Assembly (NCBI GenBank): GCA_017305055.1
Contig: JAFKMZ010000010.1
Coordinates: forward strand, 78,102-142,101
From: Lysobacterales bacterium
Lineage (GTDB): Bacteria; Pseudomonadota; Gammaproteobacteria; Xanthomonadales; Rhodanobacteraceae
Reading direction: 5' to 3'
Length of the DNA: 64,000 bases
This document shows, in pieces, positions 1 to 64,000 of the stretch. The position numbers and the translations under genes are program-made. The notes under the pieces were generated by a model. That model searched no databases and was not told where the DNA came from. It worked only from the letters and a program-made list of their open reading frames with translations. How positions within the stretch are numbered: the first letter of the stretch is position 1; each line of letters begins with the position of its first letter.

Positions 1-35
1 CGCGAACCTGTCGACTGCCGGACAAAGCCCTGATG

Positions 36-1241
36 TCAGAGCTGGACGCAGTCGAACTCCCGCATCGGGTCGACGTCAGCGTCGTAGTCGACGTCGGCGC
101 GGTCGAAGCCGAACAGCTTGAGGAACTCGTGCTTGTAGCCGTCGTAGTCCGTGACCTGGCGCAGGTTCTCGGTGGTGACGGTCGGCCACACGCTCTTGCA
201 CGGCTCCTGCACATCCTCGCGCAGCTCCCAGTCATCCAGGCGCAGGCGGCCCTCGTCGTCGGTGGGCGGCGCGGCGCCGTCCGCGCGGTACAGGCGGTCG
301 CGGAACAGGCGGTTGGCCTGCTCGATCGGCCCCTCGTGGATACCCTTCTCCTTCATCACCTTGAAGGCGATGGACACGTACAGCGGGATCACCGGGATCG
401 CGGCGCTGGCCTGTGTCACCACCGACTTCATCACACTGACGTAGGCGTCGAGCCCCTGGCTGGCGTAGCGGCTGCGCAGCTCCTGCGCGGTCCTGTCGAG
501 ATGCTGCTTGGCGTGGCCGAGCGTGCCGTGCCAGTACATCGGCCAGGTGATCTCGGTGCCGATGTAGCTGTAGGCCACGGTCCTGGCGTGCGGAGCGAGT
601 ACGCCGGCCTGGCTCAGCGCCTCGATCCACAGCGCCCAGTCCTCGCCGCCCATCACCTTGACCGTGTCGGCGATCTCCTGCTCGGTGGCCGGCTCCACGC
701 TGGCCGTGATCACCGTGTCCTTGTTGGTGTCGACCGAGGTCGCGGTGAAGGTCTCGCCGACGGTCTTCAGCGCCGAGCGCACCACCTCGCCGGTATCGGG
801 CAGCTTGCGCACCGGCGAGGCCAGCGAGTACACCACCAGGTCGACGAAGCCACCCATCTCGTTCTTGATGATTTCGATGGCCTTGGCGCGGGTCTCGTTG
901 GCAAACGCGTCGGCGTTGATCGACTTCGCAAACAGCCCGGCCTGCTTGGCCGCCTGGTCGAACGCGGCGGCGTTGTACCAGCCGGCGGTGCCTGTCTTGT
1001 CGTGGGTGCTGGGCTTCTCGAAGAACACGCCGAGCGTGGCCGCGCCGTAGCCGAACGCGGCGGTGATGCGCGAGGCCAGGCCGTAGCCGGTGGAGGCGCC
1101 AATGACCAGCACGCGCTTCGGCCCGTTGCCAGCATGGCCAGCAGCCCGCGTCACCGCGATCTGCTCGCGCACGTTGCGCTCGCAACCGACAGGATGGGCG
1201 GTGATGCAGATGAATCCACGCACTCGGGGCTTGATGATCAC
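36..1241 (-). CDS. fabV: Enoyl-ACP/CoA reductase, FabV type
   Basis: Predicted NADH-dependent trans-2-enoyl-ACP/CoA reductase, the last reduction of each fatty-acid elongation cycle, acting in the cytoplasm. Seen: 401 residues, the usual FabV length; an N-terminal [10 protein letters not shown] block; a Rossmann segment [11 protein letters not shown] near residues 48-58; and the family's Tyr-x8-Lys active site, read as Y236 and K245. The start is taken as the GTG at 1241 because an AGGAG lies 7 bases ahead of it. The alternative GTG at 1247 would sit almost directly against that AGGAG, and the chosen start gives the short M-I-I-K beginning typical of the family. FabV proteins replace or back up FabI and are known for triclosan tolerance; that property is family knowledge, not shown here. 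The gene is divergent from the epimerase at 1440. Confidence 0.95.
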
Positions 1242-1439
1242 TCGCACTCTCCTGCTGACCTACGGCAATGCGTCATCTTAACCAAGCGCGGCCACTCTGT
1301 AGCGGGGCGGCCGAGCATGCCTGCCTGGGCGCCCGGTTGGCGTCGCACCCGCGCCGCGTTGGCGCATGGCGTGCCGACGTGCAGGTAGCATGCCGGCAAC
1401 GGGCCGATCGGCCTGGTCCGCAACGGAGGCAAGCCATCC

Positions 1440-2471
1440 ATGGGTACGGTCCTGGTTACCGGCGGCTCGGGCTTCATCGGCAGCCGCACGATCCTGCACC
1501 TGCTGGCCGCGGGCCACGCCGTGCGCACCAGCGTGCGCCGTCCCGATCGCGCTGGACAGGTGCGCGAGCTCCTGCGGCAGGGTGGCGCCGAACCCGGCGA
1601 CCGGCTGTCATTCGCGGTCGCCGACCTGGAACACGACGCCGGCTGGGCGCAAGCCGTGGCCGGTTGCGATTATGTGCTGCACCTGGCCTCGCCCTTCCCG
1701 GCCACGCTGCCCAAACACGAGGACGACTTGATCGTGCCGGCACGCGAGGGCGCCTTGCGCGTCCTGCGCGCCGCGCGCGATGGTGGCGTGCGGCGCGTGG
1801 TGCTGACCTCGTCGTTTGCCGCCATCGGCTATGGCCACCCGCCACGGTCCACGCCCTTCGACGAAAGCGACTGGACCCGAACGGACGCGCCCGGAGTGCA
1901 GCCGTATGCGAAATCCAAGACCCTGGCCGAGCGCGCCGCCTGGGACTTCCTCGACCACGAAGGCGGAGCCCTCGAGCTGGCCATGGTGAACCCGGTGATG
2001 GTCTTCGGCCCGGTGCTCGGCGCGGACTATTCGACCTCGATCATGCTGATCCAGCGCCTGCTGGACGGCTCCCTGCCGGGCTGCCCGCGCATCCAGTTTG
2101 GCGCCGTCGACGTGCGCGACGTCGCCGATCTGCACCTGCGTGCCATGACCGACCCCGCCGCCAGCGGCGAGCGCTTTCTCGCCCTCGCCGGTGACTTCAT
2201 GACACTGCTGGACATGGCGCGTCTGCTGAAGGAGCGGCTCGGCGCTGCCGCACGCCGCGCACCCACACGCCAACTGCCGGACTGGCTGGTGCGCGTGGCG
2301 GCACTCTGGGACGCCAACGTCCGGCAGATCCTGCCGGAACTCGGCCAGGCGCGGAACGCCACCGCTGCCAAGGCGCAGCGCCTGCTCGGCTGGCAACCCC
2401 GCCCGGCGCAGGAGGCGATCGTCGCCACCGCCGAGAGCCTGATCCGGCTGGGCCTCCTGAAATCCCGATAG
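1440..2471 (+). CDS. NAD(P)-dependent epimerase / dihydroflavonol-4-reductase-like protein
   Basis: Extended short-chain dehydrogenase of about 343 residues. The N-terminus carries the Rossmann motif TGGSGFIGS (residues 7-15), and the catalytic pair of the SDR family is present as Y156-A-K-S-K160, with TSS at 123-125 supplying the likely third residue. The set LTSSFAAIGYG followed by a D/E-W segment resembles the dihydroflavonol-4-reductase/cinnamoyl-CoA-reductase subgroup, whose bacterial members reduce assorted aldehydes and ketones; the substrate here cannot be told. A GGAGG-like sequence precedes the ATG. It stands alone: fabV lies divergent upstream and a palindromic repeat follows the stop. 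Cytoplasmic, no signal or membrane segment. Confidence 0.85.
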   Translation: MGTVLVTGGSGFIGSRTILHLLAAGHAVRTSVRRPDRAGQVRELLRQGGAEPGDRLSFAVADLEHDAGWAQAVAGCDYVLHLASPFPATLPKHEDDLIVPAREGALRVLRAARDGGVRRVVLTSSFAAIGYGHPPRSTPFDESDWTRTDAPGVQPYAKSKTLAERAAWDFLDHEGGALELAMVNPVMVFGPVLGADYSTSIMLIQRLLDGSLPGCPRIQFGAVDVRDVADLHLRAMTDPAASGERFLALAGDFMTLLDMARLLKERLGAAARRAPTRQLPDWLVRVAALWDANVRQILPELGQARNATAAKAQRLLGWQPRPAQEAIVATAESLIRLGLLKSR

Positions 2472-2500
2472 CACGCTGTGCTCCCACTACCCCCTCGTTC

Positions 2501-2606
2501 CGGCTCGCGCCTGGCTTTCAGTTCAAGAGCCTTCGTGCGCCTCCGGCGCGCGAAACGCTCTTGATCGAGTATCACGGCAACGCCAAACACCCAGAAACAG
2601 CGCGCG
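2501..2606 (+). repeat. Palindromic intergenic repeat, copy 1 (stem 2524-2563)
   Basis: Imperfect inverted repeat around a three-base loop, followed by a conserved right flank (ACGGCAACGCCAAACAC then a GCGCGCG run). A second, better preserved copy lies at 49115-49215 in the same orientation. On the minus strand both copies read an R-R-R-x-T-K-A-L peptide, the source of spurious short proteins. Outer limits are approximate. Confidence 0.7.
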
Positions 2607-2679
2607 TGGTCTGGGCGTCGCTGCAGGCGGAGCAGCGGGCGCGTAGCATGAAGCGGTCCCGACAGCGGAGTGCATCGAC

Positions 2680-3417
2680 ATGCGAGCCCTCAAGTCATTG
2701 ATCGTGCTGATCGTGCTGGTGGTGATCGGACTCGGGATCTGGATCTGGTCGGGGACGTACAACATCGGCGCCGATTCGCCGCACTGGGCAGTCACCTCCA
2801 AGCTCATCAACGTGCTGCGCGAGCGCTCCATCACCACCCGCGCCGCACAGATCCAGGTCCCGAACCTCGATGACCCGGCGCTGGTCAAGCTGGGTGCCGA
2901 GCATTACCAGGAGATGTGCACCGGCTGCCACCTGGCGCCGGGCATGGGCGATTCGGAGCTGCGCGACAGCCTGTATCCCGAGCCGCCGAACCTGACCCAT
3001 TTCGCGCCGCGCCCGGCCGAGGCCTTCTGGATCATCAAGCACGGCATCAAGCTCACCGCGATGCCGGCCTGGGGCAAGACCCACGACGACCAGAAGATCT
3101 GGGCCATGGTGGCGTATCTGCAAAAGCAGCCGCGCATGGGCGTGGACGAATATCGCCAGCTCACCGCCGATGCCGCGGGAGTGGAAGGCCATGGCGCCAT
3201 GGCAGCACCCGCGCCCGCGGCCACGACGGGTGCCATGCCCGGCATGCAGATGTCCACGCCTGACGCGTCGCCGCAGGCGCCAGCGCCCGCCATAGCCCAT
3301 CCGCACGCGGTACCCGGCCTGGCGCGCGCAGCCAGGGATTTCAGCCGTGATTTGCGGCAGACTTGGCGACTCGCAAATCCAGGGAATGTCCATGCCGCCC
3401 GTTCCACGGCACATTGA
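2680..3417 (+). CDS. Membrane-anchored c-type cytochrome
   Basis: Predicted monohaem cytochrome c held in the inner membrane with its haem domain in the periplasm. Seen: one hydrophobic segment at about residues 6-23 directly after a short basic start, then a haem-binding C80-T-G-C83-H84 and a probable axial methionine in TAMPAWG (M128), the order and spacing of class I cytochromes. After the haem domain (about residue 155) the protein continues in an Ala/Pro-rich tail containing an M- and H-rich stretch (PGMQMS near 196, several HP pairs), not usual for the family. The last 40 or so residues look unconserved, and a 7-bp inverted repeat (ATTTGCG/CGCAAAT) lies within their coding sequence. An electron-transfer role is likely; the partner is unknown. 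The stop is only 3 bases before the MFS gene. Confidence 0.85.
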   Translation: MRALKSLIVLIVLVVIGLGIWIWSGTYNIGADSPHWAVTSKLINVLRERSITTRAAQIQVPNLDDPALVKLGAEHYQEMCTGCHLAPGMGDSELRDSLYPEPPNLTHFAPRPAEAFWIIKHGIKLTAMPAWGKTHDDQKIWAMVAYLQKQPRMGVDEYRQLTADAAGVEGHGAMAAPAPAATTGAMPGMQMSTPDASPQAPAPAIAHPHAVPGLARAARDFSRDLRQTWRLANPGNVHAARSTAH

Positions 3418-3420
3418 CGC

Positions 3421-4719
3421 ATGAACGACGCCGCGTCCGTCAGCCCGCCCTATCCTGGTATCGCGCGCGCCTGCTCGGTGCTGCTGATCCTGTTTGCGAC
3501 CGCCGTGCTCGCCTACACGGACCGCCAGGTGCTGAGCCTGCTGGTCGATCCGGTGCGCCAGGACCTTGCCATCAGCGACACGCAGATGAGCCTGCTGCTG
3601 GGCGTGGCGTTCGCCGCGGTCTACGGCGTGGCCGGCATCCCGCTGGGCTTCCTCGCCGACCGCACGTCGCGGCGCAACCTGATCGTCGCCGGGGTGCTGA
3701 TCTGGAGCGTGGGCACCCTGATGTGCGCGGTGGCGCCATCGTTTGCCATGCTGTTCGCCGCCCGCGTGGTGGTCGGCCTCGGCGAGGCGGTGCTGTCGCC
3801 GGCGGCCATCTCGCTGATCAGCGACACCTTCGAACCGAAGCATCGGGGCCTGGCGGTCGGCACCTTCTTCACCGGCATCGCCGTGGGCATCGGCGGCTCG
3901 ATCCTGATTGGCGGCGGCGTGCTCGACCTGGTCCGCGCCGGCCTGTTTGCCGCCACGCCGGTGGCAGATTGGCCGCAGTGGCGGCTGGTGTTCCTGGCCG
4001 TGGGCTTGCCGAGCCTGCTCTGGCCGCTGTTGCTGCTGACCATCCGCGAGCCGGTGCGCCGCCACGACCAGATGTTCACTGCCGCGGAGTCGCCGGCGCT
4101 GGCCACCGACACCCTGCCACGCCTGTTGCGGCGCATGGCACCGGTGTTCATTGCCGTGGCGATCGCCTCGATGGTGGACAACGCGGTCGGCGCCTGGGCG
4201 CCCTCGTTGCTGATCCGGGAGTTTGCCGCGGACCCGGCGCGGGTCGGCGTCCAGCTCGGCCTGCTGCTCATGCTCGGCTACGGTGGCGGCATGCTTGCCG
4301 GCGGTGCGCTGGCCGACCGCTTTGCCCGCTGGCGCGGCCCCAGGGGCAAGACCGAGCTGTGCTGCCTCGCCGTGCTGGCCACGCTGCCGGCGGCGGTGAT
4401 GATCAACAGCCACAGCGCCTCGGGCGTCATGCTCGCGGTACCGGTCTATTTCGCGCTGTCGGCCGTGGTCACCGCCTCGGGCCTGTCCGCCATCCTCGAT
4501 GCCACGCCCAACCGCATGCGCGGCCAGGCCATGGCCATCAGTTTCTTCCTCAACGTCGCGATTGGCGCCGGCTTCGGGCCCACCGCGGTGGCGCTGGCCG
4601 GCGACCATGTGTTTGGTGCCGCCGCCGGGCTCGGCCCGGCCATCAGCTTTACAGTAGTGGTTTCCTATCTGCTGGCTGCCTTGGTGCTGCTGGCCGCGAT
4701 CCGTGCCCGGAGAACCTGA
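3421..4719 (+). CDS. MFS transporter (spinster-like)
   Basis: Predicted 12-helix major facilitator of 432 residues in the inner membrane. Seen: alternating hydrophobic segments over the whole length; an N-terminal TDRQVLSLLVDP signature near residues 37-48 like that of spinster/hexuronate-type carriers; and the loop 2-3 motif GFLADRTSRR (about 75-85), the MFS motif A (G-x-L-A-D-R-x-x-x-R). The ATG follows the cytochrome stop by 3 bases with no strong Shine-Dalgarno sequence, suggesting readthrough translation. Its TGA overlaps the next ATG by one base (TGATG), so this gene, the TIGR04076 gene and the aldo-keto reductase form a coupled operon. The substrate is not evident; proximity to a dehydrogenase-type enzyme suggests a small organic acid, sugar acid or similar compound (inference). 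Confidence 0.88.
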   Translation: MNDAASVSPPYPGIARACSVLLILFATAVLAYTDRQVLSLLVDPVRQDLAISDTQMSLLLGVAFAAVYGVAGIPLGFLADRTSRRNLIVAGVLIWSVGTLMCAVAPSFAMLFAARVVVGLGEAVLSPAAISLISDTFEPKHRGLAVGTFFTGIAVGIGGSILIGGGVLDLVRAGLFAATPVADWPQWRLVFLAVGLPSLLWPLLLLTIREPVRRHDQMFTAAESPALATDTLPRLLRRMAPVFIAVAIASMVDNAVGAWAPSLLIREFAADPARVGVQLGLLLMLGYGGGMLAGGALADRFARWRGPRGKTELCCLAVLATLPAAVMINSHSASGVMLAVPVYFALSAVVTASGLSAILDATPNRMRGQAMAISFFLNVAIGAGFGPTAVALAGDHVFGAAAGLGPAISFTVVVSYLLAALVLLAAIRARRT

Positions 4720-5069
4720 TGTCCCCAGCCGACGACGACGCCTTTGAACTCTACGACCTGAAGGTCGAGGTGGTGGCCCCGCCCGGCGCGAAGCTGTACT
4801 GCTCGGCCAGGGTCGGCGACAGCTTCGAGCTGCGCGGCGAGCTGCTGCATCTCCCCGACGGCCAGGGCTTTTCGATCTACTCGCTGGCTGCGGTGCTGCC
4901 GCTGCTGGCGGCCAAGCAACGGGTGACCGACGCCAACGACTGGATGAGTACGGACGCCGAAGTCGCCTGCCCCGATCCCAACTGCCCGTCGCGCCTGCGC
5001 ATCACCCGGCTCGGTCGCCGGCGCTTCCACCACGGTGAAGTCACGGTTGCGCGGAAGCCGGCGCCATGA
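4719..5069 (+). CDS. TIGR04076 family protein
   Basis: Small cytoplasmic protein of 116 residues without signal or membrane segment. The opening LYDLKVEVV followed by a C-S-A-R-V-G-D-x-F run (about residues 28-36), a GFSIYSLAAVLPLLAAKQR block (about 51-69) and a C-terminal PDPNCPSRLRITR with cysteines are the pattern I associate with the TIGR04076 family; no biochemical role for that family is known to me. The start ATG overlaps the MFS stop by one base, and the stop overlaps the aldo-keto reductase start (ATGA), so its amount should be tied to both neighbours. In this setting it may assist the reductase or the same catabolic step, which is inference. The three cysteines (residues 28, 87, 92 approximately) could bind a metal. 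Confidence 0.75.
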   Translation: MSPADDDAFELYDLKVEVVAPPGAKLYCSARVGDSFELRGELLHLPDGQGFSIYSLAAVLPLLAAKQRVTDANDWMSTDAEVACPDPNCPSRLRITRLGRRRFHHGEVTVARKPAP

Positions 5070-6127
5070 CCACGCCGGAAACCTTCGCCATCAAGCCCGG
5101 CTACGTGATCTCACGCATCATCCGCGGCGGCTGGCAGCTGGCCGGCGATCATGGTGCGGTGGACCGCGCGCACGTCACGGACGACCTGGCCGCGTTCTAC
5201 GACGCCGGAATCACCACGTTCGACTGCGCCGACATCTACACCGGCGTCGAGGAACTGTACGGCAACTTCCGCGCGGCCATGCTCCAGCGCCGTGGCGCGG
5301 ATGCGCTGTCGCGGCTGAAGATCCACACCAAGTTCGTGCCGGACATCGACCTGCTGCCGCGCATCACCGCGGCCGACGTGCGCCGCATCATCGAGCGCTC
5401 GCTGCACCGCCTACGCATGGAGCGGCTCGACCTGGTGCAGTTCCATTGGTGGGACTACGCGGAGCCACGGTATGTCGAGACCGCCCTGCACCTGCGCGAA
5501 CTGCAGGCCGAGGGCAAGATCGACCTGGTCAGCGGCACCAATTTCGACGCCGACCACGTGCAGGAGATGGCCGATGCCGGCGTGCGCTTCGCCACGCTGC
5601 AGGTCCAGTATTCGCTGCTCGACCACCGCCCGGCCGGGCGCCTGAGCGACACCTGCGGGCGGCTCGGCACCCGCCTGCTCTGCTACGGCACGCTGGCTGG
5701 GGGCTTCCTCAGCGATGCCTGGCTCGGCCGGGCGGAACCGCAAGCCGCGCTCGAGAACCGCTCCCTGGTCAAATACAAGCTGATCATCGACGAATTCGGC
5801 GGCTGGGACCTGTTCCAGCAGCTGCTGCGCACGCTGCGCAAGGTGGCTGACCGCCACGGCGCCAGCATCGCCAACGTCGCCTCCTGCCATGTGCTCGGGC
5901 AGCCGCTGGTCGCCGGCGTCATCGTCGGCGCACGCCATGCCGGCCACCTGCAGGACACGCTGCAACTCGCCTCCCTGGCCTTGTCGGCACAGGACCGCCA
6001 GGACATCGACGCCGTCCTCGCGCAGGCGCGCGGCCCGGGTGGCGAGGTCTATGCGCTGGAGCGCGACCGCAATGGCCCACACGGCCGCATCATGAAGTAC
6101 AACTTGGGCGACGCGCCGCAGGCCTGA
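5066..6127 (+). CDS. Aldo/keto reductase
   Basis: Cytoplasmic NAD(P)H-dependent oxidoreductase of 353 residues with the TIM-barrel aldo/keto reductase pattern. The four catalytic residues can be placed: D53 and Y58 in TFDCADIYTG, K89 in IHTKF, and H127 in VQFHWWDY; a C-terminal GVIVGAR segment fits the cofactor phosphate-binding region. The WWDY after the histidine and the LYGNF segment resemble the AKR groups that act on sugars or galactose/fucose-type substrates, but the substrate is undetermined. The start ATG overlaps the preceding stop by four bases, so it is the last gene of the MFS-TIGR04076-reductase operon. About 270 bases of non-coding sequence follow before the M61 peptidase gene. 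Confidence 0.9.
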   Translation: MTTPETFAIKPGYVISRIIRGGWQLAGDHGAVDRAHVTDDLAAFYDAGITTFDCADIYTGVEELYGNFRAAMLQRRGADALSRLKIHTKFVPDIDLLPRITAADVRRIIERSLHRLRMERLDLVQFHWWDYAEPRYVETALHLRELQAEGKIDLVSGTNFDADHVQEMADAGVRFATLQVQYSLLDHRPAGRLSDTCGRLGTRLLCYGTLAGGFLSDAWLGRAEPQAALENRSLVKYKLIIDEFGGWDLFQQLLRTLRKVADRHGASIANVASCHVLGQPLVAGVIVGARHAGHLQDTLQLASLALSAQDRQDIDAVLAQARGPGGEVYALERDRNGPHGRIMKYNLGDAPQA

Positions 6128-6397
6128 GGCGCGCAGTCTCGTCTGGCGCCTCGTGTGGGAGGGGCGACTTCGGCGTCTGCACTCCGAATGGGATGCCGCC
6201 AAACCGGAGCTCACCTCCTCAAGCCAACCCTCTCCCCGGCGGAGCCACGCGAGAGGGGTCAACGCTGCCGCTGCGCCGCCAGGCCTTGGTCGATGGCGCA
6301 AACCTCGCCACCCATGACTTCCGGAGCATACCGGTCGCCACGACCGCGCAGTATGTTGCCAAGGCCGCCTGGGGCGGCCGCTTCGGGAGTCGCCAAG

Positions 6398-8320
6398 ATG
6401 AAATCCAGCCTGCTTGCCTCGGCCCTGGTGGCCGCGCTGTCCGGTCTTGTCCCACTGCTGGCACAGGCCGGAACGCCGCAGGCGCAGTCGCGCAGCGACA
6501 ACGTGCCGCCGCCGCAGGACGTCCCCTACCCCGGCACCATGACCGTGCACGTCGATGCCACCGACACCGGCCATCGCATCTTCACCGTGCACGAGACCAT
6601 CCCGGCCAAGGCTGGCCCAATGTACCTGCTGTATCCGGCGTGGATCCCCGGCGACCACGAGCCCAGCGGTCCGATCCGCAAGGTTGCCAGCCTCGTGGTC
6701 AGCGCGAATGGCAAGAGACTCACGTGGACCCGCGACAAGTACAACGTCTTCGCCTTCCTGGTCGATGTGCCGGCGGGCGCCAGCAGCATCGACGTGGACT
6801 TCCAGTTCCTGTCCTCGCAGAACAAGGGCGAGGGCTCCATCCGCATGACGCCGGAAATGCTCGACCTGTCGTGGAGCAAGGTTTCGATCTACCCGGCTGG
6901 CTACTACGGCAGCCGGATCCAGGTGGTGCCCAGTGTGACCCTGCCCGCGGGCTGGCAGTTCGGCACCGCGCTCGAGGTGGCCAGTCGCAGCAGCGACACC
7001 ACGACGTTCAAGCCGATCGACTACACCAACCTGGTCGATTCGCCCATGTTTGCCGGCAAGTATTTCTCGCGCCTGGACCTGGCGCCCGGCGCGAAGCAGC
7101 CGGTGCACATGGACATCGTCGGCGACACGCCAGAGGACATCAAGACCACACCCGACCAGGTCAAGGCGCTGCGCAACATCGTGACCCAGATGGACAAGCT
7201 CTACGGCGCCTTCCATTTCGACCACTACGATTTCCTGTTTTCCCTGTCCGACAAGATGAGCGGCAAGGGCCTTGAGCATCACCGCTCCAGCGAGGACGGC
7301 ACCGGTGCGGATTTCTTCACCAAGTGGGACCTGAAGACGCCGCGCGACCTGCTGACCCACGAGTTCAACCATTCGTGGAACGGCAAGTACCGCCGCCCGG
7401 CCGACCTGTGGACGCCGAACTTCAACGTCCCGATGGGCGATAGCCTGCTCTGGGTGTACGAGGGCCAGACGCAGTTCTGGGGCAACGTGATTGCCGTGCG
7501 CGCCGGGCTGGAGAGCAAGGAAACCGGCCTGGACAAGCTCGCCAACGTCGCCGCGACGTACGACATGAACCGGCCCGGCATGCTGACCTGGCGCAACATC
7601 CAGGACACCACCAACGACCCGGTCATCGCCCAGCGTGCGCCGCTGCCCTACCGCAACTACCAGATGAGCGAGGACTACTACTCAGGCGGCCAGATGATCT
7701 GGCTGGCGGTGGATGCCAAGCTGCGCGCGCTCAGCCACGGCAAGCACGCGCTGGATGACTTCGCCCGCGCGTTCTACGGCATGGACAACGGTGCCTGGGA
7801 CATCAATACCTATACCTTCGACGACGTCGTCGCCACGCTCAACCAGATCGCCCCGTACGACTGGAAGAGCTTCCTGCGCACGCGCCTGGACGGCCACGAC
7901 AAGATCACCGACGGCATCGCCGCCGAGGGCTGGAAGCTGGTCTATACGGACAAGCCATCCGACATCGTCGGTGCGCTGCAGAAGCGCTATCACGCGATCG
8001 ACTTCACCTACTCGGTGGGCTTCACGGCCACCGACAAGGGCGGGTTGCGCGACGTGCGCTGGAACGGGCCGGCGTTCAAGGCCGGCCTGGCGCCGGGCAT
8101 GACCATCGTCGGCGTCGACGGCAAGGACTTCAGTGCCGACAACCTGAAGCAGGCAATCACCGCCGCCAAGGGCGGCAGCACGCCAATCACCCTGCTGGTG
8201 AAGGATTTCGACGAGTTCAGGACACTGCAGGTCGACTACCACGACGGCTTGAAGTATCCGCACCTGGTGCGTACCGAGGGCGCGCCGGACTACCTGTCGC
8301 AGCTGTACGCGCCGAAGTAG
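6398..8320 (+). CDS. Secreted M61 family peptidase with PDZ domain
   Basis: Predicted exported zinc aminopeptidase of the M61 (glycyl aminopeptidase) family, 640 residues. Seen: a signal peptide over about residues 1-25 (KSSLLASALVAALSGL then an ALAQAG-type cleavage region); an N-terminal beta-rich domain; the zinc site H321-E322-F-N-H325 followed by the family-typical SWNGKYRRP; the third ligand probably E355 in VYEGQTQFW; and a PDZ domain around residues 530-610 with GLAPGMTIVGVDG. Length and order match the family. The ATG at 6398 was chosen over an upstream in-frame start because it begins the signal peptide. It probably degrades peptides in the periplasm or outside the cell. The gene stands alone, followed by a GC-rich hairpin. 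Confidence 0.92.
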   Translation: MKSSLLASALVAALSGLVPLLAQAGTPQAQSRSDNVPPPQDVPYPGTMTVHVDATDTGHRIFTVHETIPAKAGPMYLLYPAWIPGDHEPSGPIRKVASLVVSANGKRLTWTRDKYNVFAFLVDVPAGASSIDVDFQFLSSQNKGEGSIRMTPEMLDLSWSKVSIYPAGYYGSRIQVVPSVTLPAGWQFGTALEVASRSSDTTTFKPIDYTNLVDSPMFAGKYFSRLDLAPGAKQPVHMDIVGDTPEDIKTTPDQVKALRNIVTQMDKLYGAFHFDHYDFLFSLSDKMSGKGLEHHRSSEDGTGADFFTKWDLKTPRDLLTHEFNHSWNGKYRRPADLWTPNFNVPMGDSLLWVYEGQTQFWGNVIAVRAGLESKETGLDKLANVAATYDMNRPGMLTWRNIQDTTNDPVIAQRAPLPYRNYQMSEDYYSGGQMIWLAVDAKLRALSHGKHALDDFARAFYGMDNGAWDINTYTFDDVVATLNQIAPYDWKSFLRTRLDGHDKITDGIAAEGWKLVYTDKPSDIVGALQKRYHAIDFTYSVGFTATDKGGLRDVRWNGPAFKAGLAPGMTIVGVDGKDFSADNLKQAITAAKGGSTPITLLVKDFDEFRTLQVDYHDGLKYPHLVRTEGAPDYLSQLYAPK

Positions 8321-8333
8321 CCGCTGTGCCACC

Positions 8334-8358
8334 GGCCCGGAACGCAGCCATCCGGGCC
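8334..8358 (+). terminator. GC-rich hairpin after the M61 gene
   Basis: Perfect 8-bp stem GGCCCGGA/TCCGGGCC with a 9-base loop, 14 bases past the stop codon. No T-run follows, so termination is possible rather than shown. Confidence 0.4.
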
Positions 8359-8564
8359 AGATGGCCAGCCCACCCGTGCGCGATGAGTCCGAGCGATGCG
8401 AATGGCCTGGCCGCAACGACGTGCACCTGAGGACCAAGTCAGGCCACGCCTCATGCTTGACGTGGAAGATTGACGATCCCGACTGACGTCACACCTGGCA
8501 CATCCTGCTCCGGCTCCGGCCTGAGCGACCGCCCGGCGGTGTGACGGACGGCAGGAATGTCCAT

Positions 8565-9512
8565 CTAAGCGCTTCGGCAGTCATTCTCCGCGCGCCAGCC
8601 GCTGCGCCTGAGGAAATCGGCGGCATTGGCGTTGTCCACCCGCAGGATGGCCTGGATCGCGTGCTGCTTGTCGCTAGCCTGATCGTAATAGGCGCGAACG
8701 ATGCGATAGCCCACCCAGTAGCCGAGGTCGCCGGGCTGTTCGGGCGTACCGGGACCGTTGTACAGCCACCCGGACGTATCGGTACCCGTGGCCTGGGCCT
8801 GGAACCGGCTTTCGATCGCACAACGCCCATCGCGCGTCCACCGTTTCAGGTGGCTGTTGGTGACTTCGCCCGAGGTCAGCTCGCCGATGAACTCGGCGCC
8901 ACCCTCCACCAGGGACTGGAACAACAACGTCGCCTTGGTCGGTGGCTCCGCCTGCGCCGCGGGCTGCTGCACATGCACGTATTCATGCGCGATCAGGTGC
9001 ACCAGGCGCTCGACGACATCGGGGTCCAGCCAGTCGGCCCGGCAGATGACCTCCAGGCCAATGGTGACACCAGCGGCTGTGGTGGTTCCCCCGGTGTTGT
9101 TGCGTCCGACGACGATGGTGACCGGTGGAAACTTCGCGTCCGGGTCGAGTTCCGCCAACCGGGTGAACACTGGGCCCAGGCGCTCACGCACCGCCGGCAG
9201 CGCCTGCACGCACCGTCGGGCGCCAGCGTAATCCTGTGGCGACTTGGTGATGGCCATTGCCAATTTCTGCGCGGAGCCGATGCGTGCGGTCACGAACTGC
9301 TGCAGGCCCGTCGATCCAGGATCGAGATACCCCACCTGCAAGGCGTCGGCCGTCGGCTTGCCGTGGGCCCGGTCGTAAACGGCATAAAAGCGGGTGACAT
9401 CATCGATGCGTACTGCCGGCAGCGGCGAGGCAGTCGCCGCTGCCGGCACTGGCGTAGCCTGATGGGCACTGCCGAGCATGGCAAGCAACAATCCGGTAGC
9501 AGCTGAGAGCAT
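8565..9512 (-). CDS. Secreted zincin-like protein (DUF2268-like)
   Basis: Predicted exported protein of 315 residues, probably a zinc-dependent hydrolase of uncertain class. Seen: a short hydrophobic N-terminus (about residues 1-18) ending in an Ala-rich region that could be a signal peptide; a metallopeptidase-type H176-E-Y-V-H180 in the context LVHLIAHEYVH; and about 25-30 residues later EGGAEFIGEL, whose glutamate could be the third zinc ligand. This layout resembles the DUF2268 / predicted Zn-dependent protease group. The basic start is weak and the true start could be slightly different. The closest neighbour, 99 bases upstream on the same strand, is the exported amidohydrolase, separated by a tandem direct repeat. 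No substrate can be inferred. Confidence 0.7.
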   Translation of the reverse strand: MLSAATGLLLAMLGSAHQATPVPAAATASPLPAVRIDDVTRFYAVYDRAHGKPTADALQVGYLDPGSTGLQQFVTARIGSAQKLAMAITKSPQDYAGARRCVQALPAVRERLGPVFTRLAELDPDAKFPPVTIVVGRNNTGGTTTAAGVTIGLEVICRADWLDPDVVERLVHLIAHEYVHVQQPAAQAEPPTKATLLFQSLVEGGAEFIGELTSGEVTNSHLKRWTRDGRCAIESRFQAQATGTDTSGWLYNGPGTPEQPGDLGYWVGYRIVRAYYDQASDKQHAIQAILRVDNANAADFLRRSGWRAENDCRSA

Positions 9513-9525
9513 CGGCAGGTCCTAA

Positions 9526-9561
9526 TGGGCTTGGGGTCAGGTCTTGGGCTTGGGGTCAGGT
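9526..9561. repeat. 17-bp tandem direct repeat
   Basis: TGGGCTTGGGGTCAGGT occurs twice, at 9526-9542 and 9545-9561, separated by two bases, in the short gap between the zincin-like gene and the amidohydrolase gene. The core GGGGTCAGGT resembles sequences I have seen flanking REP-associated transposase genes in soil bacteria. No transposase is present here. Confidence 0.75.
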
Positions 9562-9611
9562 TGAGCTGGCGCCATATCCCTGCATATCCCTTATCTCTTG
9601 ACAGGCGGGTC

Positions 9612-10946
9612 TCAAGTCCCGGTGGCTGGGGTCTGGATAAGGCCGCTCTTGACCACGAAGACGATCTTCGTCGTGTTGTGGATGTCCCGGGTGGGGTCGG
9701 CGGCGAGCACGACCAGGTCGGCACGCTTGCCGGCGGTGATCGTGCCGCGCTGCGCGGACTGGCCCATGGCTGCCGCGCCGACCGCGGTCGCGGCATGGAT
9801 CGCCTGCAGCGGCGTAAAGCCGCAGTGCTCCACCAGCGCCGCCATCTCGGCGTGCACCAGCGGCAGCGCGGTCAGGTCGACGCCCTGCCTGCCCGCCGGC
9901 AGGCCCGAGCTGTCGGTGCCGACATCGACCAGCACGCCGCTCTCGTGTGCCAGGCGGGTCACCGCGTAGCTCCACGGCATGATGCCCGCCCCGACCTTCT
10001 CCGGGTGATGCTCCGCCTCGTCGAGGAACGGCAGCAAGGTGGCATCGAGGATCGTGCCGTGCTCGCGCATGGTCTTGAGCAGCGCGACGATCTGCGGCGC
10101 ATCCGGGCGGATATGCGTGAAGTCACCCTTGGCGCGCACGCGGTAGTCAGCTGGCACGTCCGCGGCGGCCTCCCACACCAGGTACGGACTGTGCGAAAGG
10201 ACATCGACACCTGCGGCGACGGCCTCGCCCGGCCGGGTCGGGAAAATCGTCGCGTGCGCCCACACCTGCATGCCCTGGCGGTGCGCCTCGGCCGTGACCT
10301 TCGCCACCAGGTCCGGGGTCAGGTTCGCATACAGCTTGAGCGCGGTCGCGCCGGTGCCCTTGGCCTCGGCCACGGCCAGGCGCAGGTCGGTATTGGCGGT
10401 GATCGCGCGCATCCATGGCGCCGTGCCGAGCGGCACGCCGACCGTCGAACCCTGCGCGCGCACATCCTGGGCAAAGAAGGAAGGCCCGGCCATCAAGGCG
10501 ACATAGAAAATGTCCGGTGACGGTATCAGGTTGGAATTGGCCTGCCCCGCAAGATAGGCCACCAGGCGATCGTCGCCCGCCATGTCGCGGACCGCGGTGA
10601 CGCCACCGCGGACCAGCGCTTGAAGGTGGGTTGCGTAGTGCGCGATGTCAGGCTCGGCGCCGGTCAGGTGCACGTGCGAGTCGATCAGGCCGGGGACGAC
10701 AAAGCGCCCACTGAGATCCTTGATCTGGGCGCCCTTCGGTGTCGCGCGGCTGCCATCCGGATAGACGGCCGTGATGCGCTGGCCGTCCAGCGCAATGGTC
10801 ATGTTCGCCTGCGGCGGTGCCCCGGTGCCGTCGATCACGGTCGCGTGGGTCAGGAGCACGGGGGCCGGACTGGCGGCGAATCCTGGCATGGCACATATCG
10901 GCAACAACAGCAGCCAGGCGAGGCGGCACAGGCAGGTTTTCAGCAT
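9612..10946 (-). CDS. Exported amidohydrolase family protein
   Basis: Predicted periplasmic metal-dependent hydrolase of 444 residues, of the imidazolonepropionase/prolidase-like branch of the amidohydrolase superfamily. Seen: a signal peptide at about residues 1-25 (LAWLLLLPICAMPGFAA); the first metal pair H91-V-H93 in GLIDSHVHL; a likely bridging lysine in ALKLYANL (about 206-213); further histidines in VWAHAT and VLSHSPY; and the active-site aspartate in DVGTDSSG. The C-terminal GKRADLVVLAADP block is typical of the small beta-sandwich half of these enzymes. Xanthomonad relatives often hydrolyse dipeptides with C-terminal basic or proline residues, but the substrate here is open. It reads toward the zincin-like gene and may share a transcript with it. 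Confidence 0.88.
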   Translation of the reverse strand: MLKTCLCRLAWLLLLPICAMPGFAASPAPVLLTHATVIDGTGAPPQANMTIALDGQRITAVYPDGSRATPKGAQIKDLSGRFVVPGLIDSHVHLTGAEPDIAHYATHLQALVRGGVTAVRDMAGDDRLVAYLAGQANSNLIPSPDIFYVALMAGPSFFAQDVRAQGSTVGVPLGTAPWMRAITANTDLRLAVAEAKGTGATALKLYANLTPDLVAKVTAEAHRQGMQVWAHATIFPTRPGEAVAAGVDVLSHSPYLVWEAAADVPADYRVRAKGDFTHIRPDAPQIVALLKTMREHGTILDATLLPFLDEAEHHPEKVGAGIMPWSYAVTRLAHESGVLVDVGTDSSGLPAGRQGVDLTALPLVHAEMAALVEHCGFTPLQAIHAATAVGAAAMGQSAQRGTITAGKRADLVVLAADPTRDIHNTTKIVFVVKSGLIQTPATGT

Positions 10947-11163
10947 GGGGAAGCTCCGTCATCGGCGTCGCGGTGAAACGCAAGGTCACGTGCACGCTCC
11001 CATCGTCGTGCAGGCAACCCGGCGCAGGCTGCCAGCGTTGCACCACCACACCAGGGACGCAATCGGGTCGGTGTTGGCGGGTCGGTGTTCACGTCACCAC
11101 GGCGTCGTTGCCGATCATGCGCTCGTGGCATCGGTCGACGTCCACCCTGGCCGGCATCCCAGG

Positions 11164-12213
11164 TCATGCCGTCGCCGAGCCATCGTGGCTGCCGCGTGAT
11201 TTCACCATGCCGTGCTTGCGCAACAGCGCGCGCAACTGGTGATAGCTCAGGCCCAGCAGCGGTGCGGCTTCGGTCTGGTTATAGCGGGCCTCGGCCAGGG
11301 CGCGCCTGATCAGATCGACTTCCAGGATGGCGACTTGCGCTTTGATGTCGCATGGGAGAGGGATGGATTCTTCCGCCGGTGGCGCGGCGACATCGTCCGC
11401 GACAGCCTCCGCCGGAGGTCGAAAGGCGGAAGCGAAGGGATCGAAGACGATGGTGTCGACCGGCGCGGCGGCTGCGCTGCGATGCACTGAGCGCTCGACG
11501 ACGTTTTTCAGTTCACGCACATTCCCCGGCCAGGCGTAATGGATCAGCGCCATACGGGCGGACCCGGTGAAACCGGCGAAGAGTTTTCGGCCCAATTCGC
11601 GACTGATGTCGACGGCAAAATGCTCGGCCAATTGCATGATGTCTCCCGCGCGCGCGCGCAGTGGAGGCACCGTCAGCACGTCGAAGGCCAGCCGGTCGAG
11701 CAGGTCGGCACGAAACGTTCCGGCCCGCACGGCGGCCGGCAGGTCCCCGCTGGTGGCCCCGACAATGCGCACATCCACGGTCAGCGTCTCGCCGCCACCG
11801 ACGCGCTCGAACTGGCCGTACTCGACCGCACGCAGGATCTTTTCCTGCACGCGCGTCGACACGGTGGCCAGCTCGTCGAGGAACAGCGTGCCGCCGTGCG
11901 CCTGCTCGAAGCGGCCGACGTGGCGGCGGGTGGCACCAGTGAAGGCGCCCGCCTCATGGCCGAACAACTCGGTCTCAAGCAGCGCTTCGGTCAAGGTCGC
12001 GCAATTCAACTTGACCAGCGGGGCCTGCCAGCGCGGCGACAGATAATGCAGTCGTGCCGCAATCAGTTCCTTGCCGGTGCCGCGTTCGCCGATGACCAGC
12101 ACCGGCTTGTTTACGGCGGCGACACGCGAGGCATGTTCCAGCAGATCCAGGAAGGCTGGCGACTCGCCCAACATGGTTGTGGTTGGCGCTTCCGATGACA
12201 GCGTATCCGGCAT
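11164..12213 (-). CDS. pspF: PspF, sigma-54 enhancer-binding activator of the phage-shock operon
   Basis: AAA+ activator of sigma-54 RNA polymerase, 349 residues, without a receiver domain, as expected for PspF. Seen: Walker A GERGTGKE (42-49), the sigma-54 contact loop GAFTGA (89-94), Walker B TLFLDE (109-114), the WPGNVRELKN segment, and a C-terminal Fis-type helix-turn-helix (NQTEAAPLLGLSYHQLRALLRKHG). It is divergent from pspA with the sigma-54 promoter in between. In the known system PspA binds and silences PspF until envelope stress releases it. An A/P-rich linker (about residues 270-300) separates the two domains. Confidence 0.93.
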   Translation of the reverse strand: MPDTLSSEAPTTTMLGESPAFLDLLEHASRVAAVNKPVLVIGERGTGKELIAARLHYLSPRWQAPLVKLNCATLTEALLETELFGHEAGAFTGATRRHVGRFEQAHGGTLFLDELATVSTRVQEKILRAVEYGQFERVGGGETLTVDVRIVGATSGDLPAAVRAGTFRADLLDRLAFDVLTVPPLRARAGDIMQLAEHFAVDISRELGRKLFAGFTGSARMALIHYAWPGNVRELKNVVERSVHRSAAAAPVDTIVFDPFASAFRPPAEAVADDVAAPPAEESIPLPCDIKAQVAILEVDLIRRALAEARYNQTEAAPLLGLSYHQLRALLRKHGMVKSRGSHDGSATA

Positions 12214-12363
12214 GGGGCATCACGATGAGGATCGGGGTCGGGATGGGTGTACTGCTTGGCAAAAGCCATTGTCACTTAATATTCGCCATTTTAACCATAT
12301 ATAAGTCAAACAATCCATCATGAAGCATGACCACTGCCGGACATTCATGCATAACTTTATATT

Positions 12364-12376
12364 TATCAATATGTTG
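12364..12376 (+). promoter_or_regulatory. IHF binding site upstream of pspA
   Basis: TATCAATATGTTG matches the IHF consensus WATCAANNNNTTR at every position and lies in an unusually AT-rich stretch (about 12260-12390). It sits about 17 bases before the sigma-54 -24 element, the position used in the E. coli psp promoter to bend DNA between enhancer and polymerase. Confidence 0.75.
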
Positions 12377-12392
12377 CACATCATCAGCCATT

Positions 12393-12408
12393 TGGCACGA
12401 CCCCTGCT
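12393..12408 (+). promoter_or_regulatory. Sigma-54 promoter of the psp operon
   Basis: TGGCACGACCCCTGCT gives the invariant GG and GC dinucleotides with the required 10 bases between them (consensus TGGCACG-N4-TTGCW). Transcription should begin near 12418-12420, about 30 bases before the pspA ATG. The gene for its activator, pspF, is divergent and adjacent. I could not place the PspF enhancer sites with confidence; 12290-12350 is the likely region. Confidence 0.88.
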
Positions 12409-12448
12409 CTAAAGACCCTGCGGTCCTTCACTTCACGAGGTGAGCAAC

Positions 12449-13129
12449 ATGGGCGTTTTTTCGAGAATGAGCGACATCATCAACTCCAACATCAACGCGA
12501 TGCTGGACAAGGCTGAAGAACCGGAGAAGGTGGTACGGCTGATCATCCAGGAGATGGAGGACACCCTGGTGGAAGTCCGCTCCGCCGCGGCACGCGGAAT
12601 TGCCGACCGCAAGGAACTGGAGCGACGCATCATCTACGCGCAGCGCGAGGCCGACGAGTGGCAGCGTCGGGCCGAACTGGCCATCACCAAGGGACGGGAC
12701 GACCTGGCCAAGGCGGCTCTTGCCGAAAAAAAGCGCATGGACGACGCGCAGGACTTGCTCAAGGAGCAGTCCACGGAGGTCGAACTGGGCCTGGCCAAAC
12801 TCAACGACGACATTGCCGCGCTGCAAGACAAGCTGGCCGATGCCAAGCACCGCCAGAAGGCACTCGAGACCCGTCAGCACACGGCGAGCAACCGCCTGAA
12901 GGCACGCAGCCGGACCCACGACGAGCGGATCAACAATGCCCTGGGCCGGTTCGAGCACTACGAGCGCAAGCTGGAGCACATGGAAGGCAAGGTCGAAGCC
13001 TACGACCTGGGCAAGCAGCACGATCTCGACCGCGAGTTCGCGGACCTGGAAACCAATGACCACGTCGAGGCCGAACTGGCTGCACTGAAAGCACGCATGA
13101 GCCCGGGAAAGCCTGCCAACGCGGAGTAA
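12449..13129 (+). CDS. pspA: Phage shock protein A
   Basis: Membrane-associated ESCRT-III-like coiled-coil protein, 226 residues, that silences PspF at rest and protects the inner membrane under stress. Seen: the family opening MGVFSRMSDIINSNINAML; continuous charged helices over about residues 25-185; and a C-terminal segment with L-E-H-M-E-G-K-V followed by H-D-L-D-R-E-F-A-D-L. The ATG at 12449 was chosen over the in-frame GTG at 12440 because it gives the conserved MG(I/V)FSR start and has an ACGAGGTGAG ribosome site 5-10 bases upstream. First gene of a five-gene operon: pspB follows after 6 bases. The C-terminal tail is echoed in two later genes (see findings). Confidence 0.95.
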   Translation: MGVFSRMSDIINSNINAMLDKAEEPEKVVRLIIQEMEDTLVEVRSAAARGIADRKELERRIIYAQREADEWQRRAELAITKGRDDLAKAALAEKKRMDDAQDLLKEQSTEVELGLAKLNDDIAALQDKLADAKHRQKALETRQHTASNRLKARSRTHDERINNALGRFEHYERKLEHMEGKVEAYDLGKQHDLDREFADLETNDHVEAELAALKARMSPGKPANAE

Positions 13130-13135
13130 GGCGCC

Positions 13136-13357
13136 ATGGACTTTACGGCCATTTTCGCACTCTTCTGCATCTTCGTCGCTCCGCTGTGGCTGATCATGCA
13201 CTACACGACGCAGCGCCGGCGCGCGCAGGGCCTGACGCGCGAGGACGAACAGATGCTTGCTGATTTGTGGCGTATCGCCAACCGGATGGAAGAACGCGTG
13301 AAGACGCTGGAAACCATTCTGGATACACAGACACCCACCTGGAGGGACAAGGCATGA
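13136..13357 (+). CDS. pspB: Phage shock protein B
   Basis: Small inner-membrane protein of 73 residues: one transmembrane helix at about residues 4-22 (FTAIFALFCIFVAPLWLIMHY) followed by a basic patch and an amphipathic coiled-coil (LADLWRIANRMEERVKTLETIL), exactly the PspB layout. With PspC it senses membrane damage and draws PspA away from PspF. Its stop overlaps the next start (ATGA). The C-terminus is short and ends in TPTWRDKA. Confidence 0.93.
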   Translation: MDFTAIFALFCIFVAPLWLIMHYTTQRRRAQGLTREDEQMLADLWRIANRMEERVKTLETILDTQTPTWRDKA

Positions 13358-13626
13358 ACCGTTCGTGGAACGAATACCGGCAACGCCGGCTGTATCGCGA
13401 TCCGGAACACGGTGTGATCCTAGGTGTATGCGCGGGCATCGCCGAACGTTTCGCCTGGCCGGTGTGGCTGACACGGGTCGCAACCCTGGCACTGGCCTGG
13501 TACTTCCCGGTGTCGGTGGCTGTGGCCTATATCGTGGCTGCGCTGATCATGCCCGAGCGCCCGCTGCGCTATTGTGGCGACGGCGATGAACGCAGCTTCT
13601 GGCAATCACGCCGGCACCGGAGCTGA
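13354..13626 (+). CDS. PspC-domain protein (short paralogue)
   Basis: Membrane protein of 90 residues consisting of little more than a PspC domain: RLYRDPEHGVILGVCAGIAE at about 10-29, then two hydrophobic segments (about 33-66). It is clearly a paralogue of the longer PspC immediately downstream, sharing R-x-Y-R-D-P-x-H-G, G-V-C-A-G-x-A and V-A-Y-x-V at matching spacing. It lacks the C-terminal coiled tail of that protein and ends in a basic SRRHRS. The start overlaps the pspB stop by four bases, so translation is coupled. Having two PspC-domain genes side by side differs from the E. coli operon. This copy may be a structural partner or a second sensor (inference). Confidence 0.85.
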   Translation: MNRSWNEYRQRRLYRDPEHGVILGVCAGIAERFAWPVWLTRVATLALAWYFPVSVAVAYIVAALIMPERPLRYCGDGDERSFWQSRRHRS

Positions 13627-13629
13627 GTC

Positions 13630-14022
13630 ATGAGAGACGACGGAACCTGGCGCGCGCAGCGCTTTTACCGCGACCCGCAGCACGGCAAGCTCATGGGCGT
13701 ATGCGCCGGCGTAGCCGATTATTTCGGCTGGAACGTCACCGTCGTCCGCGTCCTGGCGATCATTGCGCTGCTCTGGTTCAACGCACTCACGCTGGTCGCA
13801 TACCTCGTCCTCGGCTTCATGCTTCCAACCAAGCCGGACACGCCCTACACCTGGGATGCCGACGAGGAATACTGGCGCAGCGTCAGGCGCTCGGCGGGCG
13901 GAACCTTCCGCGACGTGCGCCACCGCTTTCGCGAGCTGGACATGAAGTTGCAGCACATGGAAGGCTACGTCACGTCGAGTCGATACGATCTTGATCGCCA
14001 ATTCCGCGATCTGGAACACTAG
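13630..14022 (+). CDS. pspC: Phage shock protein C
   Basis: Inner-membrane stress sensor of 130 residues. Seen: PspC domain RFYRDPQHGKLMGVCAGVAD (about 11-30), two hydrophobic helices (about 36-68), then a cytoplasmic helical tail ending in LQHMEGYVTSSRYDLDRQF plus RDLEH. The tail's M-E-x-Y-V-T-S block is, from memory, shared with E. coli PspC and is thought to contact PspA. Three bases separate it from the shorter PspC-domain gene, and 9 bases from the next small gene. Length is close to that of E. coli PspC (about 119). Confidence 0.9.
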   Translation: MRDDGTWRAQRFYRDPQHGKLMGVCAGVADYFGWNVTVVRVLAIIALLWFNALTLVAYLVLGFMLPTKPDTPYTWDADEEYWRSVRRSAGGTFRDVRHRFRELDMKLQHMEGYVTSSRYDLDRQFRDLEH

Positions 14023-14031
14023 GAATCAACG

Positions 14032-14244
14032 ATGGAACACGGTCAAATCTTTGTCCTGAGCATCATCATCATCGTCTTCGGGGGGCGAATCATCCGGGAC
14101 CACCTGCGCCTGAAGCACATGGAGCCACGCGAAAACCCGCATTACCAGACCCGCATCGATGAGCTGGAGCAACGCGTGCGCACCCTCGAGCGCATCGTCA
14201 CCGACAAGGGCTACGACCTCAAACGGGAATTCGACAAGCTGTGA
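14032..14244 (+). CDS. Small single-pass membrane protein of the psp operon
   Basis: Protein of 70 residues, last gene of the psp operon. One transmembrane helix (about residues 5-19, IFVLSIIIIVFGGRII) is followed by a PspB-like charged helix (HYQTRIDELEQRVRTLERIV) and a tail Y-D-L-K-R-E-F-D-K-L that matches the ends of PspA and PspC from this operon. By layout it looks like a second PspB-type protein; I do not recognise an established name for it. An AGGAA precedes the ATG by 6 bases. Its place and shared tail suggest that it joins the PspBC-PspA complex (inference). About 90 non-coding bases separate it from the convergent GMC gene. Confidence 0.8.
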   Translation: MEHGQIFVLSIIIIVFGGRIIRDHLRLKHMEPRENPHYQTRIDELEQRVRTLERIVTDKGYDLKREFDKL

Positions 14245-14336
14245 ATCAAGGCGGCGCGGAACCTGCGGCATCTCCACGAAGCCAATGACGTGCTGCGGTC
14301 ATCCACGCCGTCACGTTCCGGGAACACCGCCCAGAC

Positions 14337-16022
14337 TCAGGCGACAACCCCTCGCGGCTCGGTGATGCGGTCGGCGAAGCGGTCGGCCAGCGCCGCTATG
14401 GTCAGCGACGGGTTGGTACCTACCGGGCCGGGCATGATCGAGCCGTCCGCGACGTAGAAGCCGGGATAGCCGAAAACCTCGCCGTATTCGTTGACCACGC
14501 CCTCGTCCGCGTTGCGGCCCATCGGCGCGCCGCCCAACCCGTGCACGGTGATGATGCGGCGGCCGAGATGCCAGGTGGGATTGCTCTGGAATGAGCCGCC
14601 CCAGGCCTCCTCGGTGATCGCACGCATGGTGTCGGTCAGCCGGGTGAAGAATGGCGACGACCGCTTGATGCTCCAGTCGCTGGAGAGCAGTCCATCCTCC
14701 AGGCTGAGGTTGCCGTCGGGCACGTCGCGCCCCATGCCCAGCAAGGGAATGGATGAGGCAGACAGGTTGCCCGTACCGAGCAGGTTGGCGATGTCCGCAC
14801 TCAGGTTGGTGGTGGTGTTGATGCCGAATGCCGAAAGCAGGCGGCGCCAGGCCAGGCGCTGGGCGCGCCCGAGCGTCGCGGCGAAGCCGGCGGTCTCCAC
14901 CAGCCAGGACATGAAGGCGGGGTAGCCCGCATCCTCGATGTAGAAGCCGCGGCCACTGCCACCGTCCAGCGCGTCTGGCATGTGCAGCGAGCTGGTGATG
15001 ACCGGGCCATAGTTGCCGTCGAGCGCCCACGGCTGCTTGCCGTTCGCGGTCTGCTTCGAGCAGCGCAAGGCGAAGGTGAGCAGGTCGCCGTTGCTGCAGA
15101 AATGCGAGCCCAGCGTCCGGCTGAGACCCGGGAACTGCGCCCGGTTGCTCAGCAGGAGATAGGTGCTGCCGAACGTGCCTGCCGACAGGATCAGGCGGTT
15201 CGCCGAGATCGTGGTCAGTGGCGCATCCGCGTGTGCCGGCTCCCCGGGCACGTGCTGGCGGTACGAGATCAGATAACCACCGCCGGCGCGCGGCGCGAAG
15301 GTCTTCACTTCGGCCAAGGTGCGCAGGTCGGCCCCGGCGCGCTTGGCCGCCGACAGGTAGTTGTAGTCCAGGGTGTTCTTGCTGCCATAGTTGCAGCCGA
15401 CGTCGCATTCGCCGCACAGCCGGCAGGTGCTGCGGGTACGGTCGTGCAGGTTGCGGTGGGCCTCGACGATCGGCTCGCCCGGCACCGGTTCGGCGCCATC
15501 GTTGGCGAAGGTCACCGCCAGCGGCGGCAGCATCCACTCCAGGCCCAGCTTCTCGCCGGCCATGCGCATCGCCTTGGTCTTCTCGGTCTGGTCGTACGGC
15601 GCCTTGGCGAACGGATAGCGCTGCGCATTCATCATGCGCTCCACCCGGTCGTAGTGCGGATCGAGTTCGGCGCGGGTCACCGGCCAATACTCGTGGCCCG
15701 GCACGCCAGGCTGCTCGCGCACGAACCACTTCTCGTCCTTGCGCAGCAGCACGTTCGCGTAGATCAGCGAGCCGCCGCCCAGGCCGCTGGAGATGAGCGC
15801 GTCGATGTGCTTGAACGACCATACGTCGAACAGGCCGAACATGCCCGCGCCAGGATCCCAGAAGTTCGCGTGCATGGCCTTGGGCGTGCGCGCGAACGAG
15901 CCCGGCGGGTAGGCCTTGCCGCGCTCCAGCAGACATACGCTCTGCCCGGCCTCGGCCAACCGGTACGCCGACACCGAGCCGCCGAATCCCGAGCCCACCA
16001 CTACTGCGTCGAAGTGTTCCAT
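14337..16022 (-). CDS. GMC family oxidoreductase (cholesterol-oxidase-like)
   Basis: FAD-dependent alcohol dehydrogenase/oxidase of 561 residues. Seen: dinucleotide-binding VVVGSGFGGSVSAYRLAEAG (7-26) with the distal acidic residue in LLERG; the GLGGGSLIYANVLLR block (about 81-94) typical of cholesterol oxidase-like GMC proteins; and a C-terminal HGLGGAPMG / VGTNPSLTIAALADR that holds the usual active-site histidine and second FAD contact. Unexpectedly it has C200-x2-C203-x2-C206-x3-C210, the spacing of a [4Fe-4S] ferredoxin site. No signal peptide is obvious. It is the last gene of the six-gene operon starting at 22584 and its start lies inside the 3' end of the metallophosphoesterase gene. 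Substrates of relatives are sterols and long-chain or polycyclic alcohols. Confidence 0.88.
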   Translation of the reverse strand: MEHFDAVVVGSGFGGSVSAYRLAEAGQSVCLLERGKAYPPGSFARTPKAMHANFWDPGAGMFGLFDVWSFKHIDALISSGLGGGSLIYANVLLRKDEKWFVREQPGVPGHEYWPVTRAELDPHYDRVERMMNAQRYPFAKAPYDQTEKTKAMRMAGEKLGLEWMLPPLAVTFANDGAEPVPGEPIVEAHRNLHDRTRSTCRLCGECDVGCNYGSKNTLDYNYLSAAKRAGADLRTLAEVKTFAPRAGGGYLISYRQHVPGEPAHADAPLTTISANRLILSAGTFGSTYLLLSNRAQFPGLSRTLGSHFCSNGDLLTFALRCSKQTANGKQPWALDGNYGPVITSSLHMPDALDGGSGRGFYIEDAGYPAFMSWLVETAGFAATLGRAQRLAWRRLLSAFGINTTTNLSADIANLLGTGNLSASSIPLLGMGRDVPDGNLSLEDGLLSSDWSIKRSSPFFTRLTDTMRAITEEAWGGSFQSNPTWHLGRRIITVHGLGGAPMGRNADEGVVNEYGEVFGYPGFYVADGSIMPGPVGTNPSLTIAALADRFADRITEPRGVVA

Positions 16023-17953
16023 GCCTGCGCACTCGCTTGGGGGTCTCCGGAGGACACGGCGCTGGCAGCGACGGGTGCCGGGACCGTGAAGGGATCCTCG
16101 ATCAGGTGTACCCGCGGCGGCTCGTCATGCCGCGGTCGGAAATAAGGTTTGCGCCGGTTGGCGCGCGGGTCGAAGCGCCAACGCGCCACGCGACGGATGC
16201 CGACTGCGTATACCGCCAGCGTGCCATCCGCCTGCAGATGGATGCGCAGGAAGTTCTTGTAGTGCTCGATGTGCTGTGACGAATAGGCCTCGTTGAAATT
16301 GACCCCCGGCAGCAGCGCCAGGCTGAACAGCAAGGCGCCCAGCGGCCCGCCGATCACGATCATCTCGACGATGTACAGCGCGCCCTGCATCCACAGCCGC
16401 TCGTGACCCGGCGCCTGCAGGCCGAGCAGCGCGCCGATGTGGGCAAACCACCAGGTGAGCGCGAGCACCAGGGCCAGGTGGGCCAGCCCGTGCACGACGC
16501 CGATCCACTTGAGCCAGGCCGGTCGGCCGGGATCCGGATTGCAGAACTGGTACAGGCCAAACACCAGCAGCGCGGCAATCACCATCAGCGCCGGCACCTG
16601 CACCATGATCTCCACCAGCACACCGAATACGTCACCGGCACGGGACAGCGGCTGCTGGCTCAACCAGGCCATCAAGGCATTCATTGGCGTATCCGCGCCG
16701 ACCGTGCTCTGCACCAGCAGCGAGCCCTGGCTGGCGCTCTGCAGCAGCCACCCGCACAGCACGTAGATCAGGCCGAGGGCGAACACGAACCATGGGTTCT
16801 TGAAGCCCAGCAGCAGTGCCCCGGCGCGCAGGCGGCGTGAGGTGGATTGGTCCGGATACACCGGGCCGCGGGCATAGGTCTTGGTGGTCGCGCTGGTGCC
16901 CTGTCCGGGTTCGGTCGAATCCACCTTGGTCAGCTCGATGGCGTCGGGCAACCGGTGCGTGCCGTACAGATAGGCGCCACCGCCGCCGGCCGTGAGCTTG
17001 TGCCGCTGCCCGGTCGAATCTGAGTAGCGCGCGTAATGGTGCAGGTCGCCACTCAGTGAGAGCATCAGTTTCGCCTGCCGCGGGCACAGGATCGTGCGTT
17101 CGAAGAACAGCAGGTTGCGGTTGGCGTTCGACGTATCGCACTCTTCCACCCATGACGGCTGCGCCGTGCACAGGATCACCTGGTCACCGGGCTGCATGTG
17201 TGCGGCCACTTCGGTGAAGTAGTCGATCTGTGGCTGGTCGATGTCCGAGGCCAGCTGGATGTCGATGCCGAGCAGCCACCAGCGCTGCGGCAGCTTCAGC
17301 GCGAAGTAGCTGCGCGTCTGCCGGGTCTTCCAGGCACCGATGGAGCGGCGCTGGCAGAACAGGCGCATGAAGCTGGTGAGACCGTCGTACCAGTCGTGGT
17401 TGCCCGGTATCGAGAACAGGTGCGGCCTGGCCGCTTCCTCGTCAATCCACGGCAGCGCCGCCTCGAACGGGCCGTAGAAGCGGTTTTCGTATTGTGTGCG
17501 GGAGGCGGTCGGATACACCTGGTCGCCGCCAAGGATCAACACCTGGCCACGCTTGGTCGCCGCCAGCAGCTCGCGCTGCCGCGGATGTTCGGGCAACGCC
17601 TCGGCAGGCAGTTGCGCGTGGCCAAACAGCCACGCCACGCTATAGGTGGAATCGAAGCCATCGCCGAGATCGGCGGCAAAATCGATCCACAATTCGGGTG
17701 ATCCGGAATAGTCATGGATCGCCGGTTGGGCACCATGCGCCAGTGCCGCCTGGGTCTCGCGCTGGTCGGCATAGGCGCCGAAGATGCTCGAGAGCAGCGC
17801 GCGGATGCCGGTGCGGATCAGCTGCACCGGATCGAACCACTGCGTCATGCGCTGCGGCGTCCAGGTCAGCGGGACCGGCGCGCTGTCCACAGCCACCGCC
17901 GGCTCTTCCGCGGGCGGGACCGTGGGATCGTAGGGAACTCGCGAGGTAGGCAT
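16001..17953 (-). CDS. Membrane metallophosphoesterase
   Basis: Predicted calcineurin-type phosphoesterase of 650 residues fused to a membrane region. Seen: metal-binding motifs in order, LILGGDQVYP (about 155-164), SIPGNHDWYDG (about 205-215) and LSLSGDLHHYARY (about 300-312); then four or five hydrophobic segments between about residues 375 and 555; then a soluble tail with Ala/Pro-rich end. The order catalytic domain - membrane - tail suggests that the active site faces the cytoplasm or periplasm depending on topology, which I cannot settle. It overlaps the GMC start by 22 bases and follows the patatin gene by 27 bases. The likely job in the operon is to cleave a phosphoester, perhaps on a lipid (inference). 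Confidence 0.85.
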   Translation of the reverse strand: MPTSRVPYDPTVPPAEEPAVAVDSAPVPLTWTPQRMTQWFDPVQLIRTGIRALLSSIFGAYADQRETQAALAHGAQPAIHDYSGSPELWIDFAADLGDGFDSTYSVAWLFGHAQLPAEALPEHPRQRELLAATKRGQVLILGGDQVYPTASRTQYENRFYGPFEAALPWIDEEAARPHLFSIPGNHDWYDGLTSFMRLFCQRRSIGAWKTRQTRSYFALKLPQRWWLLGIDIQLASDIDQPQIDYFTEVAAHMQPGDQVILCTAQPSWVEECDTSNANRNLLFFERTILCPRQAKLMLSLSGDLHHYARYSDSTGQRHKLTAGGGGAYLYGTHRLPDAIELTKVDSTEPGQGTSATTKTYARGPVYPDQSTSRRLRAGALLLGFKNPWFVFALGLIYVLCGWLLQSASQGSLLVQSTVGADTPMNALMAWLSQQPLSRAGDVFGVLVEIMVQVPALMVIAALLVFGLYQFCNPDPGRPAWLKWIGVVHGLAHLALVLALTWWFAHIGALLGLQAPGHERLWMQGALYIVEMIVIGGPLGALLFSLALLPGVNFNEAYSSQHIEHYKNFLRIHLQADGTLAVYAVGIRRVARWRFDPRANRRKPYFRPRHDEPPRVHLIEDPFTVPAPVAASAVSSGDPQASAQAWNTSTQ

Positions 17954-17980
17954 GTGATACCCCCAGGTCTCAGCCCGGCC

Positions 17981-19528
17981 TCATTTGAACGCAGCCGGCG
18001 CGTAGCTCTTCCACAGCTCCCTGGCGAAGAAGCTGCCGAACTGGCCGATCAGTCTGGCCGCCTCCACCGGCGAGCCGGCGTCCACCGCGCGCACGCTCGC
18101 CGCGACCTTGGCGAACGCGATGGCATCGAGCCTGAGCACGCCGGCACCAACCACCTTGCCGGTGGTGTCACTACCCTCGTGCAAGCGGGTGTACAGCGTG
18201 GTGGTGTCGCTCCACAGGTCGAAGCCCGGGTCGTCGTGGACATGCTTGGCCCCGGCCAGGTAATAAGCCTTGCCGGCGTGCTCGAACGGCAGCTCGTACA
18301 CCATCAGCGTGGTGTCTGCGGCATCGGCCGGCGCGAACAGGCGGAACACGCCCGCTCCGGTCGGCATGGCCATGCCCATCGGGGCGAAATCGATGGTGCC
18401 GGCCAGCGTGCCGTTGTGGTTCGGGTCCTGGACGAAGCGGTCCAGGTCCCTCACGGTGACGGTGACGTGGATCGCCAGCGTGGTCCCAGCGCCCTTGCCG
18501 GCGGTGGCACCCGCGTCCGGCTCGGTGGCGCCGAGCGAAAAAGGCCCCTGCATGGTTTCCTGGAACGAAATCCCTGGTACGGCGGGTGTCATCATGAGCG
18601 TCTCCGGGCTGAGGGCATCGCCCTCATCGGTCGTGGTGGCGAGGTAACGCTGGGCGTCCACATAGCCCATCTGGATCAGCGTACGTGCGTCGGTGCGCCC
18701 CAGGTACAGATCCGTGTCCAGCGGCAGCGGATGCGGCGGACGGATGACGTGCACCCGGATGGGAGCCCGCTGTCCGTACGGCGAGTCGCCTGCGGCAATG
18801 CGCGCGTTGAGCTGGGCGATGTCGTCGAACTCGCGGTTGAGGCTGGCATTGGCGGCCATCTCCAGCATCTGCACGTAGATGTGCAAGGCGCCGCCCAGGT
18901 ACTCGGCGCTGTTGCCCAGGCACCAGACCAGCCAGATTTCCTCGGCACCGCGGCGCACCGCCTCCATCAGGTTCGCGTCACGGGCGAACGCCGCATCGAG
19001 ATAGACCGAGCCGTTCCAGCCCACCGGCGGCATGACACCCGGCAGCGACATGCCGGCGACAAACAGCTCCTGATTCAGCTGCTGGTGCGCGACGACCTCG
19101 TTGACCTTGCGTGTGTAGTTGAAGACGTTGAACGTGCCCTGCAGCCACGTCGCGCCGCGCACGGCCTCCAGGTCGATGCCCAGGTGCGGATAGACATAGT
19201 CGATGAAGGCGTCGGCGCTGCCCATGGCCACCTGCCGATCCTGGCGCAGGTAGCTCTCCAGCGGCATCAGCGACAGCGAGCGCCGAAGCTGCAGGCTCGT
19301 CCAGCGCTCGCCCATCTCCGCCGGCGACAGCCCTGACAACAGCATGGCAAGGTTGATTGCCCCGCCCGAGGTGGCATCGATGTGCTGGAAGGCGAGGCCG
19401 GCCTCATGCAGGGCCCGCAACACGCCAGCCTGGTAGGACAGCCGCATGCCGCCGCCGGACAGCACCAGCGAACGGCGGCGAGCGGCGTCGGCTGGGGCGG
19501 CAAACACGGGAGGACTGGGCGTGGTCAC
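17981..19528 (-). CDS. Patatin-like phospholipase with extra C-terminal domain
   Basis: Acyl hydrolase of 515 residues. The N-terminal 300 residues are a patatin domain: oxyanion loop SGGGMRLSYQAG (24-35), nucleophile S54 in D-A-T-S-G-G-A, and the dyad aspartate D180 in YLDAAFA. Two departures are visible: the nucleophile motif is A-x-S-x-G rather than G-x-S-x-G, and the usual D-G-(A/G) reads D-A-A. From about residue 315 a separate beta-rich domain follows (TVTVRDLDRF, GVFRLF, DDPGFDLWSDTTTLY). I recall similar sequence in long GMC oxidoreductase polypeptides of actinobacteria, which would tie it to the GMC gene in this operon. The start ATG overlaps the preceding hydrolase stop (ATGA). Confidence 0.85.
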   Translation of the reverse strand: MTTPSPPVFAAPADAARRRSLVLSGGGMRLSYQAGVLRALHEAGLAFQHIDATSGGAINLAMLLSGLSPAEMGERWTSLQLRRSLSLMPLESYLRQDRQVAMGSADAFIDYVYPHLGIDLEAVRGATWLQGTFNVFNYTRKVNEVVAHQQLNQELFVAGMSLPGVMPPVGWNGSVYLDAAFARDANLMEAVRRGAEEIWLVWCLGNSAEYLGGALHIYVQMLEMAANASLNREFDDIAQLNARIAAGDSPYGQRAPIRVHVIRPPHPLPLDTDLYLGRTDARTLIQMGYVDAQRYLATTTDEGDALSPETLMMTPAVPGISFQETMQGPFSLGATEPDAGATAGKGAGTTLAIHVTVTVRDLDRFVQDPNHNGTLAGTIDFAPMGMAMPTGAGVFRLFAPADAADTTLMVYELPFEHAGKAYYLAGAKHVHDDPGFDLWSDTTTLYTRLHEGSDTTGKVVGAGVLRLDAIAFAKVAASVRAVDAGSPVEAARLIGQFGSFFARELWKSYAPAAFK

Positions 19529-20586
19529 GACTCGGCGGTCTCCTCGAGGTGGCGCAGTATATACGGATAGACGTCCCGATCGGCATGCTCGCCGATGATG
19601 CAGTCGACGTGGCCGTAGCCGGGGATCACCTCGCGCCAGTACAGCGCAGAGCCATTGCGCTCTGCCAGCGCGTCCCGTGACGCGGCCGTGCTCTCGGGCA
19701 CCAGGCAGTCATTGTCGGCACCATGCACGAACAGGATCGGGATCGCCATCAGCTCCAGGCGTGGCAGGTAGCTGTCGGTGCCGTCCTCGCGCACCACGTG
19801 TCCGGCCCGCAGGTTGCGGATAAGGTGCCGGAACGCGCGCAGGTTCGCCTGGCCGAACTGCTCGGGCAGGGTCGCGTGCGTCTCGCCGCCCAGCCTGGCG
19901 TGCCGGTACAGCGGCCCATACATCGCGCTGATGCGCCGGCAGGTGGCGCTGTCGCAGCGCTCGGCCGGTGCGATCGGTTGCAGCCGGGTGCCCAGCGCGA
20001 ACATGCGCTCACGCCAGCCACCGTGGGGCTGCGGCACCGCGTGCAGGGCCTTCACCCCGAGCCAGCCCATGAGCGTCGGCATCCCCATGTACGACTTGAG
20101 ACGGTTCAGGGGCGCGGGGATGGGATGGATCGCCACCTGCGAGCACACCGCGGAGCGCACGCCTTGCAAGCCGGACAGCATGGCCATGCTGAAGGTCTGC
20201 GCACCGATACCATGGGCGACGACCTGGACGCTGCGCGCACCACTGACGGCGAGGACCAGCTGCACCGCGGCTGGGTAGTCGTATTGCGCGATCTCGTCGA
20301 AGCTCGACTGCCGCGACTGTGCATCGAGGTCGATGCTGAGGCGCATGTCCAGCAACCAGACGTCGAAACCGGCGGCGTACAGGTATTCGAGGAGATTGGT
20401 GGGAATCGTATCCAGCGCATACATGCGGCTGGACACGCCGATGCAGTGCACCAGCATGACCGGTCCGCGGCTGCCGCCCCGATGGCGCGTCAGGCGCAGT
20501 TCCACCCCATCCTCGGTGGTGAAGGGGTGGGTTTGCGCGGCATCCACGCGCAGGCGCCGGCGCCCCGGGACGTCCGCGTGCCGCAT
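19525..20586 (-). CDS. Alpha/beta hydrolase-fold protein lacking the nucleophile
   Basis: Alpha/beta hydrolase-like protein of 353 residues. The fold is recognisable from MLVHCIG (strand 3 and oxyanion region), GFDVWLLDMR, the late acid in FVHGADNDC and the histidine in IPGYGHVD. The nucleophile elbow however reads A-H-G-I-G, placing glycine (residue 126) where serine belongs. It is a paralogue of the hydrolase at 21532-22584: both share W-x-x-x-x-R-x-S-I-D-L, P-E-S and Y-G-H-(V/L)-D-x-x-x-G-x-H-A-x-R-D-V. The start at 20586 was preferred because GGGGGAG lies 6 bases upstream; an alternative ATG at 20610 would overlap the previous stop by four bases. The protein may be non-catalytic, or use another residue. 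Confidence 0.85.
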   Translation of the reverse strand: MRHADVPGRRRLRVDAAQTHPFTTEDGVELRLTRHRGGSRGPVMLVHCIGVSSRMYALDTIPTNLLEYLYAAGFDVWLLDMRLSIDLDAQSRQSSFDEIAQYDYPAAVQLVLAVSGARSVQVVAHGIGAQTFSMAMLSGLQGVRSAVCSQVAIHPIPAPLNRLKSYMGMPTLMGWLGVKALHAVPQPHGGWRERMFALGTRLQPIAPAERCDSATCRRISAMYGPLYRHARLGGETHATLPEQFGQANLRAFRHLIRNLRAGHVVREDGTDSYLPRLELMAIPILFVHGADNDCLVPESTAASRDALAERNGSALYWREVIPGYGHVDCIIGEHADRDVYPYILRHLEETAES

Positions 20587-20606
20587 GGTCGTCTCCCCCA
20601 GCACCA

Positions 20607-21518
20607 TCATGCTCCGGCATCGACAGCGGAGCGCGGGGTGGCGTCATGCCCCGCCGCTGCGGAACCAGGCGGCGGCAGCCAGGTTTCCCCGAGGCCCAGA
20701 CCGACCACGCTTTCCAGTCCCTCCGGCACCTGGGCGGGGGGCTCGGCGTAGCTCAGGAACCAGCTTTCCAGGTGGTCATCGAGCACCCCGGAACTCTCCG
20801 GGAAGTAGCCGACGAACAGCGGCCGTTCGCCGATTTCCAGCCGGCGCAGGACCTCGGCGCGCGGGTGCGTGCCGAGCGTGAGCCGCGCCGACGCCTTGCG
20901 CCACAGTCGAAAGCCCATCTTGCCGTGGAAGTAGATGCTGGACTTCATCAGCATGCCGCGGAACGCGCACCAGTTGATCGCGCCCGTGCTGACCGGAAAC
21001 GACTCCCGGCGCGGCCGCCCGATTTCCACTTCCGCCACCATCGCGCCATCGAGGTCATAGCGGCTGCGCACGGACGCGTCCGTGATCTGGAAGTCCAGGT
21101 TGGCCTGGTGCTTGGGCATGCCCCAGATGCCCTTGCCGCCCTTCACCGAGACCTCGGTACTGACCGGCAGGTCGAACACGTACTGGCCGAGGCCGCAGGA
21201 CTTGCGGAACAGCATGGCGCGCAGCAGCGATACCGGCCGTGGCCCGTGCGTGCAGCCGATGCCGAGGCTGTACTCGATGTACTTGCCGATGCTGGTCTGG
21301 CGGTAGTCGATCACCGATACCAACAGGATCGCATGGCGCCCGAGGCGCAGCGGATGCAGCTCGTTGCCCGGCAGCAGTTCGGCCGCGCGCACGGGGTTGA
21401 TGGGAAACGCCGCCATCAAGGCCGGGCTGCCGGCAGATGCCACCGGCAGCACAAACGGGATGCCATCCACCAGGGCATGCCGGCCACCTTGTTGCCTGAG
21501 TCTGCGGGGTATCGCCAT
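20607..21518 (-). CDS. Acetoacetate decarboxylase-like protein
   Basis: Member of the acetoacetate decarboxylase fold family, 303 residues, cytoplasmic. Seen: an N-terminal LMAAFPINPVRAAELLPG block, a central IGKYIEYSLGIGC segment and the P135-K136-H137 site in GGKGIWGMPKHQ. In classical acetoacetate decarboxylase a P-K-K motif supplies the Schiff-base lysine and its pKa-lowering neighbour; here the first lysine is kept and the second is replaced by histidine. The family also includes aldolase-dehydratases and uncharacterised enzymes, so decarboxylation is not assured. The gene lies 13 bases after one hydrolase gene and its stop overlaps the possible upstream start of the other, so it belongs firmly in the six-gene operon. 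Confidence 0.8.
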   Translation of the reverse strand: MAIPRRLRQQGGRHALVDGIPFVLPVASAGSPALMAAFPINPVRAAELLPGNELHPLRLGRHAILLVSVIDYRQTSIGKYIEYSLGIGCTHGPRPVSLLRAMLFRKSCGLGQYVFDLPVSTEVSVKGGKGIWGMPKHQANLDFQITDASVRSRYDLDGAMVAEVEIGRPRRESFPVSTGAINWCAFRGMLMKSSIYFHGKMGFRLWRKASARLTLGTHPRAEVLRRLEIGERPLFVGYFPESSGVLDDHLESWFLSYAEPPAQVPEGLESVVGLGLGETWLPPPGSAAAGHDATPRSAVDAGA

Positions 21519-21531
21519 ATGCGCCTCGCCT

Positions 21532-22584
21532 CTAGTTGGTCCGGTCCAGCTCCTGCAGCATCAGCGGCAGCACGTCGCGATGGGCGTGCTGGCCCATGAA
21601 GATGTCCAGATGGCCGTACTCGGGAATGACATGCAAGCTGTGGTATCCGGGACGCAGGCCGTCGAGCCAGGCAAAACTGCGCTGCTGACTCTCCGGCAGG
21701 AAACAGCGGTTCCTGGCACCGGTGAAGAACGCGAAGCGCGCCGTGGTTTTCGGAGCCTGCGCAACGGGATCGGCAGGCACGTCCTTGGGGCGGTCGTACG
21801 CCACCAGGTGCCCGGCCGCAATGCAATCGGCCATCTGCTGGAAGAACGAGAGCGGCACGTCGGCAAACTCGCCCTGCATCCAGTCATGGGTGGCCGCATT
21901 CAGGTTTTCGTGCCGCCACAGCGTGGGAAAGCCGACCCCGTAGGCGAAGCTCGACCAGCGGCAGACCATGTTGTCGCATTCGTGGTGGGTCAAGCGGATC
22001 ACGCCGTTCAGCGTCTTGGCCAGCAGACCCGGAGGATGCAGCCCCCATTGCGGGTTGACGAACGGGGTGAGCGAGGCCAGCAGCGGCACGCTGAGCTTGC
22101 CCTTGATGCGTGCCGCCAGCGGCACGACGGTGTGGAAAGACACCGCGTTGCTGACGATCGTGTCCACCTGGGGCAGCAGGCCGAGCGCCGCGGACAGACA
22201 GAACGACGTGGAACCCTGGCAATGCACGATGGCCTTGATGCTGGTGGCGCCGGTCTCCCTGGCAACCGTCTCGACCGCCACCGGATGGTCATAGAGTGCA
22301 GCTTGATCGATGGTCCATCGGCACGGAGTCAGGTCGATGCTGGCGCGCCAGTTTTCCATCCATACGTCATAGCCTGCGTCCAGCAGCAGGTCGACGACAG
22401 TGGCCTCGACAGGCGCGCGGAAGATGTTCGCCCGTACCCCCGCGCCATGCACCAGCAGGACCGGTCCCTTGTCCGGAGAGCGCTGGCCACGCACCTGGAC
22501 GACGTTGCACGGCTGCCCGTCGCGCGCCTGGAACGGCACCACCCGATCCACTGCGGCGGCGTGACTCTGGCTGGCGAATGGCAT
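21532..22584 (-). CDS. Alpha/beta hydrolase with a cysteine elbow
   Basis: Alpha/beta hydrolase of 350 residues, first gene of the six-gene operon. Seen: oxyanion strand VLLVHGAG (42-49), GYDVWMENWRASIDL (71-85), the nucleophile elbow V120-H-C122-Q-G124, and the late histidine in IPEYGHLD. Serine of the usual G-x-S-x-G is replaced by cysteine, as in polyhydroxyalkanoate synthases, which use G-x-C-x-G; whether a thioester-type chemistry applies here is inference. The family of this pair (with the gene at 19525) is related to the hydrolase domains that I recall fused to cholesterol-oxidase-like proteins elsewhere. A sigma-70 promoter lies about 64 bases upstream. No signal peptide. Confidence 0.87.
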   Translation of the reverse strand: MPFASQSHAAAVDRVVPFQARDGQPCNVVQVRGQRSPDKGPVLLVHGAGVRANIFRAPVEATVVDLLLDAGYDVWMENWRASIDLTPCRWTIDQAALYDHPVAVETVARETGATSIKAIVHCQGSTSFCLSAALGLLPQVDTIVSNAVSFHTVVPLAARIKGKLSVPLLASLTPFVNPQWGLHPPGLLAKTLNGVIRLTHHECDNMVCRWSSFAYGVGFPTLWRHENLNAATHDWMQGEFADVPLSFFQQMADCIAAGHLVAYDRPKDVPADPVAQAPKTTARFAFFTGARNRCFLPESQQRSFAWLDGLRPGYHSLHVIPEYGHLDIFMGQHAHRDVLPLMLQELDRTN

Positions 22585-22647
22585 GCGGCCCCTCCGTGAG
22601 TCAAAGCTGGCGACGGCTGGACGGCTTTACAGCCATTCCACGGCGTA

Positions 22648-22676
22648 CGGATACACTGTTCCCCACACCCCGTCAA
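22648..22676 (-). promoter_or_regulatory. Sigma-70 promoter of the six-gene operon
   Basis: Read on the minus strand: -35 TTGACG (22671-22676), 17-base spacer, -10 TATCCG (22648-22653). It is the only good promoter in the gap between the phosphorylase gene and the first hydrolase gene, and points into the operon. Confidence 0.6.
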
Positions 22677-22740
22677 ATCCTTTTTCGGAGACCGTGCGGC
22701 GCGAAACGCCCGGCCCCCGCAGCGGCTTGCCAATGCGGCT

Positions 22741-23499
22741 TCAGACCGCCCGCAGCGCCACCAGGATGGCCGGCACATGAGCCGTGACAGCCTCCAGATG
22801 GGCGAAGATGTCGGCGGCGCTGATCTCCGCCTGATCGCCGCAGCCGGCGGCGAAATTGGCCACCAGGGCCAGGCACGCGTAGTCGACCGCCAACTCCCGC
22901 GCGAGCACGGCCTCGGGCATCCCGGTCATCCCCACCAGGTCACAGCCATCGCGCCGCAGGCGGGCGATTTCCGCGCGCGTCTCCAGGCTCGGCCCCTGGG
23001 TGACGCCATAGCACCCACCGTCCACGACCGCCACCCCGGCCTCGGCCGCAGCCGCCAGCAACTGCCGACGCAAAGATGCCGCATAGGGCTCGGTGAAATC
23101 GACATGCTCCACCTTGGCACCGTCGACGTCGTGGAAGCTGCCCTCGCGGCCCCAGGTGTAGTCGATGAGCTGGTCTGGCACCACGATGCTGCGCGGTCCC
23201 AGGTCGGCGCGTATCCCACCCACCGCATTGACCGCGACCAGGCGCCGGACACCAAGCTGGTGCAGGGCCCAGACATTGGCGCGGTAATTGACCCGATGCG
23301 GCGCCAGCCGATGATCCTCGCCGTGGCGGGCCAGGAAGGCCATGCGCTGCGCGCCCAGCATGCCAATCACGACCTCCCCGGAGGGCTCGCCAAACGGCGT
23401 CTGCACACGATGGCGCTCGGCGTCCTGCAGGCCGGCAAGCGCATACAGTCCGCTGCCGCCGATGACCCCAAGCGCGACCGGAGATGTGGTTTCTGTCAT
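22741..23499 (-). CDS. S-methyl-5'-thioinosine phosphorylase
   Basis: Trimeric nucleoside phosphorylase of 252 residues, from the MTAP/PNP family. It releases hypoxanthine and methylthioribose-1-phosphate from methylthioinosine, the route used for polyamine by-product salvage in Pseudomonas and relatives that first deaminate methylthioadenosine. Seen: phosphate loop VIGGSGLY (12-19), RHG (58-60), the NAVGGI segment (91-96), and MTGMPEA (191-197). The purine-binding region reads V-A-N215-F-A-A-G; the aspartate pair that recognises adenine in MTAP (D-Y-D) is absent and an asparagine, as in 6-oxopurine enzymes, is present. The start at 23499 is the first methionine that gives the family's N-terminus; longer in-frame starts add unconserved sequence. 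Confidence 0.85.
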   Translation of the reverse strand: MTETTSPVALGVIGGSGLYALAGLQDAERHRVQTPFGEPSGEVVIGMLGAQRMAFLARHGEDHRLAPHRVNYRANVWALHQLGVRRLVAVNAVGGIRADLGPRSIVVPDQLIDYTWGREGSFHDVDGAKVEHVDFTEPYAASLRRQLLAAAAEAGVAVVDGGCYGVTQGPSLETRAEIARLRRDGCDLVGMTGMPEAVLARELAVDYACLALVANFAAGCGDQAEISAADIFAHLEAVTAHVPAILVALRAV

Positions 23500-23741
23500 C
23501 ACGGGTTCCTGGAGTTTCCCCGGCTGTCGCGGCGGAGCGCCACGTTCAGCGGCCGGCACGCCATTGTGCCGCGAAACCCGCGGCCAGCCCACCCCATGCA
23601 GATTCACCGCGCCAACATTGGCAGTCCAGACGGCCGTTGCCACCATTCGCAGACGCAGCGCGGCGGCCTTCTCCGGGGACTCCCGGTGGACGCTGGCATG
23701 TGGTTGCAGCATCATGGCGCGACCAGTCAGGGGAGAGCACC

Positions 23742-24686
23742 ATGTTCCAGCGCATCACGCTTGCGGCCATCGCCTTCATCCTGTTCCCCGGGCTGGCGAC
23801 CCAAACCGCAGCCGCGGCTGACAACGCCCGCAATACCCCCAGCGCCAGCACCCTGCTGGCGCAATCCAAGCCCGACGAATGGCGCACACCCGACCCTGAA
23901 AACCTGCTGTATCTGCAACTGCCGAGCGGCCGGGTGATCATCGAGCTGGCACCCGGTTTCACCCCGCTGCATGCCGCCAATATCCGCACCCTGGCCCGCG
24001 CCCACTACTTCGACGGCTTGTCCATCCTGCGTGTCCAGGACGACTTCGTCAGCCAATGGGGCACCCCGGAAGACCCCAAGGACGGCTATGCCCCCACGCC
24101 ACGCAACCGTGGGAGCGCCAAGACCAGCTTGCCGCCGGAATTCACCCGTCCACTCGATGCCGTCCTGCCCTGGACGGGTTTGCCTGACGGCGACCTCTAT
24201 GCGCCCGAGGTCGGTTTCAGCGAGGGCTTTCCGGTGGGGCGCGACCGCACCAGCGGGCAGGAATGGCTGCTGCACTGCTACGGCATGGTCGGCGTGGCCC
24301 GCGACAATGACCCGCAGAGCGGTGACGGTGGCTCGCTGTATGCGGTGATTGGGCAGGCACGCCGGCTGGACCGCAACTTGGCGGTCGCCGGCCGCGTCCT
24401 GGTCGGCATGCCGCTGCTCTCCGGGTTGCCACGCGGTGATGGTGACAAGGGCTTCTACACCGCGGCGGATCAGCGCACGCCGATCCGCTCGGTGCAGGTG
24501 GCTGCCGACATACCGGTGAAGCAGCGGCCCGCGATCCGGGTCCTGCGCACCGACAGTGCCACGTTTGCGGCCCTGCTCGATGCGGCGCGCAACCGGCACG
24601 ACGCGTTCTACAGCACAGCCCCGGGCAAGGTCGGCGTCTGCGACATCCCGGCGCCGGTACGCGAGGGTCCCGCCAACCGTCATTAA
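23742..24686 (+). CDS. Exported cyclophilin-type peptidyl-prolyl isomerase
   Basis: Predicted periplasmic prolyl isomerase of 314 residues. Seen: signal peptide at about residues 1-26 (ITLAAIAFILFPGLATQTAAAA); then a cyclophilin domain recognisable from LPSGRVIIELAPGFTPLHAANIRTLARAHYFDG (described in parts here: L-P-S-G-R near 61, P-x-x-x-A-N-I-R-T near 78, YFDG near 90) and LYAVIGQARRLDRNLAVAGRV at about 203-223. The usual cyclophilin F-x-x-F-x-M and H-R sites are degenerate or rearranged, so enzymatic activity is less certain than the fold. The protein is nearly twice the length of a minimal cyclophilin. A GGGGAG lies 7 bases before the ATG. It is divergent from the phosphorylase gene. Confidence 0.82.
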   Translation: MFQRITLAAIAFILFPGLATQTAAAADNARNTPSASTLLAQSKPDEWRTPDPENLLYLQLPSGRVIIELAPGFTPLHAANIRTLARAHYFDGLSILRVQDDFVSQWGTPEDPKDGYAPTPRNRGSAKTSLPPEFTRPLDAVLPWTGLPDGDLYAPEVGFSEGFPVGRDRTSGQEWLLHCYGMVGVARDNDPQSGDGGSLYAVIGQARRLDRNLAVAGRVLVGMPLLSGLPRGDGDKGFYTAADQRTPIRSVQVAADIPVKQRPAIRVLRTDSATFAALLDAARNRHDAFYSTAPGKVGVCDIPAPVREGPANRH

Positions 24687-24770
24687 GCACGGTCGGTGCC
24701 GTCTGCACCGCGCATACCTCGGCTCGGCACAGGCGCCTACAATGCGCGCAGCCCCTGCCCTGTGCCATCC

Positions 24771-25700
24771 ATGCAATCCACCACCCGCGCCCACCTGCAG
24801 ATTCACTTCTGTGTCCTGTTGTGGGGCTTCACTGCCATCCTCGGCAAGCTGATCACTCTGCCGGCCGCACAGCTGGTGTGGTGGCGCATGCTGCTGGTCA
24901 TGCTCGCCCTGCTCACCGTGCCGCGGGTGTGGCGGGGTCTGCGGGCAATGTCGGCACGCCTGCTTTGGGCCTACGCCGGCATTGGTGTGCTGGTGGCCAT
25001 GCACTGGTTGACCTGGTACGCCGCGATCAAGTTGTCCAATGCCTCGGTAGGTGCCACCTGCATGGCCCTGGCACCGGTGTTCATGGCACTGATCGAACCA
25101 TGGGTTGCCAAGCGCCGCTTCGACCCGCGCGAATTGCTGGTCGGCGCCGCGGTCGTCCCTGGCGTGGCCATGGTGGTGGGCGGCGTGCCCGCCGACATGC
25201 GCCTCGGACTCGCCCTGGGCGTGCTCTCGGCCGTGTTCGTCGCCTTGTTCGGTTCCCTCAACAAGCGTTTCGTGGAGCATGGCGATCCGCTGGCGGTGAC
25301 CTTCGTCGAACTCGGTACCGGTGCCTTGTTCATCACCCTGCTGATGCCGCTGCTGCCGCACCAAGGTGCCATATACGCGCTGCCCAGCGTGCACGACGCA
25401 TGGCTGCTCGTCGTCCTGGCCTTCGGTTGCACCCTGTTGCCGTTTGCGCTGGCCCTGGTGGCACTGCGCCAGTTGAGTGCGTTCACCACGCAGATGATCA
25501 CCAACCTGGAGCCCGTCTACGCGATCGTGCTGGCCATCGTGCTGCTGCACGAGCAGCACGAGCTGGATGCCTGGTTCTACGCCGGCGTCGTGGTGATCCT
25601 CGGTGCCGTGTTCGCCCATCCCCTGCTCGGCCGGCTGCAACGCAAGCCCAAGCGCCCCGAAGTGCTGGGTACTGCGGAAAGCCACGCGGTGGTCGACTGA
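24771..25700 (+). CDS. EamA/DMT-family transporter
   Basis: Predicted inner-membrane carrier of the drug/metabolite transporter superfamily, 309 residues with about ten hydrophobic helices in two EamA repeats (about 10-140 and 150-285). The opening HFCVLLWGFTAILGKL and the second-repeat TFVELGTGALF fit the family; the end of the protein is a basic, cytoplasmic tail. Exporters of this family move amino acids, nucleobases or other metabolites; the substrate is unknown. A TACAAT at 24738-24743 could be a -10 element, but I see no good -35. The next gene, rlmJ, begins 7 bases after the stop. Confidence 0.88.
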   Translation: MQSTTRAHLQIHFCVLLWGFTAILGKLITLPAAQLVWWRMLLVMLALLTVPRVWRGLRAMSARLLWAYAGIGVLVAMHWLTWYAAIKLSNASVGATCMALAPVFMALIEPWVAKRRFDPRELLVGAAVVPGVAMVVGGVPADMRLGLALGVLSAVFVALFGSLNKRFVEHGDPLAVTFVELGTGALFITLLMPLLPHQGAIYALPSVHDAWLLVVLAFGCTLLPFALALVALRQLSAFTTQMITNLEPVYAIVLAIVLLHEQHELDAWFYAGVVVILGAVFAHPLLGRLQRKPKRPEVLGTAESHAVVD

Positions 25701-25707
25701 TGCCCCC

Positions 25708-26604
25708 ATGAACTATCGCCACGCCTACCACGCCGGCAACTTCGCCGATGTCCTCAAGCACACGGTGCTGCTGGCCCTGCTCGAGTCGCTGCAGGCCAAG
25801 CCGACGCCGTTCTGCTACCTGGACACGCATGCCGGCAGCGGCAGCTACGCCCTGGACAGCGTCGAGGCCGGGAAGACCCACGAATACCTGGGCGGCATCG
25901 CCCGGCTGCTGGGTGTGGACGGGCTGCCGCCGCTGCTGGCGCGATACCGCGACCTGGTGCTGGCGGGAGCGGACACCGCCACGCCGCTGCGCCACTACCC
26001 GGGCTCGCCCCTGTTTGCCGCGCGCCTGCTGCGCCCCGACGATCAGGCCCAGTTGTGCGAGCTGCACCCCGAAGAAGCGGCCGCGCTGCGCGCCCTGCTG
26101 GCCCACGACAAGCGCATGCACGTGCACCAGCGTGACGGCTATGCCGCCCTGAAGGCCTTGCTGCCACCGGCGCAAAAGCGCGGCCTCGTGCTCATCGATC
26201 CGCCGTACGAATTGCAGGAGGCCGAGTACGCCACCATCGACAAGGCGCTGAAAGCCGCATTGCAACGCTGGCCAAACGGCATCTACGCGGTGTGGTACCC
26301 GGTCAAGCTGCGCAGCCAGGTGCAGCCCTTTCTGCGCGCCATCGGACAGCTCCCGGTGAAGCGCGTATTGCGCGCGGAGATCCTGGTGCACGCGGCCAAT
26401 ACGCCGTTGCGCCTCAACGGTGCCGGGATGGTGGTGCTCAACGCGCCATGGGATCTGGACCAACGGCTGCGTGCCGCCATGACCACCCTGGCGCCGCTGC
26501 TGGCCCAGGGCGATGCGGCACCGTGGCAGCTAGACTGGTTGCGCAGCGATGCACCCACACCGCCGCGCCACCAAGGTCCACGCACCGCACCGCGCCAGCG
26601 TTGA
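25708..26604 (+). CDS. rlmJ: 23S rRNA (adenine-2030-N6)-methyltransferase
   Basis: RlmJ methylates A2030 of 23S rRNA with S-adenosylmethionine. The 298-residue protein begins MNYRHAYHAGNFADVLKH, the hallmark of RlmJ; DTHAGSGSY (about 37-45) is the SAM-binding motif I, and D164-P-P-Y167 is the catalytic amino-methyltransferase motif. The insertion between motifs is of the usual size. The ATG lacks a clear Shine-Dalgarno sequence but starts the conserved block and lies 7 bases after the EamA stop, so the two are probably cotranscribed. The last 20 residues are Pro/Arg-rich and unconserved. Confidence 0.94.
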   Translation: MNYRHAYHAGNFADVLKHTVLLALLESLQAKPTPFCYLDTHAGSGSYALDSVEAGKTHEYLGGIARLLGVDGLPPLLARYRDLVLAGADTATPLRHYPGSPLFAARLLRPDDQAQLCELHPEEAAALRALLAHDKRMHVHQRDGYAALKALLPPAQKRGLVLIDPPYELQEAEYATIDKALKAALQRWPNGIYAVWYPVKLRSQVQPFLRAIGQLPVKRVLRAEILVHAANTPLRLNGAGMVVLNAPWDLDQRLRAAMTTLAPLLAQGDAAPWQLDWLRSDAPTPPRHQGPRTAPRQR

Positions 26605-26737
26605 ACGTCGTGGCCGATACGGTGGTCTGTTTCCCGTTACGGCAAGGACGCGGTCGCCCGTTGACTGTTGCCGGCAGGCGTCACACGCTTGGAACACGCC
26701 AGTCCAGATTTCCGCCATCCCAGTCGAGTACCCGCAC

Positions 26738-27247
26738 ATGCACGCCGCCCGCTCCCTTGCCCCACTCTCCAGCCTGCTGCTTGTCGGCATCCTGGCTGGC
26801 TGCGCACCCAAGCCCATCTTCCACAGCCAAACGCCAAGCATCGCCGCCACGCCGGCCCAGGTGGGGCAAACCCCCGAGCGCTACACCCACAGCACGGTGA
26901 TCTGGGGCGGCAAGGTGGTGCAGGTGAAGAACCTCGCCGACCACAGCGAGGTGGAAATCCTCGGCTATCCGTTGGATGCCTCGCAACGCCCACGGGCCAA
27001 CGAGAGTGCAGGCGGCCGTTTCATCGCGGTGATGGACGGCTACGTGGAGCCGCTGGCCTATCCGGATGGCGCCATGGTTACCGTGCTGGGCACGCTCGAC
27101 GGCAATCGCGCGGGTCAGGTCGGCGAGGCCAGCTACGTGTTTCCACTGGTGAGGGTCGCGCAAGCCCACCGGTGGACGCCAGAAGAACTGCAGCGGGGTC
27201 GCAGCAACGTGCACTTCGGCGTCGGCCTGGGTGTCGGCATCCGGTAA
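26738..27247 (+). CDS. Slp-family outer membrane lipoprotein
   Basis: Lipoprotein of 169 residues. The signal ends in a lipobox L-A-G-C22, after which a lysine at +4 rather than an aspartate at +2 predicts sorting to the outer membrane. The mature part matches the Slp/YeaY group: VIWGGKVVQVKN (about 54-65), EILGYPLDASQRP (about 73-85), GRFIAVMDGYVEP (about 94-106) and a final Gly-rich GVGLGVGIR. In E. coli Slp rises in stationary phase and under acid or starvation; its exact role is unclear. The methionine at 26738 was chosen because it gives a normal lipoprotein signal. It is followed 40 bases later by the mfd region. Confidence 0.87.
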   Translation: MHAARSLAPLSSLLLVGILAGCAPKPIFHSQTPSIAATPAQVGQTPERYTHSTVIWGGKVVQVKNLADHSEVEILGYPLDASQRPRANESAGGRFIAVMDGYVEPLAYPDGAMVTVLGTLDGNRAGQVGEASYVFPLVRVAQAHRWTPEELQRGRSNVHFGVGLGVGIR

Positions 27248-27340
27248 ATAACGCGCTCCGCGGTCCCAGGCAACCTGGCGGTTACAATGGCACGCTTTGC
27301 CGGGCGTATTTTGCCGCCGCGCCCGCTGGCCACGCCGTCC

Positions 27341-30300
27341 ATGCCTGCCCAAATCCTGCCACCCGCCCTGCCCACCACCCCCAAGCAACGCCGGTACTGG
27401 ACCCCACCCTACGGTTCGGCCCGGGCGCTGGTGATCGCCGAGGCGGCGCGCGCACACTCCGGCCTGCTGGTCGCGGTCACCCGCGACAACCTGCGCGCGC
27501 GGGCGCTCGAGGCGGAGCTGGAAATCTTCGCCAACGACTTGCCGGTGCTGCACTTCCCGGACTGGGAAACACTGCCCTACGAGGTCTTCAGCCCACACCC
27601 GGCGGTGGTCTCGCAACGCATCGCCACGCTGTACCGCCTGCCGGGCCTGGTACGCGGCATGCTGGTGGTGCCGATGGCCACGCTCATGCAGCGCATCGCG
27701 CCGCGCAGCCATATTGCCGGCGCCGGGCTGATGCTCGATCGCGGGCAGAGATTCGATCTGGCCGAGGAACAGCGGCGCATGCAGGCCGCGGGTTACCGCC
27801 ACGTGCCCCAGGTCGGCGAGCCTGGCGAGTTCGCCGTACGCGGCGCGCTGGTGGACATCTACCCGATGGGCGCTCCCGCGCCGTACCGGGTCGAGCTGCT
27901 GGACGACGAGATCGACTCCATCCGCAGCTTCGATCCGGAGACGCAGCGCTCGCTGCAGCAGGTGGACAGCGTGCAGCTGCTGCCGGCACGCGAGTTCCCG
28001 ACCTCCGACGAAGCCGCCAAGGCGTTCCGTGGCAGGCTGCGCGAGCGCTTCCCCATCGATCCGCGGCACTGCCCGCTGTACCAGGACATGAAGGCGGGCG
28101 TCACTCCCGGCGGGATCGAGTACTACCTGCCGCTGTTTTTCCCGGCGGAGGCTCCGCCCATGGACACGCGGACTGGTGCGCAGGATCCGCCTGCGGGTAC
28201 CGCCACCCTGTTCGACTATCTCGCCGACGACGCGCTGTTCGTGCTGTGCGAGGGTGCCAGCGCGGCCGCCGAGCAGTTCTGGGCGCAAACCGGCGAGCGC
28301 TACGAGCAGCGCGCGCACGACATCGAACGTCCCGTGCTGCCACCGGCGGAAATCTTCCTGCCCCCGGATGCATTGCGCGCGCAACTGAACCGGCGCCTGC
28401 GCGTGGAGGTGGTGGATGCCGGCCATGAGCATGCCATCGACACCGGCAGCCGTCCGGCGCCGGAGCTGACGCTGAACCGCAAGGGCGAGGAACCGGGCAT
28501 GGCGCTGCGCCAGTTCCTGTCCAGCTACCCCGGGCGCGTACTGATTGCCGCCGACTCCGCTGGTCGCCGCGAAGCCCTGCTCGAATCGCTCTCGGCAGTC
28601 GACTTGCGCCCCGCCAACGTGGAGGACTGGCAAACCTTCCTTGGCCCAGAAGCAACCGCCCCCTTTCCCCCGGCTCCGCCGGCCGGAGTGAGCGGGACTG
28701 TTGCCGCAACGGCGCCCCGCTTCGCCATCACCGTCGCCGCCCTCGAGCAGGGCTTCGCGTTGCAGCGGCCGGCGCTCATCGTGCTCACCGAGCGCGAACT
28801 CTACGGCGAGCGCGTGCGCAACGAGCGCGAGCGCCGACGCCGGCGCGGCGAGGTGCGCGACCCGGAAAGCATCATCCGCGACCTGACCGAGCTCACCATC
28901 GGCGCACCCATCGTGCACGTCGACCACGGCGTCGGCCGCTACCAGGGCCTGGTGTCGATGGATGTCGGCGGCATGGTCGGCGAATTCCTGGCCATCGAGT
29001 ACGCCAAGGGCGACAAGCTCTACGTGCCGGTTTCGCAGCTTGGCCTCGTCAGCCGCTACAGCGGCACCAGCCCGGAACTGGCGCCATTGCATTCGCTGGG
29101 AGGCGATGCCTGGGAGCGGGCGCGGCGCAAGGCGGCGGAAAAGGTCCGCGACGTCGCGGCCGAACTGCTGGCCATCTATGCCCAGCGCGAGGCACGCGGC
29201 GGCGAGGCCCTGCTCATCGATAGGCCGCTGGTGGAAGCCTTCGGGCGCAGCTTCCCGTTCGAGGAAACGCCCGACCAGGAATCGGCGATCGAGGCCGTGC
29301 TGGCCGACCTGGCCGCGCCACGCGCGATGGACCGCGTGGTCTGCGGCGATGTCGGTTTCGGCAAGACCGAAGTTGCCCTGCGCGCCGCGTTCGCGGCCAC
29401 CACCGCCGGCCGCCAGGTTGCCGTGCTGGTGCCGACCACGCTGCTGGCACAACAGCACTACAGCAACTTTGCCGACCGTTTCGCCGACTGGCCAGTGCGC
29501 GTGGACATGCTCTCGCGCTTCCGCTCGAAGAAGGAAGTTGACGAGACACTCGCGCGGCTGGCCGCCGGCAGCATCGATGTCATCGTCGGCACGCACAAGC
29601 TGCTGAGACCGGAGATCAAGTTCCAGCGCCTCGGCCTGGTGATCGTCGACGAGGAGCAGCGCTTCGGCGTGCGCCAGAAGGAGCAGCTGAAGAAGCTGCG
29701 CGCCGAGGTGGACCTGCTCACCCTTACCGCCACGCCGATACCGCGCACACTGAACATGGCCATGAGCGGCCTGCGCGACCTGTCGCTGATCGCCACACCG
29801 CCGGCGCATCGCACCGCGGTGCGCACGTTCATCTCGCCCTGGGACCAGGGCACGATCCGCGAGGCCCTGCAGCGCGAGCTGGGCCGTGGTGGCCAGGTGT
29901 TTTTTCTGCACAACGAAGTGAGCACGATCGAGCGCACCGCGTGCGAGGTGGAGGCCCTGGCTCCCGAGGCCCGCGTGCGCATCGCCCACGGGCAGATGCC
30001 GGAGCGCGAGCTGGAAGGGATCATGGCCGACTTCCATCGCCAGCGCTTCAACATCCTGGTGTGCACCACCATCATCGAGACCGGCATCGACATCCCCACC
30101 GCCAACACCATCATCATCGACCGCGCCGACCACTTTGGCCTGGCCCAGTTGCACCAGCTGCGCGGCCGCGTCGGCCGCTCCAGCCAACGCGCGTTCGCCT
30201 ACCTGATCGTACCCGAGCGCAACGCCATCACCGCCGACGCGCGCAAGCGGCTGGAGGCACTGGCATCGCTGGAAGAACTGGGCGCCGGCTTCACCCTGGC

Positions 30301-30910
30301 CACCCACGACCTGGAAATCCGCGGCGCCGGCGAGCTGCTCGGCGACGAGCAATCCGGCCAAATCCAGTCCGTCGGCTTCGGCCTGTACAGCGAGCTGCTG
30401 GACCGCGCGGTACGCGCCCTCAAGTCAGGCCAGGTTCCCGATTTCGACCTTGCCTCGGAGCATCAGACCGAAGTCGAGCTGCACTTTCCAGCGCTCATCC
30501 CAGAGGACTACCTGGGCGACGTACATACCCGCCTGACCCTGTACAAGAGGATTGCGAGCGCCGCGGACGATGAAGCATTGCGTGACCTCCAGGTGGAGAT
30601 GATCGACCGCTTCGGCCTGCTTCCCGAACCGGCCAAGCAGCTCTTCGCAGTCACCGCCCTGAAGCTGATGGCCACGCCGCTTGGCATCCGCAAGTTGGAC
30701 CTCGGCCAGAACGGCGGACGCATCACCTTCCGCGACAAGCCCAACGTGGATCCGCGCCGCATCATCGAACTGATCCAGCGCTCGCCGCGCGTCTATCAGC
30801 TGGCCGGACAGGACAAGCTGCGCATCATCCGCGAGCTGCCCGATGCGGCAGCCCGCCTGCAAGCGGCCACGGACATCCTGCTGCTGCTTGGCGCACGCGC
30901 ACGGCAATAA
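27341..30910 (+). CDS. mfd: Transcription-repair coupling factor
   Basis: Mfd, 1189 residues with the start chosen here, removes RNA polymerase stalled at DNA lesions and recruits UvrA. Domains in order: UvrB-like region (about 20-330), RNA polymerase-interaction domain (IVHVDHGVGRYQGL, near 525), RecG-like helicase with Walker A GDVGFGKT (669-676) and DEEQ box (770-773), helicase motif VI region (HQLRGRVGRSSQRAF), and a C-terminal UvrA-masking domain. An in-frame ATG at 27287 would add 18 residues, but its sequence is part of a TACAAT promoter-like element, so the later ATG at 27341 is preferred. A 1226-residue open frame antisense to it is only a shadow. Confidence 0.95.
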   Translation: MPAQILPPALPTTPKQRRYWTPPYGSARALVIAEAARAHSGLLVAVTRDNLRARALEAELEIFANDLPVLHFPDWETLPYEVFSPHPAVVSQRIATLYRLPGLVRGMLVVPMATLMQRIAPRSHIAGAGLMLDRGQRFDLAEEQRRMQAAGYRHVPQVGEPGEFAVRGALVDIYPMGAPAPYRVELLDDEIDSIRSFDPETQRSLQQVDSVQLLPAREFPTSDEAAKAFRGRLRERFPIDPRHCPLYQDMKAGVTPGGIEYYLPLFFPAEAPPMDTRTGAQDPPAGTATLFDYLADDALFVLCEGASAAAEQFWAQTGERYEQRAHDIERPVLPPAEIFLPPDALRAQLNRRLRVEVVDAGHEHAIDTGSRPAPELTLNRKGEEPGMALRQFLSSYPGRVLIAADSAGRREALLESLSAVDLRPANVEDWQTFLGPEATAPFPPAPPAGVSGTVAATAPRFAITVAALEQGFALQRPALIVLTERELYGERVRNERERRRRRGEVRDPESIIRDLTELTIGAPIVHVDHGVGRYQGLVSMDVGGMVGEFLAIEYAKGDKLYVPVSQLGLVSRYSGTSPELAPLHSLGGDAWERARRKAAEKVRDVAAELLAIYAQREARGGEALLIDRPLVEAFGRSFPFEETPDQESAIEAVLADLAAPRAMDRVVCGDVGFGKTEVALRAAFAATTAGRQVAVLVPTTLLAQQHYSNFADRFADWPVRVDMLSRFRSKKEVDETLARLAAGSIDVIVGTHKLLRPEIKFQRLGLVIVDEEQRFGVRQKEQLKKLRAEVDLLTLTATPIPRTLNMAMSGLRDLSLIATPPAHRTAVRTFISPWDQGTIREALQRELGRGGQVFFLHNEVSTIERTACEVEALAPEARVRIAHGQMPERELEGIMADFHRQRFNILVCTTIIETGIDIPTANTIIIDRADHFGLAQLHQLRGRVGRSSQRAFAYLIVPERNAITADARKRLEALASLEELGAGFTLATHDLEIRGAGELLGDEQSGQIQSVGFGLYSELLDRAVRALKSGQVPDFDLASEHQTEVELHFPALIPEDYLGDVHTRLTLYKRIASAADDEALRDLQVEMIDRFGLLPEPAKQLFAVTALKLMATPLGIRKLDLGQNGGRITFRDKPNVDPRRIIELIQRSPRVYQLAGQDKLRIIRELPDAAARLQAATDILLLLGARARQ

Positions 30911-30985
30911 GCAGCGGCAGCCCGTTCAAGGGCGCGACGGCCATCGGCTGGCGGGATCCTCGTTGGCACGCTGCAATCGTGGTCC

Positions 30986-31552
30986 TCAAACCACAAACCG
31001 CCGCACCCATTCCACATAACGATCGACGAAACCCTGCAGGAACTCCCGCGTCGACGCGTTGGTGATCCCGCCGTCGGCATCGATCGGACCATCGTCCCTG
31101 AACTGCAGGAACACTTCGGGTTGGGCCAGGGTCGGCACATCGAGATAGGCCAGCACGTTGCGCAGGTGCTGCTGTGCCATGGCGGCGCCGGGCGCACCGA
31201 TCGAGGCACCGACCACCGCCGCCGGCTTGCCCGCCCATGAATTGGTGCCCCAAGGCCGCGAAGCAAGATCGAGCGCGTTCTTGAGCACACCGGGGATGGA
31301 TCGGTTGTACTCGGGAGTGACAAACAACAGGGCATCGGCCGCCTCGACCTGTTTCTTGAGTTGCCGCCCGGCTGCCGGATAATCCACATCGAAATCCTGG
31401 CTGTACAGTGGCAAGCCGCCGATTTGGACCGGTTCGAAGTGCAAACCTGGCGGCGCCAATCGTTCCACTGCGCGCGCCAGGCGGCGGTTGAGCGAGGACT
31501 CGCGCAAACTGCCGACCAGCACCGCGACGGTGATTTTTTCTACAGCGCCCAT
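30986..31552 (-). CDS. NADPH-dependent FMN reductase
   Basis: Flavodoxin-fold flavoenzyme of 188 residues. Seen: the FMN phosphate loop GSLRESSLNR (14-23) and the isoalloxazine-binding TPEYNRSIPG (79-88), both diagnostic of the ChrR/YieF/Azr-like NADPH-FMN reductases. These proteins reduce quinones, azo dyes or chromate and may limit oxidative stress; the physiological substrate is unknown. GGAGAG stands 6 bases before the ATG. It is divergent from the GGDEF gene and convergent with mfd. Confidence 0.92.
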   Translation of the reverse strand: MGAVEKITVAVLVGSLRESSLNRRLARAVERLAPPGLHFEPVQIGGLPLYSQDFDVDYPAAGRQLKKQVEAADALLFVTPEYNRSIPGVLKNALDLASRPWGTNSWAGKPAAVVGASIGAPGAAMAQQHLRNVLAYLDVPTLAQPEVFLQFRDDGPIDADGGITNASTREFLQGFVDRYVEWVRRFVV

Positions 31553-31695
31553 GTGTGACTCTCCACGTCAGCATTGTGAGTTCTGCGCCATGCACTGGCG
31601 ACTACCGGATACTACAGCGCCCGCGCGCCGGGCTGGCGTGGGGACCACTTGCAGCAAGCACCGAATCCATGGCGCAAATATTGCTTGCTGGTCTC

Positions 31696-33537
31696 ATGAC
31701 CCGGCATATCGCCACGGCTGCTCCTGCATCCACACCGCGCCACGCCTGCATCCCAGGGCGACCTGGGCAGTGGCGCGGCACGCCCGCCGGACGTCACCGA
31801 CGGACCTGGCAGCCATGGAACTGGCTGGGTCTGGCCATGTGCATACTGTGCATGGGTCACACCACTGCCGCTTCGATACCCGGAGGTGCCTGGCGCGCGG
31901 CCCACGCCGGCGATACGCCCAGCCAGGTACTGCAGGAATACAATGCGGGCCGATTGCAGCGTTTCGATCCCTCGCGCGCCCAGCCCTTCACCCCCGGACC
32001 TGCCGGCACCTGGGTGGTCATCAACCCGCCACCCGCGACCGACGGCGGCGAACGCATACTGACCATAGACCCACCGCCATGGGGCGCGGTCACCGCCTAC
32101 ACCGAAAACCTCGCGCATGCCCAGACCCGGGCGCTGACCGACATTGGCGCGCCGCTCCCCGGGCATGGACGTCTGGCGTGGCAACTGCCTGACGGGCAGG
32201 CAGGGGCGAATCCGATCCTGCTGAAATTCGATTCCTCGCCGGTGCTCAATGCGCCGTTGCGCTTCCAGGTCCAGTCCCTGGCCGACTATCTGCAGCACGA
32301 CGCCGACTGGCTGACCTTCGCCACGGCCTGCTTCGCCGCCATGCTGACCATGGTGCTGATGGCACTGTGCTTCGCGGTGATGCTCAGGGACGTGATCTAC
32401 GCCTGGTACTCCGGCTACATCGTCTGTTACGCACTCATCCTTGGCGCCGAAAGCGGCTTCGTGTTCCACCCCCTGCGCTGGCACTGGCTGGTCGACAGCG
32501 TCAACATGACCCATGCCGCCGCGGTGGCGCTGTCGATCGCGTTCGCGGCCCTGTTCATGATCCGCTTCTGCGAGCTGCGCCACTACGCGCCGATCTTCCG
32601 CGTTCCGGTACTGGCGCTGGCGGTTGGCATGATCGACCTGGCCCTGCTGCGCATCAGCCATGTGCCGGTCCTGGTGGATATCGCCGACGCCCTGTTCACC
32701 CCGCTGACTACCCTCGGCGCCTCCCTCCTGCTGCTGACGGCGCTCGCCGCGGCGGTGCGAGGCTCGCGCGCCGCCTGGCTGTTCTTTGCCGGCTGGGTGC
32801 CGTTGTTGCTGTTCACCGCAGCCAACAACGCCCACCTCAGCGGAACCTTGCTGGGCTTGGACTGGCCCGACCAGACCGGACTCGCGCTTGGCGCGTTCGA
32901 GGCCATCCTGCTTGCCGTCGGTCTGGCCGACCGCGCCCTGACCTCACGCCTCGACCGCGATGAGGTCCGTGCCCTGGCCGACCATGATGCGCTGACCGAC
33001 ATCTTCAACCGCCGCGCCTGGAGCGAACACGCCAACGCCGCGCTCACCGCCAGCACTTCGCGGCAGTTGGCGCTGCTGTTCCTCGACCTGGACCACTTCA
33101 AGACCCTGAACGACCGCCTCGGCCACCACGCCGGGGATCGCGCCCTGGTCGCCGTCGCCCATGCCCTCAAGGCCGAATTGCGGCCGCGCGACCTGCTCGG
33201 CCGCTACGGCGGTGAGGAATTCGTCGTGTTGCTCGATGCGACCTCGGCCGAGCACGCCATCGACGTGGGCAACCGGCTGCGCCGCCGTGTGCACCGTCTC
33301 GAGATCCCAGCCAGCAGCGACACCACGTTCCTCACCCTCAGTGTCGGCATCGCCATGCGCCAGGCCGTCGACAGCCTGCAGGCGCTGGTGGAGCGCGCCG
33401 ACCAGGCGATGTACCGGGCCAAGTCCACTGGCCGCAACCAGGTGGTGATGCACGAGGACGGCATGCTCATGCGCGCGGATCGGCCACTGGTGGTCGAACG
33501 CCGCAACCGTACCGACGCGGCCCCCACCAAACCGTGA
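31696..33537 (+). CDS. Membrane diguanylate cyclase (7TM-GGDEF)
   Basis: Predicted c-di-GMP synthase. Layout: an N-terminal basic region with one hydrophobic stretch (coded near 31815-31870), a periplasmic segment of about 130 residues, a seven-helix membrane module of 7TMR-DISM type (coded about 32310-32930), and a GGDEF domain. The active site reads G-G-E-E-F (33208-33222) and an inhibitory I-site R-P-R-D lies exactly five residues before it (33181-33192), so the enzyme should be active and product-inhibited. The domain opening DALTDIFNRRAW is standard. The start is uncertain: 31696 is one of three in-frame ATGs and none has a strong ribosome site; the true start could be at 31669 or later. 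No EAL domain. Confidence 0.85.
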   Translation: MTRHIATAAPASTPRHACIPGRPGQWRGTPAGRHRRTWQPWNWLGLAMCILCMGHTTAASIPGGAWRAAHAGDTPSQVLQEYNAGRLQRFDPSRAQPFTPGPAGTWVVINPPPATDGGERILTIDPPPWGAVTAYTENLAHAQTRALTDIGAPLPGHGRLAWQLPDGQAGANPILLKFDSSPVLNAPLRFQVQSLADYLQHDADWLTFATACFAAMLTMVLMALCFAVMLRDVIYAWYSGYIVCYALILGAESGFVFHPLRWHWLVDSVNMTHAAAVALSIAFAALFMIRFCELRHYAPIFRVPVLALAVGMIDLALLRISHVPVLVDIADALFTPLTTLGASLLLLTALAAAVRGSRAAWLFFAGWVPLLLFTAANNAHLSGTLLGLDWPDQTGLALGAFEAILLAVGLADRALTSRLDRDEVRALADHDALTDIFNRRAWSEHANAALTASTSRQLALLFLDLDHFKTLNDRLGHHAGDRALVAVAHALKAELRPRDLLGRYGGEEFVVLLDATSAEHAIDVGNRLRRRVHRLEIPASSDTTFLTLSVGIAMRQAVDSLQALVERADQAMYRAKSTGRNQVVMHEDGMLMRADRPLVVERRNRTDAAPTKP

Positions 33538-33553
33538 GCCACCCAGTCGTGCG

Positions 33554-35824
33554 CTACGCCTTGGCCAGGTCGTGCACTGCCGCCACCACGTCGGCCTCGC
33601 CCGGAAGCACCAGCAAGGCGGCGCCAGCCAGCGGGGTGAAAGTGTCGGCGCCGACCACACGGCGCAACGGCTTGGCCCCCAGTCCAGCTTCCACGATGGC
33701 AGTGATCACGCCCTCGCCGACACCGGCGCTGTGCCGCCCCTCATCGAGCACCACGATGCGCTTGGCCGTACGCGCCTGCCCGGCAATGAACTTCTCGTTC
33801 AGCGGCACCAGCCAACGCAGGTCGACCACGCGCACCTGCCAATGCAGCTCGGCCTCGATCGTGCGCGCGGCGCGCAAGGCCATGGGCACACCGTTGCCGA
33901 AGGTGAACACCACCAAGTCATCGGCCGCCTCATGGTAGACCCGGCCCTCACCCAGGGTCATGGCCTGGTCCGGCGCCGGATAGGCAAACTGCCACTCGCC
34001 GTCACCGGCCGCGTACAAATCCTTGGTCATGTACAGCGCGATCGGCTCCAGGAAGGCGCAGACACGGCCATCCACCCTGGCCAGGGCCAGCAGGGTGCGC
34101 AGCATCGTCGCGGCGTCATCGCCGCGGCTCGGGCAACCCACCACCAGCCCAGGGATGTCGCGCAAGGCGGTGATTGAATTGTCGTTGTGGAAATGCCCGC
34201 CAAAGCCCTTCTGGTAACCGAGTGAGGCAATCCGCAGCACCAGCGGATTGCGGTACTGGCCATTCGAGAAGAACTGCAGCGAGGACGCCTCGCCGCGGAT
34301 CTGGTCGCAGGCATTGTGGAAATACGCCAGGTACTGGATCTCGGGGATCGGCAGCATGCCCATGTTGGCGTAGCCCTGCGCCAGGCCGAGGATCATGGTT
34401 TCGTCGAGCAGGGTGTTGAAGACGCGGGCGCCCTTGAATGCCTTCTGCAGGCCCTTGGTGACGGTGTACACGCCCCCCTTCTGCGCCACGTCCTCGCCAA
34501 ACACGAGCGCCTCGGGATACTTCGCGAGCGCGTCGTGCAAGGCGTGGTTGATGAGGATGGCCAGGTGCCTAGGCGGCAGCTTCTCCGGCAACTTGTCGGC
34601 GCCGCCAAATGCCGCCAGGCGCTTGTCTGCCGGAGCGGCACGCGTGGCCTCGGCAGCCACCGCGGCGGGCGTGTACGGCGCCAGGGGCTGCACGACCTCG
34701 GCCAGCGTGGCCAGGCGCGGCCTTGCGTCGGCCGCCTCGGCCGCGGCAAAGCAGCGCTTGCGCATCGCCTCATAAACAGCCAGCAGTTCGTCCTTGCCGT
34801 AGACCCCGGCTTCCAGCGCAATGGCGGCCGAGCGCAACAGCGGATCAGTGGCCTCGAGCGCCACCAGCTCCTCGATGCTGCGCCACTCGATCTCGAAATC
34901 GCTGCCGGCATGCCCCATCAGGCGCGTGGTCTTTAGGTGCAGGAAGGTCGGCCGCCGCGTATGGCGGCAGTGCTCGACCGCCGCCGCCACCTGGGCGTAG
35001 CCGACCGCAAGGTCGAGGCTGTCGGCAAAGAAATAATCCAGGTCCGGGCGATGCTGGAAATTGTTCGCGATCCAACCCGACGGCGTCTTCACCGAGATGC
35101 CGATGCCGTTGTCCTCGCACACGAACAGGATCGGCGCCGGCAGCTTCTGATAGGCCGTCCAGGCCGCCGCATTGAAGGTCGTCTGCGCCGTCGCATGGTT
35201 GCTCGAAGCATCGCCAAACGAGCAGACCACGATGCTGTCCGCCGGCACCGGCAGCTGGTGGCCGATGCGCCCCGCCTGTTCGATGGCCACGGCGGTGCCC
35301 AGCGCCTTGGGCAGATGCGAGGCGATCGTGGAGGTCTGCGGCAGGACCCAGAGCGGCTTGCTGCCCCAGACCTTGTGCCGACCGCCAGAGGCCGGGTCTT
35401 CCTTGCTGGCGGCAAAGCTCAATGCCGAATCCTGCACCGGGTCCATGTCCGGCAACTTGCGGAAGCGCTCGGCCATGAAGCCGCCCGAGCGGTAATGCAG
35501 GAAGGCCGGGTCGGTATGCCGGGTCAGGCGCGCGACCATCGCGTTGCCTTCGTGGCCGGAGCTGCCGATGGTGTAGAACACCTTGTCCTGCTTGCGCAGC
35601 ACCCGCGCCATGAGATCCAGGTGCCGGCTGACCAGCTCCGACTCGAACAACTCGCGAAAGCCCCGCACATTCAGCGCGCTGCCCGGCAGCACCGGGGCAT
35701 CGTCCGCCGCCGTCGGCCGCTGCTCACCCTTCCACTGCTGCACGAACTCGATGAAGTTCTGGTCGACGATCTCGGCGCGGTTGAAGCCCTTGTGGCGGGC
35801 GCTGATGACAACTGGATTGGACAT
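33554..35824 (-). CDS. Fused alpha-beta E1 component of a 2-oxo-acid dehydrogenase
   Basis: Thiamine-diphosphate dehydrogenase E1 of 756 residues, in which the alpha and beta subunits of a branched-chain-type 2-oxo-acid dehydrogenase are joined. The alpha half (about 1-400) has GSSGHEGNAMVA and a TPP region FGDASSNHA ... CEDNGIGIS; the beta half (about 420-756) has VFGEDVAQKGGVY, ETMILGLAQGYA, and a C-terminal RIVVLDEG. The likely reaction is oxidative decarboxylation of branched-chain or related 2-oxo acids with transfer to an E2 lipoyl carrier; no E2 or E3 gene lies nearby. The start at 35824 gives the conserved N-terminus MSNPVVISARHKGFNR. An upstream in-frame extension runs through a REP-like palindrome and is not coding. 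Confidence 0.9.
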   Translation of the reverse strand: MSNPVVISARHKGFNRAEIVDQNFIEFVQQWKGEQRPTAADDAPVLPGSALNVRGFRELFESELVSRHLDLMARVLRKQDKVFYTIGSSGHEGNAMVARLTRHTDPAFLHYRSGGFMAERFRKLPDMDPVQDSALSFAASKEDPASGGRHKVWGSKPLWVLPQTSTIASHLPKALGTAVAIEQAGRIGHQLPVPADSIVVCSFGDASSNHATAQTTFNAAAWTAYQKLPAPILFVCEDNGIGISVKTPSGWIANNFQHRPDLDYFFADSLDLAVGYAQVAAAVEHCRHTRRPTFLHLKTTRLMGHAGSDFEIEWRSIEELVALEATDPLLRSAAIALEAGVYGKDELLAVYEAMRKRCFAAAEAADARPRLATLAEVVQPLAPYTPAAVAAEATRAAPADKRLAAFGGADKLPEKLPPRHLAILINHALHDALAKYPEALVFGEDVAQKGGVYTVTKGLQKAFKGARVFNTLLDETMILGLAQGYANMGMLPIPEIQYLAYFHNACDQIRGEASSLQFFSNGQYRNPLVLRIASLGYQKGFGGHFHNDNSITALRDIPGLVVGCPSRGDDAATMLRTLLALARVDGRVCAFLEPIALYMTKDLYAAGDGEWQFAYPAPDQAMTLGEGRVYHEAADDLVVFTFGNGVPMALRAARTIEAELHWQVRVVDLRWLVPLNEKFIAGQARTAKRIVVLDEGRHSAGVGEGVITAIVEAGLGAKPLRRVVGADTFTPLAGAALLVLPGEADVVAAVHDLAKA

Positions 35825-35855
35825 GGCGATTTGTACGAAAGGTGAGGTTGCTCTC

Positions 35856-35914
35856 GTGGAAGCCAGCTCGGAGGCGATGCTGTTCAAAGGCATCGCCCCC
35901 GAGCTGGCTTCCAC
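35856..35914. repeat. REP-like double palindrome
   Basis: Two 25-base arms (35856-35880 and 35890-35914) are complementary except at one position and enclose a 9-base loop. The GTGGAAGCCAGCTCGG/GGCGATGC composition resembles the REP elements scattered in Pseudomonas and Xanthomonadales genomes. It lies between the E1 gene and glutaryl-CoA dehydrogenase gene, both on the minus strand, and could end the upstream transcript. Confidence 0.8.
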
Positions 35915-35956
35915 ATCCGGGGGTTCGCGCTACGCATCGGGCGTGGCAGGCGCAGC

Positions 35957-37129
35957 TCAGAAGGCGTTGATGCCGGTCAGCTCGCGCCCGACCACGAGTT
36001 CGTGGACGGTCTGCGTGCCCTCGTACGTGATGACCGACTCAAGGTTCAAGGCATGGCGGAGCGCGCTGTGCTCGGTGGTGATGCCGGCGCCGCCAAGGAT
36101 GTCGCGGCACTGGCGTGCGACGTCGATGGCCATGCGGCAGTTGTTCCACTTCGCCAGCGAGACCTGGGTCGGGCGCAGCCGGCCGGCATCCTTCAGGCGG
36201 CCCAGCTGCAAGGACAGCAGCTGCGCGGTGGTGATACGCCGCGCCATGTCGGCCAGCTTGACCTGGATGGACTGGTTGGCGGCCAGCGGACGGCCGAACA
36301 ACACGCGCTCGGCGGTGTACGCCAGGGCTTCCTTCAGACACGCCTGCGCCGCCCCGATCGGGCCCCAGGTGATGCCGTAGCGCGCCTGGTTGAGGCAACC
36401 CAGCGGCCCCTTGAGGCCCTTGACGCCAGGCAGCATGGCGCTGGCCGGCACGCGCACGTCATCGAAAAACAGCGCCGAGGTGACCGAGGCGCGCAGGCTC
36501 ATCTTCTTGTGGATTTCCTGGGCCTTGAAGCCCGGCGTCGTGGTGGGGACCACGAAGCCGCGGATGCCGTCGTCGGTCTGTGCCCAGACGACGGCGATGT
36601 GCGCGAGATTGCCGTTGGTGATCCACATCTTGGCGCCGTTGATGACCCAGTCGTCGCCGGCCTTTTTTGCGTGGGTCTTCATGTTGGCTGGATCGGAGCC
36701 GCCGTGCGGCTCGGTCAAGCCGAAGCATCCGATCACCTCACCGGCGGACATGCGCGGCAGGTACTCGCGCTTCTGCTCCTCGCTGCCATACGCAAAGATC
36801 GGATACATGCACAGTGAACTCTGCACAGAGGCAAAACTGCGCAGCCCGGAGTCGCCGCGCTCGAGCTCCTGGCAGATCAGGCCATAGCTGACCCCGTTCA
36901 TGCCCGCGCCGCCATATTCCTCGGGAATCGTTGCCCCAAGCAGCCCGAGGCCCGCGATGTCCGGGATCAACTCGACGGGAAACCGCGACTGGTCGAAGCA
37001 GTCGCCGATGATCGGCAGGACCTTCTCGTCGACGAAGCGCCCAACGGTGTCCTGGACCATGCGTTCCTCCTCGCTGAGCAGGGAACGGACGTCGTACAAG
37101 TCGAGTGGATCGAGGGATGGGGCGGGCAT
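35957..37129 (-). CDS. gcdH: Glutaryl-CoA dehydrogenase
   Basis: FAD acyl-CoA dehydrogenase of 390 residues that oxidises and decarboxylates glutaryl-CoA to crotonyl-CoA in lysine, hydroxylysine and tryptophan breakdown. Seen: CFGLTEPHGGSDP (about 136-148), the FAD contact WITNG, the glutaryl-CoA-type segment RYGITWGPIGAA, and catalytic E370 in TYEGTQTVHELVVGRELTG, whose continuation to GINAF is diagnostic for GcdH. The start at 37129 avoids an unconserved 39-residue extension. Neighbours on the same strand also serve amino-acid catabolism. A promoter is not evident in the 130 bases upstream. Confidence 0.93.
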   Translation of the reverse strand: MPAPSLDPLDLYDVRSLLSEEERMVQDTVGRFVDEKVLPIIGDCFDQSRFPVELIPDIAGLGLLGATIPEEYGGAGMNGVSYGLICQELERGDSGLRSFASVQSSLCMYPIFAYGSEEQKREYLPRMSAGEVIGCFGLTEPHGGSDPANMKTHAKKAGDDWVINGAKMWITNGNLAHIAVVWAQTDDGIRGFVVPTTTPGFKAQEIHKKMSLRASVTSALFFDDVRVPASAMLPGVKGLKGPLGCLNQARYGITWGPIGAAQACLKEALAYTAERVLFGRPLAANQSIQVKLADMARRITTAQLLSLQLGRLKDAGRLRPTQVSLAKWNNCRMAIDVARQCRDILGGAGITTEHSALRHALNLESVITYEGTQTVHELVVGRELTGINAF

Positions 37130-37261
37130 GCTGGTTCCAGGGCGTGGGCGCAGCGGGCATTGTAGCGCTCCGCCGCACGGACGGCCTTGACATGGCGCCT
37201 GCCGTGCAGCCGCCGGCGGTGACCGCCAATCCACGGCCACCGGCACCGTACCGTGGCCCGA

Positions 37262-38191
37262 TCAGCTGTTGCCCACCCCGTGTGGCACGTGTCCGGTGGC
37301 CACGTGCTGGCGCGCCGACTCCACGTTGGCCGGCGAATCGTCGAAGAAGATGTCGGCACCGAACGCATCCAGGAATGGCCCCTTGTCGCGGCCGCCGAGG
37401 AACAGTGCCTCGTCGATGCGCACACCCCACTCGCGCAGGGTCAGGATGACGCGCTTGTGCGCCGGTGCAGACCGTGCCGTGACCAGGGCGGTGCGGATGG
37501 GAGAATGCTCGGCCGGAAACGCCGTCTGCAGGTGATGCAAGGCGGTGAGGAAACCACGGAACGGGCCCACCGACAACGGCTCGGCGGCGTGCTCGGTCTC
37601 GTTGCGGTGAAAAGCCTCCAGACCCTGTTCCCGCGACACGCGCTCACCCTCGTCCCCGAACAGCACGGCGTCGCCGTCAAAGGCAATGCGCAGTTGCTCC
37701 CCCGCGCGCGGCGGCGCCGAACTCGGCAGGATGGTGGCGGCGGCAACGCCCGCCGCGAGGGCGCGGCCGACGTCCTCGGCATTGGCCGACAAGAACAGGT
37801 CGGCCTTGAATGGCGCGATGTAGTCCGAGGTTGGCGCCCCGCTGGTAAACGCCGCGCGGCTGATCGCCAGGCCGTAGTGCTGGATGGCATTGAAGATGCG
37901 CAAGCCGGTATCGCCGGAATTGCGCGACAGCAGGATCACCTCGACCGGCGGCACGGCGCCGCTCAGCTTGTTCAAGTCGAGCAGCTTCTGCACCAGCGGA
38001 AAAGCCACGCCCGGCGCCAGGATGTCGTCCTCATGGGCAATCTGGAAGCTGCGGTAGGCGTCCAGACCCTCGCGCTGGAACAGCGCATGGCTGTCGCTGA
38101 GGTCGAACAGCGCACGCGACGAGATGGCCACCACCAGCCGGTTGTCGGCTTGCGCCGCGGCATCGTGCGCATTGTTCGTCAAGGTGCTCAT
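37262..38191 (-). CDS. 5'-nucleotidase, cN-I type
   Basis: Protein of 309 residues matching the bacterial 5'-nucleotidase family related to eukaryotic cytosolic cN-I. Seen: LLSRNSGDTGLRIFNAI (about 88-104), FKADLFLSANAEDV (about 128-141), FDGDAVLFGDEGE (about 170-182) and FFDDSPANVE near the C-terminus, the last two carrying the acidic residues expected of a haloacid-dehalogenase-type phosphatase. It would dephosphorylate nucleoside monophosphates in the cytoplasm. The ATG at 38191 was preferred over a GTG at 38206. It follows nadK on the same strand by 45 bases, so the two may share a transcript. Confidence 0.85.
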   Translation of the reverse strand: MSTLTNNAHDAAAQADNRLVVAISSRALFDLSDSHALFQREGLDAYRSFQIAHEDDILAPGVAFPLVQKLLDLNKLSGAVPPVEVILLSRNSGDTGLRIFNAIQHYGLAISRAAFTSGAPTSDYIAPFKADLFLSANAEDVGRALAAGVAAATILPSSAPPRAGEQLRIAFDGDAVLFGDEGERVSREQGLEAFHRNETEHAAEPLSVGPFRGFLTALHHLQTAFPAEHSPIRTALVTARSAPAHKRVILTLREWGVRIDEALFLGGRDKGPFLDAFGADIFFDDSPANVESARQHVATGHVPHGVGNS

Positions 38192-38236
38192 GGCAGCATC
38201 ATGCACGCATCGCGATCGGCGAATCCAGCCCGGCTT

Positions 38237-38998
38237 CTAATCGGCGGCAAACTGTTCGTCGAGAATGCGCTGCTCGAGGTTGTGCTCGGGATCGAAGAGC
38301 AGGCGCAGCCCGGCGCCTTCGGTTTGCCGGACAGTCACCGTGTGCACGTCGCGCACCTCGAGAAAATCCGCCGTGGCACTGACCGGGCGCTTGTCCGCAC
38401 CCAGCACCCGGATGCGGACCTCGGTGCGATGCGGCAGGATCGCGCCACGCCAGCGTCGCGGGCGGAATGCGCTGATCGGGGTGAGCGCAAGCACCTTCGC
38501 GTCCAACGGCAGGATCGGCCCGTGCACGGACAGGTTGTAGGCGGTGGAACCGGCCGGGGTGGACACCAGGATGCCGTCGCAGATCAACACCGGCAACTTG
38601 AGCATGCCGTTCAACTTGATCTCGAGATGGGCCGCCTGGTTGCTCTGGCGCAACAAGGACACCTCGTTGAATGCCAGCGCCGTGTGCAACTTGCCGGCCC
38701 CGTCGCGCACCCGCATCTCCAGCGGATGCAGCTCCGCCACGTGGGCCTGGGCGACCCGCGCCACCAGGTCGCGCTGGCGGTACTTGTTCATCAGGAAACC
38801 GACGCGGCCAAGCTTCATGCCATACACCGGAATGCCACGTCCGCGGTGCGCGTGCAGGGTGCGCAGCATGAAGCCGTCGCCACCCAGCGCGATGATCACC
38901 TCGGCCTCGGCCACCGGCACGTCGCCATAGCGCTCGATGAGCTTGCGCCGGGCCTGCTGGGCGAGCTCGATCTCACTGGCAACGATGGCAAAACGCAT
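38237..38998 (-). CDS. nadK: NAD kinase
   Basis: NAD kinase of 253 residues makes NADP from NAD and ATP (or polyphosphate) in the cytoplasm. Diagnostic motifs: G39-G-D-G42 in IIALGGDGFMLRTLH, and STPAGSTAYNLS (about 151-162). The protein is somewhat shorter than the E. coli enzyme (about 292) because the N-terminal region is reduced, common in this group of bacteria. Flanked by a nucleotidase gene downstream and NAD-glutamate dehydrogenase upstream, all minus strand; 148 bases separate it from the latter. Confidence 0.94.
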   Translation of the reverse strand: MRFAIVASEIELAQQARRKLIERYGDVPVAEAEVIIALGGDGFMLRTLHAHRGRGIPVYGMKLGRVGFLMNKYRQRDLVARVAQAHVAELHPLEMRVRDGAGKLHTALAFNEVSLLRQSNQAAHLEIKLNGMLKLPVLICDGILVSTPAGSTAYNLSVHGPILPLDAKVLALTPISAFRPRRWRGAILPHRTEVRIRVLGADKRPVSATADFLEVRDVHTVTVRQTEGAGLRLLFDPEHNLEQRILDEQFAAD

Positions 38999-39146
38999 GG
39001 GCGCATCCTACACAACGGGACACTTGCAACGTGCGCCGCGGACAGGTCCGACCAACCCCGCCCGCCGTGCGCCAGGCTGCGGATTCAACCTGCTCCCGGC
39101 GCCTCCTGCTGCATGCCTGGCAGGCTCTCGGCACCGACCGGGTCAA

Positions 39147-42100
39147 TCAGCCGATCGGCACCTGGGCCAATTGCGCAAGGCGCCGCACCGCGACCGAGGC
39201 AATCGGGTAGTCCGCGGTCTGGGTGAAAATCTCCTCAAGCATCCCGCGCGTGTACTGCAAGGTGGGATCGTCGCGTTGCAGCCAGGCTTGTACCAACGCG
39301 TGCCCGTCGCTGCCGTCGGGGGACGCCGCCAGGACCTGCGACGCCAACGCCCGATGCTGGTGGTTGAGCTCGTCCAGCAGCGAACCACGCGCCTGGGCAT
39401 GCCAACGCCCTTCCACCGGCAATGCCTCGATCTGTGTACGCAGCCATTCCAGGTCCAGCGACTCGCCCAACTCGTAGAACACGCTCGCCACCAGCTCGAC
39501 CGGCCGCCGGGTCTGTGTTGCCACTTCGACCATGTCCAGCGCCGCGCGCAACACTGGCAGGCGCGCCAGACGCAACACCAGGTCGGCCGGGAGGCCAAGC
39601 CCGAGCCAGCGCTTCTGTTCCTCGTCGAACGCCGCCTTGCCCTTCTCCGTCAATACGCCAGGCAAGGCATTACGCAGTGCGGATACCCCGCTCTGATAGC
39701 GTTCGACGTCGGCAGCGATCCCCGGCGACCCACCGGGGCGATTGAGCAGCCAGCGCGTCAAGTGGCGCAACAGTGACCAAATGTGCCGCACCGCATCCAT
39801 CTGCGTATCCTCGGCCACCTTGGCGTCCTGGGCCTCGACCTTCGCCCACAGGTCCCGGGCATCGACGATCTCCCGCGCCGCCGTGTATGCCTTGGCGATG
39901 GCGCCCGGCCCCTGCCCGGTATCCTCCTGCATGCGCATCATGAACGTGGCGCCCATGCGGTTGATCGTGGAGTTGGTCACCGCGGTGGCGATGATCTCGC
40001 GCTTCAGGCGATGACGCTGCATGTTGGCCGCGTACTTTTCCTGCAGTGGCACCGGAAAATAACGCACGAGCTCCTTGGACAGGTAGGGGTCTTCCGGCAC
40101 GTCGGAATCGAGCAACTGCTGATACAGACGGATCTTGTCGTACGACAGGAGAATGGCAAGTTCTGGCCGGGTCAGTCCCAGGCCTCGGCTCCTGCGCTCG
40201 GCGAGCTCCGCGTCGCTGGGCAGGTTTTCCACCTGCCGGTCGAGAGAGCCCTCGGCTTCCAGGGTGCGAATGAAATGTCCCATCGAGCCGAGGCGCGACA
40301 CCGACTGCTGTTCCATCAGCGTGATGGCCTGGTTCTGCCGGTAGTTGTCCCACAGCACCAAGTGACCCACCTCATCGGACATGGAGGCCAGCTGCGTATT
40401 GCGTTCGTCCACCGTGATCTCGCCGCGACTCACCGCATCGTTCAATAGGATCTTGATGTTGACCTCATGGTCCGAGGTGTCGACACCGGCGGAGTTGTCG
40501 ATGAAGTCGGTGTTGAGCAGCACGCCGCCTTGCGCCGCCTCGATGCGCCCCTTCTGGGTCATGCCGAGGTTGCCGCCTTCGCCGATGATCCTCGCGCGCA
40601 CCTGGTTGCCGTTGATGCGCAGGGCGTTGTTCGCCCGGTCGCTGGCGTCGGCGTGTGACTCAGTGGAAGCCTTGATATAGGTGCCGATACCACCGTTGTA
40701 GAGCAGATCGACCGGTGCCTTCAAGGCGGCGCTGACCAGCTCGTTCGGCGACAGGTGCTCCACATCCGCGGCCAAGCCCAACACCTCGCGCACCTCGACC
40801 GAAACCGGTATGGACTTCAGTGTGCGTGCATAGACCCCACCGCCAGCCGAGATCAACGAACGGTCGTAGTCATCCCAGCTGGAACGGGGCAGCTTGAACA
40901 TCCGTTCACGCTCGGCAAACGAGCGCGCGGCATCCGGGTGCGGATCGAGGAAGATGTGCCGGTGGTCGAAGGCCACCACCAGGCAGATATGTCTGGACAG
41001 CAGCATGCCGTTGCCGAAGACATCGCCGGACATGTCGCCAATGCCCACACAGGTGAAGTCCTGCGTCTGGCAATCGCGGTTCAGCGAGCGGAAGTGGCGC
41101 TTGACCGACTCCCAGGCGCCACGCGCCGTGATACCCATGCCCTTGTGGTCATAGCCGTGCGAACCACCCGAGGCAAACGCGTCACCCAGCCAATAGTTGT
41201 GACCTTCGGAAATGGCATTGGCGATGTCGGAAAACTTGGCCGTACCCTTGTCCGCGGCAACCACCAGGTACGGGTCGTCGGGATCATGGCGGACCACGTT
41301 CGCCGGGTGCACAACCTTGCCGCCCTCCAGGTTGTCGGTGATATCGAGCATGCCGTTGTTGAACATCTGGTAACAGGCAATGCCCTCGGCCAGCTGCGCG
41401 TCACGGTCGCCGCCAACCGGCGGCAACTTGACGAAGAAGCCACCCTTGGAACCCACCGGCACGATGACCGTGTTCTTCACCATCTGCGCCTTGACCAGGC
41501 CTAGCACTTCGGTGCGGAAGTCCTCACGCCGGTCGGACCAGCGCAGGCCACCGCGGGCCACCGGCCCGAAGCGCAGGTGCACGCCCTCGACACGCGGAGC
41601 GTAGACCCAGATCTCCCGGTACGGCACCGGCTTGGGCAAGTCCGGGACCTTGTGCGAGTCGAACTTGTAGCTGATGTATTCGCGCGGGGCGCCGTCCCAC
41701 AGCTGGAAGAAGCTGGTGCGCAAGGTGGCGCGGATGACGGAGACGAAGCTGCGCAGGATACGGTCCTCGTCCAGGCTGTCGACATTTTCCAGCAGTACGC
41801 CGATGGCACGCTCGAGTGCGGCCATCTGGGCATCCCGGGGCTGGCCCATCGCCTCGGCCAGCCCGGTGATCAAGCCAGGCTGGGCTTTCTGCACCTTCGC
41901 CGGAATCAACACTTCCATCTCGGCCACAAACGCGGCAACGGCTGCGGCACGGTCACCGGCGGTCTCGCGCTCCGGATCGAACTTGGCCAGGAACAGCTCG
42001 ACGATCAGGCCAGCGATCGCGGGATAGTGGTTGAGTGCGTTCTCCATGTAGGCCTGGGAAAACGTCACCCCGACCTGCAGCAGGTACTTGCAATAGCCGC

Positions 42101-44087
42101 GCAGTATCGCCACCTGGCGCCAACCGAACTTGGCGCCAAGCACCAGGCGGTTGAAGCCGTCGTTCTCCGCATGCCCGCGCCATACGTTGGCGAAGGCGTC
42201 CTCGAACAGGCTTCCGACCTGGCCGACGTCGAACGCCAGCGCACCGACCGGCTGCACCTCGAAATCCTGGATGGACTGTGGCCGCGCGGGGTCGGCGATC
42301 TCGTAGACATGCTCGGTAAGCACGCGCAGGCCGAGATTCTCCAACTGCGGCAGGACCTCGGACAGGGCAATGTCGCCGCCGCTGCGATAGACCTTGAAGC
42401 GCAACGATTCGGGCTGTTTGACCGGGTGGTAAAGCAGGGTGCGCAACGCGTCGTCGCCCTGCAGCAATGACAGCTGGTAAATGTCCTGCGCGGCGACTGT
42501 CGCATCGACGTCGGCCACATAGCCGGCCGGCAACAGGCGGGCATACTGGTTGGCCAGCACCACGCCATCCTGCTCGCCGTGCCGATGCACCAACGCGTCG
42601 CGCACGTCGTCGGCAAAATCGCGGACGATGGCCGTCACGCCCTGCTCGAGGGCGGGCAGGTCGTACTCGGGCCGGTCACCGATCTTCGGACGCACGACCA
42701 GGGTGATTCGCGCCAACGTGCCTTCGCCCATCTGTACCGTCGAATCCAGCTGTTCGGCACGCAAGGCTGTGCTCAGCAGGGTTTCGATGCGCTCGCGCAC
42801 GGTGGTGTTGAAGCGGTCGCGCGGCACATACACCATGCAGCTGAAAAACCGGCTGTAGCGGTCACGACGCACGAACAGCCGGGTGCGCGGACGCTGGCGC
42901 AGCTCGAGCACGCCCATGGCGATGGTGAACAGCTCGTCTTCCGTGCCCTGCAGCAACTCGTCGCGCGGCAGCATCTCCAGCACATGCTGCAGGGCCTTGC
43001 CGGAATACGAGTCGCGCTTGAGCCCGGACCGGGCCAGGACCGCTGCCACCCGGTGGCGCAACAACGGCACGTCCTGTGGCCGGGCCATGTAGGCGTTGGA
43101 CGAGAACAGGCCCAGGAAGCGTTGCTCGGCGACGGGCTTGCCGGCGGCATCGAATTTCAGCACGCCGATGTAGTCCATGTAGCCGGCACGATGCACATCC
43201 GAGCGTGCATTGGTCTTGGTTAGGATGATGGTGTCGACAGCCCCCGATTGGGGCAACTCGGTGGCCACGAGCGATTGCAGCGAACGCGGCGCCATGGTGC
43301 GCGCATCGTTGCGCAGGATGCCCAGCCCGGAGGAGGCAATCGCGCGCAGCATCGCCTCGCCGCCGTCCTGGGTCACCTCATATTCGCGAAAGCCCAGGAA
43401 GGTGAAATTGTCCGCGGTCAGCCAGCGCAGGAACTCGCTGGCCTCGGTCATCTCGGCAGCAGCAATGGGCAGTTTGCGCTCAGGCAGGTCCATGGCGATG
43501 GCGAGCGCCTTCTCACGCATCGGCTCCCAGTCACGCACGGCAGCGCGCACGTCGTCCAGTGCCACTTCCACAGCGTCGACCAAGGCCGCACGGTCCGTGT
43601 CCTGGACACGGTCGATCTCGAAATGCATGATCGATTCGAGGGCGGCATCCTGGTTCCCACCCATACCCTCGGCCATCCCAGTCACCTCGCCGGAGGCCGC
43701 ACGCACGACCCCAAGCACAGGATGGATGGCCGCATGCACGGTGTACCGGTTGGCCAGGACCATGCTGGTTGAGTCGACCAGGAACGGCATGTCATCGGTG
43801 ACCACCTGCAGCAGGCTGCGCCCACCATGCGCCTCCTTCGGGTTGAGCACCCGCACCAAGGTCTGCCCCGACTGGCGCTGCTGCATGAAATCCAGCAGGC
43901 TGGCGATGATCACCGCCCATTGCGCCGATGCGTGCAGCTCGGCATCACTGCTGCTCATGCGCGAGAAAAACGCATTGCAGAAGACCTGGGCCGCGGCTAG
44001 GCGCTGCGGCGACAGGCCAAGCTTCTTCAGCTCGTCGAACACCGCAATGGAGGAAGAGTTGTCGGACACCGCGGAATTGGGGGACAT
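39147..44087 (-). CDS. NAD-dependent glutamate dehydrogenase, large (GDH-180 type)
   Basis: Giant NAD-specific glutamate dehydrogenase, 1646 residues, of the 180-kDa class found in Pseudomonas, Caulobacter and Xanthomonadales. It deaminates glutamate to 2-oxoglutarate for catabolism. The N-terminal half (about 1-700) is the ACT-like regulatory region; the catalytic domain follows, recognised by [20 protein letters not shown] (given here as the R-W-S-D-R-R-E-D block near 850) and [13 protein letters not shown] near 872-884, then the C-terminal helical region. The ATG at 44087 begins the aligned sequence; an upstream in-frame extension of 86 codons is unconserved. No regulator gene lies beside it. 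Confidence 0.93.
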   Translation of the reverse strand: [1646 protein letters not shown]

Positions 44088-44702
44088 GGCATCTGCTTGG
44101 TTGGTGGGGAAACCCCCTGTAGGGGCGTTGCAAATCGTTCGCAGGATACGCCGGCCGGCATCCCGATACCACCTGCAGACGTCCGTTCCAGCGTCCACGC
44201 GGCACGTGTGGCAGGCCTTCTCGTGGATCCCACCAGGTAGTTTGACCATCGCCAGAGAGGCAGACCACGGAACCGAAACCATGGCGCGCACCACGCGCCG
44301 CTGGAACCCCGACGGGCATGGTCGTCGTGCCCGTGGATACCACAACGTGACCTCCGCGCGTGGCTGAAGCTATGCGGCCGTCTGTGCGCAACAGGGTAGG
44401 GCCGCGCACACCGCCCATCGTCGTGGCTGGCGTCCGAGAGCCAAGACTGGCCGTCCGTTCGCCCGTGGGTACTATGGATTCAGAACATCAATAAATTGTA
44501 AACTGTGCGGTACTGCGGTCCGGTGTCAGCGATTTTCACCCGTCAAGCGTTCAAGCCAGATGCAGTCCTCGTCTACTTGCCTGGCTTGCTGGTCTGTGCC
44601 GCCACCAAACGTCGGCCTTCGGGCCGTCATCGTGCGGCTGCCGTGTCTGGCCAGTTCCGGCACCGGCGCGCGGTTGCAGATGCGATTGCACATGGAGTTC
44701 CG
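44088..44702. other. Divergent intergenic region between gdh and the efflux adaptor
   Basis: About 615 bases with no convincing gene. It must hold the promoters of both flanking genes. The only notable feature is an AT-rich patch at about 44484-44505 that contains an ATCAA-N4-TTG sequence, one base short of an IHF site. I find no palindromic operator or regulator gene. Confidence 0.6.
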
Positions 44703-45893
44703 ATGAAACGTTCGTTATTGCGCGCAACGCTGCTGTGCCTCGGCGCGCTCGCCTTGGGTGCGTGCGGAAACAAGACCGCCAACGATGCCTCGCAGCAGCC
44801 CGTGCCTGAAGTCGCGGTGCTGCAGGTACAGCCACAGGACTCGCCCCTGTCCCAGGCCGTGGTCGGGCGCCTGTCGCCCTACCGCAGCGCGGACGTCCGC
44901 GCGCGTGTGGCGGGGGTCTTGTTGCAGCGTGCGTATGACGAGGGCAGCATGGTGAAGAAGGGCCAGTTGCTGTTCCGCATCGACCCGGCGCCGTTACAGG
45001 CGGTACTGGCGGCAAGCACGGCAGCCCTGGCCCAGGCCGAGGCAACCAATACGAACGCCAAGGTGGCGGCAGAGCGGGCACGCAACCTCGCGCCCCAGGG
45101 TTACGTATCCAAGGCCGACCTGGACAACGCCCTGGCTGCCGAACGCACGGCCGCTGCCGCCGTGCAGGCAGCCAAGGCGAATGTGCAATCGGCGCGCATC
45201 AACCTGGGCTACGCCAGCGTCACCTCGCCCATCGATGGCCGCGCCGGTCAGCAGCAGGTCACCGAGGGCGCCCTGGTCGGCAGCGGAGGCGCCACGCTGC
45301 TGACCACGGTCGACCAGATCGATCCGCTGTACGTCAATTTCACCATGAGCGTGGCCGACATGGAGCGCATGCGCCGTGCCCAGAGCAATGGCAACGTCAC
45401 CCTGGCACCGACCGACAAGACCAGCGTTGCCATCGCCCTGCCCGATGGCAGCCGGTATCCGCAATCCGGCGTGCTGGATTTTTCCGACACCTCGGTGAAC
45501 CCGGCCACCGGCGCAGTCAACCTGCGCGCCGTCGTCCCGAACGCGCAGCACCGGCTGCTTCCTGGCATGTACGTCACCATGGAGGTGCACCTGGGTGAAC
45601 AGCACAAGGTCTTCGTCGTGCCGCAGCAGGCGGTGCAGCGCGACACCGCCGGCGCCTTCGTCTTCACCATCGATGACGCCGGCAAGGTGGTGCGCAAGGA
45701 CGTGACCACCGGCAACATGCTCGGTGGCGACTGGGTCATCACCGGCGGCCTCAGTGCCGGTGATCGCCTGGTCATGTCCGGCATGCAGAACCTCAGGATC
45801 GACCAGTCGGTCAAGGCCACGCCGTGGCAGGCACCCAACCGCGCACCAGCACCGGCCGGCAGTGTCCCGGGCGCTGCGCCCGGCGCCCGATAG
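44703..45893 (+). CDS. RND efflux periplasmic adaptor (membrane fusion protein)
   Basis: Lipoprotein adaptor of 396 residues linking an inner-membrane RND pump to an outer-membrane channel. Seen: lipobox L-G-A-C21; barrel-sandwich segment VRARVAGVLLQRAYDEGSMVKKGQ (in parts, about 65-90); a helical hairpin rich in Ala and Glu (about 100-165); and the membrane-proximal region VFVVPQQAVQRD (about 302-313). This is the AcrA/MexA pattern. The stop precedes the pump gene by 12 bases, so both form an operon. No TetR- or MarR-type regulator and no TolC-type gene lie nearby. Confidence 0.93.
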   Translation: MKRSLLRATLLCLGALALGACGNKTANDASQQPVPEVAVLQVQPQDSPLSQAVVGRLSPYRSADVRARVAGVLLQRAYDEGSMVKKGQLLFRIDPAPLQAVLAASTAALAQAEATNTNAKVAAERARNLAPQGYVSKADLDNALAAERTAAAAVQAAKANVQSARINLGYASVTSPIDGRAGQQQVTEGALVGSGGATLLTTVDQIDPLYVNFTMSVADMERMRRAQSNGNVTLAPTDKTSVAIALPDGSRYPQSGVLDFSDTSVNPATGAVNLRAVVPNAQHRLLPGMYVTMEVHLGEQHKVFVVPQQAVQRDTAGAFVFTIDDAGKVVRKDVTTGNMLGGDWVITGGLSAGDRLVMSGMQNLRIDQSVKATPWQAPNRAPAPAGSVPGAAPGAR

Positions 45894-45905
45894 CGGAGCC
45901 CGGAG

Positions 45906-48900
45906 ATGCCCAGTTTCTTCATCGATCGGCCGATCTTCGCCTGGGTGGTGGCGATTCTCATTTCCCTGGGCGGCGTGCTGGCCATCCTCAACCTCGGCGT
46001 GCAGTCCTACCCGTCCATCGCGCCGCCGGAAGTCGTCGTGGTCGCCACCTATCCGGGCGCAAACGCGGAGACGACCGAGAAGACCGTCACCCAGGTGATC
46101 GAGCAGCAACTGACCGGCATCGACAACCTGCTGTATTTCAGATCATCGTCCAGCGCCACGGGGCGGGTCAGCATCACCCTCACATTTGCCGCCGGCACCG
46201 ACCCGGACATCGCCCAGGTGCAGGTGCAAAACCAGGTCTCGCGCGCGACTCCGCAGTTGCCCGAAGAGGTGGTGCGCCAGGGCGTCCGGGTGCAGAAGTC
46301 CAACAGCAGCACGTTGATGGCCATCGCCTTGATCTCCAGCAACCCGGCGATCGACCGCAACCGGCTCAACGATATCGTGGGCTCCACCATCCTCGACCAG
46401 ATCTCCCGCGTCCCCGGCGTCGGCAGCACACGCCAGTTCGGCGCCGAGTACGCGATGCGCATCTGGCTCGATCCGGACAAATTGCACGGGTACGGATTGT
46501 CGGCGACGCAGGTGCTCAATGCAGTCCAGGCACAGAACGTGCAGTTTGCGGCCGGCGCCATGGGTGCCGACCCGGCAATCCCGGGACAAGGCTTCACCGC
46601 CCTGGTTTCCACCGAGGGCCGCTTCACCACGCCCCAGCAATTCGCCGACATCATCCTGCGGGCAAACCCGGACGGCACCACGGTGAAGCTGGGGGATGTC
46701 TCGCGCATCGGCTTCGGCCCGAACAATTACGGCTTTGACACGCAATACAACGGCCAGCCGGTGGGTGCGTTCTCGATCAACCTGCTCCCTGGCGCCAACG
46801 CATTGAACGTGGTGACCGCGGTCCGCGCAAAGATGGACGAACTGGCGCCAAGCTTCCCCCAGGGGGTTACCTGGTTCAGCCCCTTCGACACCACGACCTT
46901 CGTCAAGACCTCGATCACCGAGGTCACGCGCACATTGATCGAGGCCATTGCCCTGGTGTTCCTGGTGATGCTGCTGTTCCTGCAGGACATCCGCTCCACC
47001 ATTATCCCGACCCTGGTGATCCCGGTCGCCCTGCTCGGCACGTTCCTGGGCATGCTGGTGCTCGGCTTCACCATCAACCAGCTGACCCTGTTCGGCATGG
47101 TGCTGGCCATCGGCATCGTGGTCGACGACGCCATCGTGGTGATTGAAAACGTCGAGCGCATCATGCGTGAGGAAGGGCTGCCGCCGAAGGAAGCCACACG
47201 CAAGAGCATGGGCCAGATCACCGGTGCGGTGGTGGCGATCAGCGTGGTGCTGGCGGCCGTGTTCATCCCCTCGGCCCTGCAACCAGGGGCCAGCGGCGTG
47301 ATCTACAAGCAGTTCGCGCTGACCATCGCCATGTCGATGGGCTTCTCCGCATTCCTCGCCCTGTCGTTCACGCCTGCACTGTGTGCCAGCTTCCTGCTGC
47401 CGGTGCACGAGCAGAAAAAGAACGTCATCTTCCGCAAGTTCAACACCGCGTTTGCCAGCATCACCCGCCACTACGTCGGTCATGTGGGACATGCGGTACA
47501 CCATGCGCCGCGCTGGATGCTGGTGTTCGTGCTGGTTTCGGCCCTGGGTGGCTTCCTGTTCACGCTGTTGCCGGGGAGCTTCCTGCCCGAGGAAGACCAG
47601 GGTTACGTCATGATCAGCGCACAACTACCGCCCGGGGCCACGAAAGAGCGCACCGTCGATGTGATGTCGCAGGTACGCAAGATCCTGGACGCGGACGGCG
47701 CCGTCAAAGGCATGATGCAGGTCGTCGGCTTCAGTTTCATGGGCTCGGGCGAGAACACCGGCATGTCCTTCGTGCAGCTGAAGGACTACGCGGACCGCGA
47801 CGTGACCGCGGCCCAGTTCATCGAGCGGGCGAACCAGAAATTGCGTCAGATCAGTGATGCCCGGCTGGTGGTGACCAACGTGCCAACGGTGCAGGGACTG
47901 GGCCAGTTCGGCGGTTTCGACATGTACCTGCAGGATCGTGGCGGCGCCGGCCGCGCGGCCCTGAGCCAGGCCCTCGACACGCTGGTTGCCAAGGCGAACC
48001 AGGACAAGGTCCTGGCGAACGTCCGCCAGAACGGGCTCGAGGACGCACCACAGCTCCAACTGGACGTGGATCGGACCCAGGCCCAGTCCATGGGGCTGTC
48101 GGTGAGCGACGTATACAACGCGCTGAGCCTGATGCTGGCCCCGGCCTACATCAATGATTTCAACTACGCTGGCCGCGTCAAGCGCGTGATGATGCAGGCC
48201 GACGCACCCTACCGCATGGGCGAGGAAGCGCTGCAGCACTTCTACACCCCCAGCAAGACGGCAACCAACGCCGACGGCACACCGGCGATGATCCCGCTGT
48301 CCAACGTAGTGCACGCCACCTGGCACATGTCCACGCCGTCACTGAGCCGCTACAACGGCTTTTCCGCGTTCGAGGTGGTCGGCTCCCCGGCGCCCGGCTA
48401 TGCCTCCGGCGACGCCATGAACGAGATGGAACGACTGGTCGAGGCCAATCTCCCGCACGGCTTCGCCTACGACTGGACCGGCGAATCCTACGAGCAGGTG
48501 CTGTCCGGCAACTCCGCGACCCTGCTGATGGTGCTGTCGCTGTTCATCGTGTTCCTGGCCCTGGCGGCGTTGTACGAAAGCTGGTCGATCCCAGCCTCGG
48601 TGATGCTGATCGTCCCGCTCGCATTCCTGGGTGCCGTGGTGTTCACCCTGCTGCGGGGTCTGCCGAACGACGTGTATTTCAAGATCGGGCTGATCACGGT
48701 CATCGGCCTGGCGGCCAAGAACGCGATCCTGATCGTGGAGTTCGCCGTGGAGGAACAAAGGGTCGGACGGACACTGCGCGATGCCACGGTTGACGCGGCA
48801 CGCCTGCGCCTGCGTCCGATCCTGATGACCTCGATGGCCTTCATCCTGGGGGTGTTTCCCCTGTTCATCTCCACGGGTGCGGGCGCAAACGCACGCCATG

Positions 48901-49085
48901 CCATCGGCACCGGGGTCATCGGCGGCATGTTGTTCGCCACCTTCCTCGGTGTGCTGCTGATCCCGGTCTTCTACGTCGTGGTCCGCCGCCTGCTCGGCGA
49001 CAAGCTGGACGGCGAAGCGCCCGAAGGCGGGCCGCCACCGGCAGACGCCCTCACCTTCGATTCCGATCCGCGCCGCGGGCGTTGA
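45906..49085 (+). CDS. RND multidrug efflux pump, AcrB/MexB type
   Basis: Proton-driven hydrophobe/amphiphile exporter of 1059 residues with 12 transmembrane helices and two large periplasmic loops. Proton-relay residues align with AcrB: D407 and D408 in IVVDDAIVVIEN, and K938 in AKNAILIVEFA. The opening PSFFIDRPIFAWVVAI is standard. Expected substrates are antibiotics, dyes, detergents or bile-type compounds; none can be singled out. A Shine-Dalgarno-like GGAG precedes the ATG. Convergent with the acyl-CoA dehydrogenase gene, with a repeat element between. Confidence 0.95.
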   Translation: MPSFFIDRPIFAWVVAILISLGGVLAILNLGVQSYPSIAPPEVVVVATYPGANAETTEKTVTQVIEQQLTGIDNLLYFRSSSSATGRVSITLTFAAGTDPDIAQVQVQNQVSRATPQLPEEVVRQGVRVQKSNSSTLMAIALISSNPAIDRNRLNDIVGSTILDQISRVPGVGSTRQFGAEYAMRIWLDPDKLHGYGLSATQVLNAVQAQNVQFAAGAMGADPAIPGQGFTALVSTEGRFTTPQQFADIILRANPDGTTVKLGDVSRIGFGPNNYGFDTQYNGQPVGAFSINLLPGANALNVVTAVRAKMDELAPSFPQGVTWFSPFDTTTFVKTSITEVTRTLIEAIALVFLVMLLFLQDIRSTIIPTLVIPVALLGTFLGMLVLGFTINQLTLFGMVLAIGIVVDDAIVVIENVERIMREEGLPPKEATRKSMGQITGAVVAISVVLAAVFIPSALQPGASGVIYKQFALTIAMSMGFSAFLALSFTPALCASFLLPVHEQKKNVIFRKFNTAFASITRHYVGHVGHAVHHAPRWMLVFVLVSALGGFLFTLLPGSFLPEEDQGYVMISAQLPPGATKERTVDVMSQVRKILDADGAVKGMMQVVGFSFMGSGENTGMSFVQLKDYADRDVTAAQFIERANQKLRQISDARLVVTNVPTVQGLGQFGGFDMYLQDRGGAGRAALSQALDTLVAKANQDKVLANVRQNGLEDAPQLQLDVDRTQAQSMGLSVSDVYNALSLMLAPAYINDFNYAGRVKRVMMQADAPYRMGEEALQHFYTPSKTATNADGTPAMIPLSNVVHATWHMSTPSLSRYNGFSAFEVVGSPAPGYASGDAMNEMERLVEANLPHGFAYDWTGESYEQVLSGNSATLLMVLSLFIVFLALAALYESWSIPASVMLIVPLAFLGAVVFTLLRGLPNDVYFKIGLITVIGLAAKNAILIVEFAVEEQRVGRTLRDATVDAARLRLRPILMTSMAFILGVFPLFISTGAGANARHAIGTGVIGGMLFATFLGVLLIPVFYVVVRRLLGDKLDGEAPEGGPPPADALTFDSDPRRGR

Positions 49086-49114
49086 CCTCACCCGCGGACG
49101 CTGCGCTTTCTGTT

Positions 49115-49215
49115 TTGGCTACGCCTTGGTCCTGGATTAAGAGCTTTCGTGCGCCTACGGCGCACGAAAGCTCTTGATTCAAGAGAACGGCAGCGCAAAC
49201 ACAAGAGGAGCGCGC
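49115..49215 (+). repeat. Palindromic intergenic repeat, copy 2 (stem 49139-49175)
   Basis: Perfect 17-bp stem (AAGAGCTTTCGTGCGCC and its complement) with a three-base loop, then a flank (ACGGCAGCGCAAACAC, GCGCGCG) matching copy 1 at 2501-2606. It sits between two convergent genes and could act as a two-way terminator. Outer limits are approximate. Confidence 0.75.
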
Positions 49216-49223
49216 GGGCGCGG

Positions 49224-50384
<1,161 letters not shown>

Positions 50385-50578
50385 GCGTGTCTCCTGGAAA
50401 AAGCCTCACTGCGCTTCAGCGGCACGCAGCGCAACGGCGTCTGCGGCCCGTGCCGCGCGGCGGCCGCCGGGCAAGCGCGCGGATCAGGCATCCGCCGGCG
50501 GCCCGCAGCGTGGATTCAAGCAACGGAGGTATCACCTGCCGACGCCGGTTCCCAACAGTCGCCGCGGCCGGTCAACCG

Positions 50579-50734
50579 TCAGCGCCGACGCTCTCGCCAA
50601 GCTGCCAGTGCCCGCTGATACCGCTCCAGCGCCTCGTCATAACGATCATACACGCAGCGTATGCAGCCCTCCCCGCAGCAATCTGCCGCATCCGGCTCGG
50701 TCGGCCGCACCGGTTCCGGATCGGCAGGCGACAT
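50579..50734 (-). CDS. Small oxidoreductase-like (PF09791-type) protein
   Basis: Short protein of 51 residues dominated by D-C-C-G-E-G-C-I-R-C-V-Y-D-R-Y (about 18-32), the cysteine motif of the 'oxidoreductase-like' N-terminal family (PF09791), here ending in a charged coil. Function of that family is unknown. Prolines and acidic residues before the motif are typical. An in-frame upstream ATG at 50851 would add 39 low-complexity residues; I prefer the start at 50734. The cysteines probably bind metal (inference). Confidence 0.65.
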   Translation of the reverse strand: MSPADPEPVRPTEPDAADCCGEGCIRCVYDRYDEALERYQRALAAWRERRR

Positions 50735-50939
50735 GGGGCGACCTGCGGGCGTGCCGGCGCGACCGTGGTTTGCATCATGCGCGGTCGCGTGGTCGTTCCC
50801 CGGCGGGTGCGATGGATCGACTGCGCTCACGACCGCGTGCGCCCGCCACATGCGGCGGAACCCGTACCGCGCGCAAGGTGCGGGTGCAGCGGCGAGGTAC
50901 GCACGGGGCGCAGCCTGGCTGCGCCCCGCCCTGCGGCAC

Positions 50940-51722
50940 TCATTGCGCCGGTTTGCGGAAGCGATAGATGAACTGGTCGGTGTGGCCGCGGATCGAGGGG
51001 TCGAACACCTTGATGTCGTGCGGATCCTTCGGATTGTGCAGCGCCTCGCTCTGACCGTCGAACACGAAGCCGGCCTCCTCGACCTGCTTCTTCACCAGGG
51101 CCGGATCGACACGGTGCAGGGTGTTCGTGTCCGTGGCCCCGGAGCCAGCTGGCGCCGCATGGTCGATCACCACGAACAGGCCACCGGGCTTGAGTGCCGC
51201 GAACACCTCACGATCGAACTTGACCATGTCAACCGGACCCATGGAGGGATTCAGGTAGTCGTGGTAGTTCTGCGAGGTGAACACCAGATCCACCGGCTCC
51301 GGTGCAGACAATTCCGCTGCCGGCTGCTGCAGCAGGCTGATGTTGGCGTAATGGGGCTCGGCAGCCACGGCGCTGAAGGCCGTATAGCCCTTGCTTGGCG
51401 CGGGTTTGGTACTGCCCGGGTACGGCCAGACGGTATAGACATGTCCACTGGAGCCCACGATGGCGCTGAACACGCGGGTGAAATAACCCGATCCAGGCAG
51501 CAGCTCCAGGACCTTCTGGCCTGGCTTGACCTCGGCAAACATCATGATCTGGCCAACCTTGCGGCGGGCATCGATGTCGCGATCAGCGGCAGGCCGGGCC
51601 GGGTCGCTGACCGCCTTTTGCACCACGCTGCTGAGTGCTGGGACCTTGGACTGCGGCGCCTGCGCCAGTGCCAGCGGGGGCAGCACGAGGGCGAGCAGGG
51701 CGGCAAGAACGGTAGGGCGCAT
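50940..51722 (-). CDS. Exported methyltransferase-domain protein
   Basis: Protein of 260 residues with an apparent signal peptide (residues 1-20, MRPTVLAALLALVLPPLALA, cleavage near ALA-QA) followed by a class I methyltransferase fold: motif I VLELLPGSGYFTRV (about 68-81), VDLVFTSQNYHDYL (about 122-135) and a motif V/VI-like GGLFVVIDHAA. SAM is not expected in the periplasm, so the export of this fold is puzzling. Similar exported proteins occur in Caulobacter and Xanthomonadales relatives. The start at 51722 begins the signal peptide; longer in-frame starts are not conserved. It is divergent from the ChaN/EreA-like gene, 175 bases away. Confidence 0.82.
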   Translation of the reverse strand: MRPTVLAALLALVLPPLALAQAPQSKVPALSSVVQKAVSDPARPAADRDIDARRKVGQIMMFAEVKPGQKVLELLPGSGYFTRVFSAIVGSSGHVYTVWPYPGSTKPAPSKGYTAFSAVAAEPHYANISLLQQPAAELSAPEPVDLVFTSQNYHDYLNPSMGPVDMVKFDREVFAALKPGGLFVVIDHAAPAGSGATDTNTLHRVDPALVKKQVEEAGFVFDGQSEALHNPKDPHDIKVFDPSIRGHTDQFIYRFRKPAQ

Positions 51723-51897
51723 GGGAAACCTCCGCAATCGGTGGGTGTCTTGACATTGTGCACCAAATCCGGCTGCGATGACCCCCATGTCGCCGGCTAC
51801 GGCCGTGCACGATGCCAGTGGCGACAGCGAACGCGCAAGCTGGTAAAACCAAGGATGCTCCACGGCGCTCCGCATGGGCGGAGGGAAGGACTGCCTG

Positions 51898-53415
51898 ATG
51901 CAGGTATTCGCATGGGTCCTGTTGGTCTGTCTGCTGGCGTGCAGTGGCACCGTCGTGGCCCAGCGCGTGCCGGTCGCCCCGGCTCCCGCCACCAGCGTCG
52001 GCCAAACCCAGGCCGCCTGGCTGGCCCGCCAGATGCAGGCCGCGCTCAAGTCTGACGACATCATGCGCGACGCCGACAAGCGCAGGGGCATGCTGGCCAA
52101 GTACGAGGTCATGCGCGACGCCTACCGCTCGGCCACCGATCCGGCATTCACGCTGATCTTCAGCCAATACCTGAGCTGGTACCAGACCTTCGTCGGCGAC
52201 TATCTTGCCGCCGCGCGCACGTTTTCGATCAAGGAGCTGCTGCAGCCCGGCGACCATCCCTCGCCGCTGGCCAACAACGACTACAGCCCCCGCCCGGCCC
52301 TGGACGCCATCGCGCACCTGGCCAGCAAGTACCAGATCGTCTACCTCAACGAGGCCCACAACGTACCGCTCACGCGCACGCTGACCGTGCAGCTGCTGGA
52401 CAAATTGCGCGCCGAAGGCTTCACCCACCTCGGCATGGAGACGCTTTACCAGAGCGACACGGGTTTGCAGGCGCGCGGCTACCCGGTGGCCGACAGTGGC
52501 TTTTACACCCGCGAGCCGATCGATGCGGAAATGGTGCGTACCGCGCTGAAGCTGGGCTTCCAGGTCTTCGGCTACGAGGCCCTCTCGGACGCCACAGGCA
52601 ATGCGCGCGAAGCCGAGCAGGCGCGCAACATCTACGAGACGGTCTTCAAACACCATCCGCATGCGCGCCTGGTCGTGGTCGCCGGCTACGCCCATATCCA
52701 GAAGAGCGGCGTGTACCTCGATGGTTCCTCCATGGCCGAGCACCTGTACCAGTTGACCGGTATCGACGGTCTCGCGGTGGAGCAGACGATGATGATTCCC
52801 CACGCCAAACGCGCCGACGACCATCCCTATTACCGCGCCATCTGGGAGGCCGTGAATCCGCGCATCCTGATCGAATCGGAAGACAACGAGGAGACCGGCT
52901 ACTCGGTCCGCTACCACATACTGCATGCCGCGGTGCCGATCGTCTACCTTAACCGGACCGGGCAACCCTGGACCTTGCGCGACGGCTATGACGTCAGCGT
53001 CATCTTCCCGCCGCAGGAAACGCGCGACGGCCGGCCAACGTGGCTGACCCTGGGTGGGTTGCGTCGAACCTACTTCATCAGTGGCGAGCGTTGCCGGCAG
53101 CAATTTCCGTGCATGGTCGAGGCGCGTTATGCCGATGAGGGCGCGGATGCGGTACCCGCCGACCGCATCGTGCTCGATCCCTTGTCGCCGAATTCAAACG
53201 TGCTTGGCCTGGTGCGCATGGGCAGGGACGTGCCGAACGCCGAGCTTTACCTGCGCCCCGGCACCTACGACCTGCGCTACACCGGCGACAACGACCGCTC
53301 GCTGTATCGGCAGACCGTCCGCGTGCCAGCCGACGGCAGCGACGACCCTGCCGCTCCCCCGCCGGAGGCATCCGCCGCGACAGGGCCGGCGCCGGCATCA
53401 TCCCGCAAACCATAG
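51898..53415 (+). CDS. Secreted ChaN/EreA-like protein
   Basis: Exported protein of 505 residues of uncertain function. Seen: signal peptide over about residues 1-22 (FAWVLLVCLLACSGTVVA); a region YLNEAHNVPLTRTLTVQLLD (about 145-164) that resembles the N-E-x-H-x-x-x-x-x-R core of ChaN haem-binding and erythromycin-esterase-like proteins; a following GMETLYQ and VVAGYAHIQKSG; then a C-terminal beta-rich part of about 200 residues with two cysteines in GERCRQQFPC and a Pro/Ala-rich end. The start at 51898 has GGAGGGAAGGA 8 bases upstream; the ATG at 51874 would precede it. No partner gene suggests a substrate. Confidence 0.7.
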   Translation: MQVFAWVLLVCLLACSGTVVAQRVPVAPAPATSVGQTQAAWLARQMQAALKSDDIMRDADKRRGMLAKYEVMRDAYRSATDPAFTLIFSQYLSWYQTFVGDYLAAARTFSIKELLQPGDHPSPLANNDYSPRPALDAIAHLASKYQIVYLNEAHNVPLTRTLTVQLLDKLRAEGFTHLGMETLYQSDTGLQARGYPVADSGFYTREPIDAEMVRTALKLGFQVFGYEALSDATGNAREAEQARNIYETVFKHHPHARLVVVAGYAHIQKSGVYLDGSSMAEHLYQLTGIDGLAVEQTMMIPHAKRADDHPYYRAIWEAVNPRILIESEDNEETGYSVRYHILHAAVPIVYLNRTGQPWTLRDGYDVSVIFPPQETRDGRPTWLTLGGLRRTYFISGERCRQQFPCMVEARYADEGADAVPADRIVLDPLSPNSNVLGLVRMGRDVPNAELYLRPGTYDLRYTGDNDRSLYRQTVRVPADGSDDPAAPPPEASAATGPAPASSRKP

Positions 53416-53981
53416 CCGTCAACGCCCGCAGCCGATGATCCCGTCAGTAGGGATAAATATCTTGTTCACTGCCGCTTGACTTGGCTTAGCAACACATTTA
53501 CTTTTTGCGCCGGCCCGAACGAAACTCAATCCTGCACGCCACCCTCCCCGGCTGACACGACAAGATTGGCAACGCCCGGTGGAATCGAGTCTGGCCTGCA
53601 ACGCGAGCCCAGCACGCATGCTGGGACACGCTGAACCCTGACCCGACCGTAAGTGGTTGCTACGAGATCAGGGGAGCGGGCATATGCACAGGACGATGCC
53701 GCAGCTGACGATCACGTTGGCGCACAGGCCATGCATCAGCACCCGCATCGTGGGTACGAACACGACGCTCAAACTGGACACCGAGCCCATCGGTCACGGG
53801 CTGCCTGCCGTGTCCACCAGCTGACACGGTCGCTGACCATGCGGCAAGCGCGACCATCAGCCTTGTGGCAGCCACCCCATCCAAACGGTTTCAGCACGCC
53901 GCCCGCTTTGCGGGGCGGCGTGGTTGTCGGGGCCCGCAACAAAGTCCGTCCTTTCCTTCTCCACATCAGCAGGAGCCAATC
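53416..53981. other. Intergenic region and leader of the TonB receptor
   Basis: About 566 bases without a supportable gene. The part before 53640 is less GC-rich (around 53448-53510) than its surroundings. A stable hairpin lies at 53896-53921, in what is probably the 5' leader of the receptor gene. I see no Fur box or other known operator. Confidence 0.6.
53896..53921 (+). terminator. Hairpin in the leader of the TonB receptor gene
   Basis: ACGCCGCCCGC - TTT - GCGGGGCGGCGT forms an almost perfect stem, with one bulged base. It lies 61 bases before the receptor ATG. It could be a terminator, an attenuator or an mRNA-stabilising element; no T-run follows. Confidence 0.45.
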
Positions 53982-56879
53982 ATGTTGATCAACCTTTCCC
54001 ACAGCCGCCTCGCCCTGGCCGTTTCGGCCTCCCTGGTGGCCAGCATGTCGATCGGCGCAAGCCAGGCATTCGCGCAGGACGCCAGCGCACCGCAAGCGGG
54101 TGCGCAAACCGCCGTCCAACTGCAGGCGGTCGAAGTCACCGGCTCGCGCATCAAGGGCGCCGACATGGCCACCCAGGTGCCCACGGTGACGATCTCCGCC
54201 AGCGAACTGGAGAAGACCGGCATCACCAATATCGGCGACATCCTGCAGCAGCTGTCGTCGTCCGGCGCCGGCCTGAACACCAAGTTCAACTCCAGCGGCA
54301 ACTTCGGGTCACCGCCGGGAGGCAACGGCATCGGCGCCGGATCATCCACCCTGGACCTGCGCAACCTCGGCTCCAACCGGGTGCTGATCCTGGTCGACGG
54401 CGTGCGTTGGGTAAATGAGAGTTCCGGCTCGGGCGTCTCCGGCGCGGTGGACATGAACACGATTCCCGCCGGCATCATCGACCACATCGAGATCCTGCAG
54501 GACGGCGCTTCGGCCCTGTACGGCTCGGACGCCATCGCCGGCGTGGTGAACATCATCACCAAGAAATCCCAGAACGGGGGCTCGGTCGACACCTACTACG
54601 GCGATTACAACAATCTCGGCGGCGCGCCGACCACCACCACCAACTTCTCCTACGGCGCCAAGACCGATCGCGCGGAATTTTTCGTCAACATCAGCCACCT
54701 CAAGCAGGATGGCATGTTTGCCAGGGAGTGGCCGCAATCCAGCCTGTGCGTACCGGGGATCCCGGCCTCGGATGTGTCCGAGTGCAGCTCGACGTCGCCG
54801 GGCGGCAGCATCACCTTGATCGACCCGGAAACGGGTGGCCGCACCAAGATGATCACCAATGCCGGGGTGACCGGTCCCGCCTCCTATCCCAACGACTTCC
54901 ACAAGTTCACCAACGATGACCGCTACAACTATGCGGCAAACAACCTGCTGCTGACGCCCAGCAAGCGCAGCTCGGTGTTTGCCAGTTTCATCTACGACGT
55001 GACCGACAACGTCAAGTGGTACGCGCGCGCCTTGTACAACAACCGCAAGTCGCAGAACATCGCGGCGCCGGTGCCGGTGGTGTTCGGCGCGGATGGCGGC
55101 TCGGAAACCTTCACCGACCATATCAACATCGACGCCACCAACCCCTACAACCCCTTTGGCCGCACCATGGTGTCGGGCGTGGATTATGGCCTGATCCAGA
55201 AACGCCTCACCGAGGACGGCAACCGCACGTTCCTGCAGGATGTCGACACCACGTATTTCACCACGGGTCTGCAAGGCCACTTCGATCTCGGGCAGAAGAG
55301 CCTGTTCTGGGACGTGAATTACGCGAACGGCATCAACAAGGCCAGCGCCTCGTTCGTCCAGGGCGCCATCGACATGCGCAAGCTGCAGAGGGCCCTGGGG
55401 CCGATTGCCGATTGCACCGACACCTGCGTGCCACTGAACGTGTTCGGCGTCAACAGTGTCACCCCGGAGATGCTCAAGTACATCCAGTACAACGCCGTGG
55501 ATCGCAGCCAGAACAAGATCCAGCTCTTCACCGCCAACCTGTCGGGTGAGATATTCGACCTGCCAGCCGGCCCCTTCAGCTTTGCCGCCGGCGGCGAGCA
55601 TCGCAAATACAGCGGCTACTTCATCCCCAACCCGTTGACGGCCGCGGGTGACGACGGCAGCATTCCGGTGCCACCAACCTCGGGCAGCTACTCGATCAGC
55701 GAGGGCTACCTCGAATTGCATGTACCGGTATTGGCCGACGTCCCCTTCTTCAAGGCGCTGGACGTGTCCGCAGCTACCCGCTATTCCGACTACTCCAACT
55801 TCGGGGGCACGACCAACAGCAAGCTGGGCCTGCGGTGGCAGGTGATCAACGACCTGACCTTGCGCAGCACGGTCGCCCTTGGCTTCCGCGCCCCCGCGCT
55901 GGGCGAGCTGTACGCACCGCCGTCAGGCTTTGGTGCCACCTTGCTCGATCCCTGCACGGAGCCGGTGGCCAGCGCCCAGATCGCTGCGAACTGCCGGGCG
56001 CTCGGCGTGCCTGCGGGTTTCCAGCAGAACAACACGCAGATCACCGTGAACACCGGCGGCAACGCGAACCTCAGGCCGGAAACCTCGCACAGCGTGACGG
56101 CCGGCGCGGTCTACAGCCCGAGCTGGATCACCAGCATGGGCTGGGCCGACCGCTTCGACATCAGCCTGAACTACTACAAGATCAAGATCACCAATGCGAT
56201 TGCGGCGCTCGACTCACAGACCGTGCTCAACAATTGCGTCGCGAGCGGCGTTGCCACGTCCGAGTTCTGCAAGGACATCCACCGCACGCCCAGCGGCGAC
56301 ATCGGCCTGTGGAACAACTTCCTGCGCAACATCGGCTTCGTCAACACCAGTGGCTGGGACTTCGGCATCAACTGGCGCAGCCCCAACACCGGGATCGGCG
56401 TGTTCACCGCGGACTGGGTAAGCACCTACACAGCCAAGTACGAGGAAGGCCAGGCCGACACCATCCAGCCGCGCTCGGTCGGCCTGGAATTGAAGGACAG
56501 CGCCATCCCGCGGATCAAGTCGACGCTGCGCCTGGGCTGGAACCGCGAGGCATGGAGCGTGAACACCACGTTCCGCTATATCAGCAGCCTCAACGAGGAT
56601 TGTGCCAACGCAGTCGGCTATGCCATCTGCACCGAGCCGAACCTGATCACCCCGACCCGTCCGACCGGCACCCACCCGATGGGGGCGGTGGTCTACCAGG
56701 ACCTGCGCGGCAGCTGGAAGTTGCCCATCAAGTGGGACCTGACGCTGAGCGCCGGCATCAACAACCTGTGGGACAAGGAGCCGCCCATCTGCATCTCCTG
56801 CACCCTGAATGGATACGACGCGTCGACCTACGACCTGCCCAGCCGTTTCATGTACGTGCAGGCGCGCTTGAACTTCTGA
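53982..56879 (+). CDS. TonB-dependent outer membrane receptor
   Basis: Outer-membrane gated channel of 965 residues. Seen: signal peptide to about residue 28 (ASQAFAQ); a VEVTGSRIKG segment like the TonB-box region of Xanthomonad receptors; plug domain at about 65-185 (VPTVTISASELEKTG ... DGASALYGSDAIAGVVNIITKK); and a beta-barrel ending in a terminal aromatic (VQARLNF). The large size and lack of an N-terminal signalling extension fit receptors for peptides or glycans rather than simple siderophores (inference). AGGAG stands 6-7 bases before the ATG. The M14 peptidase gene follows on the same strand after 240 bases, suggesting a peptide-uptake pair. Confidence 0.93.
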   Translation: MLINLSHSRLALAVSASLVASMSIGASQAFAQDASAPQAGAQTAVQLQAVEVTGSRIKGADMATQVPTVTISASELEKTGITNIGDILQQLSSSGAGLNTKFNSSGNFGSPPGGNGIGAGSSTLDLRNLGSNRVLILVDGVRWVNESSGSGVSGAVDMNTIPAGIIDHIEILQDGASALYGSDAIAGVVNIITKKSQNGGSVDTYYGDYNNLGGAPTTTTNFSYGAKTDRAEFFVNISHLKQDGMFAREWPQSSLCVPGIPASDVSECSSTSPGGSITLIDPETGGRTKMITNAGVTGPASYPNDFHKFTNDDRYNYAANNLLLTPSKRSSVFASFIYDVTDNVKWYARALYNNRKSQNIAAPVPVVFGADGGSETFTDHINIDATNPYNPFGRTMVSGVDYGLIQKRLTEDGNRTFLQDVDTTYFTTGLQGHFDLGQKSLFWDVNYANGINKASASFVQGAIDMRKLQRALGPIADCTDTCVPLNVFGVNSVTPEMLKYIQYNAVDRSQNKIQLFTANLSGEIFDLPAGPFSFAAGGEHRKYSGYFIPNPLTAAGDDGSIPVPPTSGSYSISEGYLELHVPVLADVPFFKALDVSAATRYSDYSNFGGTTNSKLGLRWQVINDLTLRSTVALGFRAPALGELYAPPSGFGATLLDPCTEPVASAQIAANCRALGVPAGFQQNNTQITVNTGGNANLRPETSHSVTAGAVYSPSWITSMGWADRFDISLNYYKIKITNAIAALDSQTVLNNCVASGVATSEFCKDIHRTPSGDIGLWNNFLRNIGFVNTSGWDFGINWRSPNTGIGVFTADWVSTYTAKYEEGQADTIQPRSVGLELKDSAIPRIKSTLRLGWNREAWSVNTTFRYISSLNEDCANAVGYAICTEPNLITPTRPTGTHPMGAVVYQDLRGSWKLPIKWDLTLSAGINNLWDKEPPICISCTLNGYDASTYDLPSRFMYVQARLNF

Positions 56880-56912
56880 GCACCAGCAGCCTTGCAAGGT
56901 TGCGCAGCAACT

Positions 56913-56940
56913 GCCCCGGCAGCACATCCGCTGCCGGGGC
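56913..56940 (+). terminator. Terminator-like hairpin after the TonB receptor
   Basis: An 11-bp perfect stem (GCCCCGGCAGC / GCTGCCGGGGC) with a 6-base loop, 33 bases after the stop. No T-run follows. Confidence 0.55.
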
Positions 56941-57119
56941 CTCCACCCGATCCCGGATGCCGCAGCACCCACCCGGGCCCCATCCGCCATGAATGCGCCC
57001 CCCATCCGGGCACACGCCAAGCGTGACTTTCCGGCCTACCCAGGGTGCGCGTGGCGTGCGATCATCGCGCGCCTGTACCTGACGTTTGCCCACACCGCCC
57101 GCAACAAGGAAAACCACCC

Positions 57120-59906
57120 ATGCCCACGCGCTTAGCATTCCTGTTGGCAGCCGCCCTGGTATCCATCACCGGCATCGCGACTGCCGCCACCACCGGCCAG
57201 GACGAACTCAACCTCACCTACGCGCGGGCGCCCGGCCAGGCCATCGACCAGGCGTATACCGACCTGATCAGCAAATACACCACGGAGCCGCAGTTCAACT
57301 CACCGCTGACCGACTACCTGCCCGCCTCGTCGACAGTACCGACACCCCTGAAAGTGCTGGGTCACATTGCCGGCGCGCCGGACTACCTCCCGTATTCGGC
57401 GGACGTCTACAAGTATTTCCGCGCCCTGGCCGCCGCCAGCCCGCGGGTCAAGGTGTTCACCATCGGCAAGACCGAGGAAGGCCGCGAGATGATCGCCGTG
57501 GCGGTGGCCGACGAGAAGCTGCTGGCCGACCTCGACGCCAACAAGGCGCGCCTGGCCAAGCTGGCCGACCCGCGCACGATCAACATGGACGACGCCACGG
57601 CCGACCAGCTCATCGCCCAGTCCACCCCGATCTACTACATCACCGGCACCATCCACTCACCGGAAACCGGCGCACCGACCGCGCTGATGGAACTGGCCTA
57701 CCGCCTCGCCGTCGATGACGCGCCCTACATCCAGCACATCCGCTCGCACGTGGTCACCCTGATCACCCCGGTCGTCGAGGTGGACGGCCGCGACCGCCAG
57801 GTGGACCGCTACAACTGGCACCTGGCCAACCCGGGCAAGAACTACCCGCCCCTGCTGTACTGGGGCCACTACGTCGCCCACGACAACAACCGCGACGCCA
57901 TGGGCATGACCCTGGCCCTGACCCGCAACGTGGCCAACACCTTCATCGGCTGGCATGCGCAGGTGCTGCACGACCTGCACGAATCCGTGCCGTTCCTGTA
58001 CGACAACACCATTGGCGATGGCCCGTACAACGCCTGGTTGGATCCGATCCTGACTGGCGAATGGCAGCAGATCGGCTGGAACAACGTGCAGCAGCTGACC
58101 AAGTTCGGCATGCCTGGCGTGTTCACCCACGGCAACTTCGACACCTGGAGCCCTGGGTATCTCATGTTCATCGCCGCCATGCACAACGGCATCAGCCGGC
58201 TGTACGAGACTTTCGGCAACGATGGCGCCGACACGGTCAAGCGCATCCTCGGCCCGAACGAATACGCGCGCACCTGGTACAAGCCGAACCCGCCCCTGCC
58301 CGAGGTGATCTGGTCACAGCGCAACAACAACAACTACGAGCAGAGTGGCCTGCTCACCACGCTCAACTATTTCTCCAACAACACCACCCTGTTCCTGAAG
58401 AACTTCTACCTCAAGAGCAAGCGTTCTATCGAGAAGCCGCAGCTGGCCGGCCCGGCAGCGTACATCTTCCCGGCCGACGGCAAGCGCCCGGGTTCGCGCG
58501 CGTTGTTGCTGCAGGTCCTCGAGCGCCAGCACGTGGAGATCAGCCGCACCACGGCACCGGTCACGGTCAAGGTGAGCGTACCCAACGGGCCGAAGGAGAA
58601 CCAGAAGCCCGCCACCACCACGTCGCGCACGTTTGCGGCCGGCAGCTATGTGGTGCGTATGGACCAGCCGTTCTCGCGCATCGCCGACGCCCTGCTCGAC
58701 CGCCAGTACTGGTCACCGGAAGACCCGCAATCGCATCCGTACGACGACACCAGCTGGTCCATGGGCGACCTGTTCGACGTGCAACCGGCCCGGGTGGTCG
58801 ACCCGGCGATCCTGAAGGCGCCGATGGAAAAGCTGACCCAGCCCGTCGACGTGCCTCAAGGCCTGGCCGCGATCGACATGCAGCAGCCGGCGAAGCTGCC
58901 GCGCATCGCCATCATGCACACCTGGATCAGCACGCAGACGGAAGGCTGGTGGCGCATGGCGCTGGACGAGCTCAAGGTGCCGTTCACCTACATCAGCACG
59001 CAGGACGTGGCGCGTGAGCCGGATCTGCGCAAGAAGTACGACGTGATCCTGTTCGGCCCCGTTGGCCGTGCCAGCACACAGCAGATCATCGACGGCATGC
59101 CCATGTGGGGCAACCCGATGCCGTGGAAGACCACCAAGCTGACCCCGAACATCGGCAAGATCGACAGCACCGACGACATCCGGCCAGGCCTGGGCGAGAC
59201 CGGAGTGGCCAACCTCAAGCGCTTCGTGGCCGGTGGCGGCCTGCTCATCACCTCCGAGGACACCGCCAAGTTCGCCATCGACACCGGCATGGCGCCTGGC
59301 GTGTTCATCACCCCGACCCGTCAGCTGAAGGTGGTAGGCAGCGTGCTGCAGGCCAAGTTTGCCGACCGCGGCAGCCCGATCGCCGCCGGCTATACCAGCG
59401 ACGACCTGGCGCTGTACAGCGCCAATGGCCAGTCCTTCATGGTCTCCAACATGGTCACCGGCGACCGTGGCCTGGCGAGCCTCAAGGGCTACGAGCGCCC
59501 GACTGGACGGGGTGGCCCGTACGACCAGGATTCACCGGAAGGCCGCGTCGTGACCCCGGCACCGGCGCTCCCCGACGTCAAGCCCTGGCAGCCCATCCCG
59601 CTGAATGAGGAGCAGCTGCGCGGCAACGGCTTCGGCATGCCGAACCGGGTCATCCCGGACGACCAGAAGCCGCGGGTCATACTGCACTACGCCGACGCCA
59701 AGGACCTGCTGGTGTCCGGCCTGCTGGCCCATGGCGAGGAGATGGCCGGACGCGCCGCCGTGGTGGATGCGCGCTACGGCAAGGGCCACGTCCTGCTGTT
59801 CTCCAGCAACCCGATCTGGCGCGGCGAGACCATCGGCAGCTATCCGCTGGTGTTCAACGCCATCGTCAACTTCGACAAGCTGGACGGCGGCAGCAAGACG
59901 CCCTGA
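57120..59906 (+). CDS. Secreted M14 family zinc peptidase
   Basis: Carboxypeptidase-like enzyme of 928 residues, exported. Seen: signal peptide at about 1-22 (AFLLAAALVSITGIATAA); an M14 catalytic domain whose first zinc ligands are H179 and E182 in GTIHSPETG, with further histidines in WHAQVLHDLHESVP, and a large C-terminal part that ends with a glutamine-amidotransferase-like GHVLLFSSNP region (about 890-900). The size (about 900) is typical of the Xanthomonad group of M14 peptidases that are larger than carboxypeptidase A. An AAGGA lies 9 bases before the ATG. The gene directly follows the TonB receptor. Confidence 0.88.
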   Translation: MPTRLAFLLAAALVSITGIATAATTGQDELNLTYARAPGQAIDQAYTDLISKYTTEPQFNSPLTDYLPASSTVPTPLKVLGHIAGAPDYLPYSADVYKYFRALAAASPRVKVFTIGKTEEGREMIAVAVADEKLLADLDANKARLAKLADPRTINMDDATADQLIAQSTPIYYITGTIHSPETGAPTALMELAYRLAVDDAPYIQHIRSHVVTLITPVVEVDGRDRQVDRYNWHLANPGKNYPPLLYWGHYVAHDNNRDAMGMTLALTRNVANTFIGWHAQVLHDLHESVPFLYDNTIGDGPYNAWLDPILTGEWQQIGWNNVQQLTKFGMPGVFTHGNFDTWSPGYLMFIAAMHNGISRLYETFGNDGADTVKRILGPNEYARTWYKPNPPLPEVIWSQRNNNNYEQSGLLTTLNYFSNNTTLFLKNFYLKSKRSIEKPQLAGPAAYIFPADGKRPGSRALLLQVLERQHVEISRTTAPVTVKVSVPNGPKENQKPATTTSRTFAAGSYVVRMDQPFSRIADALLDRQYWSPEDPQSHPYDDTSWSMGDLFDVQPARVVDPAILKAPMEKLTQPVDVPQGLAAIDMQQPAKLPRIAIMHTWISTQTEGWWRMALDELKVPFTYISTQDVAREPDLRKKYDVILFGPVGRASTQQIIDGMPMWGNPMPWKTTKLTPNIGKIDSTDDIRPGLGETGVANLKRFVAGGGLLITSEDTAKFAIDTGMAPGVFITPTRQLKVVGSVLQAKFADRGSPIAAGYTSDDLALYSANGQSFMVSNMVTGDRGLASLKGYERPTGRGGPYDQDSPEGRVVTPAPALPDVKPWQPIPLNEEQLRGNGFGMPNRVIPDDQKPRVILHYADAKDLLVSGLLAHGEEMAGRAAVVDARYGKGHVLLFSSNPIWRGETIGSYPLVFNAIVNFDKLDGGSKTP

Positions 59907-59919
59907 GCACTTGAGCAAT

Positions 59920-59946
59920 GCGCGCCACCGGCATCCGGTGGCGCGC
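59920..59946. terminator. Hairpin after the M14 peptidase gene
   Basis: A perfect 12-bp stem, GCGCGCCACCGG and its complement, around CAT. It lies 14 bases after the stop, between two convergent genes. Confidence 0.6.
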
Positions 59947-59955
59947 TGCAACTCA

Positions 59956-60006
59956 GTGACCTGGCCTGCGGGGCCTTGCACTGTGCAAGGCCGCCGGCCA
60001 GGTCAC
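59956..60006. terminator. Long two-part hairpin between convergent genes
   Basis: Outer arms GTGACCTGGCC/GGCCAGGTCAC and inner arms GGCCTTGCA/TGCAAGGCC form a long stem-loop. It is suited to stopping transcription from both sides (M14 gene on the left, slipin gene on the right). Confidence 0.6.
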
Positions 60007-60050
60007 CCCGGTCACGCCTACCGCACCACTTCCTCAATCCGACGCTTCCA

Positions 60051-60839
60051 TCACGGCGCCGGAATGGAGGGCGGAGCGTCCTTGGACTTGTTCCCCAGGA
60101 TATCCACCAGCGGGCTGATCAAGTCCAGCGGCAACGGGAACACGATGGTCGACGCCTTGCCGGAATTGCCCAGGTCGGCCATGGTCTGCAGGTAACGCAG
60201 CTGCAGCGCCTGCGGCTGCTGCGCCAGCAGGCCGGCAGCGTCGCGCAGCTTCTCGGCCGCCTGGTATTCGCCGTCGGCATGGATCACCTTGGCGCGGCGT
60301 TCGCGCTCGGCTTCGGCCTGGCGGGCGATGGCGCGCACCATGGTCTCGTTGATGTCCACGTCCTTGATCTCGACGTTGGCGATCTTGATGCCCCACGGGC
60401 CGGCCGCCTCGTCCAGCGTGGTCTGCAGCGTGTGGTTGATCGAATCGCGCTGGGCCAGGATCTCGTCCAGCTCGTGCTGGCCGAGCACGGAGCGCAACCG
60501 GGTCTGCGCCAACTGGCTGGTGGCCTGGTAGAACTCGGCCACTTCCAGCACCGCCTTTTCCGGCTCGATCACGCGGAAATACACCACCGCATTGACGCGC
60601 ACGGAGACGTTGTCCAGCGAGATGACGTCCTGCGGCGGTACGTCCATCACCGTCACCCGCAGGTCGACGCGCAGCATGCGCTGGATCGCCGGCAACAGCA
60701 GCACCAGGCCCGGCCCCTTGGTGCCGGTGTAACGCCCCAGCGTGAGGATGACGCCACGCTCGTACTCCGGCAGGACCTTGATGGTCGAAAACAGCAGCAG
60801 GATGCCAATGATGACCAGAACGCCAACGAATCCAAACAT
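60051..60839 (-). CDS. SPFH/band-7 slipin (stomatin-like) protein
   Basis: Membrane-scaffold protein of 262 residues. An N-terminal hydrophobic hairpin (residues 2-19, [16 protein letters not shown]) is followed by the SPFH domain ([13 protein letters not shown] near 28-40; [20 protein letters not shown] near 73-92) and a coiled C-terminus. It is 27 bases downstream of the NfeD protease gene on the same strand, the classical slipin-NfeD partnership in which the protease trims the scaffold. The Shine-Dalgarno GGGAGAG is clear. Confidence 0.93.
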
Positions 60840-60866
60840 GTCACTCTCCCGTCAAAAGTTTTACGG

Positions 60867-62276
60867 CTATGGCGACGACTGCGCTGGCATGACGTGCAGC
60901 AACAATCCGTCCCGGCGCGTCACCCGGACCTTGGCATGCTTCGGCAACGCGGTGTCGCTGTACACGCGCCAGCGCTCGCCACGCACCATCATCCAGGACT
61001 CGCCGCCGGCAGCCACCGCCTCGAGCAGCTCACCGGTCTCGGTCAACATGCCCTCGTCGCCAGTGACGACTCGTGAGCGCCGCGAGCGCAGCACCAGCCA
61101 GACGATGAGCCCGAGCAGCACCGCCGCGCTCAAGGCAATGGCGGCAATCACGCCCACGTTGACGGCATATCCCGGCACTCCGGTATTCATCAGCATCACC
61201 GATCCCACCACGAAAGAAACCACGCCCCCGAGGCCAAGCACCCCAATGCTTGGATTGACCGCTTCGGCCACCAGCAAACCGATGCCCAGGGCCATCAGCG
61301 CCAGGCCGGCATAGTTGACCGGCAGCAACTGCAAGGCGTACAGCCCGACCAGCAGGCAGATGCCGCCCACCACACCCGGAAAGATCGCGCCCGGATGCAG
61401 CGCCTCCAGGCCAATGCCAAAGATACCGGCCAACAGCAGCAGGTAGGCAATCGTCGGTGTGGTGATGACGCCAAGGAAGCGCGTGCGCGCACCCGGCGTG
61501 TATTCGCGCACGCTGGCTCCCGCCAGCTGCAAGGTGACCTTGTGGCCGCCCACCTCGACCACGCGACCATTGGCCTGGGCCAGCAGGTCAGCGACGTCGT
61601 TGGCGACGAAATCGATCACGTGCTGGTCCAGCGCCTCGCTCGCGGTGAGCGTCGCCGCGCCACGCACCGCCTGCTCCGCCCAGGCCGCATTGCGCCCACG
61701 CAACTGGGCCAGCGAGCGGATGTAGGCAATGGCGTCGTTGAGCACCTTGTGTTCTTCTGCGTCACCACCCGCCGCGGCTGGTGGCGGTGGCGCCGAGCCC
61801 GCACTGGCTGGTTTGCCCGGTGTTGGCGCTGGCGGGACCGGCAGCGGCAGCGGCGTGCTGCCGCCAAGCGACACCGGTGTCGCGGCGCCGAGATGCGTGC
61901 CCGGCGCCATGGCGGCGACTTGCGCGGCGTACAGAATATAGGTGCCGGCCGAGGCGGCGCGGGCGCCACCTGGCGCAACGTAGCCAAGCACGGGCACATC
62001 GCTGGCCAGGATGCGCGAAATGATCTGGCGCATCGATTCGGACAGGCCGCCGGGCGTGTCCAGGCGCAACACCACCGCCGTCGCGCCATCGCGTTTCGCC
62101 CGCGCCATGGCGTCGTCGAAATACTCCGCAGCAGCAGGGCCGATCGGGCCATCCAGGCTGATCTCGGCGACCAGGGGCACCGGCTTCGCGGCGTCCGGCG
62201 CTGCCACCCCGGGCATCGGAGCGGCGGCAAACAACAGGCAGGACCAGCCCAATACCATCGCAAGCCAACGTGCCAT
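60867..62276 (-). CDS. NfeD-family membrane serine protease (ClpP class)
   Basis: Membrane protease of 469 residues. Seen: signal peptide (about 1-25), a ClpP-like protease domain with catalytic S109 in ARAASAGTY and a likely general-base lysine K177 in EEHKVLND (the Ser-Lys dyad of the family), an Ala/Pro-rich insert between them (about 140-170), four or five hydrophobic helices (about 295-420), and a C-terminal OB-fold NfeD domain. The AGGAGG ribosome site is 6 bases before the ATG at 62276. It precedes the slipin gene and probably acts on it. Confidence 0.92.
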   Translation of the reverse strand: MARWLAMVLGWSCLLFAAAPMPGVAAPDAAKPVPLVAEISLDGPIGPAAAEYFDDAMARAKRDGATAVVLRLDTPGGLSESMRQIISRILASDVPVLGYVAPGGARAASAGTYILYAAQVAAMAPGTHLGAATPVSLGGSTPLPLPVPPAPTPGKPASAGSAPPPPAAAGGDAEEHKVLNDAIAYIRSLAQLRGRNAAWAEQAVRGAATLTASEALDQHVIDFVANDVADLLAQANGRVVEVGGHKVTLQLAGASVREYTPGARTRFLGVITTPTIAYLLLLAGIFGIGLEALHPGAIFPGVVGGICLLVGLYALQLLPVNYAGLALMALGIGLLVAEAVNPSIGVLGLGGVVSFVVGSVMLMNTGVPGYAVNVGVIAAIALSAAVLLGLIVWLVLRSRRSRVVTGDEGMLTETGELLEAVAAGGESWMMVRGERWRVYSDTALPKHAKVRVTRRDGLLLHVMPAQSSP

Positions 62277-62374
62277 GCCTGCCTCCTGACGACGCGCCGT
62301 GATGTCCACTGTAACGCGAACCCATGGCCGAGTCGCCCGGAGGGCCGGCCCGCGGGTGTGGCAGGCTGCCACAC

Positions 62375-62719
62375 TCAGGACGCCGGCGTGCGCCCTCCTG
62401 CCGTGCGCCGCCGGTGGCGCAGGTGCACGACCAGGTTGTAGCCCGAGACGAAGACCGGGAAGAAATTGGAAATGATCCCGATCGAATCGTTCTTGCCGAA
62501 CACGAAATACGCCAGCAGCATCACGCTGCCGGCAACCGACAGCCACCAGAACGCGAGCGGCATCACCACCTGGCCCAGCTTGCGCGTGTAGTACAGCTGC
62601 ACGAACCAGCGGCTGGTGAAGAGCAGCGAGCCCAGCAGGCCGACCGCCTTCCACGGCGTGAGCTCGAAATTCTGCAAGGCCTGCAGGATGAGGAGGAATT
62701 GGCCGCTGAGGTAGTCCAT
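62375..62719 (-). CDS. Lipid-A-disaccharide synthase N-terminal domain (LABN) membrane protein
   Basis: Integral membrane protein of 114 residues with three hydrophobic helices. The central LLGSLLFTSRWFVQLYYTRK and PLAFWWLSVAGSVMLLAYF segments match the LABN domain (PF07578), a small membrane module also found at the N-terminus of some LpxB proteins; its biochemical role is unsettled. It ends in a run of arginines and a Pro-Ala-Ser tail. It stands 98 bases from the NfeD gene on the same strand, and may be cotranscribed. Confidence 0.85.
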   Translation of the reverse strand: MDYLSGQFLLILQALQNFELTPWKAVGLLGSLLFTSRWFVQLYYTRKLGQVVMPLAFWWLSVAGSVMLLAYFVFGKNDSIGIISNFFPVFVSGYNLVVHLRHRRRTAGGRTPAS

Positions 62720-62831
62720 GGTCAGTCACGCAGACATTGGCAGAGGCGCGAGTTTACCAAGCAGCGCACAGGTGCCCGGTCATCCGCCTCGTGCCGCAGC
62801 GCGTCCATCCGTGACGCGGCGCGGTCGTGAA

Positions 62832-62861
62832 TTGACCGCACCGGCACACTCCACCTAAAAT
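62832..62861 (+). promoter_or_regulatory. Promoter of tRNA-Val
   Basis: -35 TTGACC (62832-62837), 18-base spacer and -10 TAAAAT (62856-62861), followed by a GC-rich discriminator just before the tRNA. The GC-rich discriminator suggests stringent control. Confidence 0.75.
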
Positions 62862-62875
62862 TGCGCGCTTGCACT

Positions 62876-62950
62876 GGGCGGTTAGCTCAGCGGTAGAGCA
62901 CTGCCTTCACACGGCAGGTGTCGCAGGTTCGATCCCTGCACCGCCCACCA
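62876..62950 (+). tRNA. tRNA-Val (anticodon CAC)
   Basis: Complete cloverleaf: acceptor stem GGGCGGT/ACCGCCC, D arm with GGTAGAGC, anticodon stem CTGCC/GGCAG around loop TTCACAC (anticodon CAC), T arm GGTTCGATCC, and encoded CCA. 75 nucleotides. Confidence 0.96.
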
Positions 62951-62965
62951 ACGCAGTCGACGATG

Positions 62966-62990
62966 AAGGCCATCCATTCGGGTGGCCTTT
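62966..62990 (+). terminator. Terminator of tRNA-Val
   Basis: AAGGCCATCC - ATTC - GGGTGGCCTT (one G-T pair) with a T at the end, 15 bases after the tRNA CCA. Confidence 0.75.
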
Positions 62991-63297
62991 GCTGTTGTAC
63001 GCCCCACCTACCCCGTCGGTAGTGCAAAAGCGGTGCAAGCTGGACGTGTGCGCGGAATCGTTTACGCTGCCGCGGGCCAGTGCCCCGACAACCCCCGCCA
63101 AGTTCCTCCATATCGCGCTCACGCCCCACTCTTTCCGTCACCGGCGAAGGCGGGCCACGGCTGCGGATGCCATGTCCCCGGCCGCCAACCATCGGCAATG
63201 GGATGACCAGCCCCTGACGCCGAACAAACAAGCTGCGACATGGCACGCGTCCAGTGAGGGCAGCGGGTCACGCGTATTGGCGTGATTATTGCTTTAC

Positions 63298-63320
63298 AGT
63301 TTGGGTACATATCCCAAACT
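63298..63320. promoter_or_regulatory. Palindromic operator
   Basis: AGTTTGGG - TACATAT - CCCAAACT, an exact 8-bp inverted repeat with a 7-base centre, 14 bases before the orphan gene ATG. Two-fold symmetry and spacing fit a dimeric helix-turn-helix regulator such as a phage or toxin-antitoxin repressor. Confidence 0.7.
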
Positions 63321-63334
63321 ACCGGGCGAAAACC

Positions 63335-63565
63335 ATGGATATGAATGTCGATGCCGAACAGATCGAGCGCGTGCTGAGCCGTCTGGCGCGCCTGTGGCAA
63401 CCCCACGACCAGGACGCGGTGAACGCCCTCGACAGCCTAAGGCCCGCATGGCTGAAGGCGGCCGCCTGGGACGTCATCCTCGAGGACTTGGCGGCCCAAC
63501 GCTGCTCGGAGGTTCGGGCGCCTCGGGCATCTGCGCGGCCGCGGTTGCGATTAGTGCGAGGGTGA
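63335..63565 (+). CDS. Small protein of unknown function
   Basis: Predicted 76-residue protein (or 74 from the second ATG at 63341), unrecognised. It has an acidic N-terminal helix (NVDAEQIERVLSRLARL), a middle WLKAAAWDVILEDLA, and a basic C-terminus (ARPRLRLVRG). No signal or membrane segment. It follows a palindromic operator and lies between two tRNA genes, a place where mobile elements often insert; I see no integrase. A strong hairpin follows its stop. Its reality is supported by the operator and terminator, not by any homologue that I know. Confidence 0.5.
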   Translation: MDMNVDAEQIERVLSRLARLWQPHDQDAVNALDSLRPAWLKAAAWDVILEDLAAQRCSEVRAPRASARPRLRLVRG

Positions 63566-63598
63566 CCCAGCGCGCTTTTTCTGGCCCCCAGGCGTCAC

Positions 63599-63636
63599 AA
63601 CGCAAAAGGCCGCTCTGTCGAGCGGCCTTTTGCGTT
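63599..63636. terminator. Two-way intrinsic terminator
   Basis: Perfect 16-bp stem (AACGCAAAAGGCCGCT and its complement) around CTGTCG, with A-rich and T-rich sides, so it can stop transcription in both directions: the orphan gene from the left and tRNA-Thr from the right. Confidence 0.85.
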
Positions 63637-63649
63637 GCGGGAATCGGCA

Positions 63650-63722
63650 TGCCGGGAATAGGAATCGAACCTACGACCTACGCATTACGAATGCGCCGCT
63701 CTACCAACTGAGCTATCCCGGC
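63650..63722 (-). tRNA. tRNA-Thr (anticodon CGT)
   Basis: Cloverleaf on the minus strand: acceptor GCCGGGA/TCCCGGC, D arm GCTCAGTTGGTAGAGC, anticodon loop TTCGTAA (anticodon CGT), T arm AGGTTCGATTCCT. 73 nucleotides, with no CCA encoded. Confidence 0.95.
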
Positions 63723-63734
63723 AAAGAGCCGCAG

Positions 63735-63763
63735 AGTTTACGGGGCACGGCCGGTTGCCGCAA
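63735..63763 (-). promoter_or_regulatory. Promoter of tRNA-Thr
   Basis: On the minus strand: -35 TTGCGG (63758-63763), 17-base spacer, -10 TAAACT (63735-63740), 12 bases before the tRNA. Confidence 0.65.
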
Positions 63764-63823
63764 GGGTCGCGGCCGGCACGCCACGCGCGCTCACCGGCTG
63801 TTGGGGCCGGGTGAGCCGCGGTC

Positions 63824-64000
63824 CTAGCGCGCCTGGCGCAGCATCTTGGGCAGCGCGAAAGTGACGTCCTCGCGCACGCCGTCCAACTCGCTGACTTCGC
63901 CCGCGCCCCACTCCTGCAGTTTGGCCACGACGCCGCGCACCAGCCGCTCGGGTGCGGAAGCGCCGGCCGTCACGCCGATGTGCTGCACGCCCTGCAGCCA
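63824..64000 (-). CDS. ispH: 4-hydroxy-3-methylbut-2-enyl diphosphate reductase, C-terminal part
   Basis: Partial gene: 58 codons plus the stop (TAG at 63824-63826), the 5' part lying beyond the window edge. The peptide contains [18 protein letters not shown] and ends [13 protein letters not shown], the diagnostic C-terminus of IspH, the [4Fe-4S] enzyme that makes isopentenyl and dimethylallyl diphosphates in the last step of the methylerythritol phosphate pathway. The catalytic cysteines lie outside the window apart from this helix. Confidence 0.93.

Follow-up and report, generated by a model that had tools for sequence, protein, structure and literature searches.

A rare and reshuffled six-gene module of a Lysobacterales bacterium, probably processing a fatty molecule inside the cell

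What brings a GMC oxidoreductase, a patatin, a calcineurin-like phosphoesterase (MPE), an acetoacetate-decarboxylase-family protein (ADC) and two alpha/beta hydrolases (ABH1 and ABH2) together on one strand of the window, the 64,000-nucleotide stretch of DNA analysed here? The original prediction was a pathway that dismantles or remodels a complex lipid or a steroid-type ester or alcohol. A lipid-like substrate remains the best fit, because the set holds an acid-lipase-like hydrolase, a patatin and a phosphoesterase with a membrane part; the emphasis on steroids and cholesterol oxidase was not upheld, as described below. A fatty molecule is probably processed inside the cell by the module. In our best reading, the module works intracellularly and in connection with the membrane, where it oxidises a lipid-like substrate that bears phosphate and removes or transfers its acyl groups.

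The six open reading frames are all on the minus strand at the predicted positions (Table 1). The predicted spacings were also correct: 13 bases between ABH1 and ADC, 27 bases between the patatin and MPE, and an overlap of 22 bases between MPE and GMC. The ATGA at 20607-20610, suggested earlier as a possible overlap, is that of ADC and ABH2. The overlap of ABH2 and the patatin at 19525-19528 had been read as ATGA; it is GTGA, because the start codon of the patatin is GTG. The single sigma-70 promoter proposed at 22648-22676 is doubtful: its hexamers (TTGACG/TATCCG) agree with the consensus at only 8 of 12 bases, and a scan of 13900-23000 gave no site (mean of shuffled sequence, 0.9). Across the upstream region from ABH1 lies a gene that we take to be purine-nucleoside-phosphorylase-like. 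The Pho-box pattern occurs twice in the window, where 4.02 matches would be expected, and neither occurrence lies at the operon. Phosphate-starvation control was rejected on this chance-level count.

Table 1. Features of the six-gene locus (positions in the window)
Feature	Position	Strand	Description
GMC	14337..16022	-	FAD-dependent oxidoreductase of the GMC family, 561 aa; catalytic positions occupied by His494/Asn537
GMC predicted iron-sulphur motif	15393..15425	-	Cys200, Cys203, Cys206, Cys210
MPE	16001..17953	-	phosphoesterase of the calcineurin-like type, 650 aa; catalytic part resembling purple acid phosphatase/GpdQ, and transmembrane part (about residues 386-551)
PAT	17981..19528	-	patatin (residues 21-190, Ser54/Asp178) fused to PATc; GTG start
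PATc	17984..18574	-	beta-rich domain without a name; elsewhere also fused to GMC and to ADC
ABH2	19525..20610	-	alpha/beta hydrolase, 361 aa; clusters with hydrolase domain of PATc-ABH2 fusions
ABH2 codon 134	20209..20211	-	GGT, Gly; Cys in 8/8 relatives of its tree group
ADC	20607..21518	-	acetoacetate-decarboxylase-family protein, 303 aa; WGMPKH (Lys136) invariant in 18/18 rows
ABH1	21532..22584	-	alpha/beta hydrolase of 350 aa resembling acid lipases and PHA synthases; nucleophile Cys122, with His325 and Asn292
ABH1 Cys122 codon	22219..22221	-	nucleophile within HCQGS elbow
Upstream region	22585..22740	-	precedes ABH1; no convincing sigma-70 site

The six-gene set is no chance grouping, because it recurs in other bacterial groups. 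Searches with ADC only, in samples of 398 (G158, G396, G404), 296 (G602, G659, G746) and 246 (G1032, G1250), gave eight independent genomes; the own and seed genomes were left out, as was G877, whose coordinates are identical to those of G158. ABH1 and the patatin adjoin ADC in seven of the eight, which bears out the predicted conserved neighbourhood. The fetched locus holds GMC in 7/8 and a phosphoesterase of some kind, non-window types included, in 7/8. The form-A locus of G158 is without GMC and without a phosphoesterase, and a GMC-PATc-ABH2 fusion is found elsewhere in that genome; in G1250, GMC is present only as a GMC-ADC chimera. Fused versions, including the anticipated combination of GMC, beta domain and hydrolase, do exist and link the families to one another: ADC-PATc, GMC-PATc, GMC-ABH1, PATc-ABH2, GMC-PATc-ABH2 and patatin-PATc were seen. 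In L071, GMC stands next to PATc-ABH2 in a different frame and was not counted as such a fusion. Judged from the sequences, the module is rare yet widely scattered, and turns up again, rearranged and fused, in bacteria that are only distantly related. The whole set occurs in Cyclobacterium, Adhaeribacter, Echinicola and Cesiribacter, named carriers in which the substrate can be sought. No description of the set of six was found in searches of open-licence PubMed Central papers.

MPE also has a life outside the module. Of the 80 loci drawn with MPE as the bait, 28 contain another module family, and in 12 ABH1, ADC, the patatin domain, PATc, MPE and GMC occur together; 52 are without another module family in the stretch examined, some of these ending at contig ends. 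ADC was present in only 5 of 27 chosen MPE genomes, and four of the five form-B loci (L149-L153) are without the window-type MPE. The phosphoesterase slot is filled by calcineurin-like proteins of the window type, the L111/L113 type or the L128 type, between which BLAST found no significant similarity, and in L135 by a PhoD-like protein. The L111 and L113 proteins score 21.4 and 18.0 bits (Pfam cut-off, 21.5), and the L128 protein, with no Pfam match, is assigned by its motifs.

The 35 further genomes sampled from the genus gave no close relative of ADC. The original prediction had regarded absence of a conserved neighbourhood in related genomes as evidence against the module. ADC is indeed missing from these genus members and is present in other phyla, a pattern that speaks for horizontal transfer and not for refutation of the module. 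In addition, the set is carried by a plasmid in Arthrobacter (form A) and by another in Azospirillum (form B). In a midpoint-rooted tree, the GMC of the window falls with sample rows of Bacteroidota and Actinomycetota and two plasmids (8 rows, support 100/100). Recent foreign DNA was rejected on composition: GC at the third codon position is 0.84-0.90 in the six genes, near the 0.78-0.87 of six other genes of the window. Since composition gives no foreign signal, the case for transfer is based on distribution and trees alone. A phage origin was rejected, no PHROGs match being found save a weak esterase match to ABH2, and so was anti-phage defence, for which PADLOC gave one chance-level match for GMC (E 0.0012) and none for the other five proteins.

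The patchy distribution, the plasmid carriage and the missing ADC in the genus are also what would be seen in a catabolic gene island acting on a hydrophobic ester from outside the cell, such as waxes, sterol esters or plant polyester monomers. Hydrolases would split the ester into alcohol and acid, the alcohol would be oxidised by GMC, and ADC would decarboxylate a beta-keto acid. The likeness of ABH1 to lipases agrees with this. Furthermore, PMC7409140 lists Roseithermus GMC and patatin genes with close locus tags (007025 and 007050) that are up 1.88- and 2.70-fold on xylan; these are candidate module genes only. Against such an island, the six proteins show no sign of secretion in a hydropathy scan, which is crude and is not a signal-peptide predictor. 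The only transmembrane-like segments in that scan are those of MPE; the first 50 residues of ADC reach 1.59, just below the threshold of 1.6. We regard the island as a rather unlikely explanation.

We give a probability of about one half to a horizontally spread metabolic module of the cytoplasm and inner membrane, whose lipid-like substrate would have at least one acyl group, a phosphoester and a hydroxyl that can be oxidised. The sequences themselves show conserved gene clusters, domains that are swapped and fused, motifs of catalysis, and no close ADC relative in the other genus members sampled. The module is rare, conserved between phyla and assembled from enzymes of well-known superfamilies.

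The closest solved relatives of GMC by sequence are cholesterol oxidases, and His494 and Asn537 align with their catalytic pair. In cholesterol oxidase, this pair is numbered His447/Asn485, and the substrate domain is conserved, with Glu361. The C-terminal part of GMC matches its Pfam family (59.9 bits; cut-off, 24.6). The score against the NCBIfam model of cholesterol oxidase is 196.1 bits, far under the cut-off of 850, and residues 318-492 show no alignment. Cholesterol oxidase 1b8s, moreover, has Ala, Val and Asn opposite Cys203, Cys206 and Cys210. The name cholesterol oxidase was rejected on the score and the cysteines. Cys200, Cys206 and Cys210 are invariant in 12/12 chosen rows. According to PMC6719666, Cys212, Cys218 and Cys222 of the Burkholderia cepacia FAD glucose dehydrogenase ligate a 3Fe-4S cluster; this enzyme shares with GMC the family, the His/Asn pair and a C-x5-C-x3-C at a similar N-terminal distance, a comparison based on cysteine spacing and not on direct alignment. 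Because its cysteines are spaced like these ligands, GMC is probably a dehydrogenase with an iron-sulphur cluster, not a cholesterol oxidase. It differs from the glucose dehydrogenase in a fourth cysteine (Cys203, giving CxxCxxCxxxC), present in most rows, and a different substrate is expected. Pfam found neither a hitchhiker (gamma) nor a cytochrome c subunit of that type among the six genes.

Sterol or hopanoid metabolism would account for the cholesterol-oxidase-like N- and C-terminal parts of GMC and for the profile of ABH1, which matches gastric and lysosomal lipases of the cholesteryl-ester-hydrolase type. The score and the unaligned region of GMC speak against it, and a full-length match to squalene-hopene cyclase occurs in only one of 15 module genomes, with weak or partial matches in three more and no match in the genome of the window. 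An endogenous sterol or hopanoid was rejected as the general substrate on this count; the scarcity of the cyclase bears on an endogenous sterol and leaves an exogenous one unaffected. We consider sterol or hopanoid metabolism highly improbable.

Both alpha/beta hydrolases fall under the Pfam cut-off for Abhydrolase_1 (24.9 and 20.0 bits; cut-off, 25.8). In the profile search, ABH1 comes nearest, at a best E of 8e-11, to acid lipases of the gastric and lysosomal kind, with Cys122 aligned to their Ser nucleophile. The nucleophile is Cys in 28/29 chosen hydrolase rows, and the Asn and His occur in 28/28 of the chosen rows reaching that region; the Asn was mapped to the acid position by position, not from a structure. 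The triad of PHA synthases is Cys-Asp-His, with Cys as the nucleophile. The hydrolases share the Cys and the His but have Asn where the acid is expected, so that they are predicted to be of a Cys-His-Asn type. PHA-synthase models match 12/12 ABH1 members weakly (E <= 0.1), and ABH1 itself scores 13.5 and 13.8 bits (cut-offs, 622.65 and 365.3). PHA metabolism was rejected: PhaC_N proper is found in 2/15 module genomes, and the genome of the window has a weak partial match. Sterol, hopanoid and PHA substrates are thus not generally supported.

MPE scores 18.7 bits against Metallophos (Pfam cut-off, 21.5), and its assignment rests on the fold of the model (matches at E 3.2e-8 to 2.4e-4) and on motifs. 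It shares the catalytic fold and the GNHD and GDxH motifs with purple acid phosphatase, GpdQ and SMPDL3, but has DLGDGFDST where DxH is usual, and adds the transmembrane part and a C-terminal beta part. This membrane part, the Cys nucleophile and the weak PHA-synthase matches of ABH1 would also suit a module that makes or remodels an unusual membrane lipid, in which the phosphoesterase yields a dephosphorylated acceptor, the Cys hydrolases are acyltransferases, and the head or chain is modified by GMC and ADC. In line with this, several copies of the module include small Anthrone_oxy and DUF4345 proteins, and behind the fusion in L150 lie two further genes, which we take to be one for an LpxH/PlcP-like phosphoesterase and one resembling a glycosyltransferase gene. 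In PlcP-Agt lipid remodelling under phosphate starvation, a phosphoesterase works with lipid enzymes; the likeness is one of analogy only, and the present operon differs in having no Pho box. The six genes also contain no acyl carrier protein, acyl-CoA ligase or glycosyltransferase by Pfam, and the scarcity of PHA synthase proper is a further objection. Such a role is considered unlikely.

Family membership is clear for ADC (PF06314, 57.0 bits; cut-off, 29.8) and for the patatin (PF01734, 77.4 bits; cut-off, 27.7), in which the Ser/Asp dyad is present. Lys136 of ADC, in the PKH motif, is invariant across rows, and no solved ADC structure could be aligned to it; it may correspond to the catalytic Schiff-base Lys of acetoacetate decarboxylase. 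The ADC listed beside acyl-CoA dehydrogenases in a suberin paper (PMC5158114) was judged unrelated. The module brings out PATc, a domain without a Pfam name. Its model (residues 285-515) has a mean pLDDT of 90.7. Pfam gave no credible match, and Foldseek nothing at E <= 0.001; MppR, FABP, lipocalins and Diels-Alderases head its list with low TM-scores, all at E > 0.001. A divergent ADC-like barrel was rejected on a negative profile comparison (probability 0.5). A lipid-holding role of PATc is a guess.

In the preferred reading of an intracellular lipid-processing module, the membrane-anchored MPE would strip a phosphate or phospho-headgroup, and the patatin would cut an acyl ester. ABH1 may cleave or transfer an acyl group via a thioester intermediate on its Cys. 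The iron-sulphur GMC would dehydrogenate the freed alcohol, its electrons passing from FAD to the cluster and on to a carrier, with oxygen not the main acceptor. The resulting keto compound might be decarboxylated by ADC or bound as a Schiff base. PATc, exchanged among GMC, the patatin and ADC, may grip a hydrophobic intermediate or dock the enzymes together. Only tentatively do we go further, to an undescribed lipid pathway or complex of enzymes with PATc, a new beta-domain, at its centre as an exchangeable part that holds the substrate or serves for docking. Its Cys-His-Asn hydrolases would be acyltransferases that form a thioester, its iron-sulphur GMC would feed the respiratory chain, and one hydrolase would be non-catalytic here; the whole would cross phyla as a kit in which analogues can replace the phosphoesterase, GMC and hydrolase parts.

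That hydrolase would be ABH2. In the alignment of its own tree group, the nucleophile position is Gly134, where Cys is expected. ABH2 may be a non-catalytic partner, or may be decaying. In the midpoint-rooted tree, it falls with the hydrolases of the fusions (9 rows, support 100/99); the placement of ABH1 was not resolved. It should be mentioned that later ATG codons are also possible starts of ABH2.

The six-gene set is best read as a mobile, membrane-linked module whose substrate would be a lipid-like phosphoester, ester or alcohol. Its six open reading frames lie where the original prediction had placed them (table below). The gene spacing proposed with them also held, with one correction: at 19525-19528 ABH2 and patatin overlap in GTGA rather than ATGA, because the patatin starts with GTG. 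The single sigma-70 promoter proposed in front of the operon was not recovered: a consensus scan returned none, and TTGACG/TATCCG agrees with the consensus at 8 of 12 positions. GMC, patatin and ADC scored above the Pfam cut-off; MPE, ABH1 and ABH2 scored below it.

Genes of the module at window positions 14337-22584 (ABH, alpha/beta hydrolase; ADC, acetoacetate-decarboxylase-family protein; MPE, calcineurin-like phosphoesterase; GMC, FAD-dependent GMC oxidoreductase)
Gene	Transcription order	Strand	Length	Start
ABH1	first	-	350 aa	
ADC	second	-	303 aa	
ABH2	third	-	361 aa	
Patatin	fourth	-	515 aa	GTG
MPE	fifth	-	650 aa	
GMC	last	-	561 aa	

Conservation was examined with MPE as bait, taking the top 80 among at least 572 loci. 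Within the fetched stretches of these 80, at least one further module family lay near MPE in 28, and ABH1, ADC, both parts of the patatin (PATn and the C-terminal PATc), MPE and GMC were all present in 12. MPE stood without another module family in the other 52, mostly from actinomycetes to judge by their titles, some being cut short by contig ends. MPE of the window type is common in L014, L017, L022 and other actinomycete loci that have no further module gene nearby.

To escape the bias of the MPE bait, ADC was then used as sole bait. It gave matches in 4 of 398 Pseudomonadota genomes (own genome counted), 4 of 296 from the phylum of the Adhaeribacter genome (seed counted), 2 of 246 from that of the L071 genome and 2 of 249 from that of the L003 genome; one of these last two is the seed, and the other has the same coordinates as G158. 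Since G158 belongs to the phylum of the window, L003 seems to be grouped there; by its title it is Polarisedimenticolaceae, a family that the tree tool lists under Acidobacteriota. A conserved neighbourhood, on which the prediction depended, was found: ABH1 and patatin cluster with ADC in seven of the eight independent places found in this way (own and seed genomes left out). GMC and a phosphoesterase of some type each occur in 7/8; both are missing from the G158 cluster, and that genome has a GMC-PATc-ABH2 fusion elsewhere. The other exception, G1250, carries the N-terminal part of GMC in frame with the C-terminal part of ADC, as if two module genes had been joined by deletion. In L135 the frame that joins these two parts spans 386-2191, and a PhoD-like gene comes after it.

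In the window, ABH2 occupies the interval between ADC and patatin, where other loci have small proteins (L010, L128, L129 and L134; in L003, directly ahead of patatin). Among the loci scanned, Anthrone_oxy scored over its cut-off in the small proteins of L003 and L010 and under it in those of L128, L129 and L134; DUF4345 exceeded its own in L010 and L129. L008, L021, L130 and L136 have reading frames of similar size.

Fused versions, for which the prediction had suggested a search, exist in other genomes and include GMC joined to the beta-rich PATc and ABH2 (L061, L139 and L149-L153). PATc, the C-terminal part of the window patatin, is likewise attached to patatin in L011, L073, L111-L113 and L128, to ADC in L003 and L009, and to GMC in many Bacteroidota loci, L134 and L136. 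L071 has a PATc-ABH2 fusion with a separate GMC beside it, and L007 a GMC-ABH1 fusion. Matches of 28 PATc members to Pfam and NCBIfam were not credible (lowest E 0.036 and 0.026, each in a single member). Its AlphaFold2 model has a mean pLDDT of 90.7, and Foldseek found no PDB match at E <= 0.001. A profile search of the 398 Pseudomonadota genomes located PATc at nine places in eight genomes: four were patatin-sized frames (own genome, G158, G396 and G404) and five were frames of 1151-1183 residues holding GMC-PATc-ABH2. No PATc turned up outside the system in this sample. Behind the fusion in L150 lie, at 2515-4439, a phosphoesterase, presumably of LpxH/PlcP look, and a gene that we take to be glycosyltransferase-like.

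The catalytic part of the window MPE is similar to purple acid phosphatase, GpdQ and SMPDL3, and the protein also has a transmembrane part. L111 and L113 have a different calcineurin-like protein after GMC (PF00149 E 3.7e-4 and 4.2e-3, below cut-off), and L128 a third type behind patatin with no Pfam match; all carry the motifs DxH, GNHD and GHTH. The counterpart in L135 is PhoD-like (PF09423, E 1.8e-9). In BLAST, none of these types was significantly similar to the window MPE. Replacement of one dissimilar type by another suggests that the module needs a phosphoester cleavage step.

The nucleophile position of the hydrolases is Cys in 28 of 29 chosen rows, with Asn at the expected acid position and His in all 28 rows reaching that region (L071 ends earlier). 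The sole nucleophile exception is the window ABH2, which groups with the fusion hydrolases in the tree and has Gly (codon GGT); a one-base assembly error is possible. WGMPKH is kept in ADC (18/18 rows), as are Ser54 and Asp178 in patatin. His494 and Asn537 of GMC align with the catalytic pair of cholesterol oxidase. Cys200, Cys206 and Cys210 are invariant in 12/12 chosen rows, and the position of Cys203 is Val in L134, Gly in L137 and Leu in L005. In Burkholderia glucose dehydrogenase, Cys212, Cys218 and Cys222 are reported to bind a 3Fe-4S cluster (PMC6719666). Compared by spacing, these ligands equal the three invariant cysteines, and for this reason GMC is predicted to be an Fe-S dehydrogenase.

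In a crude hydropathy scan, the first 50 residues of none of the six proteins were above the threshold (ADC was near, 1.59 against 1.6), and only MPE had transmembrane-like segments; judged from these sequence features, the module probably works inside the cell. Endogenous substrates were probed via marker genes in 15 module genomes. Squalene-hopene cyclase, for sterols or hopanoids, was full-length in one and weak or partial in three more; PHA synthase proper was present in two, and the own genome gave a weak partial match. By these markers, neither an endogenous sterol or hopanoid nor PHA is generally supported as substrate. No paper describing the gene set was found in the literature searched, most subscription journals being outside it.

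With ADC as query, a close relative turned up neither in 35 further members of the genus (G002 gave a 25% match) nor in 24 further genomes of the order. None of 10 chosen genus members had operon genes within 1.5 kb on each side of the gene that lies on the upstream side of the operon, and in genus members G001, G008 and G032 another gene follows the psp genes. In the window this psp-type stress group (11164-14244), with what we take to be PspF-, PspA- and PspC-like genes, meets the module tail to tail. The composition of the operon is near that of its host, so transfer was not recent, or the donor was high-GC. In the GMC tree, the window falls with Bacteroidota and Actinomycetota sample rows and two actinomycete plasmids. 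A plasmid of Arthrobacter sp. StoSoilB13 bears the set, all on one strand; the MPE of this Arthrobacter plasmid (L136, 11670-13722) is split into two frames as deposited. A Leptospira plasmid (L138) shows no other module family in the fetched stretch; its GMC (5914-7638) falls beside the L111 and L113 GMCs in the tree.
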